The notes under the pieces: generated by a model
What the model was told of the DNA's origin: nothing
What the model saw: the letters and a program-made list of their open reading frames with translations, nothing else
Databases searched by the model: none
Assembly (NCBI GenBank): GCA_005776395.1
Contig: SXPJ01000018.1
Coordinates: forward strand, 1-44,574
Direction of reading: 5' to 3'
Length of the DNA stretch: 44,574 nucleotides
Source: Bdellovibrionales bacterium
GTDB lineage: Bacteria > Bdellovibrionota > FAC87 > UBA2466
Part shown: one piece after another, positions 1-44,574 of the stretch
How the letters are laid out: each line of letters opens with the position of its first letter
How positions within the stretch are numbered: position 1 is the stretch's first letter
Program-made: the position numbers and the translations under genes

Positions 1-46
1 CAAACTTCATTCGCTCGTCCATGACACACGTCTCCTTCCAAGGCAT
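1..46 (-). CDS. IS481-like transposase, N-terminus only (runs off the window)
   Basis: Reading the minus strand from an ATG at 46-44 gives MPWKETCVMDERMKF before the window ends. This matches my memory of how DDE integrase-core transposases of the IS481 type begin (MPWxExxxMxxRxxFV). A GGGGGAG ribosome-binding site lies just upstream (about 51-57). The tandem terminal motifs at 84-133 fit the end of such an element. Only 15 residues are visible, so the family is inferred and the intactness of the gene cannot be judged. Confidence 0.55.
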   Translation of the reverse strand, partial: MPWKETCVMDERMKF

Positions 47-83
47 AGCTCTCCCCCTGTTTGAGAATTGTTATGCCTTAAAG

Positions 84-133
84 TGTAAACCATGTGCCCG
101 GAATGAAATGTAAAGGGGGTGCCCGGAATATAC
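84..133. repeat. Two tandem 25-bp repeats at the end of the insertion sequence
   Basis: Positions 84-108 and 109-133 each begin TGTAAA and share the 11-mer GTGCCCGGAAT (94-104 and 119-129), 18 of 25 positions being identical. The block lies upstream of the partial transposase and ends 5 bp before the encoded CCA of the tRNA-Ser gene. Repeated TGTAAACCATG-type motifs are, from memory, typical of IS481-type element ends and probably bind transposase. The exact outer boundary and any target duplication cannot be set without the other end. Confidence 0.5.
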
Positions 134-137
134 CAAA

Positions 138-227
138 TGGCGGAGAGGGGGAGATTCGAACTCCCGGAACCCTTACGAGCTCAACGGTTTTCAAGACCGC
201 CGCTTTCGACCGCTCAGCCACCTCTCC
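138..227 (-). tRNA. tRNA-Ser (anticodon UGA)
   Basis: On the minus strand the 7-bp acceptor stem GGAGAGG/CCTCTCC closes the molecule (221-227 with 142-148), followed by discriminator G (141) and an encoded CCA (138-140). The anticodon loop reads CTTGAAA, with anticodon TGA (complement of 191-193), which decodes UCA. A long variable arm precedes the TTCGAATC T-loop, as expected for a class II serine tRNA. An insertion sequence end lies immediately beyond its 3' end. Confidence 0.95.
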
Positions 228-276
228 ATTGAAGCGAACACTCTAATACAGGATTCATTGGAATGCGAGTCCCCGT

Positions 277-1485
277 ATGGTATCTTTTGCCTGCTTTATG
301 AATACCACCCACAATTTCGAATTTCCATGGCCAAGTGTCAATGTTGTCCTGGAAGGAAGTTCTATTCTCGATGTTCCTCGCCTAGAGATAAAGACCATCG
401 CAGAGGCGACCAGTTTTATTCAGGCCTATGGGTTTGATGTGAATAATTCCGATGATTTAGTTTTGGTATGGCGATTTTTCAATGATTCTATTCAGTTTAT
501 TGAAAAAACTCTGGCTGATCCTGACTATCCCAAAGTTCCAGAGCATTTGAGGTCAGAAAAGGCCGTTAGTGATATTCGTCGGCTTTTTATTATGGCCTCT
601 GAAAAGGAAAGATCGGTTGATCAAACTTATGCTTGTGCGATTTTAAGAGTGATGCATGTCATGATTCATCTATCTTATGATCCAAGGCTGAAATTTTTCC
701 AGGCGATGCAAACTCAGGTTTTAAATCGATTGGATAACTTTATTTATATAGATCCTAACAACGGAGCGACTTATTTAGGAAAGCAAGAGGATGGGCAAGG
801 GATTAAACTTCTGTTTTTTAAGAAGAAAGAGCGAAAAGATCCCAATCGAGAAATTATCAAGTTGCTCCATAAGGCCGACAGTATTGTTGAAGAGATTTAT
901 GATCGGGTCGGACTTCGTTTAGTTACTGAGACTAAATTAGATGCCATTCGAGCGGTCAGAATGCTTTTAGAAAAAAACATTATTAGTTTGCCTAATATTC
1001 GTCCTGGTCGATCTCGAAATAGATTACTTGATCTTAAGAGATTTCAGTTCGAACTTGATAGAATAGTAACTCATCTAAAGAAAACACCAGAATCAGCTCC
1101 TTACATTGTTCGAATGATTAAACGACTTGAGAAGAGAATTGGACAGGGGCGTATGGGAAGAAGTTTTCTTAACCCTCATTCAAGTGAATACTACAGAGCC
1201 ATTCAGTTTACCTGTCGCGAACTTGTTAAGGTAAGAAATCCACAACATCGTCTTTACACGCAACTTAGTACTCAATTGGCCAATATGTCTGGAGGGGACC
1301 AGCTTTTAAATGAACTCTTTCCCTCGGTTCCTCAAGCTTATGAGTATGGATTTTTTCCTTACGAAATTCAGATAATGGATATGAAGGCCTACGCCGATAG
1401 TATATTCGGTAAAAGTAATCATGAAGAATACCGACGAAAACAGCTTAATACGGCTCGCGACAGAGTCTTTGCAAAAAAAACTTAA
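277..1485 (+). CDS. Conserved hypothetical protein with a RelA/SpoT-like sequence stretch
   Basis: A soluble protein of 402 residues (395 if the in-frame ATG at 298 is used); neither start has a convincing ribosome-binding site, so the N-terminus is uncertain. It has no signal peptide or membrane segment. I recognise the general pattern of an uncharacterised family found in myxobacteria and Bdellovibrio (TIGR04552, from memory). The stretch YDRVGLRLVTETKLDA, near residue 215, resembles the region of RelA/SpoT-type nucleotidyltransferases where a Tyr-Asp precedes a beta strand and a Thr-x-x-Asp helix start. That resemblance is suggestive only; catalytic residues were not confirmed. It stands alone between the tRNA gene and a convergent gene 12 bp downstream. 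Confidence 0.75.
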   Translation: MVSFACFMNTTHNFEFPWPSVNVVLEGSSILDVPRLEIKTIAEATSFIQAYGFDVNNSDDLVLVWRFFNDSIQFIEKTLADPDYPKVPEHLRSEKAVSDIRRLFIMASEKERSVDQTYACAILRVMHVMIHLSYDPRLKFFQAMQTQVLNRLDNFIYIDPNNGATYLGKQEDGQGIKLLFFKKKERKDPNREIIKLLHKADSIVEEIYDRVGLRLVTETKLDAIRAVRMLLEKNIISLPNIRPGRSRNRLLDLKRFQFELDRIVTHLKKTPESAPYIVRMIKRLEKRIGQGRMGRSFLNPHSSEYYRAIQFTCRELVKVRNPQHRLYTQLSTQLANMSGGDQLLNELFPSVPQAYEYGFFPYEIQIMDMKAYADSIFGKSNHEEYRRKQLNTARDRVFAKKT

Positions 1486-1497
1486 ATTTCAAAATTT

Positions 1498-2706
1498 TTA
1501 ATGCCAGATAATCTTAAAGGGTCTCGGTAATTCTTTATAGGTATTTTCCGAATGAAGAGTATCTGGCTGATAGGGCTCCACGAGTCCTGCTGCTTTTATT
1601 TGAGAGTTAAGAATTCTATTTTTGTGATACGCACCATAAAAGTTTCCGCTAGAATCAAAGGGATGCCAGCTAAAAATATAATCTTCTCCCCAAACCTCTC
1701 CATAAAGAAGAGTGTCAAAATTAAATTCTCCAATTTGTCGACCCACTTGATCATGACAGCGATTACAGGATTCTTGAGTTACTGGAAAAAGTCCTGCTTG
1801 GAAATTGCGAGGAACAATCGAAAAATCGGACCTCGTCGAGGCAGCGTAGCTTTTTAGCTGTCCATTTTCTTTCCAAACCTTTCCTTCACATGAGACAAAA
1901 GGGATCGTCTTGAGAAGCTCAGTGACTAGGTTAGGATCTCCAAAACTAGGAATGTAGTCCATGGCGCCATCAATAGGAGTCCAAGTTTTAGTTAAATACT
2001 CAGGAGCCTCTAAACGCATCGGTTCGAGAGTTTGGGTATTAGATAAAAAGCGAATTAAGTTGTATAAAGCAGGATTATTCATCCAGTTGGGTCTTTTTGT
2101 TTTGATGGTTTCGGCAAGTTTTTCTGCTGTGTCGAAGGGGCGATAGACATTAGAGTTCCAACCTTTAAGTTCTCTTTTTCGAGTTCTTATTTCAAAAGGG
2201 ATCCATTCTCCGTGAGGTGATTTTAGAAACATTAACTCACCAAAAAAGGTATCCTTAGGAAAGATCCATCGCCAACGAGTAGTTTCATCTGTCCAAAGGG
2301 CTGTAGGTAAAGTGATGTTATTTTTGCGAGGAGGAGCCCAGAATTTTAGAACATAAAGATTACTTACGCCTCCCATAAGTCCTGGGGGAATAAATGGAAA
2401 ATAGAAGTGTCCATCAGTTCCAAATATTCTTTCGCCTTGAACAGCCAGTGTGCGTCCAATAGAGTTGGCTCGTACACCCAGAATTGGTGTGACCGAGTCC
2501 TGGTAAACCGGGATCATAGATTCATTGTCGTACCACATTGTAGAAGGGCTTCTAAGGATTAGGTCGATTTCCGAATCCATGACTTGGGGTAGAGAATTTA
2601 GAAATGGTTGTAATTTTTCTTTGGAAATAAATTGAACATAACCGGAGTTGAAGGCTGCGTGAGCAGAAAAAATCAGAGGTAAAAAAAACTGTAAAAGTGA
2701 TGCCAT
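1498..2706 (-). CDS. Secreted protein with one c-type heme motif
   Basis: 402 residues with a probable signal peptide (hydrophobic residues 4-17, small residues near 18). One CNRCH motif (residues 314-318) is the classical CXXCH covalent heme-c attachment site. The remainder is rich in Trp, Tyr, Phe and Pro and is not a compact standalone cytochrome c, so this would be a large periplasmic or exported monoheme protein. I do not recognise the family. His residues elsewhere and Met residues could provide the sixth heme ligand, but none can be assigned. It is divergent from the gene at 2898 across 191 bp and convergent with the upstream gene. A heme role is inferred from the motif plus export signal; a chance CXXCH is possible. 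Confidence 0.75.
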   Translation of the reverse strand: MASLLQFFLPLIFSAHAAFNSGYVQFISKEKLQPFLNSLPQVMDSEIDLILRSPSTMWYDNESMIPVYQDSVTPILGVRANSIGRTLAVQGERIFGTDGHFYFPFIPPGLMGGVSNLYVLKFWAPPRKNNITLPTALWTDETTRWRWIFPKDTFFGELMFLKSPHGEWIPFEIRTRKRELKGWNSNVYRPFDTAEKLAETIKTKRPNWMNNPALYNLIRFLSNTQTLEPMRLEAPEYLTKTWTPIDGAMDYIPSFGDPNLVTELLKTIPFVSCEGKVWKENGQLKSYAASTRSDFSIVPRNFQAGLFPVTQESCNRCHDQVGRQIGEFNFDTLLYGEVWGEDYIFSWHPFDSSGNFYGAYHKNRILNSQIKAAGLVEPYQPDTLHSENTYKELPRPFKIIWH

Positions 2707-2816
2707 AAGGTTTTCCTTAGCTTTTTGTAAAATAATTTCGCAAAATTTGGAGAGATAGGTACTTATTAATTTTTACATGTTTTTAGGGCGGGGTTTGCCG
2801 ATAAAAAAGTTGTTAT

Positions 2817-2828
2817 TAACAATTGTTA
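2817..2828. promoter_or_regulatory. 12-bp perfect palindrome in a divergent promoter region
   Basis: TAACAATTGTTA is a perfect palindrome in the 191-bp gap between two divergently transcribed genes encoding exported proteins. A possible promoter for the rightward gene lies just downstream: TTGTTT at 2851-2856, a 17-bp spacer, and TAATAA at 2874-2879. The palindrome could be an operator, but short AT-rich palindromes arise by chance. Confidence 0.25.
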
Positions 2829-2897
2829 CTTTGAGTTAATTCAAAGGCTATTGTTTAAATTGGGAGTGCGGTCTAATAATTTTCAAGGAAAAAAACG

Positions 2898-3470
2898 ATG
2901 ATATTAATACGTAGACATTTTTCATTTTTTTATCTTCTAAATATGGGTGCAACTCTATGCTTGGGAGGTGCAAACATGGTTCAAAATGAAATTCTAAAAT
3001 CTTACTTTGAATGCAGAGCCTTAGAAGGTGAGAAATATCGGCCCTATTATATGAAAGCTATTAATCAAAATACTGAGTACCAAGATTATAGCCAGACTTC
3101 GAAAGGGCTTTTAGGTCAGAATCCTATGACCTCAATGCAGGAGTGCCAGCTTGCGGTGGCAGCAGCTAATCAAGAGTTTGGAGTCATTTGTAGTCGTACG
3201 GGGCTTGATGGATGGAAGCCCACCATTTTTACAGGCACTTTACCCGGTCGCCCCGACTTTGGTTATCTAGGAGGGTCTTCTATTTTTCCGTTCGATGACT
3301 GTTTAAAAGCTACACAAAATTCAAGTGCCAAAGGGGTTTGTTTTTGGGGCGGAGCCCATTGGTATATTTCCCCGATTACTCATGAGGGGGTCAGTCAGGG
3401 GCCGCTCGATTCTCTAAATCATTGTATAGCTTATACGAAACCACTTCTGAGCTCCGTATTATCGCACTAA
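2898..3470 (+). CDS. Small secreted cysteine-repeat protein of unknown function
   Basis: 190 residues. An AAGGA ribosome-binding site at 2885-2889 supports the ATG. The first 28 or so residues are basic then hydrophobic and look like a signal peptide. The mature part has six cysteines, an even number that fits disulfide bonds outside the cytoplasm. Two units share the layout Cys-x2-Ala followed 11-13 residues later by a second Cys, then an aromatic/Gly-rich stretch ending in Thr-x-Gly or His-Glu-Gly (starting near CQLAV and CLKAT); a shortened third copy starts near CIAYT. I do not recognise the family. It precedes a large inverted repeat and appears to be monocistronic. Confidence 0.7.
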   Translation: MILIRRHFSFFYLLNMGATLCLGGANMVQNEILKSYFECRALEGEKYRPYYMKAINQNTEYQDYSQTSKGLLGQNPMTSMQECQLAVAAANQEFGVICSRTGLDGWKPTIFTGTLPGRPDFGYLGGSSIFPFDDCLKATQNSSAKGVCFWGGAHWYISPITHEGVSQGPLDSLNHCIAYTKPLLSSVLSH

Positions 3471-3648
3471 GACATTAAAACCGCTCTTTATTCCAAAAAA
3501 TCTATAAATCTCTTTAACGCGATTGGGTAATATACAACAGGTAATAAATCAGAATTTTTCGGTGAATAAATTTTGAGGCTAATTGAGGAGCACTAGAAAA
3601 AAATTTTCGCAAAGTCTCGGTGTACCATTGGGGTAATTTTATGATGGT

Positions 3649-3737
3649 TCATTCAATAATTTGGATATGAAAGTGGGGCGTACAGCGACTTTCCTTGGAG
3701 CTGGTAGCCCCACTTTCATATCCAAATTATTGAATGA
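3649..3737. repeat. 31-bp perfect inverted repeat with a 27-nt loop
   Basis: 3649-3679 is exactly complementary to 3707-3737 over 31 bp; the loop is 3680-3706. A T8 run follows about 12 bp beyond the right arm. It lies in the 371-bp gap (3471-3841) between two plus-strand genes, the longest gene-free stretch of the window; the rest of that gap shows only AT-rich sequence and a promoter. It could be a strong terminator, a structured small RNA or the remnant of a mobile element. No reverse transcriptase or transposase is adjacent. Confidence 0.85.
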
Positions 3738-3820
3738 CTCCACTTTTTTTTATCATGCGCTGTGGCTCACCTAGAATCGCTGATAAAAAAGCATAGAATC
3801 AAGTTTTTAGAGAGTAAGTT

Positions 3821-3829
3821 TGCTATACT
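3821..3829 (+). promoter_or_regulatory. Extended -10 promoter immediately before the start codon
   Basis: TGCTATACT is an extended -10 element (TGnTATAcT) ending 12 bp before the ATG at 3842. A start site about 7 bp downstream would leave a leader of only about 6 nt, and no ribosome-binding site precedes the ATG. The gene downstream is therefore probably expressed from a nearly leaderless mRNA. No good -35 box is seen, as often with extended -10 promoters. Confidence 0.5.
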
Positions 3830-3841
3830 TATAACTAATCT

Positions 3842-5227
3842 ATGTCTGAACCTGCCAATAATTCGATTGAATATTTTTTAGGAATTGAAGGGGAGCAGAA
3901 AGGGCCCTTTTCCAAAGATGAGATTTTTACCATGCTCAAAAATGGTGAAATTTCAGAAGAGACACCCCTGTGGTGTTCTGGCATGGCTGATTGGAGTTCA
4001 ATCTCTAATTCAGCTCTCTTTAATAAAGAGGAACTGTCATTAGAAGGTACCCTTTCCCAAATTTCGATTGTTAATGAGACTTCTAAGCCCAAATCTAAAA
4101 TACCTTTAAAGGCAAGCCTTTCTCAGATTGAGTTCTCTTCAGAGCAAGAGGAACCCCAATCCCCTAACGAATATAAAACTGTTTTTTCAGAGGCTGCTAA
4201 TTTTAAAGTGCCATCTTCTAATAACAAAATAACGAATCAACTACTCATTGGTATTGGAGTTTTAGTTGCGGCAGGAGTCGTGTTTTGGATGCAAACTCAA
4301 AATGAAAAACAACCGATAGTTTTAAAGCAGGTTGAGAAGCTATCGCCTGCTCAGTCTCGAAGTCTAAATTTAAGTAAATTACAGGTCCAGTTTAATAAAG
4401 ATTCTTCTAACGTCATTCCAGCCATGCTTCAGATGATTAAAGATAATCCTGCCGACAATGCAGGTTTAGAGGCTTTAGAAACACTCCTCTCTCATTATCG
4501 ACGACAGCAAATGTTTAGTGAGGCGGGCACCGTGCTAATGGCAGCTAAAAAACCCCTCGAAGCTCTTGATTATTTTCTTAAGGATCCCCCTGATTATGCT
4601 CAGGCTGAAAAAGCTTACGAGCAAGCCGCTAGCCAGGCTAAAGGAAATAATAAGCGTGAATTTCTTATCAAGCAGATCGATTTACTTATCAGGCGTCTTG
4701 GAAATACTGATAAGGCAATCAGTCAGATTAAAGTTTTGGACAGAGAGTTTCCTGGGGTTCAGCATCCATACCAGTATTATTTAAAATCTACCGAACAAAG
4801 AATTGCGGATATTTTTTCTAGAATATCGTTTCACTACTCTGAAACTATAAATAATTATATTTCAGGTGAGCTGGCCCAACTTCAATTTGAAGGAAATCCG
4901 CTTCTTCAAATCATAAAAAACAGAGATGATAGATACAGAATTATTGCAACCTACAAAGGGCCTATAAATCTTCGCAATGATCGCCTGCCTAATGTCTTTT
5001 TTGTGTTTTGGTTGGTTAATGAACAATGGTTCATAGTGGACACCAATCTAACCAAAGAACGAGCTAGGTTTGCTAAGGAAGAACAGAAAAAACATGAATC
5101 TACTGTGGTTACAGCTAGTGAAATGCTTCAAGGCTTAGAAACGCTCTTTAAAACCCAATTTCCCGGAAAAGGGCTCCATGAACTTGTTATCCCACCCAAA
5201 CGCCAAGCCATAGGTACTGTAGAGTAA
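3842..5227 (+). CDS. GYF-like (DUF4339) domain membrane protein
   Basis: 461 residues. Residues about 9-60 form a GYF_2/DUF4339 domain, with the usual G-x-Q-x-GPF...EI...L-x-x-G-x-I...W...GM-x-x-W pattern. This domain usually acts as a protein-interaction module. A low-complexity linker leads to one membrane segment at about residues 132-150 (LLIGIGVLVAAGVVFW). The C-terminal 300 residues are mostly helical, with Ala-rich stretches suggestive of TPR-like repeats around 180-290, followed by a mixed alpha/beta region. With the GYF-like domain N-terminal to a single anchor, the helical part would face the periplasm. Molecular function is unknown. It begins without a ribosome-binding site, right after an extended -10 promoter. 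Confidence 0.8.
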   Translation: MSEPANNSIEYFLGIEGEQKGPFSKDEIFTMLKNGEISEETPLWCSGMADWSSISNSALFNKEELSLEGTLSQISIVNETSKPKSKIPLKASLSQIEFSSEQEEPQSPNEYKTVFSEAANFKVPSSNNKITNQLLIGIGVLVAAGVVFWMQTQNEKQPIVLKQVEKLSPAQSRSLNLSKLQVQFNKDSSNVIPAMLQMIKDNPADNAGLEALETLLSHYRRQQMFSEAGTVLMAAKKPLEALDYFLKDPPDYAQAEKAYEQAASQAKGNNKREFLIKQIDLLIRRLGNTDKAISQIKVLDREFPGVQHPYQYYLKSTEQRIADIFSRISFHYSETINNYISGELAQLQFEGNPLLQIIKNRDDRYRIIATYKGPINLRNDRLPNVFFVFWLVNEQWFIVDTNLTKERARFAKEEQKKHESTVVTASEMLQGLETLFKTQFPGKGLHELVIPPKRQAIGTVE

Positions 5228-5387
5228 CTTCAAACTCAACGATTCACCTCTTTAAATTCAACACTCATAAAACAAAAAGAACTTTTTACTTCTAGTGCCT
5301 TCAGATATTGTACGACGTGCCATTAAACAGTTTAAATAGTCGTATTTTCTTATGAGTGTCGGGCTTAACTTTTGGAGATGAAAAACG

Positions 5388-7967
5388 TTGAAAAAAATCT
5401 ATCAAATGATCGATGACCTCTGGGGTGTAATTTCCAAAATTGTGTTTATTAGATTTCAATTTGAAATACCTATTGAAGAACTTAGAGATCTACAAAAAAC
5501 TGGAAGGCTTGTCTTTGCGTTAACTAGTGGCGGAATTATTGAGTGGCTAATTTTATCTAGCTGGTGCAGAACTCAAAAGCTTGGCCCAATCTTAGCGGGA
5601 AATCGAAAAACACTCCTCCTGTTTTCTAAACCCATTGGGTTTCTAAAAGTTCTTTTAGGAAAAGCCCATTACATTGAGTACTTTCTTTCTAATGATAAGG
5701 GGCCGCGAATCATCTTTTGTCCCACGAATGAACGTAAGCAACTATTTAAAGCAACCCCAGTTGAGGACCTATTGGCTGAGTTGTATTCGGCGATAGTTTC
5801 AGATGAGAATTCACAGTTTTATTTTGTTCCGGTTTTTGTTCTTTGGAGAAAACATGTTCGAGGAGAAAGAAGAAAGTTACATGAGCTTCTTTTTGGGTTG
5901 AGCTCCAATCCTAATTGGATAGGAAAGCTTTGGTACCTTTTACGTAAAAGAGAGGACTCTAATATAAAAAGTTTGGGTTTTATTCCCTTGGTGGATAAGG
6001 AAGGGCTTCGGATGGGGGAGGGGGTAGACTCTATTGATGAAAGTGAAAGTTTAAAAAATGCACGAGTGATTAGGCGAAAAATTATAGTATTGATTCAACA
6101 GGAGATGCGAGTTGTTCTAGGTCCTAGATATCTACCCTCGACAGCCGTCAAAGAAACGCTGATGAGGGATGAAGAGGTCCAAAAGATGATTCAATGGGTA
6201 GCGAAGCGAGATGGGGTTGACACCAAAAAAGTAATGATGTTGGCCTACCAGTATCTGACCGAAATAGTAGCTAATTACACTTATCGATTTATTGAAATTA
6301 CGGAAATTTTTCTAAGTTGGTTATTTAATCGTGTTTTTGAGGGGCTCGTAGTTAATCGAGATGATATCAATCGTGTTAGAGAGGTCATGAAGACCAAGCC
6401 AATCGTCTTCATTTCATGTCATAGAAGCCATCTCGATTATTTGGTAGTCCCTTATGTTTTATTTACGGAAGGTATGGTGACTCCCCATATTGCAGCGGGG
6501 ATTAATCTCTCTTTCTGGCCTGCCGGATATTTCTTGAGAAAAGTGGGGGCTTTTTTTATTCGTCGTTCTTTCAGGGGAAATGTTCTGTATGCTTTAGTAC
6601 TTAAAAAGTATGTCGAGTTTCTTTTGAAGAATCGCCACAACATTAAGTTTTTTATTGAGGGGACTCGTAGTCGATCTGGAAAAATGTTACCTCCTGCTTA
6701 TGGGCTCTTAAAAATGATACTTGAAGGATATCAGAATCGTAGTTTGGATGATATCGCGCTAATTCCAGTTTCAATTTGCTATGATGAAGTTTTTGAAGAG
6801 GGATCTTACTCGAAAGAATTACAAGGTGTCGCCAAGGAAAAAGAAAGTGCGACTGGGCTTATAAAATCTCGCAAAATTACTAAGGGAAATTTCGGTAAGG
6901 TTTACGTGAGATTTGCAGAGCCTCTTTCTATTAAAGAGATTATTCAAAATTCGGATAAACAAAAAAGTGACGCAAAACTTACTCTTCAAAAAACAGCCTT
7001 CCAGTTATGTAAAAAGATTAATGATGTGAGTTCAATAACTCCAAAGTCCATCGTAAGTAGTATTTTATTAGCTCATCGTGACCCCTCTTTATCCCTAAGT
7101 GAAATTTTGCGTATTGCTGATAGAATGGCCGACTATGTCACTTATTCTGGAATGATATTGAGTGCTCCTCAGAAGTCCAGCTTTCGAGCCGCAGTTGAAA
7201 CCACTATACGAACTCTTCAGAAAAAGAACTTTGTTAACGTTATTGAGGGAACCCCTAGGGCCTATGCAGTAGATCAAAAGAGAAGATTGGTCTTAAATTT
7301 TTATAAGAACAATGCGATTCATTGTTTTATTCTTCCTTCAATTTGTGTCCTGGCTTTTTTTGATGTGGTTCAGAAGCGGAAGTCCAATCCGAAATCGGAA
7401 ATCTCTTTCTACAGTGATTTTATTCAGAGCGCATTGAGGCTTCGAAATATTTTGAAGTTTGAGTTCTTTTTCAGTCCTCGCATCTTGTTTTCCCAAGATC
7501 TTATTCAAACCTTGAACTATTTTTCTAAAGAGTGTTCTTGGGAAAACGCGACAGATGAGCAGTGGATTCAAGGGTTTCATCAGTTCTTTAAAGATTGGGA
7601 TGAGGCCACTGTTTATGGGTGTTTGGTAGGTGAACTATTAGAGAGTTACTCAAATTTGATGAAATATATGAAAGATAATCCAGGTGAGGAGGTAGATAAA
7701 AAACAGATGACCGCTAAGCTTGTTAAATTCTGTACAGATTTAAGTCAAAAGGGGGAAATTAGTTTTCCTGAATCTATTTCGATTCAGAACTTTTCTAACG
7801 GAGTTTTATCTTTCGAAAATAAACACTATCTCACTATTAATAAGATTGAAGATAAATCCTTGCTAAAAGTGGCACCTTGGAATTTTGAAACGGAACAGAT
7901 GCTTCAAGATATTCTGAGGTATTTGTCATTACTCAATTCTCGACCTGCGGTTTTGGTAGCTCATTAG
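5388..7967 (+). CDS. plsB: Glycerol-3-phosphate 1-O-acyltransferase PlsB
   Basis: Transfers an acyl chain to the sn-1 position of glycerol-3-phosphate, the first step of phospholipid synthesis at the inner membrane. 859 residues, close to but longer than the roughly 800 of the enterobacterial enzyme. Diagnostic motifs are present in order: the HX4D catalytic motif HRSHLD (residues 345-350), the HIAAGINL...WPAG block, GAFFIRRSF, the glycerol-phosphate-binding EGTRSRSGK, and IPVSICYDE. The start is a TTG with GGAG at 5374-5377, spacing 10; an ATG six codons later lacks such a site. The gene stands alone, and an unrelated cysteine-rich gene fragment follows directly. Identity is secure from the motif set. 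Confidence 0.95.
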   Translation: MKKIYQMIDDLWGVISKIVFIRFQFEIPIEELRDLQKTGRLVFALTSGGIIEWLILSSWCRTQKLGPILAGNRKTLLLFSKPIGFLKVLLGKAHYIEYFLSNDKGPRIIFCPTNERKQLFKATPVEDLLAELYSAIVSDENSQFYFVPVFVLWRKHVRGERRKLHELLFGLSSNPNWIGKLWYLLRKREDSNIKSLGFIPLVDKEGLRMGEGVDSIDESESLKNARVIRRKIIVLIQQEMRVVLGPRYLPSTAVKETLMRDEEVQKMIQWVAKRDGVDTKKVMMLAYQYLTEIVANYTYRFIEITEIFLSWLFNRVFEGLVVNRDDINRVREVMKTKPIVFISCHRSHLDYLVVPYVLFTEGMVTPHIAAGINLSFWPAGYFLRKVGAFFIRRSFRGNVLYALVLKKYVEFLLKNRHNIKFFIEGTRSRSGKMLPPAYGLLKMILEGYQNRSLDDIALIPVSICYDEVFEEGSYSKELQGVAKEKESATGLIKSRKITKGNFGKVYVRFAEPLSIKEIIQNSDKQKSDAKLTLQKTAFQLCKKINDVSSITPKSIVSSILLAHRDPSLSLSEILRIADRMADYVTYSGMILSAPQKSSFRAAVETTIRTLQKKNFVNVIEGTPRAYAVDQKRRLVLNFYKNNAIHCFILPSICVLAFFDVVQKRKSNPKSEISFYSDFIQSALRLRNILKFEFFFSPRILFSQDLIQTLNYFSKECSWENATDEQWIQGFHQFFKDWDEATVYGCLVGELLESYSNLMKYMKDNPGEEVDKKQMTAKLVKFCTDLSQKGEISFPESISIQNFSNGVLSFENKHYLTINKIEDKSLLKVAPWNFETEQMLQDILRYLSLLNSRPAVLVAH

Positions 7968-7969
7968 AA

Positions 7970-8272
7970 AGATTCTTTGGTGAAGGAATCTGTGATGTTG
8001 TCGGCACAGAGCAATATCCCAAACAGATTAGAGAATGCTACTACTGGGGTAGGGTACAGACGAAAGGTAAATTTGGAACCGATTCCAGCAACTATAACAA
8101 GTGCAACAACGTTCAGGAGCTGATGAATAGTCTATGTTCGACGAAGTGCAGGAACGCCGGAGATGACTCGGGACGATGCTTGCAGGAATGTCGGTATGGC
8201 GTGAGAGATGTGGTGGCCAGCTTCTCACAAGATTGCGCGAAAGCTCTGAGGATAAATTGGGGTCTGAAGTAA
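7970..8272 (+). pseudogene. Orphan 3' fragment of a cysteine-rich protein gene
   Basis: A frame running into a TAA at 8270-8272 encodes about 100 residues with eight cysteines, including the spaced pairs LCSTKC and RCLQEC. The residue pattern is not random-looking. The frame is open back to 7889 but has no ATG, GTG or TTG before an internal Met near 8132, and its 5' part overlaps the end of plsB in another frame. It therefore looks like the C-terminal remnant of a secreted disulfide-rich protein that lost its 5' end, probably by a deletion or insertion at the plsB boundary. This accounts for the 322-bp gap between plsB and the convergent ABC transporter gene. A chance open frame is the alternative. 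Confidence 0.4.
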
Positions 8273-8289
8273 TTTCCGATCGGCCGTTC

Positions 8290-9030
8290 TTAGCTAAACA
8301 ACGTTTTGCTAAAATGAGACCTGAAGAATTCCTGTTTAGGGCCATTAAAGAAAAGGCTACCGTTTTTAAGGGCCAAGATCCAATTACACTCTCGTTCTAC
8401 GAAGGCTAAGTCGTGAGAGCTCATCAAAATATCGATATTCTTAAGAGCTTTATAAGTCATTACCGCCTGCCAAAAATCGGAAGATGCCTTGGGATCTAAA
8501 TGGTTTGTGGGCTCATCTAAGATTAGAAGTTTGGGATCTTGAAAAAGGGCTCGAGCTAAAAAAATTCTCTGCCTCTCTCCAGAACTCAAATTTTTCAAAA
8601 CTTTGGGTAACAAAGGGGTTAAATGAAGAGACTCAATCATAGGTTTGAATTCAGCTGATTCAATCGAGGGAATGGGTTTGAGAAGTCCTCCCTTGGGTAA
8701 AAAGGCCAACTCAAGTAAATGTTTAACTCTTAATTCTAATGGAAAGCTATGTTCTTGGGGCACTATTGAGACTAAAGTCGAAAGCTTTCTAGCAGAAATG
8801 GTTTTAACTTCCATTCCATAACAGTACAGATTTCCTTTAAGTACCGATTTATCACCAATCAACGTGTTAATCAGAGTTGATTTTCCTGAACCATTGGGAC
8901 CCATTAAAGCAGTTATTGCCCCTTGAGGTATTTGAAAGGAGATTGGGGCTTGCGATAAGGGGCGCCCCTTTTCATAACCAAGGCAAATGTCTCTAGCCTC
9001 CATAAAAAAGGATGAATTTATTTTTTCCAT
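8290..9030 (-). CDS. btuD: ABC transporter ATPase, BtuD/FecE type
   Basis: 246 residues, the cytoplasmic ATPase of a cobalamin- or iron-chelate-type importer. Walker A GPNGSGKS (residues 44-51), Q-loop around VPQE, signature LSSGE (148-152), Walker B LLILDEP (168-174) and the H-loop SSHD are all present, so it should be active. Its 5' end overlaps the permease gene by 13 bp, which implies translational coupling. It is the last gene of a three-gene minus-strand operon, binding protein-permease-ATPase. The family is certain; the substrate is inferred from the BtuF-like partner, and heme or siderophore transport is possible. Confidence 0.85.
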   Translation of the reverse strand: MEKINSSFFMEARDICLGYEKGRPLSQAPISFQIPQGAITALMGPNGSGKSTLINTLIGDKSVLKGNLYCYGMEVKTISARKLSTLVSIVPQEHSFPLELRVKHLLELAFLPKGGLLKPIPSIESAEFKPMIESLHLTPLLPKVLKNLSSGERQRIFLARALFQDPKLLILDEPTNHLDPKASSDFWQAVMTYKALKNIDILMSSHDLAFVERECNWILALKNGSLFFNGPKQEFFRSHFSKTLFS

Positions 9031-9992
9031 AATAAGTACAGAAAGAGTGGCCCACCTAAAAGTGTAGTAATAATTCCAACAGGAAATTCAATCGGAGGCA
9101 AAAGCATTCTAGATAAAGAATCAGAGAGACCTAAGAATAAGGCACCCCCTATAAATGAACCTGCAAAGAGAAGTCGAGTTGATGAGGGCCTTAAGGCCAA
9201 TCGAATACAGTGCGGGACCACAAGGCCTAAAAACCCAATAGCTCCCGTGGCTGAGGTAATTAAGGTCAGGTGAACTGAGGTCAGAAATAAAATAAAACTT
9301 CTTACTTTAGAGGGAGGGAACCCTAAAGTTCTTGCGACGGAATCCCCAAGACTTAAACCATCAAGAAATCGACCTGAAACCCAAAGAATTGCACATAAAA
9401 ATAAGTTAAGTCCCAGAAAGATTAGAGATTCATTAAAGTTTATCCAAGGAATATTTCCAAAAAGCCATCTTAGAGATCCGGCGCCAGGAGATTGAGATCG
9501 ATAGGATAAAATTAAAAACAGAGCAGAAGAGAATATAAAGTTTAAACCCATTCCAAAGAGAACAATCCGTTCGAGCTCCTTTCCAGTTTTCCAATGGTAG
9601 CTAAGAATTAAAAGAACAATCACAACCATTGCGAAAAGAAGACCAAATCCCAAGCTCTTAGGGGATCCGGTGGGTATATTTAATAAGGTCTCTGCTGTAA
9701 CTACACCCAAAGTCACAGCACTAGAAACTCCTAATATGTAGGGCTCAGCTAAGGTGTTGTTGAAAATGATCTGATATGTCGCTCCCAATATGGCTAATGA
9801 CCCCCCCACAGCAATCACAAGTAAAAACCTAGGGATTCTTAATGACCAGAGAATCCGATGGTCAATTTCATTAGGTCCGGTCGAGTTCCAAAGAGCAGAA
9901 ATCGAAAGTAGCTCACCACCTAAAAACGGAAGAAGAAGTAAGATTAAGATTCCCAACAAAAGCCCAATTAAAATTTTGTTATTAGTTTTCAT
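9018..9992 (-). CDS. btuC: FecCD/BtuC-type ABC transporter permease
   Basis: 324 residues, nearly all hydrophobic, consistent with the ten-helix FecCD permeases that import vitamin B12, heme or ferric siderophores as a dimer. Family hallmarks include LRIPR-F near residue 50, GA-YQ-IF-N-LA-P-ILG around 67-90, and the ATPase-coupling region GFLGLVVPH near 253-261. It overlaps the binding-protein gene by 4 bp (ATGA) and the ATPase gene by 13 bp. The start is an ATG at the overlap. Confidence 0.9.
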   Translation of the reverse strand: MKTNNKILIGLLLGILILLLLPFLGGELLSISALWNSTGPNEIDHRILWSLRIPRFLLVIAVGGSLAILGATYQIIFNNTLAEPYILGVSSAVTLGVVTAETLLNIPTGSPKSLGFGLLFAMVVIVLLILSYHWKTGKELERIVLFGMGLNFIFSSALFLILSYRSQSPGAGSLRWLFGNIPWINFNESLIFLGLNLFLCAILWVSGRFLDGLSLGDSVARTLGFPPSKVRSFILFLTSVHLTLITSATGAIGFLGLVVPHCIRLALRPSSTRLLFAGSFIGGALFLGLSDSLSRMLLPPIEFPVGIITTLLGGPLFLYLLWKK

Positions 9993-10849
9993 GGCTGGGG
10001 ACCTAAGATTTCAATTAAGTGCTCAAGAGGAGTGAAAGTGGTTCTTGCAAACAGATCTGAATGTAACAAGATAACCTTGGTTTTCTTTGTTTTCCACCAC
10101 TTTGAAGCAAGTTTCTCAGTTTGTGAAAGTTGCTCTTTAGAATCTCCTAAAACAAATAAAATATCTGGCTCGTTTTTTATTAGCCAATCGGTAGCTACTT
10201 GAGGATATGGGGTTAGAACTGAGTCCTTTAATAAATTCTCTCCTCCGACCTGAGTTAGTAGATCAGATAAAAAGGTTCTGCGTCCAATAAGAGTTGTGGG
10301 TGAAGGCCAGGCTAAGGCGATGAAAGTAAATTTCCGTAATAATTGTTTTTGAATAGTTTGATAATTTCGAAGCCGGTTTTCAATGGCGGTTGTCTCTGTT
10401 TGTTGAAATACTTCAGTTAGAATTTTTCTGGCCTGTTCGAATAAGCTAGAAACTGAAAAAACAGAGATCTGAACATGTTTAATGTTAAGAGTTGTTAGTT
10501 TTTCACTAAACGATAATGGGGTAGATTGATGGTCGATAAGAACCCAGTCCGGAGAGAAGATGAGAACTTTTTCGATGCTGGGTAGAAATAATGAGCCAAT
10601 CCTTGGAAGTGATTTAGCCTGTTCTGGATAGTCGCTGAAATGGCTTACTGCTAAAATTTGGTTTCCGTATCCTAATTGAAATACGAGTTCAGTAATGGCA
10701 GGACTTGTGGTGATAACTTTGGGTAGTGCAAATGCAGAACTACAAATAGCTATTTCAAGAAGTCCAAGAATCTTTAATTTGCTTTTAAGGAACTCTAAAA
10801 AATTCACCCGACGATATTGGCATGAAGCTTTTAGTGACACTAGATGCAT
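9989..10849 (-). CDS. btuF: Periplasmic substrate-binding protein, BtuF-like
   Basis: 286 residues from the ATG at 10849. It has the BtuF/helical-backbone fold pattern: VITTSPAITELVFQLG, then VSHFSDYPEQAKSLPRIGS, then KVLIFSPDWVLI, matching cobalamin-binding proteins. The signal peptide (ILGLLEIAICSSAFA) begins unusually far from the first ATG, so a GTG about 15 codons downstream may be the true start; neither has a clear ribosome-binding site. No lipobox is obvious, so the protein is likely soluble in the periplasm. The 225 bp upstream contains no cobalamin riboswitch box that I can see. No TonB-dependent receptor is nearby. Confidence 0.8.
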   Translation of the reverse strand: MHLVSLKASCQYRRVNFLEFLKSKLKILGLLEIAICSSAFALPKVITTSPAITELVFQLGYGNQILAVSHFSDYPEQAKSLPRIGSLFLPSIEKVLIFSPDWVLIDHQSTPLSFSEKLTTLNIKHVQISVFSVSSLFEQARKILTEVFQQTETTAIENRLRNYQTIQKQLLRKFTFIALAWPSPTTLIGRRTFLSDLLTQVGGENLLKDSVLTPYPQVATDWLIKNEPDILFVLGDSKEQLSQTEKLASKWWKTKKTKVILLHSDLFARTTFTPLEHLIEILGPQP

Positions 10850-11064
10850 TTTTTAATCACGTTATTTCAATGGGTTAGAGGGGTGTGAAAAAAATAGACA
10901 GAGTAAATCGACGAAAAAGCCGATAAATTAGCTGAGACTTGCTGAAAATGTTAAAATATTAAGGCAGGGGGAAGTTACATCTTGAGCTTACAACCTGTTC
11001 ACAGCTTGATTCTGCAGTGATTTGCTGAGTGCCTTGAAAACATAAATCTCTCTTGGATTACTTT

Positions 11065-11070
11065 GGGAGG
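11065..11070 (+). promoter_or_regulatory. Ribosome-binding site fixing the start at 11075
   Basis: GGGAGG lies 4 nt before ATG 11075. A TTG at 11063 in the same frame overlaps this site and is therefore not the likely start. Confidence 0.8.
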
Positions 11071-11074
11071 AATT

Positions 11075-11683
11075 ATGGATCGAGTAAAGCCGGCAACCTA
11101 TTCGGATCTCAGGGATTATTTTACCCTTGAGTTAAAGGCGGTTATGGAAAAGCATAGGCTATCCGCCCGCGACACCTCAATTCTTTATCTAGCCTCCCTA
11201 TTATCTCGCCACATTGAATCCGAGAGGTTTTTCTGTTGGGGTGCTAATGGAAAACCGGAAGACACATTGCTCACCGACCTCTATATTCAATACTTACAAG
11301 CCAAGACTGAAGAAAAAAAGGTGATCCTCCAGCGACTTGGGGATATTTGTCTAATGATTAGCGGTTACTTCGCTGAGAGTATTCGGCGAAAAGTTGTCGA
11401 TCTTGGATTTTATTTTGGAATGGGAGGTATTGCCTACTACAACCTATCTACTATGGTCCAAGAGTCCGAGCCCAAAGGAACATTCGATGAGCTTTCGACT
11501 AAATTTGAATCTTTTTCAAATGTTCTCGGAGAAATGAGTGAACGTAGTGGTTTGCAATCCAACAAAGATGTATTGCGCCTTTATGAGCGCTGGATCACAA
11601 CGGGGAGTGATAGATTGAGAGATCTTTTAAACGATAAAGGCATCCCGGTGCCTATTAAAGTAAATATTAAATCAAGCCAATAA
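11075..11683 (+). CDS. Conserved hypothetical protein, first of a pair
   Basis: 202 residues, soluble, mostly helical, with no signal peptide or clear membrane segment. The central stretch GDICLMISGYFAES followed by RKVVDLGFYFGMGGIAYYNL resembles an uncharacterised proteobacterial family that I remember only as conserved hypotheticals. The gene is followed after 10 bp by a second unknown gene on the same strand, so the two are probably cotranscribed and may act together. It starts a new plus-strand unit, divergent from the btuFCD-like importer across 225 bp, in which I see no other feature. No function can be assigned. Confidence 0.75.
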   Translation: MDRVKPATYSDLRDYFTLELKAVMEKHRLSARDTSILYLASLLSRHIESERFFCWGANGKPEDTLLTDLYIQYLQAKTEEKKVILQRLGDICLMISGYFAESIRRKVVDLGFYFGMGGIAYYNLSTMVQESEPKGTFDELSTKFESFSNVLGEMSERSGLQSNKDVLRLYERWITTGSDRLRDLLNDKGIPVPIKVNIKSSQ

Positions 11684-11688
11684 AGAGG
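11683..11688 (+). promoter_or_regulatory. Ribosome-binding site fixing the start at 11694
   Basis: AAGAGG, overlapping the stop codon of the previous gene by one base, sits 5 nt before ATG 11694. A GTG at 11688 in the same frame overlaps the site and is unlikely to be the start. Confidence 0.7.
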
Positions 11689-11693
11689 TGTCG

Positions 11694-12377
11694 ATGAGCG
11701 CAGTTAGGCAAATTGATAGAGCTCTTAAACGCTTATATAATATTGAGACCCCTCTTTGCGCTGAGAAGTTCCTGGTTAACTATTTCCCAATCGGTACAAA
11801 AAAACAAATTGCTTCAAAAGATTTGGAGGGAGCTCTCTATATTCAACAGAGTTCCGTAACCCAAGAGAGCGAGGAGCCCTCTGTAGACTTAGGTATCTAT
11901 TTGAGTGAGCGGGTTAGAAGAGAATTGAAAAGCTTTCCCTCTTGGCAGAGTCCCTGGACTCTTGAACAGGTAAAGGCATTTTCTGTAGCCAGTGAGGAGA
12001 TTAGTCATTTCCATTATCTCGTATTTAATTTGGAACGAAATAGGTCCGTGAGTGAATTCGAAATTGAACTACAGGGTGAAATTGATAAGTTTCTTTTGTT
12101 GTTTTTTTGTGAATCTTTTAGTGGGAAAAGTGGAGAGAGTAAATTCGAAGAGCTTTTCGAACGGCTTTTTATCAACTTTCGTTTAGCCAATTCTTTAAAT
12201 GAAATTCAAAGGCAAAGATATTTAGATGCCAGTATTTATGCGAAAATGTTTTTTCGAAAATTAAAAAGAAATCTCGCCCAGAAGAGACGGGTTTCATTAG
12301 CCCTGAAACAAACTCGATTTTTTTATCAAATGGATCTAGCCCACAAAATGTCATTTTTACATGGAACTAGAGATTAG
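11694..12377 (+). CDS. Conserved hypothetical protein, second of a pair
   Basis: 227 residues, soluble and helical, strongly basic toward the C-terminus (repeated Lys/Arg from about residue 185). The segment EEISHFHYLVFNLERN followed by SEFEIELQGEIDKF, near residues 100-140, has a His and Glu-rich helical pattern that looks conserved; the His and acids could bind a metal, but this is only a possibility. The gene follows the previous unknown gene by 10 bp and overlaps the convergent heptose adenylyltransferase gene by 11 bp. I do not recognise a function. Confidence 0.75.
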   Translation: MSAVRQIDRALKRLYNIETPLCAEKFLVNYFPIGTKKQIASKDLEGALYIQQSSVTQESEEPSVDLGIYLSERVRRELKSFPSWQSPWTLEQVKAFSVASEEISHFHYLVFNLERNRSVSEFEIELQGEIDKFLLLFFCESFSGKSGESKFEELFERLFINFRLANSLNEIQRQRYLDASIYAKMFFRKLKRNLAQKRRVSLALKQTRFFYQMDLAHKMSFLHGTRD

Positions 12378-12858
12378 ATTTCATCTTTTCGATCATTTGT
12401 GTTGTTGAGTAACCCTTGATCATAGAAACGCAAACAACTTTACCCCCCGAAGATTCAACAATCTTTTTTTCGGGTAAATTTTCCGGAAGATAATCTCCCC
12501 CTTTAACGTGGATCTCGGGTTTGATGAGGCCTAATAATGTTTCCGGAGTGTCTTCCGTGAAAATAGTTACAAAATCTACGGACTCTAGCCCGGCCATTTG
12601 TTTAGCTCTAGTAGACTCAGATTGAAGAGGCCTGGAGTCCCCTTTAAGTTTTTTGACTGAGCTATCGCAATTGATTCCAACAATTAGAATGTCGCCAAGA
12701 TTTCTGGCCTCTAAAAGATAAGAAATATGACCCAGGTGAATAAGATCAAAGCAGCCATTGGTACTAATGATTCTTTTTCCGGAGGCGCGTAACTTGTTAC
12801 ATAGCTCGGAGATCTTCTCTCTGGGAATAATCTTCTCCTCAAGACTACGGAGCTTCAT
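12367..12858 (-). CDS. rfaE2: D-glycero-beta-D-manno-heptose 1-phosphate adenylyltransferase
   Basis: Makes ADP-heptose for the inner core of lipopolysaccharide. 163 residues, equivalent to the C-terminal domain of bifunctional HldE, here as a separate protein (HldC/RfaE2 type). The nucleotidyltransferase motif GCFDLIHLGH gives the HxGH signature at residues 41-44; VKGGDY and the terminal GYSTTQMIEK are characteristic. GAGGCG precedes the ATG, which abuts the stop codon of the upstream RDD gene with no gap. No kinase domain (RfaE1) is in the window. It implies an LPS-bearing Gram-negative cell. Confidence 0.9.
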   Translation of the reverse strand: MKLRSLEEKIIPREKISELCNKLRASGKRIISTNGCFDLIHLGHISYLLEARNLGDILIVGINCDSSVKKLKGDSRPLQSESTRAKQMAGLESVDFVTIFTEDTPETLLGLIKPEIHVKGGDYLPENLPEKKIVESSGGKVVCVSMIKGYSTTQMIEKMKSNL

Positions 12859-13806
12859 TTAGTTCGCCTCATAGACATTTGTTCCGGAGAGAACATCAAG
12901 AATATTTCTTCCATTCTTTTGTATGATTAGCATAACTGAAGGAACGATGGGGGCTGAGAAAATGAAGGTCCAAAAAATCCTCATGGCTTTTCTTAGGGTG
13001 TAGTTTTCTTCCCGTTTATCTCCATATGACATTCCTAGTGACCACACCCACATACCGAAAGTTCGTTTGAAAATAAGTAGAGAAAAACCTAAATAGCCCA
13101 ACCAAGCAGCCGCAAACTCTAAAACTGCGACTCTTTGAAATTTGGGATGGCCAAAATCTGTAATAATCTCAATTGAAAAACCAGTGGTGAAATCATTCAA
13201 CAGGTTTGATGTTAAAATAATCATTCCAGTCCAGATAAAAAGTACAAAAACCTGGTCAATGACACTAGCTAACAGGCGTTTAAAAACCGAAGGGCGAGGA
13301 AGGGGAGGGGGTTGAGTGTGATTTGATGCCTTCATCTCAAATTTTTGGGGATCAACTTTGGATTCGAAAAAATGAATCTCGGGAGTTGGCGGAGATGAAT
13401 CCATGACCTCAGCAAGTCGATTTTCGTTTGAGCGATTGTCAGCTTTTGGCATGAGGGCGATATTTCTAAGCGTCGTGGCCTCAATCTTAAAGGGCTTAGT
13501 TGCAGGTTCTAAAAGAGTTCTGATCTCTTCAGCTTTGGAGGGCTCAATAGAAGCTTTAATCTCAGTCTCTGCGGATACTAACTTCGTTTCTTTTATTTCA
13601 ATTTTAGGGGTCAGATTTCGAGGGCTTTCTAGTCCCAAACCCTCGGTTAGGGGAACAAAGGCTCTTCGATAGGAGGTTCCCTGTTCGATGAGTTCAACGC
13701 TTAAAAAATCCTGAAGGTCTAGCAGAGAACTAACATGGATCTGCTGTTCAGCATTTGATCTGTTTGAGGGCTGCTTTTTTGAACCGATATGATTTTCTTG
13801 TTCCAA
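12859..13806 (-). CDS. RDD family membrane protein with a long N-terminal tail
   Basis: 315 residues. The C-terminal part (about 173-312) is an RDD domain: RLLASVIDQVFVL with the conserved Arg and Asp, two or three membrane segments around 185-202 and 225-246, KRTFGMWVWSLGM, a further hydrophobic segment near 280-295, and NGRNILDVLSGT. The first 170 residues are hydrophilic, acidic/basic mixed and Pro-rich near 140-172, likely a disordered cytoplasmic tail. RDD proteins are mostly uncharacterised; some act in ion transport. The start is TTG with GGGGAG 7 nt upstream. It is cotranscribed with the heptose adenylyltransferase gene. Confidence 0.8.
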   Translation of the reverse strand: MEQENHIGSKKQPSNRSNAEQQIHVSSLLDLQDFLSVELIEQGTSYRRAFVPLTEGLGLESPRNLTPKIEIKETKLVSAETEIKASIEPSKAEEIRTLLEPATKPFKIEATTLRNIALMPKADNRSNENRLAEVMDSSPPTPEIHFFESKVDPQKFEMKASNHTQPPPLPRPSVFKRLLASVIDQVFVLFIWTGMIILTSNLLNDFTTGFSIEIITDFGHPKFQRVAVLEFAAAWLGYLGFSLLIFKRTFGMWVWSLGMSYGDKREENYTLRKAMRIFWTFIFSAPIVPSVMLIIQKNGRNILDVLSGTNVYEAN

Positions 13807-13888
13807 GAGTTTCTCCCCGTTATTCCTACCTATAGCGCTAATCCGTTAACCTTGTACCCGCTGGCGGTATTATGTATTCGAATTTAGT

Positions 13889-16800
13889 CTAACTTGCTTC
13901 GATAGTGACATCAAGTCTTCGGCAAAGTTCCTGGACCTCTTTGAGTTGGGCCCGCCAATCAGTGTTCTCCACGCTAAAGATAAATTTTTGGTCAGGAGTT
14001 AAAGAATAGCGCTGCGGGTTAGATTGGATAAGTTTAACCAGTTTTTCTGGGCTGGCTGGAGTTGTGGGTGCAAATTGAAGCGAGGTTCTTTTCGGGCCAC
14101 AACTCATTCTGAGAACATGGAGTTGTTTTAAATAGAGTTTAATCACCATGAGTCCAATAAGGTTAGTAACCTCTTCGGGTAATGGGCCTAGGCGATCTCG
14201 AACCTCAGTTTCAATCTGTGAAATACTCTCTTCATTCTCAGCACTAGACAATCGTCGATATAGAGAGACCCTTTCACCTACATCGGGTAAGTAGTCATTG
14301 GGAAAGTAGGCTGCAACTTTAAGAGTGATCTCCGGCTCTATTTCAATTTTCTTTTCTTGTCCCCTTAAGGCTCGAATACTTTCTTCTAAAAGTTCAAAGT
14401 AGAGATCCACTCCAATCGCATTGATGTGTCCTGACTGATCTTTGCCCAATAGGTCACCTGCTCCTCGGATCTCTAAGTCATGGCTTGCAATATTAAAACC
14501 GCTACCCAGCTCTGAGTAGCGTTGGATAACCTGAAGCCGTTCTTTAGCATCGCCTGTAAGACTACTTTCAATTGGAGCCAGTAAATAACAGTAAGCTCTT
14601 TGAGAGGAACGCCCTACTCGACCTCTTAATTGGTAAAGCTGCGCCAGTCCAAAATAATTGGCCTTATCTATAATAATGGTATTAGCTCTTGGAATGTCTA
14701 AGCCCGATTCTATAATCGAGGTGGTCAAAAGAATCTGAAAATCGCCCTTGTAAAATCCCAGCATTTTTTTCTCAAGTTCATCGGCATCCATTTGGCCATG
14801 AACAACCGCTACTTTGATTTTAGGTAAAAGTTGGCGTAGATTTTTTTCAACTTCAAAAATAGTTTCAATTCGATTGTGAACAAAAAAGACCTGTCCATCT
14901 CTTAATAGTTCATTTTGAATCGCTTCAGTAATGACCTCATCTGAATCACGACACACAAAGGTTCTAACACTTAAACGATCGGGAGGGGGCGTTGCAATAA
15001 CAGAGATCTCCTTGATTCCAGTCATAGCCATATTAAGAGTTCTTGGAATGGGGGTCGCTGTCATAGAGAGAACATGAATTGAGGCGGCCATCTGTTTTAG
15101 GCGTTCTTTATGAATGACTCCAAATCGATGTTCCTCATCGATAATTAAAAGGGCTAAGTCTTTAAATTGAATGTCGGGTGAAATAAGGCGATGGGTTCCG
15201 ATTAAAATATCTATTTTTCCATCGCGAAGATCGTTTAATATTTTTTTAACCTCAGAAGTTGTTCTGAAACGTGAAACCATCTCGATCTTTACAGGGGTGT
15301 TTTTAAAGCGGGATTTAAAGTTTTCATAATGCTGAAACGCTAAAACAGTAGTGGGAACTAAAACTGCAACTTGTTTATTATCTAATACAGCTCGATAAGC
15401 AGCTCTCATGGCAACTTCAGTTTTTCCATAGCCTACGTCACCACAAACCAATCGGTCCATCGGATGTTTCTGACTTAAATCCTGCATTACATCTTCGATG
15501 GCCCGCATCTGATCGGGAGTTTCATCGAATGGAAACTCCATTTCAAACTGAAGATAATCTGCCCCTTGAGCAGAAAAGGCTGGAGCCGAGAGAAGCTTTC
15601 TTTGGGCCTGAATATAAAGAAATTGAGCCGCGAGTTCTGCAATCGCTTTTTCAGCTTTTTTCTTGGTTTTGCTCCAGGCCTCTCCTCCGAGCTTATCAAG
15701 GGCAACCGAAGCTCCCTCACCTCCTACATATTTTTGTAAAACATTGAGTCGATAAACTGGAATATAAAGCTTATCTCCATCACGATACTCTAAGAGAACA
15801 TAGTCGTTAGGGACTCCAACAAAGTCCATAGACTTGAGACCTAAATATCTTCCCACTCCAAAATCTTTATGAACTACAAAATCGTTAACCTTGAGATCTC
15901 TAAAGGCTGAAATCAGTTTCCCGTGTTCAGCTTGTGAAATCTTTTGACCTGAACGGGAACTTCTCTTTTTAATCCCGAAAATCTCTTCTTCACTTAGAAT
16001 AACTGTTTTTAATGAGGGGTAGATTCGACTTTCTCTTAAGAACCCTTGCCAAACGTGAATTGAATTAAAGTCCTGGCTAGGCATCTGTTTCCAAGGCGTT
16101 TCGGTTTCAGCATGTTGAAAAATATTAAAACTATAAGGTGAGAAAAGAAGGTTGATTCGATCCGAGTGAACTTGAGTGTGAGAAACAATGTGAATTCGAT
16201 AGCCCTCATCTATCCAATCGTGAAATCTTTTAGCAAAGGCCTCTAACGAGGGATGGGAGGTGCCCCTTTGATGAGCTGTAGTTCTCTCATGGCTTAGGGA
16301 AACCTCTTGGCTTTTTAAGGTGGCGACTTTATCGGTTTTTTTTTGTTGAAAGGGCTCAAAAAAATAGTCCTGCTCAGAGCGGATTTGTGAGCTTATCTCT
16401 TCTGTTTTTAGAAAGAGGTGTTCGGCAGAACTAATGGGTAAAAGATTTTTTTCGAAGAGCTCAAGATTTTTTAGAAGTTTGGGATATTCCTCTTCACGGG
16501 CAATTTGAGTAAGCTGTTCTTTCCCTTCCCAAATGCAGGTTCGTTCTTTTGGAAAGTAATCAAGAATCGAACTAGAGCCCTCTGAAAGCAGGGGAAAAAG
16601 AAACATATTTTCCTGAGCCAAAATGCCCATTTTTAGGTTTTCTAAAATTTCATCCCGTTTTATTTTTGGAACTCCTAGTGAATCGAGCCGCTCTTTTACC
16701 GAGGAGGAAACTTTCCTCAGGTTGTCGCCATGAGGAACTAAAGACAGACTTACCGGAAGCACAAATCCTTTTTCAAGTTTTCCTAAAGAGCGCTGAGAAA

Positions 16801-17443
16801 TGGCATCAAAAAATCGAATCTCTTCAATAAGATCTCCAAAAAATTCAATTCGAAATGGATGGGAATAAAGGGGGGAGAAAATATCAACGACTCCACCTCG
16901 GACAGAAAAAATACCAGGGTCATAAGCTGTGGGTTGGCGTTGATACCCAGCCTCGATAAGATTTAAAATCAACTGATCTCGATCTACTTCCTGGTTGGGC
17001 TCAAAAATTAAAGTGGCCCCGAGGAACTTTTCAGGGAGTAAAGTTTTTTGAAGCAAAGCTCTTAGAGTTGTAACAAAAACCCGTTTCTCAGGATCATTGA
17101 TAGCATGAAATAAAGCTACATTTCGCTCAGCTAAAACTTCAGAATTGGGCAAGAGGCTTCGATGAAAATCGAATTCTAAAGGAGGAATGAAGTGAATCCG
17201 TTGAGCGGCCTCTTTACCACCAAAGAAACTGAAATGATCAATCGCATTACGTGCGTTTGCACTTGATGAAAACACAACCACTATAGGTGGGGTCGAGCTT
17301 TCATGACATTTTAGAATAACTAAACCTTGAGCAATGGGATCTAGTCCCACTAATTGGGTCCCTGGAGAGGGTGAATCTCCATGATGGGTTAACCAATTCT
17401 CCAAAATGGATTGAGAGGAGAGACTGTCGTTAAACCCTACCAT
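13889..17443 (-). CDS. mfd: Transcription-repair coupling factor Mfd
   Basis: Removes RNA polymerase stalled at DNA lesions and recruits UvrA. 1184 residues, the usual size. The UvrB-like module fills the N-terminus (VRGGVVDIFSP around 182-192); the CarD-like RNA polymerase interaction domain spans about 518-575 (VVHKDFGVGRYLG...DYVLLEYRDGDKLYIPV). The RecG-like helicase has Walker A GDVGYGKT (668-675), DEEH (769-772) and TATPIP (795-800); a GRVGRS motif and the C-terminal TRCF domain follow. The ATG overlaps the gpsA stop by 7 bp, with AAGGA close upstream. All key motifs are intact. Confidence 0.97.
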   Translation of the reverse strand: MVGFNDSLSSQSILENWLTHHGDSPSPGTQLVGLDPIAQGLVILKCHESSTPPIVVVFSSSANARNAIDHFSFFGGKEAAQRIHFIPPLEFDFHRSLLPNSEVLAERNVALFHAINDPEKRVFVTTLRALLQKTLLPEKFLGATLIFEPNQEVDRDQLILNLIEAGYQRQPTAYDPGIFSVRGGVVDIFSPLYSHPFRIEFFGDLIEEIRFFDAISQRSLGKLEKGFVLPVSLSLVPHGDNLRKVSSSVKERLDSLGVPKIKRDEILENLKMGILAQENMFLFPLLSEGSSSILDYFPKERTCIWEGKEQLTQIAREEEYPKLLKNLELFEKNLLPISSAEHLFLKTEEISSQIRSEQDYFFEPFQQKKTDKVATLKSQEVSLSHERTTAHQRGTSHPSLEAFAKRFHDWIDEGYRIHIVSHTQVHSDRINLLFSPYSFNIFQHAETETPWKQMPSQDFNSIHVWQGFLRESRIYPSLKTVILSEEEIFGIKKRSSRSGQKISQAEHGKLISAFRDLKVNDFVVHKDFGVGRYLGLKSMDFVGVPNDYVLLEYRDGDKLYIPVYRLNVLQKYVGGEGASVALDKLGGEAWSKTKKKAEKAIAELAAQFLYIQAQRKLLSAPAFSAQGADYLQFEMEFPFDETPDQMRAIEDVMQDLSQKHPMDRLVCGDVGYGKTEVAMRAAYRAVLDNKQVAVLVPTTVLAFQHYENFKSRFKNTPVKIEMVSRFRTTSEVKKILNDLRDGKIDILIGTHRLISPDIQFKDLALLIIDEEHRFGVIHKERLKQMAASIHVLSMTATPIPRTLNMAMTGIKEISVIATPPPDRLSVRTFVCRDSDEVITEAIQNELLRDGQVFFVHNRIETIFEVEKNLRQLLPKIKVAVVHGQMDADELEKKMLGFYKGDFQILLTTSIIESGLDIPRANTIIIDKANYFGLAQLYQLRGRVGRSSQRAYCYLLAPIESSLTGDAKERLQVIQRYSELGSGFNIASHDLEIRGAGDLLGKDQSGHINAIGVDLYFELLEESIRALRGQEKKIEIEPEITLKVAAYFPNDYLPDVGERVSLYRRLSSAENEESISQIETEVRDRLGPLPEEVTNLIGLMVIKLYLKQLHVLRMSCGPKRTSLQFAPTTPASPEKLVKLIQSNPQRYSLTPDQKFIFSVENTDWRAQLKEVQELCRRLDVTIEAS

Positions 17444-18435
17444 TCTTCCTTTAATTCTCGTCCCATAAGAGACTGTAGAGCTGTGGTAGGGGTGCTGTTC
17501 TCATATAAGATCTGATAAACCTGTTCAGTAATCGGGAGTTCAATACCTGCTTTTTGAGACAATTCATAAGCCGATTTTGCAGTGTAGACCCCTTCAGCGA
17601 CTCCACCCAATTCCTTTTGAATCTGATCTAGTTTTTTACCCTCTCCTAGAAGAACTCCTACTTTTCGATTGCGGCTTAAGGGGCCCGTACAGGTGAGGAT
17701 AAGATCCCCGGTTCCCGCTAATCCTAAGAAAGTAAAGGGATCGGCATGGAAAGCTTTGGCAATTCTCATGATTTCAGTAATGCCTCGATTGATGAGGGCT
17801 GCTTGAGCGTTATAACCCAAATTAAGTCCTGTCACTATGCCGGAGGCGATGGCTATGACATTCTTAAGAGCCCCCGCAAACTCCACACCCACAACATCTC
17901 TCGAGGTATAACTGCGAAAATAGGGGGTGGCTGAGGCCTGTTGAACCTTAACTGCCTCTTCAAGTTTTTGGCTGGCTAAAGTTACAGCTGTAGGAAGTCT
18001 TTTAGCTACCTCTAAGGCAAAGCTCGGTCCCGAGAGGATGGAGTAGATGGCCTCAGGGGCAATTTCATTAAAAATTTCACTCACACGAAGGAGAGTTCCT
18101 ACTTCGATTCCTTTGGAAGTATTGATGATAAGTTTATTTTTAATCAAAGAGGCTAAGGGTTTAAAAACAGTTCGAATCTGTTGCGTGGGAATTGCGCAAA
18201 CAATCCAGTGAGATTCTTTAAGGATTAGTGAAAGATCGGATGAGGCTTTAAGTTTTGGATTTAATTGAATTCCTTTTAAATATTTCGGGTTTTCGTGTTG
18301 GACGTTAATAGCTTTGATAATTTCACTATCTCGTCCCCAAAGGGTAACATCGTGGCCTGCATCAGCAAAAACGTTAGCAAGCCCTGTTCCCCAGCTTCCG
18401 GCCCCCACAACAGCAATTTTCTCGGTTGTTTTCAT
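17437..18435 (-). CDS. gpsA: NAD(P)H-dependent glycerol-3-phosphate dehydrogenase GpsA
   Basis: Reduces dihydroxyacetone phosphate to sn-glycerol-3-phosphate, the substrate of PlsB encoded 10 kb away. 332 residues from the ATG at 18435; an in-frame TTG seven codons upstream is a less likely start. The N-terminal Rossmann motif is GAGSWGTGLA. Further family marks are NTSKGIE, SGPSFALEV, EFAGALKNVIAIASG with the catalytic Lys, and GLAGTGDLILTCTGPLSRNR. It heads the minus-strand group with mfd, overlapping it by 7 bp. Confidence 0.95.
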   Translation of the reverse strand: MKTTEKIAVVGAGSWGTGLANVFADAGHDVTLWGRDSEIIKAINVQHENPKYLKGIQLNPKLKASSDLSLILKESHWIVCAIPTQQIRTVFKPLASLIKNKLIINTSKGIEVGTLLRVSEIFNEIAPEAIYSILSGPSFALEVAKRLPTAVTLASQKLEEAVKVQQASATPYFRSYTSRDVVGVEFAGALKNVIAIASGIVTGLNLGYNAQAALINRGITEIMRIAKAFHADPFTFLGLAGTGDLILTCTGPLSRNRKVGVLLGEGKKLDQIQKELGGVAEGVYTAKSAYELSQKAGIELPITEQVYQILYENSTPTTALQSLMGRELKEEW

Positions 18436-18544
18436 TGCGAGGTATCTTAACTCCAAAAGATAAAAAAATCGTCTTTAAAAGCCCCACCTCAAAAACTTCA
18501 ATCAATCAGTTGGCGTTGCCAAAAGTTGAGCTTATGATCTCTTA

Positions 18545-20140
18545 ATGTTTGACTCGTTGCATGGTTGGGTAAGTTATTTTTTACGTTGGGGCCATCTGAT
18601 TGCCGGAATCTCCTGGATAGGAAGTTCTTTCTATTTTGTTTGGTTAGATAGAGCCCTTACTCTTCCTGAAAAACCTAAAGAGGGGGTCGAGGGGGAGGTG
18701 TGGATGGTTCATAGTGGGGGATTTTACCAAGTAGAGCGTCGAAAAATAGCTCCCGGTCAAATGCCTCAGACCCTTCATTGGTTTAAGTGGGAAGCTGCTT
18801 TCACTTGGATTACGGGTGTGTTGCTTATGGCAGTTGTTTATTATGCCGGCGGTGGAGCCCTTCTGTTTGATGCGGGTGACAACTTTTCAAATGTTTCTCA
18901 AGCGATAGGTTTCTCGCTTTTGGTTTTACCTTTGTCTTGGCTTATTTACGATGGGCTTTGGAATTCTTCATTGGGAAAAAACACAAAAGCTGCCACTAGT
19001 ATCTCTTTTGTGTTGATGATGGGATTAGTTTACGGCCTTTCAAAATTTTTTGGCGGGCGTGCAGCTTACATGCACGTGGGAGCTGTCTTTGGCACTATTA
19101 TGGTGGCTAATGTATGGATGAGAATTTTGCCTGCTCAGCAGAAGATGATCGATGCGACTCAAGAGGGAAGACAACCTGACTTTACTTTAAGCGGAAAAGC
19201 TAAGCTTCGTTCTATTCACAATAGTTATCTAACCCTTCCTGTTCTTTTTTTAATGCTGAGTAACCACTACCCGATGACCTACGGAAGTGAAAAAAGTGTA
19301 GCGATTCTTCTTCTTCTTTTTGTTCTTGGCGCAGCTATTAGACACTATAAGATCACTAAGGAAAAAGTGGGATTTTTACCCCCTCTTTTAATTGTGGGAT
19401 CTCTTGCGGCCTTGGCCTATTTAACTCTTGAGAGAAAACCATCCCTTGAGAAATCTTCTGATTTGATCCCTTCTCAAGTTGAATCAGTACCTACTAGTTT
19501 CGTAGAACTATCTCAAACCGGAACGATTCATGCGGGGGTTAAATTCACAGGAACTGTTCCTCTTGCTAAAAAGATCTTTGTAACCCCTGAGTGTGTAGCA
19601 GCGAATAGCAAACCGCTCATGACTGAAACACTCATAGCTCAAAATGGGCGTCTTCAAAATGTATTTATTTGGATTAGTCGAGGGCTTGAAGCGAAAACAT
19701 TTCCAACTCCTACTAAGGAGGTCATTATCGATCAAAGAGAATGCGCCTATCGACCCCATGTGATTGGGGTTCAGGTGGGGCAGCCCGTTACCTTTTTAAA
19801 TAGCGACGCTTTTCTTCACAATATTCACTCGATGGCCAAGGAGAATGATAAATTTAATGTCAGTCTCGTCAACAAGAGCCAGAGAATTACACGCAAACTC
19901 ATGAAGCCTGAAATCATGCTGAGATCTAAATGCGATATCCATCCGTGGATGATGGGATATATCGGTGTGGTTTCTCATCCCTATTTTGGCGTTACCCATG
20001 AAAAAGGGGAAGTGACTTTAGTTCAAGTTCCTGCGGGTTCTTATACGGTATCCGCCTGGCATGAAACCCTGGGAATTAAGACCCAGGAATTAGAAGTTTC
20101 TGCCAAGGGAAATGTGAATGTGGAGTTTTCTTTTCCCTAA
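18545..20140 (+). CDS. puuD: PuuD-like membrane urate hydroxylase fused to an amicyanin-like cupredoxin domain
   Basis: 531 residues. Residues 1-300 match the membrane domain of PuuD urate oxidases (GWVSYFLRWGHLIAGISWIGSSFYFVWLD at the start, about eight hydrophobic segments), which oxidise urate to 5-hydroxyisourate. Known PuuD proteins carry a C-terminal cytochrome c; here there is no CXXCH. Instead residues about 325-531 form a cupredoxin-like domain with H425 in an HNIH motif, then C463, H466 and M469. The Cys-x2-His-x2-Met spacing and the HNxH motif match the blue-copper site of amicyanin. The domain would accept electrons on the outer face of the membrane. The gene begins the uricolytic operon; no strong ribosome-binding site precedes its ATG. 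Membrane-domain identity is strong, the copper role inferred. Confidence 0.88.
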   Translation: MFDSLHGWVSYFLRWGHLIAGISWIGSSFYFVWLDRALTLPEKPKEGVEGEVWMVHSGGFYQVERRKIAPGQMPQTLHWFKWEAAFTWITGVLLMAVVYYAGGGALLFDAGDNFSNVSQAIGFSLLVLPLSWLIYDGLWNSSLGKNTKAATSISFVLMMGLVYGLSKFFGGRAAYMHVGAVFGTIMVANVWMRILPAQQKMIDATQEGRQPDFTLSGKAKLRSIHNSYLTLPVLFLMLSNHYPMTYGSEKSVAILLLLFVLGAAIRHYKITKEKVGFLPPLLIVGSLAALAYLTLERKPSLEKSSDLIPSQVESVPTSFVELSQTGTIHAGVKFTGTVPLAKKIFVTPECVAANSKPLMTETLIAQNGRLQNVFIWISRGLEAKTFPTPTKEVIIDQRECAYRPHVIGVQVGQPVTFLNSDAFLHNIHSMAKENDKFNVSLVNKSQRITRKLMKPEIMLRSKCDIHPWMMGYIGVVSHPYFGVTHEKGEVTLVQVPAGSYTVSAWHETLGIKTQELEVSAKGNVNVEFSFP

Positions 20141-20145
20141 AGAGG
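20141..20145 (+). promoter_or_regulatory. Ribosome-binding site supporting start 20157
   Basis: AGAGG directly after the puuD stop codon lies 11 nt before ATG 20157. It supports that start over an upstream in-frame ATG at 20118 that lies inside puuD. Confidence 0.6.
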
Positions 20146-20156
20146 TGTTTAGCGAA

Positions 20157-21506
20157 ATGAGATTAGCGATTAAAAGTCGATCTGTTCTTTTACCTCAAGA
20201 GGGAATTTCCTTATCCTCTTTGAGGCCGGCTGTTCTCTATATTAAGAATGGAAAGATAGAACAAATTTCAGGTGAACTTGATCCAAAATTTACTGGTGAA
20301 GTGATTGATGTCGCAAGTGATGTAGTGATGCCAGGCCTTTGTGACACTCATGTGCACATGAATGAGCCGGGGCGAACGGAATGGGAGGGAATTGAGACTG
20401 CAACGAGAGCTGCTGCTGCGGGTGGAATTACGACCTTGGTGGATATGCCTTTAAATTCTATTCCCCCGACCACCACGGTGGAGGCTCTTCAGTTAAAGCG
20501 TGCTTTAGCTAAAAAAACTGCTTTTGTGGATTATGGATTTTGGGGTGGGGTCATTTCCGGAAACAAACAAGAGCTAGAACCACTTATTGAAAAAGGAATT
20601 TTAGGTTTTAAAGCTTTTATGATCGATTCAGGCGTTCCCGAATTTCCGATGGCCTCTGAAAAGGTGATTCGAGAAAGTCTCCCTATTTTGGCTAAATACG
20701 GAGTTCCTCTTTTGGTTCATGCGGAACTTGAGAGTCCAGTTCAGATGAAAAACTCTTCTGTTCGGAGTTATTCCAATTATTTAGCTTCAAGGCCTCAGAA
20801 GTGGGAGGTCGATGCGATTCGATTGATGATTCAGTTAGCTGAAGAATACGGTGCTCATGTTCATATCGTGCATTTGTCAGCAGCTGAGGCTTTAAGTGAA
20901 ATTGAAAAGGCCAAGGCTAAGAAGATTTTAATTTCAGCAGAGACCTGTCCTCATTATCTTACACTTAAATCGGAAGAGATTTCCGATGGAGCAACCCACT
21001 TTAAGTGTGCTCCTCCCATTCGTGAAAATGATAATCGAGAGAAACTTTGGGAAGGGTTAAATCGTGGAACTATTAATTTTATAGTTTCTGATCACTCACC
21101 CTGTACCCCTCAATTAAAAAAGATGGAGTTAGGAAATTTCAAAGAGGCTTGGGGGGGGATTGCAGGTCTTCAGTTTAGTCTGCCTGTGATCTGGACCGAG
21201 ATGGTAAGTCGAGGGCTCACTTTAGAATATTTATCTAACTTGATGGCTCAATCGACGACTCAATTTCTTAAAATAAAAGGGAAGAGTGGAAAGATTGAAG
21301 TGGGAATGGATGCGGATCTTGTGGTTTGGGATCCTGAAGCACTCTTTACTTTCAATGAATCGCAGATTTATCATCGTCATAAGGTGACCCCGTATCTAGG
21401 AAAAAAATTACAAGGCATAGTGAAGAAGACCTTTGTTCGTGGTCAATGTGTTTACGATTTGGGAAAATTCACAGGCCCCTTAGGCCAAGAGGTTTCACGA
21501 TTATAG
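20157..21506 (+). CDS. allB: Allantoinase
   Basis: Hydrolyses allantoin to allantoate in the cytoplasm. 449 residues from the ATG at 20157. This is a cyclic amidohydrolase: the metal-binding DTHVHMNEPGRTEWEG is followed by AAAAGGITTLVDMPLNS, then GFKAFM with the lysine expected to be carbamylated, HAE and HIVHLSA histidines, and the C-terminal metal ligand in SDHSP. These fix it as allantoinase rather than dihydroorotase or hydantoinase. It follows puuD by 16 bp. Its TAG stop lies inside the left arm of the repeat element at 21502-21667, so the natural C-terminus may have been altered by that insertion. Confidence 0.93.
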   Translation: MRLAIKSRSVLLPQEGISLSSLRPAVLYIKNGKIEQISGELDPKFTGEVIDVASDVVMPGLCDTHVHMNEPGRTEWEGIETATRAAAAGGITTLVDMPLNSIPPTTTVEALQLKRALAKKTAFVDYGFWGGVISGNKQELEPLIEKGILGFKAFMIDSGVPEFPMASEKVIRESLPILAKYGVPLLVHAELESPVQMKNSSVRSYSNYLASRPQKWEVDAIRLMIQLAEEYGAHVHIVHLSAAEALSEIEKAKAKKILISAETCPHYLTLKSEEISDGATHFKCAPPIRENDNREKLWEGLNRGTINFIVSDHSPCTPQLKKMELGNFKEAWGGIAGLQFSLPVIWTEMVSRGLTLEYLSNLMAQSTTQFLKIKGKSGKIEVGMDADLVVWDPEALFTFNESQIYHRHKVTPYLGKKLQGIVKKTFVRGQCVYDLGKFTGPLGQEVSRL

Positions 21507-21667
21507 CACTCATCAGTTAATCCCGTACCAGATCGGTGAGTTGATTTTGGGTGGCAAAGCGAGATGCGCCGACAACCGTGTACTCTTGGTACTCGTAGGA
21601 GGCGCAACAAAGCTTTGCTACAAAAGCAACCGCCCAGCGGGTGCGAGATTAACTGATTAGTGCTATA
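21502..21667. repeat. 166-bp nested inverted-repeat element (MITE-like)
   Basis: Outer arms 21502-21522 and 21647-21667 are complementary over 21 bp with one mismatch. Inside, 21551-21560 pairs with 21612-21621 (one mismatch) and 21565-21570 with 21601-21606, with GTAC at 21580-21583 and 21589-21592 at the tip. TA dinucleotides flank both ends, as in IS630/Tc1-type insertions that duplicate TA. There is no coding capacity. It lies between allB and the allantoicase gene, and its left arm contains the allB stop codon. It could be a non-autonomous transposable element or a structured RNA affecting the operon mRNA. Confidence 0.7.
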
Positions 21668-21678
21668 TAGAAAGAGTT

Positions 21679-21683
21679 GGAGA
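21679..21683 (+). promoter_or_regulatory. Ribosome-binding site fixing the allantoicase start
   Basis: GGAGA, 5 nt before ATG 21689, overlaps an in-frame TTG at 21677 and therefore argues against that earlier start. Confidence 0.7.
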
Positions 21684-21688
21684 GAAAA

Positions 21689-22723
21689 ATGGAATCACAT
21701 ACAAATTCAACAAACCCATTTCAGCATTTGATTGATCTCGCTTCTGAGCGGTTAGGCGGAAAAGCCCTTCTTACAAACGATGATTTTTTTGCTCCTAAAA
21801 GTAATTTGGTTAAAGCTATTGAGCCCATTTTTATTCCAGGCAAATACACTCTTAAAGGAAAATGGATGGATGGCTGGGAGTCACGAAGAAGAAGAGTCCC
21901 TGGATATGACTGGTGTATTGTGAAATTGGGAGTGCCGGGTAAGATTCAAGGCGTTAACTTGAATACAGCCTTTTTCACTGGGAATTATCCTGAACATTTT
22001 TCTTTAGAAGCTCTCTATTGCCCCAAAGTTGAAACGCCTACGAGCCTAACTAAATCAAAAGTCCAATGGGTGGAACTCATTCCAAAGACCTCTCTTAAAG
22101 GAGATAGCCATAATTTTTTTCCAGCCACTAATGATAAGGCTTGGACCCATGTTCGACTCAATATTTTTCCGGATGGAGGAGTTGCAAGACTTCGAGTTTA
22201 CGGAACTGTGACGCCCAATTGGGAGAGATTAAAAAAATCTAAAACTCCAATTGATCTTGCGGCGATTTCTCATGGGGCTCAAGTCATTACTTGTAATGAT
22301 AATCATTACGGTCGAATGGAGAACTTAATTCTTCCTGGGAAAGCTCTCAATATGGGAGATGGGTGGGAAACAAAAAGAAAAAGAGTCCCCGGACACGATT
22401 GGATTATTGTTAAGTTAGGAGCTACGGGATCGGTTCGAAAGATTGAAGTTGATACCCAGTTTTTCAAAGGAAATTATCCCGATACCTGCTCAATTGAGGG
22501 ATGTTATTATCCCAAAAGAGATTTGAAACCAGAAGATTTCTCTAAGTCTCGAGATCTCAAATGGGTTGAGCTTTTGCCGCAAACAAAACTTAAGGCGCAT
22601 CACAGCCATTTTTTTGATAAAGTTTTGACAGCGGCAGCTAAAGAGGGAAGTTTTGATTATCTTCGACTTAATATTTTCCCTGATGGAGGGGTGAGTCGAC
22701 TTAGAGTCTATGGATTTGCCTAA
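21689..22723 (+). CDS. alc: Allantoicase
   Basis: Hydrolyses allantoate to ureidoglycolate and urea. 344 residues with two homologous halves, as in known allantoicases. The first repeat has GWESRRRRVPGYDW and the second GWETKRKRVPGHDW, each followed by a VKLG strand, an FFxGNYP motif and NIFPDGGVxRLRVYG. Both halves are complete. It is the third gene of the uricolytic operon, lies just after the MITE-like element, and ends 2 bp before the next ATG. Confidence 0.95.
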   Translation: MESHTNSTNPFQHLIDLASERLGGKALLTNDDFFAPKSNLVKAIEPIFIPGKYTLKGKWMDGWESRRRRVPGYDWCIVKLGVPGKIQGVNLNTAFFTGNYPEHFSLEALYCPKVETPTSLTKSKVQWVELIPKTSLKGDSHNFFPATNDKAWTHVRLNIFPDGGVARLRVYGTVTPNWERLKKSKTPIDLAAISHGAQVITCNDNHYGRMENLILPGKALNMGDGWETKRKRVPGHDWIIVKLGATGSVRKIEVDTQFFKGNYPDTCSIEGCYYPKRDLKPEDFSKSRDLKWVELLPQTKLKAHHSHFFDKVLTAAAKEGSFDYLRLNIFPDGGVSRLRVYGFA

Positions 22724-22725
22724 AA

Positions 22726-23241
22726 ATGAACCCATTAACACTGCAACAATTTAATTGTCTTTCTAAAGAAGAGGCTATTGAAGCTCTAACTTACTGTTGT
22801 GGGGCATCTCATTGGGCCTCTAAAATCGAGAGGCTTCGCCCCTTTAAAAGTATAAAGAGCCTTGTAGAGAATTCTGCGAGAATTTGGAGTGAACTTTCAG
22901 AAAAAGACTGGAAAGAGGCTTTTACTCATCACCCTAAAATTGGGGATTTAGAATCTTTAAAGAAAACATTTGCCTCTACTCGAGATTGGGCTCAGCAAGA
23001 GCAGCAAGCAAGCCAAGGAGCTTCTATTTCTGTATTGCAAGCACTTGCTTTGGGGAACCAAACCTACGAGAATCGATTCGGATATATTTTTATCGTTTGT
23101 GCGACTGGAAAATCGGCTAATGAGATGCTAAGCCTTCTTGAGGGGAGACTTAAAAATGATCCGAAGCTTGAAATTACCCTTGCAGCAAAAGAACAGGAAA
23201 AGATCACTAAGATTCGATTGGAGAAGTTAATTCATGAATAA
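22726..23241 (+). CDS. uraD: 2-oxo-4-hydroxy-4-carboxy-5-ureidoimidazoline (OHCU) decarboxylase
   Basis: Converts OHCU to S-allantoin. 171 residues, the typical length. The signature HPKIGD (near residue 64) contains the catalytic His, and NRFGYIFIVCATGKSANEML is the family's C-terminal motif. No clear ribosome-binding site precedes the ATG, which is 2 bp after the allantoicase stop, so translation is probably coupled. It overlaps the next gene by 8 bp. Confidence 0.93.
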   Translation: MNPLTLQQFNCLSKEEAIEALTYCCGASHWASKIERLRPFKSIKSLVENSARIWSELSEKDWKEAFTHHPKIGDLESLKKTFASTRDWAQQEQQASQGASISVLQALALGNQTYENRFGYIFIVCATGKSANEMLSLLEGRLKNDPKLEITLAAKEQEKITKIRLEKLIHE

Positions 23242-23581
23242 ACTGAGCCCTATTACCACTCATGTACTTGATGTGAGTTGTGGAAAACCTGCAGCTAATA
23301 TTTCCTGTAAGCTCGAGAGATTGAACTCACAATCTCAGTGGGAAAAGATCGGTGAGGGGGTCACTAATCAAGATGGAAGAGTAGACACTTTGCTGTCTTC
23401 ACCTATTAATAAAGGGATTTATCGGATTGAGTTTTTAACAAAACCTTATTTCGAGCAGAAAAAAACAAATTCATTTTATCCTTCGGTGACGGTTCATTTT
23501 GAGATTGTCTCACCCGAAGAGCACTATCATGTTCCCTTACTTTTAAGTCCTTATGGCTATTCAACTTATCGAGGAAGCTGA
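23234..23581 (+). CDS. uraH: 5-hydroxyisourate hydrolase (transthyretin-like)
   Basis: Hydrolyses 5-hydroxyisourate, the product of the urate hydroxylase, to OHCU. 115 residues, full length. The family's N-terminal ITTHVLDVSCGKPA with the catalytic His and its C-terminal YRGS tetrapeptide are both present; HYHVPLLLSPYGYSTYRGS is the classical ending. The gene overlaps uraD by 8 bp, fitting consecutive steps of the pathway. No signal peptide is seen, so it acts in the cytoplasm. Confidence 0.96.
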   Translation: MNKLSPITTHVLDVSCGKPAANISCKLERLNSQSQWEKIGEGVTNQDGRVDTLLSSPINKGIYRIEFLTKPYFEQKKTNSFYPSVTVHFEIVSPEEHYHVPLLLSPYGYSTYRGS

Positions 23582-23586
23582 TACTT

Positions 23587-24936
23587 ATGAAAACTACATT
23601 CACTCAAGACTCTCTTGGCCCCATTACCTCTAGTTTACATTCGGCAAATCAGAGGTTTTTAAAGTTGTATCCTGGAATGACTCATGATCGCCAGCCGGTT
23701 CATACGGTCTATGGGGGGGCTCAGATCTTTTCGAGTGATACGGCAAAAAAGATGAGTGGTGTTGCAGTTAGAAATCTTAAAGAGTATGCGCCCAATGCTA
23801 AATCTCTTATGAAAGCCTTAGGCGAAGAAAAGGCCGACATTGAACTGTGGTCTAAGATATACTTTCGAGTCATTAAAAAGTTAGAGGACGAGGCAGTTGA
23901 AGATTTTCGCATTGATTATGAGGACGGTTACGGAACCCGTCCAGATGCTGAAGAGGATGGACACGCTGAAAGTGGGGCTTTAGAGGTTGCCAAAGGGATA
24001 GCTCAAGGTTCGTTGCCCCCTTTTATTGGAATTCGGATTAAGCCTTTTTCTGAAGAATGCTATGCACGAAGTATTCGAACTCTAGATATTTTTCTCTCTA
24101 CTTTATTGAGTCAAACTTCCGGGAAGTTACCGCTTAAGTTTGTGGTGACACTTCCTAAAGTTACTCATCAAGAGCAATGTGCAGCTTTAGTTCAGCTTTT
24201 TGAGGTCTTGGAAAAACAATATAAGTTACCTATAGGAACTTTAAAATTTGAATTTATGGTCGAAACGACCCAATCAATTTTAAATGCCGAAGGGAGTTCC
24301 CCTTTAAGAAGTTTTGTAGAGGCTGGAAAAGGGCGATGTACAGGGGCTCATTTTGGAACTTACGATTATACGGCTGGGTGTGGGATAACAGCGCACTATC
24401 AAACGATGATTAACCCAGTTTGTGATTTTGCCAAACATGTAATGCAAGTTTCATTAATGGGAACGCCAGTTTTACTCTCGGATGGAGCGACTAATGTGAT
24501 GCCGGTGGGGCCTCATCGAGCTTTAGAAGGTAAGCCTTTGAGTTTAGATCAGATCCAAGAAAACCAAGCGGTTGTCCATCGAGCCTGGAAGTTAAGCTAT
24601 GATCATATTCGTCATTCCTTAGCGACCGGTTTTTACCAAGGATGGGATCTTCATCCAGCACAACTTCCCGTTCGATATGCTGCAACTTATGCCTTTTTCT
24701 TAGAAACTCTCAATTCGGCTTCAGATCGACTTAAAGGATTTGTGGAAAAAGCAGCTAAAGCCACTTTGTTAGGAGATGTCTTTGATGATGCCGCGACGGG
24801 TCAGGGGCTTTTAAACTTTTTTTTAAGAGCTTTAAGCTGTGGGGCCATCACCTCTGAAGAGGCTTTAAAGACGGGGCTTTCTATTGAAGAGATCCAAAGT
24901 CGATCTTTTATGAAAATTTTGGAACGACGAAGGTAA
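23587..24936 (+). CDS. CitE/HpcH-fold aldolase-like protein (DUF6986 type), possible glyoxylate-consuming enzyme
   Basis: 449 residues, cytoplasmic. The layout follows the citrate lyase beta/malyl-CoA lyase/malate synthase superfamily: an IDYEDGYG block (110-116), GIRIKPF (148-153), E226 in FMVETTQ and D260 in GTYDYTA, the last two being the expected Mg ligands. I recall this group as DUF6986, often mislabelled phosphoenolpyruvate kinase and found beside allantoin genes in actinobacteria. Its place at the end of a uricolytic operon, 5 bp after uraH, suggests it condenses glyoxylate from ureidoglycolate with an acyl-CoA. That reaction is inference. Confidence 0.75.
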   Translation: MKTTFTQDSLGPITSSLHSANQRFLKLYPGMTHDRQPVHTVYGGAQIFSSDTAKKMSGVAVRNLKEYAPNAKSLMKALGEEKADIELWSKIYFRVIKKLEDEAVEDFRIDYEDGYGTRPDAEEDGHAESGALEVAKGIAQGSLPPFIGIRIKPFSEECYARSIRTLDIFLSTLLSQTSGKLPLKFVVTLPKVTHQEQCAALVQLFEVLEKQYKLPIGTLKFEFMVETTQSILNAEGSSPLRSFVEAGKGRCTGAHFGTYDYTAGCGITAHYQTMINPVCDFAKHVMQVSLMGTPVLLSDGATNVMPVGPHRALEGKPLSLDQIQENQAVVHRAWKLSYDHIRHSLATGFYQGWDLHPAQLPVRYAATYAFFLETLNSASDRLKGFVEKAAKATLLGDVFDDAATGQGLLNFFLRALSCGAITSEEALKTGLSIEEIQSRSFMKILERRR

Positions 24937-24964
24937 GATCCTCATTTTTCGGCCACTTACTTTC

Positions 24965-24993
24965 TTGACAATTAAGCTATTCGACAATAATTT
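24965..24993 (+). promoter_or_regulatory. Promoter for the complex I operon
   Basis: A perfect -35 TTGACA (24965-24970), a 17-bp spacer and TAATTT (24988-24993) lie about 130 bp before nuoA. A second, perfect -10 TATAAT at 25008-25013 could serve an alternative start but lacks a -35 box. The 184-bp gap after the uricolytic operon shows no terminator hairpin. Confidence 0.55.
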
Positions 24994-25120
24994 TTGCGTC
25001 GACATTTTATAATTTCAAATACTTATGTGACTTTTTTGTCGTTTTAAACGGCGAAAAACAACAACGAAAGACGAGTAACATTTTTACTGTCACAGGAAAT
25101 AGATAGAGGTTACTGCTACC

Positions 25121-25525
25121 GTGGAGACGGGATACATCACAGCTTTTTGGTTTATCATCATATCCGCATTAACCGTTCCCTTAATGTTGGGAGTGGGTTA
25201 TCTGCTTCGTCCTAAGAGTAAGGTTACCCGTAGAAAAATGACCTCCTATGAGTGTGGTGAAGAGCCGGTAGGTTCGGCCTGGGTTAAGTTCAATATTCGA
25301 TTTTATATGGTTGCGATTGTTTTTATTATTTTTGATGTAGAGATGGCAGCTATTTTTCCAGTGGCCACTGTTTTTAAAGAGTCCATTGCAAATGGAACTG
25401 TGGCTTTAGTCTTTAGTGAAATTTTTCTTTTTGTGGCCCTTCTTTTAATTGGTTTGATTTACTGTTGGGTCCGTGGAGACTTGGAGTGGGTAAAAGGCGT
25501 AACTAAGTTCGCCCCCAATAAATAA
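25121..25525 (+). CDS. nuoA: NADH-quinone oxidoreductase subunit A, set 1
   Basis: Complex I membrane-arm subunit at the junction with the peripheral arm. 134 residues, three membrane helices. The loop SYECGEEP contains the conserved Cys of subunit A, and FIIFDVEMA in the second helix carries the conserved acidic pair. A GTG start with AGAGG at 25105-25109 (11 nt spacing) is used. It is the first of seven set 1 genes; its stop shares one base with the nuoH start (TAATG). Confidence 0.95.
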
Positions 25526-26658
25526 TGGTTCAATCGGCTCAATTTGCACATTCGTTAGAAGGTTGGTTTGGCTTACTTCCTTTATGGGGATGGGCTGCTG
25601 TATCAGCTTTTATCGTTATTTACTTTTTAGCTTTACCTTTTGGTGGGTTAGCCACTTACATTGAAAGAAAGATTGCGGCCGACATGCAAGACCGCATTGG
25701 CCCTAATCGCGTAGGCCCTATCGGACTTTTTCAGTTTGCGGCTGATGCTGTTAAAATGTTGGCTAAAGAGGACTTTATTCCTAAAGGTGGCGACCGTTTT
25801 CTATTTAATCTAGCCCCTTTATTTGTTGTGGTGGGTTCTTGTACAGCCTTTGCGGTTCTTCCTTTAAGTAAGTACTTAATAGGTGCTGATCTTAATATCG
25901 GGGTTGTCTTTATTCTTGCGGTAACCACTTTAATTGCTCCCGGACTTCTTTTGGGTTCGTGGGCCTCTGAAAATAAATGGTCTTTATTAGGAGGACTGAG
26001 AGCGGCTTCTCAAATCGTGAGTTATGAGATTCCAGTGGCCCTTTCAATTCTGCCTATCGTTTTGATTTCGGGGAGTCTTCAAATTGGCTCGATTGTAGAG
26101 CAACAGGGATGGACAGTTTTTGGTGAAAATCAAGCTAGTTATCACTTCTGGAATGCTTTTCATAATCCCTTTACCTTCTTCTCTATGTTTCTGTTGTTTA
26201 TAGGGGGGCTTGCTGAAACCAACCGTATTCCCTTTGATTTACCGGAGGCTGAATCAGAATTGGTCTCTGGATTTAACACCGAGTTTTCTGGAATGAGATT
26301 TGGTTTATATGCACTGGGTGAGTTCTGCGATGTTTTCGTAATGTCAGCGATGGTTACAGCACTGTATTTAGGGGGTTGGCACATTCCCTTTTTAGACATT
26401 GAAAAGCTAGGGTTTGCGTTACCCACGGCTCTTGTCGCTTTTGTTCAGTTTCATATGTTTATGATTAAGACCTTATTAGTGGTGTTCGTAGTTATGTGGC
26501 TACGATGGACCCTTCCTAGGTTGCGTGTCGACCAATTGATGGGTATGTGTTGGAAAGGTCTTCTTCCTCTTGCTTTCTTTAATATTTTGGGAACTGCACT
26601 TTGGATGTGGGTATTTAAAGGTCAGTCTCTCATGCAGCTTTTGGCGGGGCATGGGTGA
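25525..26658 (+). CDS. nuoH: NADH-quinone oxidoreductase subunit H, set 1
   Basis: 377 residues. Subunit H forms much of the quinone channel. ATYIERKIAADMQDRIGPNRVGP and AETNRIPFDLPEAESELVSGFNTE, the two family signatures, are intact, including the acidic loop facing the quinone cavity. About eight membrane helices. The start shares its A with the nuoA stop. It is 23 residues longer than the set 2 copy, mainly in loops. Confidence 0.96.
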   Translation: MVQSAQFAHSLEGWFGLLPLWGWAAVSAFIVIYFLALPFGGLATYIERKIAADMQDRIGPNRVGPIGLFQFAADAVKMLAKEDFIPKGGDRFLFNLAPLFVVVGSCTAFAVLPLSKYLIGADLNIGVVFILAVTTLIAPGLLLGSWASENKWSLLGGLRAASQIVSYEIPVALSILPIVLISGSLQIGSIVEQQGWTVFGENQASYHFWNAFHNPFTFFSMFLLFIGGLAETNRIPFDLPEAESELVSGFNTEFSGMRFGLYALGEFCDVFVMSAMVTALYLGGWHIPFLDIEKLGFALPTALVAFVQFHMFMIKTLLVVFVVMWLRWTLPRLRVDQLMGMCWKGLLPLAFFNILGTALWMWVFKGQSLMQLLAGHG

Positions 26659-26661
26659 TTT

Positions 26662-27165
26662 ATGAATAAAGTTTTGCTTTTAGCTGAAATTTTAACCGTC
26701 GCCTCAGCTTTAGTGGTTGGGTTTCATCCCAATATTCTTTACGCTTCAGTTTTCTTGCTCTTCACTTTCTGTGGAGTGGCAGTCATGTTCCTGTATGCAG
26801 GGGCCGATTTTTTAGCGGGTGCTCAAATTATTATCTATGTAGGTGGTGTGACTATTCTGATTCTGTTCGCCATTATGTTGACCCAATGGCTTTACAAAAT
26901 CAAACTCGCGGATCTAAGAAATAAGATGATTCTGCCTGCGATATTATCTGTGGCTGTGGCTGTTTTTTTATATCGTGCTCTTCATCAGATGGTGGCAACA
27001 TTGCCGCTTCAAACACCTGAAGCTTTGGAAAAATTCACTTCGACTCCTAAAACAGCCCTCATGGGTCATGCGCTTTTAGGCAGTTACTTACTTCCTTTTG
27101 AAGCTATTACCATTCTTCTTTTAGGGGCAATGGTTGGAGCTGTTTGGTTAGCGAGGCCTGAATGA
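26662..27165 (+). CDS. nuoJ: NADH-quinone oxidoreductase subunit J, set 1
   Basis: 167 residues, five membrane helices. The key third helix reads IIIYVGGVTILILFAIMLT. This differs from the set 2 paralogue, ILIYTGAIVVLFVFVVMLL, and resembles NuoJ of other lineages, pointing to separate ancestry of the two sets. The J third helix contains the pi-bulge involved in coupling, so differences there may matter. It overlaps nuoK by 4 bp. Confidence 0.92.
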   Translation: MNKVLLLAEILTVASALVVGFHPNILYASVFLLFTFCGVAVMFLYAGADFLAGAQIIIYVGGVTILILFAIMLTQWLYKIKLADLRNKMILPAILSVAVAVFLYRALHQMVATLPLQTPEALEKFTSTPKTALMGHALLGSYLLPFEAITILLLGAMVGAVWLARPE

Positions 27166-27488
27166 ATCATCTCATGCAATTTAGTTCAAGTTTGCAGGGG
27201 TACTTAGCTGTAGGAGCTATGCTTTTTTCTCTTGGAATTTTTTGTGTTTTGACACGAAAAAATGCCATCGGAATTTTGCTGGGGATTGAACTTATCCTGA
27301 ACGCTGCAGCCATAAATTTTGTCGCTTTTAGTAAATTTAGAACCGGTTTGATTGACGGTCAGATCGTCGCTCTCTTCATCATGCTGATTGCAGCAGCTGA
27401 GGCTGCGGTGGCACTTGCCGTGATCTTACGTTTTTATCGGCTTAAACAAACCATTGATGCAGATGAAGCAAGCATCATGAGGAACTAA
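27162..27488 (+). CDS. nuoK: NADH-quinone oxidoreductase subunit K, set 1
   Basis: 108 residues, three helices, MrpC-like antiporter relative. The conserved glutamate in GIELILNAAAINF (helix 2) and that in AAAEAAVALAVIL (helix 3), both needed for proton transfer in the E. coli protein, are present. It overlaps nuoJ by 4 bp and lies 1 bp before nuoL. Confidence 0.95.
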   Translation: MNHLMQFSSSLQGYLAVGAMLFSLGIFCVLTRKNAIGILLGIELILNAAAINFVAFSKFRTGLIDGQIVALFIMLIAAAEAAVALAVILRFYRLKQTIDADEASIMRN

Positions 27489-27489
27489 G

Positions 27490-29565
27490 ATGGCACAGCA
27501 AGCATTATTAATTGCTTTATTTCCGTTATGTGCGTTTGTCATTCAAGCGCTCTTTGGAAAAAAACTCCCCCGCCACGGAGATTTTGTCTCTGTGCTTGCG
27601 ATTTTCGGATCGTTTGTAGTAGCGGTTCCAATCTTCACGAAGTTACTAACTCAAGGACATGTCTTTGAGACCTTCCAAGTCACCTGGATGGCACTTCCTG
27701 GAGTTGAAGCTAGTGGTAAACTTAATAGTGCAGCGAACATTGTTATTGGGGTTCTTATCAATAACTTGACCGCGATCATGCTGATCATGGTTACCTTATG
27801 TGCCTCTTTGATTCACCTCTTCTCAGTCGGTTACATGCATGGAGAAGAACGTTACCATCTATTTTTTGCTTATATTTCTCTGTTTTCTGCTGGAATGTTG
27901 GGACTTGTTCTTTCGGATAATCTCTTAACATTTTTTATGTGCTGGGAGTTGATGGGGCTTTGTTCTTATCTGTTGATTGGGTTCTATTACAAAAAGCCAT
28001 CGGCGATTAACGCTAGTATCAAAGCTTTTATGACCACTCGTGTGGGCGATACCATGTTCTTTTTAGGTATTGCGGCTCTTTATTATGTTTTCGGCACCAG
28101 CAACTTCATGGAGCTCTACAAAGCTCTTCAACAGGGTGCGGGTCACGATGTCATGATTGCAGGTTTTCCAGCTTTAACCTTTATTGGTTTTATGGTTCTG
28201 ATGGGAACTATTGGTAAATCGGCTCAATTTCCACTTCATGTTTGGTTACCCGATGCGATGGAAGGTCCCACACCTGTAAGTGCTCTTATCCATGCTGCAA
28301 CTATGGTGGCTGCGGGTGTATTTCTTTTGATTCGTATGTTTCCGCTTTTAGAAGCTTCTCATACGATACTTCCAATCGTGGCCTACATAGGTGCGATTAC
28401 AGCGTTCTTGGCAGCCTTGATAGCGATTGTTCAAGTCGATATCAAAAAAGTTCTTGCTTACTCTACTATCAGTCAATTGGGTTACATGGTGATGGGGGTA
28501 GGTGTGGGGGCTTTCGCCCCTGGTTTCATGCATCTGATAACCCATGCCTGTTTTAAAGCCTGTTTATTTTTGTGCTCAGGTTCGGTTATTCACTCTGTTC
28601 ATACTCAGGACATGAGAGAAATGGGCGGTCTAAAATCCAAAATGCCGATTACGTTTGCGACCATGTTTATCGCTACATTGGCTATCAGTGGCGTTCCAGG
28701 ATTTTCTGGGTTTGTAAGTAAAGACCGAATTCTTGGGGGGGCTTTGGCCTATAGCATGGAACATCAAGGGCATTACCTAATTCCATTATTAGGATTTGCT
28801 ACTGCCGGCATTACTGCTTTCTATATGTTCCGTATGATTTACATGACCTTCTTTGGTCATGCTCGTGATGAACACAAACATCATCATGCTCACGAACAGC
28901 CCGTAACAATGACTATTCCACTCATGATCTTGGCCTGTTTATCCTTTGCGATTGTATTTGCGGGACCTACTGGCATTGAATCGATTGATCATATGATGCC
29001 TGTGAAATGGTTTGATCACGCTTTAGAAGGTGCTCAACATGAAATGGGAATTGCAGAACACTTGTCTCCTGAAGCTGAAGCCATTCATCACCATGCTCAT
29101 GGGTTAGCCTTGATACTCTCTTTGGCTGTTGCAGGTCTGGGGATTTTTATCTCCTCCATCACTTACTTGAAGCACATTCTCAAAGCAGAGACCTTAAAGA
29201 AGATGGCAGGACCGGTCTACCCTCTGTTGTGGAATAAGTATTTCTTTGATGAGTTTTACATTGGAATTCTAATCCAAAAAGGGCTTCTCAAATTCAATCA
29301 CTTTCTAGCCGTGTTTGACGATAAAGTTATCGATCGAATTTGTGTGGATGGATGGCGCGATATTACCATGGGTGTAAAAAGTATCATTGGAAGATTTGAT
29401 GATGTGGTTGTTGATCGAATTATGGTGGATGGGACTGCCGATGTCACTGCGGGTGGCGGATGGGTGTTACGTCAATTTCAGACCGGAAAAGTTCAACATT
29501 ATTTAGTTTTGACAGTGATGGTAATCATTGTGGCTTTGTTTTATGCAAATTTGGGCTTGAAGTAG
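27490..29565 (+). CDS. nuoL: NADH-quinone oxidoreductase subunit L, set 1
   Basis: 691 residues, the distal antiporter-like proton pump with the long lateral C-terminal helix. The TM5 glutamate is E153 in CWELMGLCSYLLIGFYY, and HVWLPDAMEGPTPVSALIHAATMV is intact. Two His-rich loops (DEHKHHHAHEQ, around 28870-28902, and HHHAHG, about 29090) lie between the later helices and are absent from set 2. The C-terminal segment (IDRICVDGWRDI...GGGWVLRQFQTGKVQHYL) is typical of the lateral-helix region and final anchor. Confidence 0.96.
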   Translation: MAQQALLIALFPLCAFVIQALFGKKLPRHGDFVSVLAIFGSFVVAVPIFTKLLTQGHVFETFQVTWMALPGVEASGKLNSAANIVIGVLINNLTAIMLIMVTLCASLIHLFSVGYMHGEERYHLFFAYISLFSAGMLGLVLSDNLLTFFMCWELMGLCSYLLIGFYYKKPSAINASIKAFMTTRVGDTMFFLGIAALYYVFGTSNFMELYKALQQGAGHDVMIAGFPALTFIGFMVLMGTIGKSAQFPLHVWLPDAMEGPTPVSALIHAATMVAAGVFLLIRMFPLLEASHTILPIVAYIGAITAFLAALIAIVQVDIKKVLAYSTISQLGYMVMGVGVGAFAPGFMHLITHACFKACLFLCSGSVIHSVHTQDMREMGGLKSKMPITFATMFIATLAISGVPGFSGFVSKDRILGGALAYSMEHQGHYLIPLLGFATAGITAFYMFRMIYMTFFGHARDEHKHHHAHEQPVTMTIPLMILACLSFAIVFAGPTGIESIDHMMPVKWFDHALEGAQHEMGIAEHLSPEAEAIHHHAHGLALILSLAVAGLGIFISSITYLKHILKAETLKKMAGPVYPLLWNKYFFDEFYIGILIQKGLLKFNHFLAVFDDKVIDRICVDGWRDITMGVKSIIGRFDDVVVDRIMVDGTADVTAGGGWVLRQFQTGKVQHYLVLTVMVIIVALFYANLGLK

Positions 29566-29592
29566 AGTCCAAGGTTTTTTGAAAGGGAGAGT

Positions 29593-31107
29593 ATGTTTCC
29601 GATTCTATCAGTAATGACCTATATCCCCTTGTTGGGCATGATCGTTATCTTAGCTTTGCCTCGCAATAATCCAAATCTCGTGAGATGGGTTGCGGTGGTG
29701 GCCACAGCGCTTCCACTAGCCTTGGGTGTCTATCTGTATATGCATTTCGACAGAACGACTGCCAGTATGCAGTTTGTCGAGCAGTTTGATTGGATCAAAC
29801 CTTTCAATATTCAGTACTACATGGGAATAGACGGACTTAGTATTCCGATGGTTCTATTAACAGTACTTCTCTCTTTCCTTTGTATCATTGCATCTTGGGG
29901 AATTGAAAATGGAGTTAAAGGGTACTACGCAATGTTCCTGTTTTTAGAGACAGGAATGATGGGAGTATTCTGTGCTTTAGATTTCTTCCTCTTCTTCCTC
30001 TTCTGGGAAATTATGCTTCTTCCCATGTACTTCTTGATTGGTATCTGGGGAGGTAAAGAGAAGGTTTACGCAGCTATCAAATTCTTTTTGTACACTTTAT
30101 TTGGTTCCGTGCTGATGCTGCTTGTGATGGTGGGTATGTATTATTACTCCGAACCGCATACATTTAACCTGTTGCAGTTAGCTCAAGGTCATCAGTTTGT
30201 AGGGAAAACAATAGCTCTATTCGGCTACTCATTACCTTTAGATAAACTTTTTTGGATAGGTCTTTTTATTGGGTTTGCGATTAAAGTTCCCGTATGGCCT
30301 TTCCACACTTGGTTGCCTTGGGCGCATGTGGAAGCTCCTACAGCTGTTTCTGTGATCTTGGCCGGTGTTCTTCTAAAAATGGGAACTTACGGAATTCTTA
30401 GGATGAACTATCCTATTCTTCCAGAGGCTACTCTGTGGGCCTCTAATTTCATGATGATTCTTGGAGTGATCAATATTCTTTACGGCGCTTTCTGTGCAAT
30501 GGCTCAGAAAGATCTTAAGAAACTTGTGGCCTATTCTTCAGTATCTCATATGGGATACGTGATTGTAGGGATGGCAAGTTTCACCACTGCGGGTGTGAAT
30601 GGCGCTGTTCTTCAAATGTTTAATCACGGAACTTCAACCGCCATGCTGTTCTTGCTCGTAGGGATTATTTACGATCGTGTTCATCATCGTTGGATTGTTA
30701 AACCTGATGGTTCCAAGGGCTTTGGTGGAATTGCTTCGGTCGTTCCTGTCTACACAGGGGTTATGGCTATCGCTCTTTTCGCCTCTTTAGGTCTTCCGGG
30801 ATTGAGCGGATTTATCAGTGAAGCTTTGGTGTTCTTAGGTGCTTTTTCCAATCCCAAATTTCAAACCTATGTAGTGATTGGTTCGCTTGGCATTTTACTA
30901 GGAGCTGCCTATCTTTTGTGGATGTTCATGAGAGTCTTCTTAGGACCTCTTAATGAAGAGCATAAAGATCTCAAGGACATGAATTGGAGAGAGACTTTTA
31001 CTCTGATTCCGCTTTGCGTTTTAGTGATTGTTTTAGGTGTTTACCCCATGCCAGTGTTGAATCTTATGGGCAGTACCCTTGCTAAACTATTAACGCTATT
31101 CTCTTAA
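29593..31107 (+). CDS. nuoM: NADH-quinone oxidoreductase subunit M, set 1
   Basis: 504 residues, antiporter-like proton pump. TM5 E139 (FWEIMLLPMYFLIGIWG), TM7 K231 (FAIKVPVWPFHTWLP) and LLKMGTYG are present. After HTWLP the usual Asp is replaced: the protein reads HTWLPWAHVEAPTAVSV, so W243 sits where NuoM normally has Asp, and a Val replaces the usual Gly in APTAGSV. The set 2 paralogue keeps Asp. Codon 30319-30321 is TGG. The gene starts 27 bp after nuoL with a GAAAGGGAG ribosome-binding site. Confidence 0.95.
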   Translation: MFPILSVMTYIPLLGMIVILALPRNNPNLVRWVAVVATALPLALGVYLYMHFDRTTASMQFVEQFDWIKPFNIQYYMGIDGLSIPMVLLTVLLSFLCIIASWGIENGVKGYYAMFLFLETGMMGVFCALDFFLFFLFWEIMLLPMYFLIGIWGGKEKVYAAIKFFLYTLFGSVLMLLVMVGMYYYSEPHTFNLLQLAQGHQFVGKTIALFGYSLPLDKLFWIGLFIGFAIKVPVWPFHTWLPWAHVEAPTAVSVILAGVLLKMGTYGILRMNYPILPEATLWASNFMMILGVINILYGAFCAMAQKDLKKLVAYSSVSHMGYVIVGMASFTTAGVNGAVLQMFNHGTSTAMLFLLVGIIYDRVHHRWIVKPDGSKGFGGIASVVPVYTGVMAIALFASLGLPGLSGFISEALVFLGAFSNPKFQTYVVIGSLGILLGAAYLLWMFMRVFLGPLNEEHKDLKDMNWRETFTLIPLCVLVIVLGVYPMPVLNLMGSTLAKLLTLFS

Positions 31108-31110
31108 GTT

Positions 31111-31116
31111 AAGAGG
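31111..31116 (+). promoter_or_regulatory. Ribosome-binding site fixing the nuoN start
   Basis: AAGAGG, 5 nt before GTG 31122, makes that the likely start; a GTG at 31116 in frame overlaps the site. Confidence 0.65.
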
Positions 31117-31121
31117 TGTTT

Positions 31122-32603
31122 GTGACGGCTGAAACTTTACATAATATCAAGTTGCTGGCTCCTGAAGTCTGCCTCACTTTTTTTCTCTGCTTCCTCTTTG
31201 TAGTCGATGGCCTTTTTCCTAAAACTCGGACCAATAAGTTTTCAATGATTACTACAGTAGTGGCCTGCATCGCTGGGATCTTACTAACCTGTAAAGTGGG
31301 AAAAACACCTGAGGCCTATTTCGGTGGACTTGTAGTGAACGATGGATTTACAAAGTTCTTCCGATATTTCTTCTTCTTTACAGCGGCAGTGAGCAGCTAT
31401 GTTGCTTTTGGTTCTAAAGAGATCGAAACCCGAAGCCGCATGGAGTTCTCACTTCTATTACTTTGTACAACCATTGGTATGTCAATTATGGCAGCTGCCT
31501 CCAACCTTTTAGTTCTCTACATGGGAATTGAAATGGTCAGTATTATCTCGTTTGTGATGGCTGGATTTAAGCGAGATAATTTAAAATCCAATGAAGCTTC
31601 ATTTAAATATTTAGTTTTTGGAGGAGTGGCTTCTGGCTTCATGATCTACGGCTTTAGTTTGATGTATGGTTTAACTGGTTCATTAAACTACCCTCAGATG
31701 GCGGCCTATTTAACTGCGGCTCAAGGTAATTTTGGATTGGTATTTTGGTTAGCTTTAGTGCTTATCTACGGTGGACTTGCTTATAAGATATCCGCATTTC
31801 CTATGCACTTCTGGGCCCCTGACGTCTATGAAGGTGCTCCAACACCTATTGCGACCTTTTTCAGTGTAGGTCCTAAAGCTGCTGGATTTGCCGCTTTATT
31901 GCGAATGCTCCTTACAGTTTTTGCAGTGAAAACAGCTGAGGGAAATTGGCAGATGATCAACGGCATCTCCTTAACTCATGTCATTGCAGTTATCTCTGCT
32001 CTTACTATGGTAGTAGGAAACCTCTCAGCTATTGGTCAAACCAATGTGAAGCGAATTTTAGCTTACTCAAGTATTGCTCATGTAGGTTACATGTTGATGG
32101 GACTTGTAACCTTGGATCGTTCTGGTCTTACAGCGATCCTCTTTTATCTCATTGCTTACTGTGCGATGAACCTTGGGGCCTTTTGGGTTGTGGGTGTGGT
32201 TGCAAACCTTCGGGGTAGAGAAGATCTTGATGCTTTCCGAGGTCTCGGCTGGTCGATGCCAGTTCTTGGAATCTGTATGGGTATTTTCATCTTTTCTCTG
32301 ACTGGGATTCCAATGTTTTCTGGATTTATTGGAAAGTTCCTTATTTTTGGCTCTATCATTAAATCAGGAGGCTACTTATGGTTAGTTCTCTTAGGTGTGA
32401 TGAACAGTGTGGTCTCTCTCTATTACTACATTAAAATTTTGAAATCGATGTGGTTAGATAGGCCTGAGAGCCCAGAATCACTTAAGCTGTCTACTTACCA
32501 TGCAGTGGGCTTAGTAGGACTTGCCATCCCCACTGTTGTGCTTGGATTGTATTTCACTCCGATTTTGGAGTTTGCTGAAAGAACTCTCTCAAATCTGTTA
32601 TAG
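31122..32603 (+). CDS. nuoN: NADH-quinone oxidoreductase subunit N, set 1
   Basis: 493 residues from the GTG at 31122. Third antiporter-like pump of the membrane arm. YMGIEMVSIISFVMAGF carries the TM5 Glu, and SNEASFKYLVFGG, SAFPMHFWAPDVYEGAPTP and GPKAAGFAALLR with the conserved lysines are intact. It is the last gene of set 1 and lies 30 bp before nuoA of set 2, with no terminator between, so both sets are probably in one transcript. Confidence 0.95.
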   Translation: MTAETLHNIKLLAPEVCLTFFLCFLFVVDGLFPKTRTNKFSMITTVVACIAGILLTCKVGKTPEAYFGGLVVNDGFTKFFRYFFFFTAAVSSYVAFGSKEIETRSRMEFSLLLLCTTIGMSIMAAASNLLVLYMGIEMVSIISFVMAGFKRDNLKSNEASFKYLVFGGVASGFMIYGFSLMYGLTGSLNYPQMAAYLTAAQGNFGLVFWLALVLIYGGLAYKISAFPMHFWAPDVYEGAPTPIATFFSVGPKAAGFAALLRMLLTVFAVKTAEGNWQMINGISLTHVIAVISALTMVVGNLSAIGQTNVKRILAYSSIAHVGYMLMGLVTLDRSGLTAILFYLIAYCAMNLGAFWVVGVVANLRGREDLDAFRGLGWSMPVLGICMGIFIFSLTGIPMFSGFIGKFLIFGSIIKSGGYLWLVLLGVMNSVVSLYYYIKILKSMWLDRPESPESLKLSTYHAVGLVGLAIPTVVLGLYFTPILEFAERTLSNLL

Positions 32604-32633
32604 AAACTTTTAAAGATAGAAAGGAAAATACTG

Positions 32634-32996
32634 ATGGAAGCATTTCTACCTGTAGGTTTCCTTTTTATTTTTGCCCTTCTTCTTTGTATCGGTTTATTTA
32701 CGGTTAAGCGGTTATTAGGGCCTAGAAATCCTATAGCCTCAAAACTTTCTGTCTATGAATGTGGTGTTGCACCAGAGGGGAATGCCCGGGCACCGTTTAA
32801 GACCCATTTCTATTTAATCGCAGTTCTTTTTCTTCTCTTTGACGTTGAGGCGGCCTTCTTTTTTCCTTGGGCCTTAGTTTATAAGGAATCCTTAGCTCAG
32901 GGGCCTGCACTTTTAATTGCAATGCTCGTTTATATGGGATTTTTGGTTTTAGGGCTTGTTTATATCTTTAGAAAAGACTGCTTGAGGCTGAATTAG
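32634..32996 (+). CDS. nuoA: NADH-quinone oxidoreductase subunit A, set 2
   Basis: 120 residues, three helices, with VYECGVAPEGNARAPFKTHFYLIA, the family loop, and FDVEAAFFFPWA in helix 2. GAAAGGA precedes the ATG. Only moderately similar to the set 1 copy outside the ECG and FDVE motifs, so the two are old paralogues or come from different sources. It opens the second membrane-arm cluster. Confidence 0.95.
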   Translation: MEAFLPVGFLFIFALLLCIGLFTVKRLLGPRNPIASKLSVYECGVAPEGNARAPFKTHFYLIAVLFLLFDVEAAFFFPWALVYKESLAQGPALLIAMLVYMGFLVLGLVYIFRKDCLRLN

Positions 32997-32997
32997 T

Positions 32998-34062
32998 ATG
33001 GAGTGGACAGATCTCATTGTAATTGCAGTTAAGACAGCGATTATCTATTTGGGGATGGTCCAGGTTGTTCCTATCATGTTGATTGTGGAGCGAAGAGGGG
33101 CTGCTTTTATTCAAGATCGTCCGGGTCCAAATAGAGTGGGCCCTTTTGGGCTTTTTCAGCCTATTGCCGATGTCATTAAAATGATGATGAAAGAGGTTAT
33201 CAGTCCTCGGCAAGTGAACAAGGCCCTCTATCTTCTTGGCCCTTTTTTAGTTCTTTTACCGGCCTCTTTAATTGTTGCAGCCCTTCCCTTTGGAGATTTT
33301 TTTACTCTCTTTGATAAGAGCTACATGATTCAGATCGCCAACCTGGATGTTGGAATTCTCTATGTGTTAGCCATTGGCTCTCTTGGAATTTACGGAATTT
33401 TGTTTGGAGGCTGGGCTTCAAATAATAAGTTTTCTCTCATTGGAGCGATGAGAGCCACTTCTCAAATTATCAGTTATGAAATTCCATTGGGCCTAGCAGC
33501 TTGTGGTGCCGTTCTTTCCTATGGCAGTTTCAGTCTGAGGGAGATGGTAATGGCTCAAGAGGGAACTCTTTTGGGGGCTCTTCCCCATTGGGGAATCTTT
33601 TATCAGCCTTTAGGATTTTTACTTTTTTTTATAGCGGCCTTTGCAGAGACTAATCGTCTACCTTTCGATCTTCCAGAAACCGAGGCGGAGCTAGTTGCCG
33701 GATTTCACACTGAGTATGGTCCCATGGATTTCGGAACTTTCTTTATGGCCGAGTACATGAACATGGCAACCATGTCAGCTCTCATGGTATCGATCTATTT
33801 TGGGGGATGGCATTTACCCTGGATTTCAGATGCCACTTTACTTGAAGGATTAGGATCTCGAAATCTTCTAGCTCTTCTTCAAGTTCTTACTGTCATAGTT
33901 AAAATTTCATTTTTCATGTTGGTATTTGTATGGGTTCGATGGACTATCCCTCGATTTCGTTTCGACCAGTTGATGCGTCTCGCTTGGAAAAATTTGATTC
34001 CACTCGGACTTATTAATTTGGTGATCACCGCCCTAATCTTTTATTTTAAGGGGGCCATATGA
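32998..34062 (+). CDS. nuoH: NADH-quinone oxidoreductase subunit H, set 2
   Basis: 354 residues. VERRGAAFIQDRPGPNRVGP and AETNRLPFDLPETEAELVAGFHTEYG are both intact, so the quinone-channel loops look functional. About eight membrane helices. It begins 1 bp after the nuoA stop and overlaps nuoJ by 4 bp. The set 1 version has ERKIAADMQDRIGPNRVGP at the first signature, showing divergence even in conserved blocks. Confidence 0.96.
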   Translation: MEWTDLIVIAVKTAIIYLGMVQVVPIMLIVERRGAAFIQDRPGPNRVGPFGLFQPIADVIKMMMKEVISPRQVNKALYLLGPFLVLLPASLIVAALPFGDFFTLFDKSYMIQIANLDVGILYVLAIGSLGIYGILFGGWASNNKFSLIGAMRATSQIISYEIPLGLAACGAVLSYGSFSLREMVMAQEGTLLGALPHWGIFYQPLGFLLFFIAAFAETNRLPFDLPETEAELVAGFHTEYGPMDFGTFFMAEYMNMATMSALMVSIYFGGWHLPWISDATLLEGLGSRNLLALLQVLTVIVKISFFMLVFVWVRWTIPRFRFDQLMRLAWKNLIPLGLINLVITALIFYFKGAI

Positions 34063-34568
34063 GAGAAGGGCTCTTTATAGCTTTTAGCCTTTTTACGATT
34101 GCCGCAGCTAGTGGGGTCGTTCTTTCTAAAAACCCAGTGTATAGCGCTTTTAGTCTTATACTCTCCTTCTTTGGATTGTCTGGCCTATATTTGCTCTGGG
34201 GCTCTACCTTTATGGCGATGATACAGATCTTAATCTACACTGGAGCTATTGTAGTTCTTTTTGTGTTTGTGGTTATGCTTTTGAATCTTCAGGTGATTCG
34301 AGAAAACTCACCGAATTTATTATTTGTTGGAGTTGTATCGGCTACAGTTTGGTTTTTTTCTTTGATCATTCTTAGGGTTTTGACTCGAGCCATTCCAACT
34401 AATGTGACAGAGATTCCAACTAATCAATTACGAACTATTTCAAAATTGTTATTCACCCGTTATTTGTGGCCTTTTGAAGTTCTTTCCCTATTTCTACTTG
34501 TTATGATTGTGGCAATTTTCGCTATTACTCGGGCGCAGGAGATTTCGCACGGGGGAGAAAAAGTATGA
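34059..34568 (+). CDS. nuoJ: NADH-quinone oxidoreductase subunit J, set 2
   Basis: 169 residues, five helices. The third helix (MIQILIYTGAIVVLFVFVVML) is the common proteobacterial form, unlike set 1. Overlaps nuoH and nuoK by 4 bp each (ATGA type), implying translational coupling. Confidence 0.92.
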   Translation: MREGLFIAFSLFTIAAASGVVLSKNPVYSAFSLILSFFGLSGLYLLWGSTFMAMIQILIYTGAIVVLFVFVVMLLNLQVIRENSPNLLFVGVVSATVWFFSLIILRVLTRAIPTNVTEIPTNQLRTISKLLFTRYLWPFEVLSLFLLVMIVAIFAITRAQEISHGGEKV

Positions 34569-34879
34569 ATTTTCCTCTTTCAATGACCTACTGGTCTCAC
34601 TTTGTAGTGGTGGCGATGTTTGCGCTGGGTCTTTTAGGATTTCTTTTAAGAAAGAACACTATTGTAGTTTTAATGTCCATTGAACTCATGCTCAATGCAG
34701 TGAATCTATTGTTAATTGAGACCTCGATGCGAACCCATACTTCTGAGGGAATTATTTTAGTTGTATTTGTGGTGACCGTGGCTGCAGCGGAAGTGGCTGT
34801 AGGCTTAGCCATTGTATTGAATCTGTATCGGATGAAGGGTTCGGTAAATTTAGATCACTTTAAGAGTTTGCAAGGATAG
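34565..34879 (+). CDS. nuoK: NADH-quinone oxidoreductase subunit K, set 2
   Basis: 104 residues, three helices. Both key glutamates are present: MSIELMLNAVNLL in helix 2 and AAAEVAVGLAIVLNLYR in helix 3. It overlaps nuoJ by 4 bp and precedes nuoL by 2 bp. Length is typical for the subunit. Confidence 0.95.
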   Translation: MNFPLSMTYWSHFVVVAMFALGLLGFLLRKNTIVVLMSIELMLNAVNLLLIETSMRTHTSEGIILVVFVVTVAAAEVAVGLAIVLNLYRMKGSVNLDHFKSLQG

Positions 34880-34881
34880 TT

Positions 34882-36786
34882 ATGGTGTCGGTATCTCACA
34901 TTTTAGTTGCGATGATCGTATTACCCCTAGTGGGAAGTATTTTGAATGGCCTTGTGATACGCCCTGCATTTCCAAAACGCGCCGGGGTCATAGCTAGCTT
35001 TTTTGCGGTGAGCTCTTTTTCTTGTGCTCTTTTTCTTTTTTCTAATTTAAGCCATGAATTGCAAAGTATTACCTGGGCAATGGATTGGTTTGATGTAGGT
35101 GATTTCCATCAGAAGTGGGGACTTAAATTTGATGCTTTAACTGCGATCATGGCTTTGGTTGTAACCGGCATTGGTTCTCTTATTCATCTCTATTCAATTG
35201 GCTACATGGCTGAGGAGCGGGGTCCAAGCCGTTACTTCGCCTATCTCAATCTATTTTTATTCAACATGCTTCTTCTGATTACTTCCGATAATCTTTTAGG
35301 ATTATTTGTGGGCTGGGACGGGGTAGGGCTCTGTTCCTATCTTCTTATTGGATATTGGTACGAGGATCTAGATAAAGCTAAAGCTGGAATGAAGGCTTTT
35401 CTTGTGAATCGTATTGGTGATGCTGGATTTTTAATTGGCCTTTTTTACTGTTACCAAATGTTTCATACGATCCGTTTTGATGAAATTGAGAGGTTGCTTG
35501 CGACCTCAAGTCAGTTTGATCTTCATCTATTAAATATTGCTGCCTTCTTTTTGTTTGTAGGGGCCACTGGGAAATCGGCTCAGATTCCGTTGTATGTGTG
35601 GTTGCCTGATGCGATGGCGGGTCCTACTCCCGTGAGTGCGCTTATTCACGCTGCCACCATGGTGACGGCGGGTGTCTATTTAATCTGTCGAATGAATTTC
35701 TTGTACATGCTGACTCCCGATACCAATGCCATTATAGCCTGGATCGGTGTGGGAACGGCTTTGTTTGCTGCTTTAATTGCTACGGCACAAAGAGACATTA
35801 AAAAAGTATTGGCCTATTCAACGGTCAGTCAGCTAGGTCTCATGTTTTTAGCTGTAGGATGTAAGGCCTATTTCGCAGCTATTTTTCATTTGATGACTCA
35901 TGCCTTTTTTAAAGCTCTTCTCTTCTTAGGGGCTGGAAGCGTTATTCACGGCCTACATGGAGAGCAAAATATTTGTCATATGGGGGGGCTCCGAAAGAAA
36001 ATGCCCGGAACCTTTCTAACCTGTTTGATTGCAACTGCGGCGATCTGCGGAATCCCCCCACTGTCTGGATTTTTTAGTAAAGATACGATTCTCTTTAGTG
36101 CCTTGGCTTCGGAATCTACTCAAGCCACTACACTTTGGGTCTTAGCGCTTGTGGCTTCAACTTTAACTGCTTTCTACATGACTCGAATGTTTGTACTGGT
36201 TTTCTTAGGAGAATATCGAGGAGAGGTTCATCCCCATGAAAGTCCTTGGGTTATGTTACTGCCGTTGATGCTTCTTGCGGTGGGAAGTGCGTTGAGTGGA
36301 TTTCTAGGAGTTCCACATGGGTTACATCTCATGCCCAATTTTTTAGAATCCTATCTTTCAACTGTTCTTGTAGAGTTTCCAGAAGAGGTGACTATAGTAT
36401 CGGAGCACTCTGCGATGTTTATCGCAACTGGATTAGCTCTGTCGGGAATTCTTGTGGCCTGGTTTTTCTATGGAAAACTTTCTCGCGCCGAGGCAGTTCA
36501 AAAAGGGTTGAGACCTTTTCAAATTATATTTGCGAATAAATTCTGGATTGATGAACTCTATGATCTAGTTTTTGTAACTCCATTCAAGTGGGGCTGTCGG
36601 TTTTTTTCGAGATTTATTGATTCCTTTGTAATTGATGGATTGGCTCTTTTACCAGCGAGAGTTTCCTCGGTGGGATCTGTATTTTTAAGTGTAATTCAAT
36701 CAGGATTGGTTCAGTTTTATCTGATGATTTTTCTTCTCGGAGGATTGTGGGTGTTGTGGCATTCGTTGAAAGGGTGGGTAATTTAA
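34882..36786 (+). CDS. nuoL: NADH-quinone oxidoreductase subunit L, set 2 (Glu to Asp in TM5)
   Basis: 634 residues, shorter than the set 1 copy and without its His-rich loops. Antiporter-like domain with YVWLPDAMAGPTPVSALIHAATMV intact. The TM5 carboxylate that is Glu in nearly all NuoL (E144 in E. coli) is Asp here: D146 in VGWDGVGLCSYLLIGYWY (codon GAC at 35317-35319). Set 1 retains Glu. The lateral-helix region (FWIDELYDLVFVTPFKWG) and terminal anchor are present, so the protein looks complete. Confidence 0.95.
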   Translation: MVSVSHILVAMIVLPLVGSILNGLVIRPAFPKRAGVIASFFAVSSFSCALFLFSNLSHELQSITWAMDWFDVGDFHQKWGLKFDALTAIMALVVTGIGSLIHLYSIGYMAEERGPSRYFAYLNLFLFNMLLLITSDNLLGLFVGWDGVGLCSYLLIGYWYEDLDKAKAGMKAFLVNRIGDAGFLIGLFYCYQMFHTIRFDEIERLLATSSQFDLHLLNIAAFFLFVGATGKSAQIPLYVWLPDAMAGPTPVSALIHAATMVTAGVYLICRMNFLYMLTPDTNAIIAWIGVGTALFAALIATAQRDIKKVLAYSTVSQLGLMFLAVGCKAYFAAIFHLMTHAFFKALLFLGAGSVIHGLHGEQNICHMGGLRKKMPGTFLTCLIATAAICGIPPLSGFFSKDTILFSALASESTQATTLWVLALVASTLTAFYMTRMFVLVFLGEYRGEVHPHESPWVMLLPLMLLAVGSALSGFLGVPHGLHLMPNFLESYLSTVLVEFPEEVTIVSEHSAMFIATGLALSGILVAWFFYGKLSRAEAVQKGLRPFQIIFANKFWIDELYDLVFVTPFKWGCRFFSRFIDSFVIDGLALLPARVSSVGSVFLSVIQSGLVQFYLMIFLLGGLWVLWHSLKGWVI

Positions 36787-36787
36787 A

Positions 36788-38329
36788 GTGACAGACTCAC
36801 TATTAGCCCTATTGCTTTTTGTCCCCTTAGTTGGAGTTGTTCTATGTATACCTTTGTCTCAGGAGCTTACTAAGTGGATAGCACTTTTAACCTCTTTGGT
36901 TGGAGTTGTTTTAGCGGGAATCCTCTATCAAAATTTTAATGCGGCCGATTCAGCAAATTTGCAGATGGCATGGTCGTTTCCTTGGATTTCAAGTTACGGA
37001 ATTAAGTTTGGTTTAGCTGTTGATGGGTTGAGTTTTCCTCTCATTCTTTTGACCAAAGTCATGATGCCGATAGCACTTTTAGCTAGCTGGGGCGAAGCTC
37101 GAAGACTTCGAGCTTTTATGAGTTGCTTTTTATTTCTTGATTTTGCGATGACAGGAACTTTTCTAGCAACTGATCTCTTTCTCTTTTATGTTTTTTGGGA
37201 ATTAATGCTGATTCCGATGGTCCTACTTATCGGTGTATGGGGAGGTCAGAATCGGGTTTACGCGGCACTTAAGTTTTTCCTTTTTACGTTTACGGGTAGT
37301 GTTTTGATGTTGGTTTCGATCCTCTGGATTTTTGGTGCCCATTACAGTCAATTGGATTCGTTTACTGGAGAGATCTCTCAGTATTCGAAATTGGTCTTTT
37401 CGCCAGAACCGGTATTTTGGAGCTTAACAGTTCAGGATCTGATTTTTTGGGGGTTCACGGTTGCCTTCTTAATTAAGGTTCCACTTTTTCCTTTTCACAC
37501 TTGGCTACCCGATGCCCATGTTCAGGCGCCTACCGGGGGCAGTGTTCTTCTAGCTGCGATTCTTCTAAAAATGGGAACTTATGGGCTGATGAGATTCTCT
37601 ATTCCTTTTTGTCCTGATTCTTTCATAAAAGCGATTCCTGTACTTTCTTTCTTGAGTTTAGTCGGAATTGTGTACGGAGCTTGGGTTGCTTTTCATCAAA
37701 GTGACATGAAAAAATTGGTAGCCTATTCTTCTGTAAGCCATCTAGGTTTTGTGGTCTTAGGACTTTGTGCCTTAAATCGTGAGGGGCTCACAGGAAGTGT
37801 TCTTCAGATGATTAATCACGGCATATCAAGCGGAGCTTTATTTCTTCTTGTGGGAATTCTTTATGAACGACGTCACAGTCGACAGTTTGAAGATTTGGGT
37901 GGACTTGCCTCTGTGATGCCTCGGTACGCCTTTTTTCTAGTCTTTGTGGTTTGTTCAAGTATGGCGGTTCCTGGTCTCAATGGTTTTGTGGGAGAGTTTT
38001 TAATTCTTCTAGGCGCATTTAAAGCTAAACCCATGTGGGCTTATGTCGCAGTGACGGCCGCACTTTTTGGGGCTGTTTATCTTTTAGAGATGTTGAGACG
38101 GGTTCTCTTTGGGCCGATTACCTCTGGAGAGAATAAGAATTTGAAGGATTTATCCCTTAGGGATTGGGTAAGCTTAGTTTCAATTACAGTCATGATTTTG
38201 ATGCTAGGGATAAGCCCTAATTTTCTTTTGAAGAAAATTGATCCGGCACTTGATGCTTTTTGGAAAGCGGCTCTCAAAAAGACCCATGTGGATACAGTAC
38301 TCTCTGGAAAGCGAGATAGGAAAGTATGA
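36788..38329 (+). CDS. nuoM: NADH-quinone oxidoreductase subunit M, set 2
   Basis: 513 residues with a GTG start 1 bp after nuoL. TM5 E138 (FWELMLIPMVLLIGVWG), TM7 K230 (LIKVPLFPFHTWLPDAHVQAPT) and LLKMGTYG are conserved, including the Asp that set 1 lacks. VGEFLILLGAF near the C-terminal half is also typical. It overlaps nuoN by 4 bp. Confidence 0.95.
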   Translation: MTDSLLALLLFVPLVGVVLCIPLSQELTKWIALLTSLVGVVLAGILYQNFNAADSANLQMAWSFPWISSYGIKFGLAVDGLSFPLILLTKVMMPIALLASWGEARRLRAFMSCFLFLDFAMTGTFLATDLFLFYVFWELMLIPMVLLIGVWGGQNRVYAALKFFLFTFTGSVLMLVSILWIFGAHYSQLDSFTGEISQYSKLVFSPEPVFWSLTVQDLIFWGFTVAFLIKVPLFPFHTWLPDAHVQAPTGGSVLLAAILLKMGTYGLMRFSIPFCPDSFIKAIPVLSFLSLVGIVYGAWVAFHQSDMKKLVAYSSVSHLGFVVLGLCALNREGLTGSVLQMINHGISSGALFLLVGILYERRHSRQFEDLGGLASVMPRYAFFLVFVVCSSMAVPGLNGFVGEFLILLGAFKAKPMWAYVAVTAALFGAVYLLEMLRRVLFGPITSGENKNLKDLSLRDWVSLVSITVMILMLGISPNFLLKKIDPALDAFWKAALKKTHVDTVLSGKRDRKV

Positions 38330-39807
38330 ATACGGTAGTGGATTACTTTTTAATTCCGTTATTACCGGTAATGGCCTTTATCTTTGCAGGGCTACTTCTT
38401 ATTTTAGTTCAGTGTTTTAAACGTCCAAGTCTTAGGCCCTTCACAAAATTGTTGGGATTTTTGGGGCCCGTGGGAGCGATGGGGGCGACCTGGTATTTAT
38501 TTAAATCTCAACCTCTGGCCTATTCGACAGCCATGGCAGGTTCTTATGAAGCCTGGTTGAATGAGTTTATTCAATCTTATCAGTTAGACTCGATTACCAT
38601 GGTTTGGTATTGGGCGATTGGAGCCCTATCTTTTGTCTCCTTTATTTTTATTGAGGCCTATTTTGCGGATTTAGAAGAGCTTCCTGAGATTTTAATTCTT
38701 CTTGAGTTTATTGCTGCAGCGATGATGCTACTTATTTCGGCTAGTAATCTTCTTATGGTTTTCATGGCTCTTGAACTCATGTCGTTACCGACTTATGTGC
38801 TAGTCGGAATCGAGAGAGAGAAGCATTTTGGAGCTGAAGCCTCCTTGAAATATTTTCTTTTTGGTTCATTTGCTACAGTTCTATTGTTGTTTTCAATAGC
38901 GCTTCTTTATGCCTACACGGGAAGTTTACAGTTTACACAGATTTCAAATTTTTTAAGAGTGCCTGTGGGAGGAGAAAATCCAAGTGGTCTTATGGTTCTT
39001 GCGGCCTCGGCTCTTTTTATTATTTCGGTAGGTTTTAAGTTGGGGATGGCGCCATTTCATATGTGGCTTCCAGATGCCTATGAAGGTGCCTCTACGCCCA
39101 TTACCGGTTTTATGGGAAGTGCCATTAAGCTTGCGGGATTCGGCATGGCCCTTAGATTATGGTGGGGAATGTTAGCCCCTATTTCAAGCCATTGGACAGA
39201 AATTCTGGGAGTCCTTTCAGTTCTCACGATGTTTGTGGGAAATCTGGGGGCTTTAAAGCAGAAAAATTTAAAACGGTTATTTGCCTACTCGAGTATCTCT
39301 CATGCAGGGTATTTAATTTTGGGGTTGATCTCGATTTCTAAAGTAGGCAGTCAACTTGGCGTACAGAACCTCTTCTATTACTTGGTAGTTTACGGTTTTA
39401 TGTTTTTGGGGATCTTTGGAATTTTGGCAGTTATCGAAAAGCAAACTGGAAGTACTGATCTTTCTAACGTAGAAGGAATCGGTTTTTCACATCCCTTTTT
39501 AGGTTTGTGTTTTTTAGTTTTGGTCTTGTCGGCAGCTGGAATTCCACCTACAGCTGGATTTTTAGGGAAGTATCTTCTGTTTGCCGATGCCGTTAGAACT
39601 GGCCATACGACTTTGGTAGTTTTGGCGGTGCTAAGCAGTGTGATTGGAGTCTATTACTATCTGAGAGTTCTTGTGGCTCTCTATATGACCGAACCGTCTC
39701 AAAGAATAGTTCTTACGACTAAAAACAGGTTGGTATTTCTGGGAATTTTAGCCTGTGCCTTTTGCATGATCTTCTTTTCATTTTTTCCACAGAAACTCGG
39801 TATTTAA
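38326..39807 (+). CDS. nuoN: NADH-quinone oxidoreductase subunit N, set 2
   Basis: 493 residues. FMALELMSLPTYVLVGI has the TM5 Glu; GAEASLKYFLFGSFA and APFHMWLPDAYEGASTPITGFM carry the usual lysine and TM7-8 loop. In the following helix it reads SAIKLAGFGMALR where set 1 has GPKAAGFAALLR; the Lys is kept. Last gene of the 14-gene complex I block, ending 7 bp before a convergent gene. Confidence 0.95.
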   Translation: MNTVVDYFLIPLLPVMAFIFAGLLLILVQCFKRPSLRPFTKLLGFLGPVGAMGATWYLFKSQPLAYSTAMAGSYEAWLNEFIQSYQLDSITMVWYWAIGALSFVSFIFIEAYFADLEELPEILILLEFIAAAMMLLISASNLLMVFMALELMSLPTYVLVGIEREKHFGAEASLKYFLFGSFATVLLLFSIALLYAYTGSLQFTQISNFLRVPVGGENPSGLMVLAASALFIISVGFKLGMAPFHMWLPDAYEGASTPITGFMGSAIKLAGFGMALRLWWGMLAPISSHWTEILGVLSVLTMFVGNLGALKQKNLKRLFAYSSISHAGYLILGLISISKVGSQLGVQNLFYYLVVYGFMFLGIFGILAVIEKQTGSTDLSNVEGIGFSHPFLGLCFLVLVLSAAGIPPTAGFLGKYLLFADAVRTGHTTLVVLAVLSSVIGVYYYLRVLVALYMTEPSQRIVLTTKNRLVFLGILACAFCMIFFSFFPQKLGI

Positions 39808-39814
39808 AGCCTTT

Positions 39815-40537
39815 TTAAAAACGATAACCTAAAGAGAAAGATCCTGAGGGAACCTGTTGGGTAAAGTCTATTTGAAAGGCTATATTCATGGGGAGTTCGA
39901 TTTCGGTTCCTATTAAGAGATGAGGTGCGAGAGATGAGCCACTTTGCTCTAAGGGGGAAACGGTCTTTGAGACCGTAGCTGTCGCAAAGAGAAGTCCTAA
40001 TCCTATATAGGGCTTTAACCTAACAAAATCCTTACTAGCCATCACTCCTATCTCAAATTCATCACCACTAAAGGAATCATTAAATCCATTAAGACGAGTG
40101 TAATTAATAAAGACTGCACTTGTAGCAAACGAGTCTCGCTCTTCTAAGTATGTCCATTTTCCTAGAAATCCTAGAGTTGCCATTGTTTGTAACACCTCTT
40201 GACTAGAAAGGTTAATGGCAGTCTCGAGTCCCATTCCTAATCCCTTAGTGATATTAAGTCTGGGAGATGGAATAACTATTGGAAAACTTGCAGATCCATT
40301 TCCTAGGTCATTTAGATTTCCGGAATGAACTAGAGTGGTTTCAAATGAAATTTTAACTCCAGGGAAAATGGGATAGGCCTCTGCGGATCTCATTACTCGC
40401 GTTACATTTCCAAAGGCTAGAGTTTCAATGAGTGTTTTTAGTTCAGTTTTAGTTAGCCCTACGGGGAGTTTAATTGCAAATATGGGTTGGCTAATAAGAG
40501 CAATGATAAAAAAAAGTAATTTAAAGAGATTGATCAC
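39815..40537 (-). CDS. Predicted outer-membrane beta-barrel protein
   Basis: 240 residues with a signal peptide (residues 1-21, ending PIFA). The mature part alternates hydrophobic and polar residues in short strands separated by Gly/Ser/Asn turns and ends in FSLGYRF, the terminal-Phe signal used by the BAM machinery to insert barrels. The size suggests eight to ten strands. It uses a GTG start with no good ribosome-binding site. It is convergent with nuoN. No specific function is recognised. Confidence 0.65.
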   Translation of the reverse strand: MINLFKLLFFIIALISQPIFAIKLPVGLTKTELKTLIETLAFGNVTRVMRSAEAYPIFPGVKISFETTLVHSGNLNDLGNGSASFPIVIPSPRLNITKGLGMGLETAINLSSQEVLQTMATLGFLGKWTYLEERDSFATSAVFINYTRLNGFNDSFSGDEFEIGVMASKDFVRLKPYIGLGLLFATATVSKTVSPLEQSGSSLAPHLLIGTEIELPMNIAFQIDFTQQVPSGSFSLGYRF

Positions 40538-40710
40538 TTAAGTTAATTTAAAACATCTAACTATAAGAGGCGATATAAAAACTAACTAGAGAGACTGAAG
40601 TTATGGAACGTGTTGTTAGGCCTGGGATTAACAGGCTTTTAGTAAAAAACTGTTATTCACTGAAGTATTCGGATTGCCAAGTCGTATAATCTCTAGCAAA
40701 CTCCAAACCG

Positions 40711-41679
40711 ATGGGCCAAAGCAACCTTTTTGATCAGTCTCAAAGTCCTTCTCCAAAAGAACTCTCAGATGAGTTTTTTAATTACTTAAAAGCGGAGAAA
40801 AGCGCTAGTAAATATACGTTACTTAACTACGAGATAGATTTACGCCATTGGTTTACATTTATTTTTGATGAGGCCCCTGGAAAGTTCTCGATAGAGAGCT
40901 TTACCAATTTAAAACTTCTTAGAAGTTACTTGGCTAATCAAGGGGAAAAATACTCTAAAGCGACTCTTTGCCGTCGTCTGTCCGTGATTAAGGGATTTTT
41001 AAAGTTTCTTCATCGAGAAGGGTACATAGAGAAAAATGTAGCCAAACTCATTGCTCAGCCCAAAATGGCTGAAAAGTTGCCTAAGATTTTAAAACCGGAG
41101 GAAGTTATTCGGCTTATTGAGGGAACCCCCGGAGCTACTTTACGTGAAAAAAGAATTCGAGCAGTGATAGAGCTTCTCTATTCGACAGGAATTCGGGTTT
41201 CTGAGTTGGCTGGAATCACTTATGAGAAGGTGGATTTCAAAATGGGCGTTGTTAGGGTTTTGGGTAAAGGAAATAAAGAGCGAATGGTGCCTATGGGGCG
41301 TCACTGTATGGTAGCTATTCGAGATTATGTGGACTCGATTCCTGCTACTCAAAAACAAGGGCCGCAAACTCCTCTTTTTATGAATCAAGATGGAGAGGCC
41401 ATTTCGGTAAGAAGTATTCAGCGAAATATTCGGGAGTTTGCTGTTCAAACTTTGGGCCCGATAGGCCTTGAAGTCACTCCCCATACACTTCGCCATTCCT
41501 GTGCGACCCATCTGCTTTCAAGGGGAGCAGGGCTTCGAGAGATTCAGGAGCTTTTGGGTCATGATTCATTGGTTACAACTCAAAAATATACTCAAGTAGA
41601 TACTGAACGTCTAAAGGCATCTTATCGTAAAGCGCACCCTAAAGAACTTGAGAGACGTAAAAAAGAGAAAGAGTATTAA
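40711..41679 (+). CDS. Site-specific tyrosine recombinase, XerC/XerD type
   Basis: 322 residues. The N-terminal SAM-like DNA-binding domain spans about 18-112, and the catalytic domain carries R162 (STGIRVSELAG), K186 (LGKGNKER), H258-R261 (HTLRH), H284 (LGHDS) and the nucleophile Y293 (TTQKYTQV), a full set. Such enzymes resolve chromosome dimers at dif; some serve mobile elements. The motif spacing and absence of cargo point to the housekeeping Xer type; XerC and XerD cannot be told apart by eye. A TATAAT at 40685-40690 may be its -10. It precedes the ThyX-like gene by 2 bp. Confidence 0.9.
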   Translation: MGQSNLFDQSQSPSPKELSDEFFNYLKAEKSASKYTLLNYEIDLRHWFTFIFDEAPGKFSIESFTNLKLLRSYLANQGEKYSKATLCRRLSVIKGFLKFLHREGYIEKNVAKLIAQPKMAEKLPKILKPEEVIRLIEGTPGATLREKRIRAVIELLYSTGIRVSELAGITYEKVDFKMGVVRVLGKGNKERMVPMGRHCMVAIRDYVDSIPATQKQGPQTPLFMNQDGEAISVRSIQRNIREFAVQTLGPIGLEVTPHTLRHSCATHLLSRGAGLREIQELLGHDSLVTTQKYTQVDTERLKASYRKAHPKELERRKKEKEY

Positions 41680-41681
41680 AA

Positions 41682-43253
41682 GTGGAAACGCTACGTTCAT
41701 TTCAGGATATTGAAGTTAGTTTAGTGGGAGCTGTTGCTCAACCCTATGAAGTTGCCGTGGCCTCTGCCAGAACCTGTTACTCTGGAAAAGGAATTGTCTA
41801 TCCCTCTGATGTTTCTACGAGTGATAAAATGGTGGCTCTTCGAGACAAAATTGCCTCCTCTACAATGCATGCAGGTCACTTAACGACGAGACAACATGCT
41901 CATTTTGTTTTTGCTCTTTCGGGTGTTTCTAGACAGTTTATTTGGAGCTTTCTTCATAGCCATCCTTTTTATAACTCGGAGCAGGTGAGTCAGCGGTATG
42001 TAAGAGTCAAGCCAGGTAATTTTCTTATGCCTCCATTGGAAGCTAAGGCGCAGGAAATTTATTTGAAAACTATTTCAGCTCAGACTGAGGACTATGAAAA
42101 TTTAATTAAAATTTTGAAAGGGCCCATTTCTATCGAGTACTACGATAGATTTAAGTCGAGAAAGAAATACGCTGATAAATGGGATGGTTCAGTTGATAAA
42201 CGTTGTTACGAAGTAGCTCGTTATGTTTTAGGAGTGGGAACCACAGCCTATCTTTACCATACTGTAAGTGCTTTGACGTTGTTACGTTATGCTAAACTTT
42301 GCGAACTTTTTGAAACCCCTGATGAACAAAAACAGGTCATCAAAAAAATGCTTGATTGTGTGAAGGCGGTTGATCCTCTATTTGAAAAAGAGATTCCTGA
42401 TCCACTCCCTATTGAAAAGACGATTGAATATGAATTGTTAAATCAGTTCAAAAGTAGATCTCGTAATCAACGTGAAACTTTTATTAGAGAGTTTGATTGT
42501 CAGCTCGAAGGGAAGACCTCTAAGCTTATCAACTACACTCATGGAGCAGAGGAGTTATTAGCTAATGCACTAAGAACTTCCTTAGGTCAGCTGAAAAGTG
42601 AATTGTCTAATGATCAGGCTTTGGAATTATTATTGGACCCTAAAAACAATTCAATTCTAGCTGATACTCTAAATGCGGGAACCTTCGATAAATTGAGTCA
42701 ATTGTTCCACCATGTGCATTTCACTTTTCAAAAGAAAATAAGCCATACTGCAGATTCTCAAGACCAACGTCATAGAGCTGTTCTAGCGAGTCGACCTGTT
42801 TTACTTTGCCATTACAGTGGAAAGCCAGATTACATAACTCCCTATGGAATTGAACACTGCCCTGAAGCTTTAGAGCTCTATACACGCAGTATGGATCGAA
42901 CTTTTGATAGTGTGAACCAGCTTCTGGATCTGGGGGTGAAAGAGGAATATGCTTATTATCTTCTTCCCAATTCTTTAAGTATTCGAATGGTCTCAACGGG
43001 TGATCTTCAAGGATATCAGCATAAATGGAAAATGAGATCCTGTTACAATGCCCAAGAAGAGATCTTTAGAGCTACTATCGATGAGATCACTCAAGTGAGA
43101 GAGCTTTTCCCCAAAATTGCACAGCACTTAAAGGCCCCTTGTTATTTGAGACAGAGGGCGGGGGTGACCCCTTATTGCCCAGAAGGGGATAGATTCTGTG
43201 GTCTTCCAGTTTGGAAGTATGAGATAGATCAATACGATAGAAAAAGTATTTAA
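41682..43253 (+). CDS. ThyX-like flavin-dependent thymidylate synthase homologue, two-domain form
   Basis: 523 residues, over twice the usual 220-250 of ThyX. Two related halves can be traced. In the first, HPFYNSEQVSQRYV occupies the place of the signature RHRxxSxNxxSxR, but the expected Arg-His-Arg reads Ser-His-Pro (93-95). In the second, an RHR (363-365) precedes AVLASRP, and NSLSIRM plus KMRSCYNAQEEI match the C-terminal ThyX region. ThyX makes dTMP from dUMP using FAD and methylenetetrahydrofolate. Whether this protein does so is unclear. GTG start, 2 bp after the recombinase stop. Confidence 0.7.
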   Translation: METLRSFQDIEVSLVGAVAQPYEVAVASARTCYSGKGIVYPSDVSTSDKMVALRDKIASSTMHAGHLTTRQHAHFVFALSGVSRQFIWSFLHSHPFYNSEQVSQRYVRVKPGNFLMPPLEAKAQEIYLKTISAQTEDYENLIKILKGPISIEYYDRFKSRKKYADKWDGSVDKRCYEVARYVLGVGTTAYLYHTVSALTLLRYAKLCELFETPDEQKQVIKKMLDCVKAVDPLFEKEIPDPLPIEKTIEYELLNQFKSRSRNQRETFIREFDCQLEGKTSKLINYTHGAEELLANALRTSLGQLKSELSNDQALELLLDPKNNSILADTLNAGTFDKLSQLFHHVHFTFQKKISHTADSQDQRHRAVLASRPVLLCHYSGKPDYITPYGIEHCPEALELYTRSMDRTFDSVNQLLDLGVKEEYAYYLLPNSLSIRMVSTGDLQGYQHKWKMRSCYNAQEEIFRATIDEITQVRELFPKIAQHLKAPCYLRQRAGVTPYCPEGDRFCGLPVWKYEIDQYDRKSI

Positions 43254-43404
43254 ATAAACTCTAAGCGAACTAGACCCCATAAAAAAACACCGTAAGCAAT
43301 TGAATTTCAATACTAAAATTAATGCCTTATTTTGGGTTTTAGAAATAAAAAAAAGAGGATTCTTCTCTGGATTTCAAATGTCGATTTAGAGTATCTTGCC
43401 GCCC

Positions 43405-44412
43405 ATGCTGGATCCTATTTCCCTATTTAAAGAGAGACACGGAGATTTAAGGTACTTCTTTGCCCCTATGGCGGGTATCTCCGACACTGTCTTTCGTCTT
43501 CTTATGCGAGAACTAGGGGCCCAGTGTGTGGTTTCAGAGCTTCTTTCGGCGGAGGGGCTTATCCGGGGCGGACAAAGAACCCGAGATATGATGCATTTTG
43601 ATGAACGGGAGCGACCCGTAGGCATTCAGATCTTTGGGCACCAAATTTCATCACTCGCTGAAGCCGCAAAAATTGTAGAGGCTTCCGGAGCCGATTTTGT
43701 GGATCTCAATTTTGGATGTCCTGTGAAAAAGGTGGTTTGTGATGGCGGGGGCGCTGCATGGTTAAAAGATCCAGTTAAGCTTGGAGAACTTTTGCAGACC
43801 GTAAAGAGGGGTTTAAGAATTCCTCTAACGATTAAAGTACGAACGGGATGGGATGAAAATTCCAGGAATGTAAAAGAGGTCGTTCATGTGGCCGCAGAGA
43901 GTGGAGTCTCCTGGGTCGCAATTCATGGTCGAACTCGAGCTCAGGGCTATTGTGGATATGCAGATTGGGAATTAATTCGAGAGGTCGCTATACATAGTCG
44001 AATTCCTATTGTGGGGAATGGGGATATTACGGACTCAAAAATGGCTAGAAAAAGAATTGATGAAGGATATGCTCACGCTGTAATGATCGGTCGAGGAGCT
44101 TTAAAAAATCCCTGGATCTTTAGAGAGATTTTAGGTGAAAAAATAGAGTCCAAGCAGTTTTTACCGTTGATTCACCGGCATTTCGATCTTGCTGTAGAGA
44201 AAAAAGATCGCCATCGAGCTTTTCTATCGTTAAAAAAATTTTTGGCTTGGTATGCAGCTGGCTTTCCGAACTCCGGAAAATTTAGATTTGAACTATTTCA
44301 ATTGGAAGATATTGACGCTTTAAGGGATCATGCAAATAACTATTTTGAGAGCATTACTGAGATGCCTAAAATTGATGATGGGCAACCCTTCTTGATGGGC
44401 GGACATGGTTAA
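43405..44412 (+). CDS. dusB: tRNA-dihydrouridine synthase, DusB-like
   Basis: 335 residues from the ATG at 43405 (a TTG 9 bp upstream is in frame). FMN-dependent TIM barrel that reduces uridine in the tRNA D-loop. FFAPMAGISDTVFR, then VDLNFGCPVKKVV with the catalytic Cys near residue 112, IKVRTGW, the IHGRTRAQGY block and IPIVGNGDI are intact. No ribosome-binding site is clear. The 142-bp AT-rich gap upstream (43254-43395) shows nothing else. Confidence 0.9.
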   Translation: MLDPISLFKERHGDLRYFFAPMAGISDTVFRLLMRELGAQCVVSELLSAEGLIRGGQRTRDMMHFDERERPVGIQIFGHQISSLAEAAKIVEASGADFVDLNFGCPVKKVVCDGGGAAWLKDPVKLGELLQTVKRGLRIPLTIKVRTGWDENSRNVKEVVHVAAESGVSWVAIHGRTRAQGYCGYADWELIREVAIHSRIPIVGNGDITDSKMARKRIDEGYAHAVMIGRGALKNPWIFREILGEKIESKQFLPLIHRHFDLAVEKKDRHRAFLSLKKFLAWYAAGFPNSGKFRFELFQLEDIDALRDHANNYFESITEMPKIDDGQPFLMGGHG

Positions 44413-44450
44413 TCGTAATTAAAACTATGATGCTTTATATACCTGGCCCT

Positions 44451-44574
44451 CTATACTGTGTTTTTTGAGAGTTTTTTTGGTCTTGTTTGCCTTACAGGCC
44501 ATTTAAATTCTTGGGATATTTTGGCAAACAAAGCGTCACCTAAACTCAAAACAGTAAATCCCCATACTTTATCG
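44451..44574 (-). CDS. 3' end of an unidentified gene at the window edge
   Basis: A minus-strand frame enters from the right edge and ends in TAG (44453-44451) after about 40 codons without interruption. It reads DKVWGFTVLSLGDALFAKI and on, with a basic tail; the composition looks like a real C-terminus. No family is recognised. It would be convergent with the Dus gene, 38 bp apart. The short length leaves chance as an alternative. Confidence 0.45.
   Translation of the reverse strand, partial: DKVWGFTVLSLGDALFAKISQEFKWPVRQTRPKKLSKNTV

Follow-up and report, generated by a model that had tools for sequence, protein, structure and literature searches.

How do electrons leave a membrane-bound urate oxidase that carries another domain in the place of its C-terminal cytochrome? 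The published model of PuuD reportedly ties the membrane domain of this enzyme to an obligatory cytochrome c. The question is raised by a gene of a Bdellovibrionales bacterium, in which a membrane domain of the PuuD type is joined to a predicted copper domain. The gene lies on a stretch of 44,574 nucleotides (contig SXPJ01000018.1, assembly GCA_005776395.1), here termed the window. In the reading that we hold with good confidence, its product is a urate oxidase with a type-1 copper exit towards an aa3-type oxidase, belonging to a family in which haem c, copper and a free carrier are exchangeable; we infer activity, copper binding and partner from the evidence given below.

Architecture of the fusion protein and its operon

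The fusion gene heads a complete uricolytic operon with genes for allantoinase, allantoicase, UraD, HIUase and a DUF6986 protein, after which complex I genes follow (Table 1). DUF6986, a malate-synthase-like barrel, recurs in uricolytic operons across phyla. The complex I membrane-subunit ORFs form two sets of similar lengths (25525-32603 and 32998-39807), the first of which was covered by our family scan. The window genome encodes one full-length Urate_ox_N protein, the fusion, and one short paralogue of 209 aa (L177:6816-7442, contig G000:C41).

The Urate_ox_N model (PF06181) matches residues 5-286 over the full length of the domain (E = 1.5e-102; 343.5 bits against a cut-off of 26.9), confirming the sequence-only reading of the N-terminal part as PuuD-like. 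The main text of Doniselli et al. 2015 (PMC4562309) calls the haem motif CXXCH of PuuD strictly conserved and states that all full-length DUF989 proteins carry a cytochrome; the words ‘copper’ and ‘cupredoxin’ are absent from that main text. A search of open-access journal papers found none describing a copper form. The usual cytochrome c is indeed missing here, as had been claimed: CXXCH is absent from the 531-aa protein, and cysteines occur only at positions 350, 400 and 463. Since a C-terminal CXXCH cytochrome was looked for and not found, we do not class the fusion as a cytochrome c urate oxidase. After Urate_ox_N no Pfam family matches above its cut-off, and Copper-bind gives no match at E 0.01; CarboxypepD_reg (PF13620, residues 483-529) reaches E = 0.0037, under its cut-off.

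Lysine and arginine residues number 6, 2, 5 and 4 in loops 1-2, 3-4, 5-6 and 7-8, compared to 0, 2 and 1 in loops 2-3, 4-5 and 6-7, with three more just past the last helix. This pattern agrees with a published PuuD topology in which both termini lie outside (N-out, C-out; Doniselli et al. 2015, PMC4562309), and thus places the copper domain in the periplasm. Fold searches with the membrane domain did not clearly match any known structure (best E 0.48 in Foldseek, best Z 6.9 in VIA), which is no evidence of a new fold. The fusion resembles PuuD as described in that paper (PMC4562309) in its eight-helix Urate_ox_N/DUF989 domain, its uricolytic operon and its C-terminal carrier after the last helix, but differs in that the carrier is a predicted type-1 copper domain without CXXCH. 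The fusion belongs to Urate_ox_N and most likely functions as PuuD does, through a different carrier.

In an AlphaFold2 model computed from an alignment of 19 sequences, the C-terminal part is built of strands, and block means of pLDDT range from 66 to 95 over residues 321-531, with values of at least 80 from residue 361 onward. Residues 390-476 superpose on plastocyanin (7pcy; Z 13.1, rmsd 1.6 over 84 residues) and on amicyanin (Z 12.3, rmsd 1.8 over 86 residues), and Foldseek agrees on a cupredoxin fold, which bears out the barrel expected from the sequence. A phmmer search with the single domain gave a faint yet genuine similarity to amicyanin (E about 2e-3), and a profile of 19 fusions searched against the PDB ranked amicyanins and the Nitrosopumilus cupredoxin 5fc9 at the top (E about 5e-6). 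As the amicyanin model TIGR02657 scores 19.5 bits at residues 406-473, far under its cut-off of 110.2, we call the domain amicyanin-like and not an amicyanin.

The copper ligands of amicyanin are H53, C92, H95 and M98. In our alignment, in which the amicyanin numbering matches the mutant names P94F, P96G and M98A in PDB titles, they correspond to H425, C463, H466 and M469, exactly the ligand set that had been proposed. All four are invariant in the 55 complete copper-form relatives. Counted over 56 copper-form sequences, H425, N426, C350 and C400 are kept in every one and C463, H466 and M469 in 55, the exception (L073) ending at a contig edge. The proposed HNxH motif held in part: H425, N426 and H428 are all present here, but only HN is conserved. 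At position 428, the 56 sequences have 11 His, 31 Arg, 13 Lys and 1 Ser, and H428 is no general ligand because 45 of them carry R, K or S. When the C-terminal 213 residues were shuffled 200,000 times, HNxH...CxxHPxM never arose and the looser H...CxxHxxM arose 366 times. The predicted fold and the amicyanin alignment of the four ligands agree with each other; H425, C463, H466 and M469 may converge on one site and bind type-1 copper.

The domain thus shares with amicyanin and plastocyanin the fold (Z 12-13 over 84-86 residues) and with amicyanin the spacing of His and Cys-x2-His-x2-Met. Unlike both, it is tethered to a membrane enzyme and is flanked on its C-terminal side by a beta-sandwich and on its N-terminal side by a further region, whose invariant pair Cys350 and Cys400 likely forms a disulphide. 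Two copper enzymes, Thermus NirK (6hbe) and a multicopper oxidase with a C-terminal cupredoxin (9cck), also come out near the top when the C-terminal domain is searched by fold; their catalytic part is itself copper-based, whereas that of the fusion is the membrane domain.

Table 1 Features of the fusion gene and the downstream operon (window positions)
Feature	Position	Strand	Basis
Urate oxidase membrane domain and cupredoxin fusion, 531 aa	18545..20140	+	
Urate_ox_N / DUF989 domain, residues 5-286, 8 predicted membrane helices	18557..19402	+	Pfam, models
Flexible linker, residues 297-318	19433..19498	+	pLDDT < 50
Predicted periplasmic beta domain with cupredoxin fold, residues 325-476, core 390-476	19517..19972	+	model, fold search
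Cys350, invariant (56/56), likely disulphide with Cys400	19592..19594	+	
Cys400, invariant (56/56), likely disulphide with Cys350	19742..19744	+	
His425, predicted copper ligand 1 (amicyanin His53)	19817..19819	+	alignment, conservation
Cys463, predicted copper ligand 2 (amicyanin Cys92)	19931..19933	+	alignment, conservation
His466, predicted copper ligand 3 (amicyanin His95)	19940..19942	+	alignment, conservation
Met469, predicted axial copper ligand (amicyanin Met98)	19949..19951	+	alignment, conservation
C-terminal beta-sandwich, CarboxypepD_reg-like, residues 481-531	19985..20137	+	weak PF13620, strands in model
Allantoinase AllB	20118..21506	+	TIGR03178, 538 bits
Allantoicase	21677..22723	+	TIGR02961, 435 bits
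OHCU decarboxylase UraD	22726..23241	+	PF09349, 5.3e-39
5-hydroxyisourate hydrolase (HIUase)	23234..23581	+	PF00576, 4.8e-41
DUF6986 protein, often in such operons	23587..24936	+	PF22484, 5.9e-177

Distribution and history of the C-terminal domains

Surveyed by the type of their C-terminal domain, as the sequence-only reading had suggested, PuuD homologues fall into three states, namely haem c, cupredoxin and none, and the copper state is widespread. Within the Bdellovibrionota, Urate_ox_N and a cupredoxin match share one frame in 61 of 368 genomes, 56 times as one alignment (three of these end early, at query residues 439, 457 and 489) and five times as two; in G323 the two matches lie in two frames. 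The other Urate_ox_N matches of the phylum comprise 15 with CXXCH by reading, four more judged to be haem forms by length alone, seven that are tail-less by reading (G009, G057, G091, G092, G166, G167 and G170) and two by length alone (G168 and G169), the remainder being fragments or cut at contig ends. A fusion was found in 9 of 377 Myxococcota genomes and separate neighbouring genes in two; 11 Myxococcota sequences were read as haem forms. One Myxococcota PuuD frame has two tandem CXXCH motifs in its C-terminal part (L202:1069-3063). Matches occur in 17 of 396 Acidobacteriota genomes (two copper, 15 tail-less) and in 13 of 392 Planctomycetota genomes; nine of the latter have Urate_ox_N, with at least five copper forms by reading, one sequence with neither motif and three outside the classification, and the rest have the cupredoxin alone. 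For 50 loci (L055-L104) of the best 80 from a search of genome contigs, we counted 18 copper forms, one cut-off copper form (L073), 29 haem forms and two tail-less forms, a copper share that is biased upward because the loci are the best matches to a copper-form query. None of the 265 records with a match in the plasmid collection holds a copper form covering 80% of the query. A candidate fusion of PuuD and allantoinase in G354 (892-aa frame) was rejected, as the frame crosses unknown bases; the PuuD part there carries CXXCH.

Neighbours of copper forms were surveyed at loci outside the window's family. The full set of AllB, allantoicase, UraD and HIUase stands beside the copper forms at L056, L057, L231, L232, L234 and L235; L062, L058 and L064 have HIUase together with a large frame that resembles allantoicase and, weakly, UraD, L238 has only AllB in its stretch, and the stretches of L072, L233 and L236 contain no uricolytic gene. 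Such frames of about 1,560 aa in Bacteriovoracia-type operons (L062:8021-12748, L058:7894-12573, L064:7877-12589 and L149:7228-11892) are perhaps multi-enzyme fusions.

Tail-less Urate_ox_N frames of about 275-370 aa (L239-L252 in Acidobacteriota, and G009) stand in many cases in uricolytic operons. G009, a genome from the window's family, has an operon that matches that of the window gene by gene, with a tail-less Urate_ox_N of 298 aa (L154:5951-6844), and it keeps the stand-alone cupredoxin. Loss of this tail by a frameshift was rejected, as the 298-aa frame stops three bases before the allantoinase frame. Similarity to allantoinase, allantoicase, UraD and HIUase is found together in the stretches of eight of 14 tail-less Acidobacteriota loci (L239, L242, L243, L244, L245, L248, L250 and L252); L246 shows three of the four, L240 and L247 two, and L241, L249 and L251 none. 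Since tail-less Urate_ox_N stands in complete operons, the family can do without a tethered carrier. The Myxococcota genomes G491 and G507 hold a Urate_ox_N gene followed by a separate cupredoxin-family gene (L229:5339-7049 and L230:4472-6168), whose product has, by eye, an apparent lipoprotein or signal sequence. The 7.9- and 8.5-kb stretches with these pairs contain no uricolytic genes, and the pairs may therefore act on another substrate. Taken together, G009, the tail-less Acidobacteriota forms and the split pairs suggest a membrane domain that is able to pass electrons to either a free or a tethered carrier.

In a membrane-domain tree of 100 rows, the window clade (six rows, support 100) sits among 22 haem rows in a 28-row set with support 96, apart from the main copper clade of 41 rows (35 copper, six tail-less; support 96). 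A second tree of 89 rows, which includes Myxococcota, agrees (27-row set, support 95). For this tree, near-copies of rows of the first were thinned and repeats removed; long or carrier-less rows including L072, L088, L119, L103, L104 and L110 were left out, as were 13 further rows (12 carrier-less ones and L205). AU tests on 81 rows, after eight more had been dropped, mostly long branches, rejected a single clade of all copper and nested carrier-less rows (p = 0.00086), a union of the window clade with the main copper clade (p = 0.021) and a union of the window clade with four Myxococcota rows (p = 0.001). These are quick trees, and the groups tested were named after the trees were seen. In a tree of the C-terminal domains, the window clade, the main clade and a stand-alone clade are each firm (support 99 for all three) with their mutual order open, and the tree thus names no domain donor. 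Descent of all copper forms from one fusion, with the haem forms among them arising from later swaps, would be compatible with that open deep order and with change counts that cannot tell gain from loss, but the three AU rejections make it unlikely, and several haem-copper exchanges remain even so. Haem and copper tails were thus probably exchanged more than once on the membrane domain, in whichever direction, as judged from these quick trees.

The electron exit and its possible partner

We propose that the eight-helix Urate_ox_N domain oxidises urate to 5-hydroxyisourate, as suggested by the PuuD family and the operon, and that electrons would pass one at a time to the tethered periplasmic type-1 copper domain and not to a tethered cytochrome c. 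The copper domain may then reduce the CuA centre of the sole aa3-type oxidase found, directly or via a stand-alone cupredoxin. Haem c, copper and a free carrier would be interchangeable modules at the electron exit of this enzyme family.

The window genome encodes one haem-copper oxidase with COX2 and COX3 adjoining, and a Rieske/cytochrome b gene set followed by a protein with eight CXXCH motifs. Alternative complex III was rejected as a partner, as its NrfD-type marker PF03916 was not found in the window genome or in the six other family-f1 genomes searched; overall, PF03916 was found in two of ten genomes searched. A swap forced by absent cytochrome c biogenesis was rejected too: genes of the ResB/CcsA type, PF13442 matches and CXXCH proteins are present, and since the genome makes c-type cytochromes, the swap is not explained by a lack of haem c.

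A different downstream partner had been predicted for the copper form, and the best candidate is a stand-alone cupredoxin of the window genome (L155:8678-9427). A member of the same family at 44% identity, it has the same four ligands and the same C-terminal beta-sandwich, but it is unfused and falls into its own clade in the C-domain tree. Its gene lies directly upstream of a 122-aa COX2_TM-like ORF (E 0.008, under the cut-off), ctaA and ctaB (cluster L155:8678-11679). The order cupredoxin-ctaA-ctaB, with or without the small ORF, recurs at 10 of 11 stand-alone loci and in 10 of 10 f1 and f2 genomes fetched, a count that leaves out the G005 copy (3.2-kb contig). It was not found in the three f10 genomes fetched, and L166 is a contig-edge fragment. 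The ctaA and ctaB genes provide haem-A synthesis for aa3 oxidase, and the cupredoxin branch beside them would serve this enzyme. With somewhat less confidence than for the reading as a whole, we favour an exchangeable exit in which haem and copper replaced each other, either way, on several occasions, and in which a cupredoxin branch of the respiratory chain connects purine breakdown with the aa3 oxidase.

Might the cupredoxin hold copper but stand off the electron path, in copper storage, delivery or sensing or in superoxide scavenging, while another carrier takes the electrons? Tail-less Urate_ox_N in complete operons, whose core may reduce a free carrier, and the occurrence of the domain family on its own would agree with such a role. 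We nevertheless consider it rather improbable, as the domain occupies the exact place of the haem carrier in the known enzyme, its type-1 ligand set is invariant, the haem-copper exchange recurred, and stand-alone members in the window's family adjoin haem-A synthesis genes. Still less probable is a substrate other than urate with an incidental operon position. The Urate_ox_N family does include shorter proteins outside uricolysis (PMC4562309), and one such paralogue lies at G000:C41; against this stand the complete operon, here and at several other copper-form loci, the status of the fusion as the only full-length Urate_ox_N of its genome, and 46 positions kept at ≥90% in the membrane domains of both copper forms (37 rows) and haem forms (45 rows). 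An assembly chimaera or gene-calling artefact, conceivable for a draft genome of 106 contigs, is refuted by copies with 70-75% identity over residues 1-530/531 in five genomes (four others within the genus, the fifth from a sister genus) and by dozens of distant full-length copies.

Implications for urate oxidation

The preferred reading thus remains a urate oxidase with a copper exit towards the aa3 oxidase. A full-length Urate_ox_N domain no longer implies a cytochrome c, which corrects the earlier reading, and the copper form is a new enzyme form for annotating purine use in Bdellovibrionota. To our knowledge, neither the cofactor of the PuuD membrane domain nor its mechanism has been established. 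The series of haem, copper and no carrier on one catalytic domain offers a probe of what the membrane domain passes on, at which potential and to which recipient.

Follow-up and report, generated by a model that had tools for sequence, protein, structure and literature searches.

Why should a genome of the Bdellovibrionales hold two complete membrane arms of respiratory complex I one behind the other, with no peripheral-arm gene beside either of them? The question is raised by a 44,574-nucleotide stretch of DNA (GCA_005776395.1, SXPJ01000018.1:1-44574), referred to here as the window. On its plus strand the order nuoA-H-J-K-L-M-N occurs twice, head to tail, as set 1 (25121-32603) and set 2 (32634-39807). 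All fourteen genes are open, full-length reading frames, and the identity of the A, H, J, K, L, M and N subunits in both sets is given by NCBIfam models with strong E-values (Table 1). The two sets lie 30 bp apart, and the remaining junctions measure -4 to +27 bp, with genes mostly overlapping or abutting within each set. The preliminary description of this DNA had reported the doubled gene order, the 30-bp spacer, and fourteen complete proteins; the reading frames, the NCBIfam assignments, and the junction spacing confirm each of these points.

Table 1. The fourteen complex I membrane-arm genes of the window, with the best-fitting NCBIfam model and its E-value; "tree" or "trees" marks subunits placed by one or by several phylogenies.
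Gene	Position	Strand	Length (aa)	NCBIfam model, E-value	Remarks
nuoA set 1	25121..25525	+	134	NF005839, 5.9e-25	GTG start; tree: set 1/EFG-less side
nuoH set 1	25525..26658	+	377	NF004741, 2.2e-93, above cut-off	trees
nuoJ set 1	26662..27165	+	167	NF005163, 1.2e-27	tree
nuoK set 1	27162..27488	+	108	NF004320, 4.8e-27, above cut-off	tree
nuoL set 1	27490..29565	+	691	TIGR01974, 5.8e-185	key residues retained; trees
nuoM set 1	29593..31107	+	504	TIGR01972, 2.5e-177	trees
nuoN set 1	31116..32603	+	495	TIGR01770, 4.6e-114	GTG start; tree
nuoA set 2	32634..32996	+	120	NF005839, 8.5e-25	starts 30 bp past nuoN of set 1; Shine-Dalgarno-like AAAGGAAAA in front
nuoH set 2	32998..34062	+	354	NF004741, 1e-96	trees: set-2/EFG side
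nuoJ set 2	34059..34568	+	169	NF005164, 7.5e-30	tree
nuoK set 2	34565..34879	+	104	NF004320, 2.2e-25, above cut-off	tree
nuoL set 2	34882..36786	+	634	TIGR01974, 7.8e-208	trees
nuoM set 2	36788..38329	+	513	TIGR01972, 1.1e-166	GTG start; trees
nuoN set 2	38326..39807	+	493	TIGR01770, 6.8e-111	tree

Judged from this spacing, both membrane arms are probably carried on one transcript. No terminator-like hairpin was found at the 30-bp junction between the sets, and the counts of the terminator scan stayed below the shuffle expectation. A urate-degradation cluster precedes set 1, and set 2 is followed by an unidentified ORF, an integrase-family gene, thyX, and dus. The tandem is not an assembly artefact, because it recurs in congeners and in other families. 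Its two halves are nearly equal in GC content (0.422 in set 1, 0.417 in set 2) and share 36% identity in NuoA, 42% in NuoH, 26% in NuoJ, 42% in NuoK, 41% in NuoL, 42% in NuoM, and 36% in NuoN; this range of 26-42% bears out the earlier view that the sets have diverged too far to stem from a recent duplication.

The absence of peripheral-arm genes, which had also been noted, holds for the window, where no other complex I gene was recognised, but not for the genome, an assembly of 106 contigs that is 98% complete. Contig C83 carries a full peripheral arm, nuoB-C-D-E-F-G-I, and contig C53 a reduced one, nuoB-C-D-I, which lacks E, F, and G and is followed by a rhodanese gene; the two are unlinked to the membrane arms and to each other, and their B, C, D, and I subunits are 30-55% identical. 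The proposed search of the genome for nuoBCDEFGI thus finds these genes elsewhere, on C83, but returns a second, reduced arm as well. Genome-wide, nuoD was found twice, nuoF once, and antiporter-type (L/M/N) genes six times; all six of the latter sit in the window, and the membrane arms number exactly two. With seven plus seven membrane subunits and seven plus four peripheral subunits, the genome therefore encodes one 14-subunit and one 11-subunit complex I. NuoF, NuoE, and NuoG of C83 have the domains Complex1_51K (1.3e-45), NADH_4Fe-4S (2.1e-30), 2Fe-2S_thioredx (1.6e-52), and Fer4_Nqo3 (2.9e-24). The iron-sulfur cluster ligands of the 11-subunit complex are retained, with the CC...C...C pattern of cluster N2 in NuoB (CCAIEMM...GSCS...PGCPP) and two four-cysteine motifs in NuoI (CISCKQCAVVC and CCYCGLCSSVC). 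The C83 NuoG is short, at 554 aa (L004:7911-9572), with little of the C-terminal molybdopterin-like domain, and a NuoG of ~450-570 aa is common among the relatives examined.

How the four arms pair can be read from gene linkage, phylogeny, and co-occurrence, which class set 1 with the 11-subunit complexes that lack E, F, and G, and set 2 with the 14-subunit NADH enzymes. Among 63 named loci outside the phylum that hold both NuoH and NuoD, all 47 with a set-1-like NuoH lack E, F, and G and carry a reduced-type NuoD (Chlorobium, Ignavibacteria, Poribacteria, Planctomycetota, and Paenibacillus are among their taxa), and E/F/G are present in 12 of the 16 with a set-2-like NuoH. Within the phylum, families f5, f7, and f14 have nuoC-E-F embedded in set 2, and three genomes (G027, G034, G087) carry a full set-2-type operon, A-B-C-D-E-F-G-H-I. 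In a tree of concatenated NuoH, NuoL, and NuoM, built on 1447 columns for 100 taxa, the set-1 sequences of the phylum form one clade with a support of 1.0, nested among EFG-less complexes, and EFG-linked complexes group with set 2 or lie beyond the set-1 part of the tree. Single-subunit trees, made for all seven membrane subunits and for B, C, D, and I, split in the same way, with a support of 0.76-1.0 depending on the subunit and a few external sequences that deviate; EFG-type external operons are few in them (7-19 per tree) because the operons were collected using a set-1 query. Such trees against other bacteria had been proposed at the outset, and they separate the sets, which are not recent sisters, but lend no support to one shared arm, as each peripheral arm tracks one set.

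Co-occurrence points the same way. In 86 genomes of the phylum, each at least 95% complete, set-1 NuoH is present in 34, and the reduced-arm NuoD is found in 33 of these and in none of the other 52 (Fisher, 5e-23, a value that ignores relatedness among the genomes). A sample of 39 genomes gave 19 of 23 with set 1 and 0 of 16 without it. Two genomes (G021, G028) hold set 1 and the reduced NuoD with no nuoF at all, and one (G031) has a NuoD of neither kind. From these three lines of evidence we infer that set 1 assembles with the BCDI arm of C53 and set 2 with the BCDEFGI arm of C83. The window would then encode the membrane half of each of two distinct complex I enzymes, one driven by NADH and one by another donor, a reading to which we assign a probability of about 0.88.

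The preliminary description had favoured two isoforms built on one shared peripheral arm. Two isoforms are indeed likely; it is the sharing that fails, since there are two arms and each tracks one set. That both membrane arms use a single NADH-type arm and so form two NADH-driven isoforms would fit the lack of peripheral genes in the window, as well as three genomes of the family (G002, G006, G007) that contain set 1 while no reduced-arm B, C, or D is detectable in their assemblies, probably owing to assembly gaps. We nevertheless consider it improbable: this genome has a reduced second arm, as do nearly all genomes with set 1, G021 and G028 carry set 1 without any nuoF, and the external set-1-like operons hold their own reduced B-C-D-I. 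Two peripheral-arm sets matching the relatives of the two clusters had been named as the result that would speak against sharing, and this is essentially what is found, except that one of the sets is reduced to BCDI.

For the two separate enzymes, a division of labour can be proposed from the families to which their subunits belong. The set-2 enzyme, with BCDEFGI, would oxidise NADH through NuoEFG. The set-1 enzyme, with BCDI, is probably unable to use NADH, because the FMN/NADH module is missing, and would be fed by a soluble, low-potential electron carrier that docks at NuoI/NuoB. The alternative raised earlier, that one set works with another electron donor, is thus the best fit, with set 1 and the EFG-less BCDI arm in that role. 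Both enzymes would reduce quinone and pump protons, each with the standard three antiporter subunits. If one transcript serves both pumps but not the input arms, the cell could adjust the balance between the enzymes by regulating the peripheral-arm operons, which lie elsewhere in the genome.

Characterised EFG-less complexes offer some guidance on the donor. The nuo complex of Bacteroides fragilis, which lacks E, F, and G, has no NADH:quinone activity, and its deletion leaves that activity unchanged (PMC7002350). The 11-subunit complex of Desulfitobacterium hafniense is required for growth on lactate or pyruvate and not with H2, and the leading candidate for its donor is pyruvate:ferredoxin oxidoreductase together with a ferredoxin (PMC11238625). 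The present genome encodes a 2-oxoacid:ferredoxin oxidoreductase, with a fused alpha subunit (KorA; TIGR03710, 564 bits, cut-off 483) adjoining KorB. This enzyme is a plausible source of reduced ferredoxin, and our guess is that such ferredoxin feeds the set-1 complex. The distribution of the oxidoreductase among genomes does not follow that of set 1, and co-occurrence is not diagnostic of the donor here, because POR_N proteins occur both with and without set 1. In the neighbourhoods of nuoBCDI in 13 genomes we found no conserved redox partner: a rhodanese gene is present in the family of the window, an HdrC/TfrB-like iron-sulfur protein lies beside nuoI in family f4, and unknown proteins occupy these positions in Bacteriovoracia-type genomes.

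With no donor gene linked to nuoBCDI, and with the donors of 11-subunit complexes generally unknown and possibly several (PMC11238625), a supply that is not of the ferredoxin type has to be weighed, either through a dedicated, unrecognised protein or through NuoEFG of C83, recruited as a detachable NADH module. For the latter there is a parallel in the docking of the Hox diaphorase proposed for cyanobacterial NDH-1 (PMC9414918). The set-1 complex does not require NuoEFG, however, because G021 and G028 have the same complex without nuoF, a point that leaves room for the dedicated donor. Taken together, we regard this pair of options as unlikely, if still worth keeping in view. More speculative is the idea that the membrane arms are interchangeable pumps and that the cell swaps NADH-type and EFG-less peripheral arms, or docks NuoEFG on the reduced arm, according to growth phase, altering the donor or the stoichiometry. 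We hold it to be a long shot; if true, complex I would be a modular, reconfigurable enzyme here. An Rnf or Nqr complex was ruled out as an alternative: a lone gene for an NQR2/RnfD-family membrane protein (L225:4520-5404; G000, contig C19) stands beside a DUF2330 gene, with the other Rnf/Nqr subunits absent alongside and no Rnf/Nqr operon.

Both sets predate the phylum, and their tandem is old and widely conserved within it. The phylum itself is probably Bdellovibrionota, because the named relatives of set 1 (Bacteriovorax, Bacteriovoracaceae, Bacteriovoracia) fall in the same set-1 clade as family f9. The tandem of set 1 and set 2 is found in the genus and family of the window, in a further family of its order (G014), and in families f4, f7, and f14, with a larger gap between the sets in f4. 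One f9 genome (G044) has the sets ~25 bp apart, near the spacing of the window; stops that seemed to interrupt its set-2 NuoH proved to be an artefact of the search, and the ORF is open. Most of the f9 or Bacteriovoracia-type genomes sampled have set 1 and the reduced arm only, and Bdellovibrio-like families have set 2 only.

Both sets are also under purifying selection. Pairwise dN/dS between congeners is 0.01-0.10 in both, values meaningful as orders of magnitude only because dS is often saturated. Both sets retain the proton-channel residues (acidic and lysine), the glutamates of NuoK, and the ETNRxPFDLPE loop of NuoH, except for one glutamate-to-aspartate change in NuoL of set 2. At residue 146 of that protein (window position 35317), the glutamate of the GWEGV motif is replaced by aspartate (GAC), and 26 of 27 set-2 sequences of the phylum have glutamate; either a true substitution or an erroneous base could explain the change. 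The strong divergence between the sets might suggest that one was recently acquired by horizontal transfer or survives as a decaying remnant, and acquisition of one set had been put forward. It finds no support, because each set is old and found in more than one family of the phylum: the phylum's set-1 sequences form a single clade, GC content is equal, the tandem occurs in several families, and frames are open and dN/dS low in both sets. Such an origin is therefore very improbable.

The same survey bears on a larger hybrid membrane arm with extra pumping subunits, built from both sets together, which had likewise been considered and for which the probable co-transcription of the tandem could be cited. 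However, there are no extra subunits, each set being a standard single A-H-J-K-L-M-N with its own A, H, J, and K, the subunits that make the single junction to the peripheral arm. The genome contains two peripheral arms, and either set is found alone in other families, so that we give this arrangement next to no credence.

Both enzymes are thus of known kinds, and no new enzyme is at hand; it is the gene arrangement that is unusual and conserved. Set 1 with nuoBCDI resembles the EFG-less complex I of D. hafniense, B. fragilis, and Chlorobium in having 11 subunits and no E, F, or G, and it groups in trees with EFG-less complexes from Chlorobi, Ignavibacteria, and Poribacteria genomes. The usual 11-subunit complex is encoded by one operon, whereas here it is divided between two loci (A-HJKLMN and BCDI), and its membrane genes run in tandem with those of a second complex I. 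Together, set 2 and the C83 arm supply 14 subunits, the number found in NDH-1 of Escherichia coli, and set 2 falls with EFG-linked operons; unlike in E. coli, the membrane and peripheral arms are unlinked and NuoG is only 554 aa long. The 2M complex I of Nitrospira and others has more antiporter genes than usual, including a second NuoM. The name 2M is used in PMC9040806 and PMC6606698. Antiporter genes are in surplus here as well, but each set has one L, one M, and one N, and neither contains a second NuoM-type antiporter. Two phylogenetically distinct complex I isozymes occur in Rhodobacter sphaeroides, where both are NADH enzymes encoded by two operons (PMC4859585). The present cell likewise has two distinct complexes, but only one of them has the NADH module, and the genes for their membrane arms follow one another in tandem. 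Two other families were set aside: neither NuoD has the N- and C-terminal CxxC motifs of membrane-bound [NiFe] hydrogenases, and the proteins score best to Nuo models, with Mrp models far below cut-off.

What is new is the tandem of two membrane arms, the relocation of both peripheral arms, and the wide conservation of this layout. In the literature accessible to us, we found no description of 11- and 14-subunit membrane arms in tandem with both peripheral arms relocated, or of its conservation across the phylum. An EFG-less and an NADH-driven complex I have been kept together through a predator-rich phylum, with the pumps probably made jointly and the inputs encoded apart. Because one enzyme or the other is missing from some relatives, the phylum provides a natural panel on which to ask what feeds an 11-subunit complex I and how paralogous membrane subunits avoid mis-assembly.

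Relatives also show several variations in nuo gene structure. A NuoB-NuoD fusion of 583-601 aa occurs at L210:4499 (G019), L211:4216 (G038), and L214:5148 (G017), with nuoC lying inside set 2 together with nuoE-F; at L214, NuoG and NuoI apparently share one 769-aa frame, and a NuoC-NuoD fusion is seen in other relatives. Families f8 and f16 (L220 in G040, L221 in G046, L058 in G020) have a 14-subunit nuo operon that is immediately preceded, in the same orientation, by a very divergent EFG-less complex I-like operon. B-D-H-I-K-M-N are recognisable in it, and its NuoH is ~27-31% identical to that of set 1. A tandem of an EFG-less and an NADH complex seems to be recurrent in the phylum, because this operon is far from set 1 in trees.

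Elsewhere in the window, the urate breakdown cluster (18545-24936) encodes urate oxidase, allantoinase, allantoicase, OHCU decarboxylase, HIU hydrolase, and a DUF6986 protein, and ends 184 bp before nuoA of set 1. Its membrane urate oxidase (PF06181, 18545-20140) has a C-terminal cupredoxin-like pattern, LHNIH ... CDIHPWMMGY, with a weak amicyanin match (E 0.001), which suggests that electrons may pass from urate to the respiratory chain by copper-mediated transfer. Two convergent 402-aa ORFs at 277-2706 were considered as an inverted duplicate and rejected, their sequences being unrelated. Downstream of the nuo genes, the FAD-dependent thymidylate synthase (41682-43253) combines two ThyX domains in one 523-aa protein.
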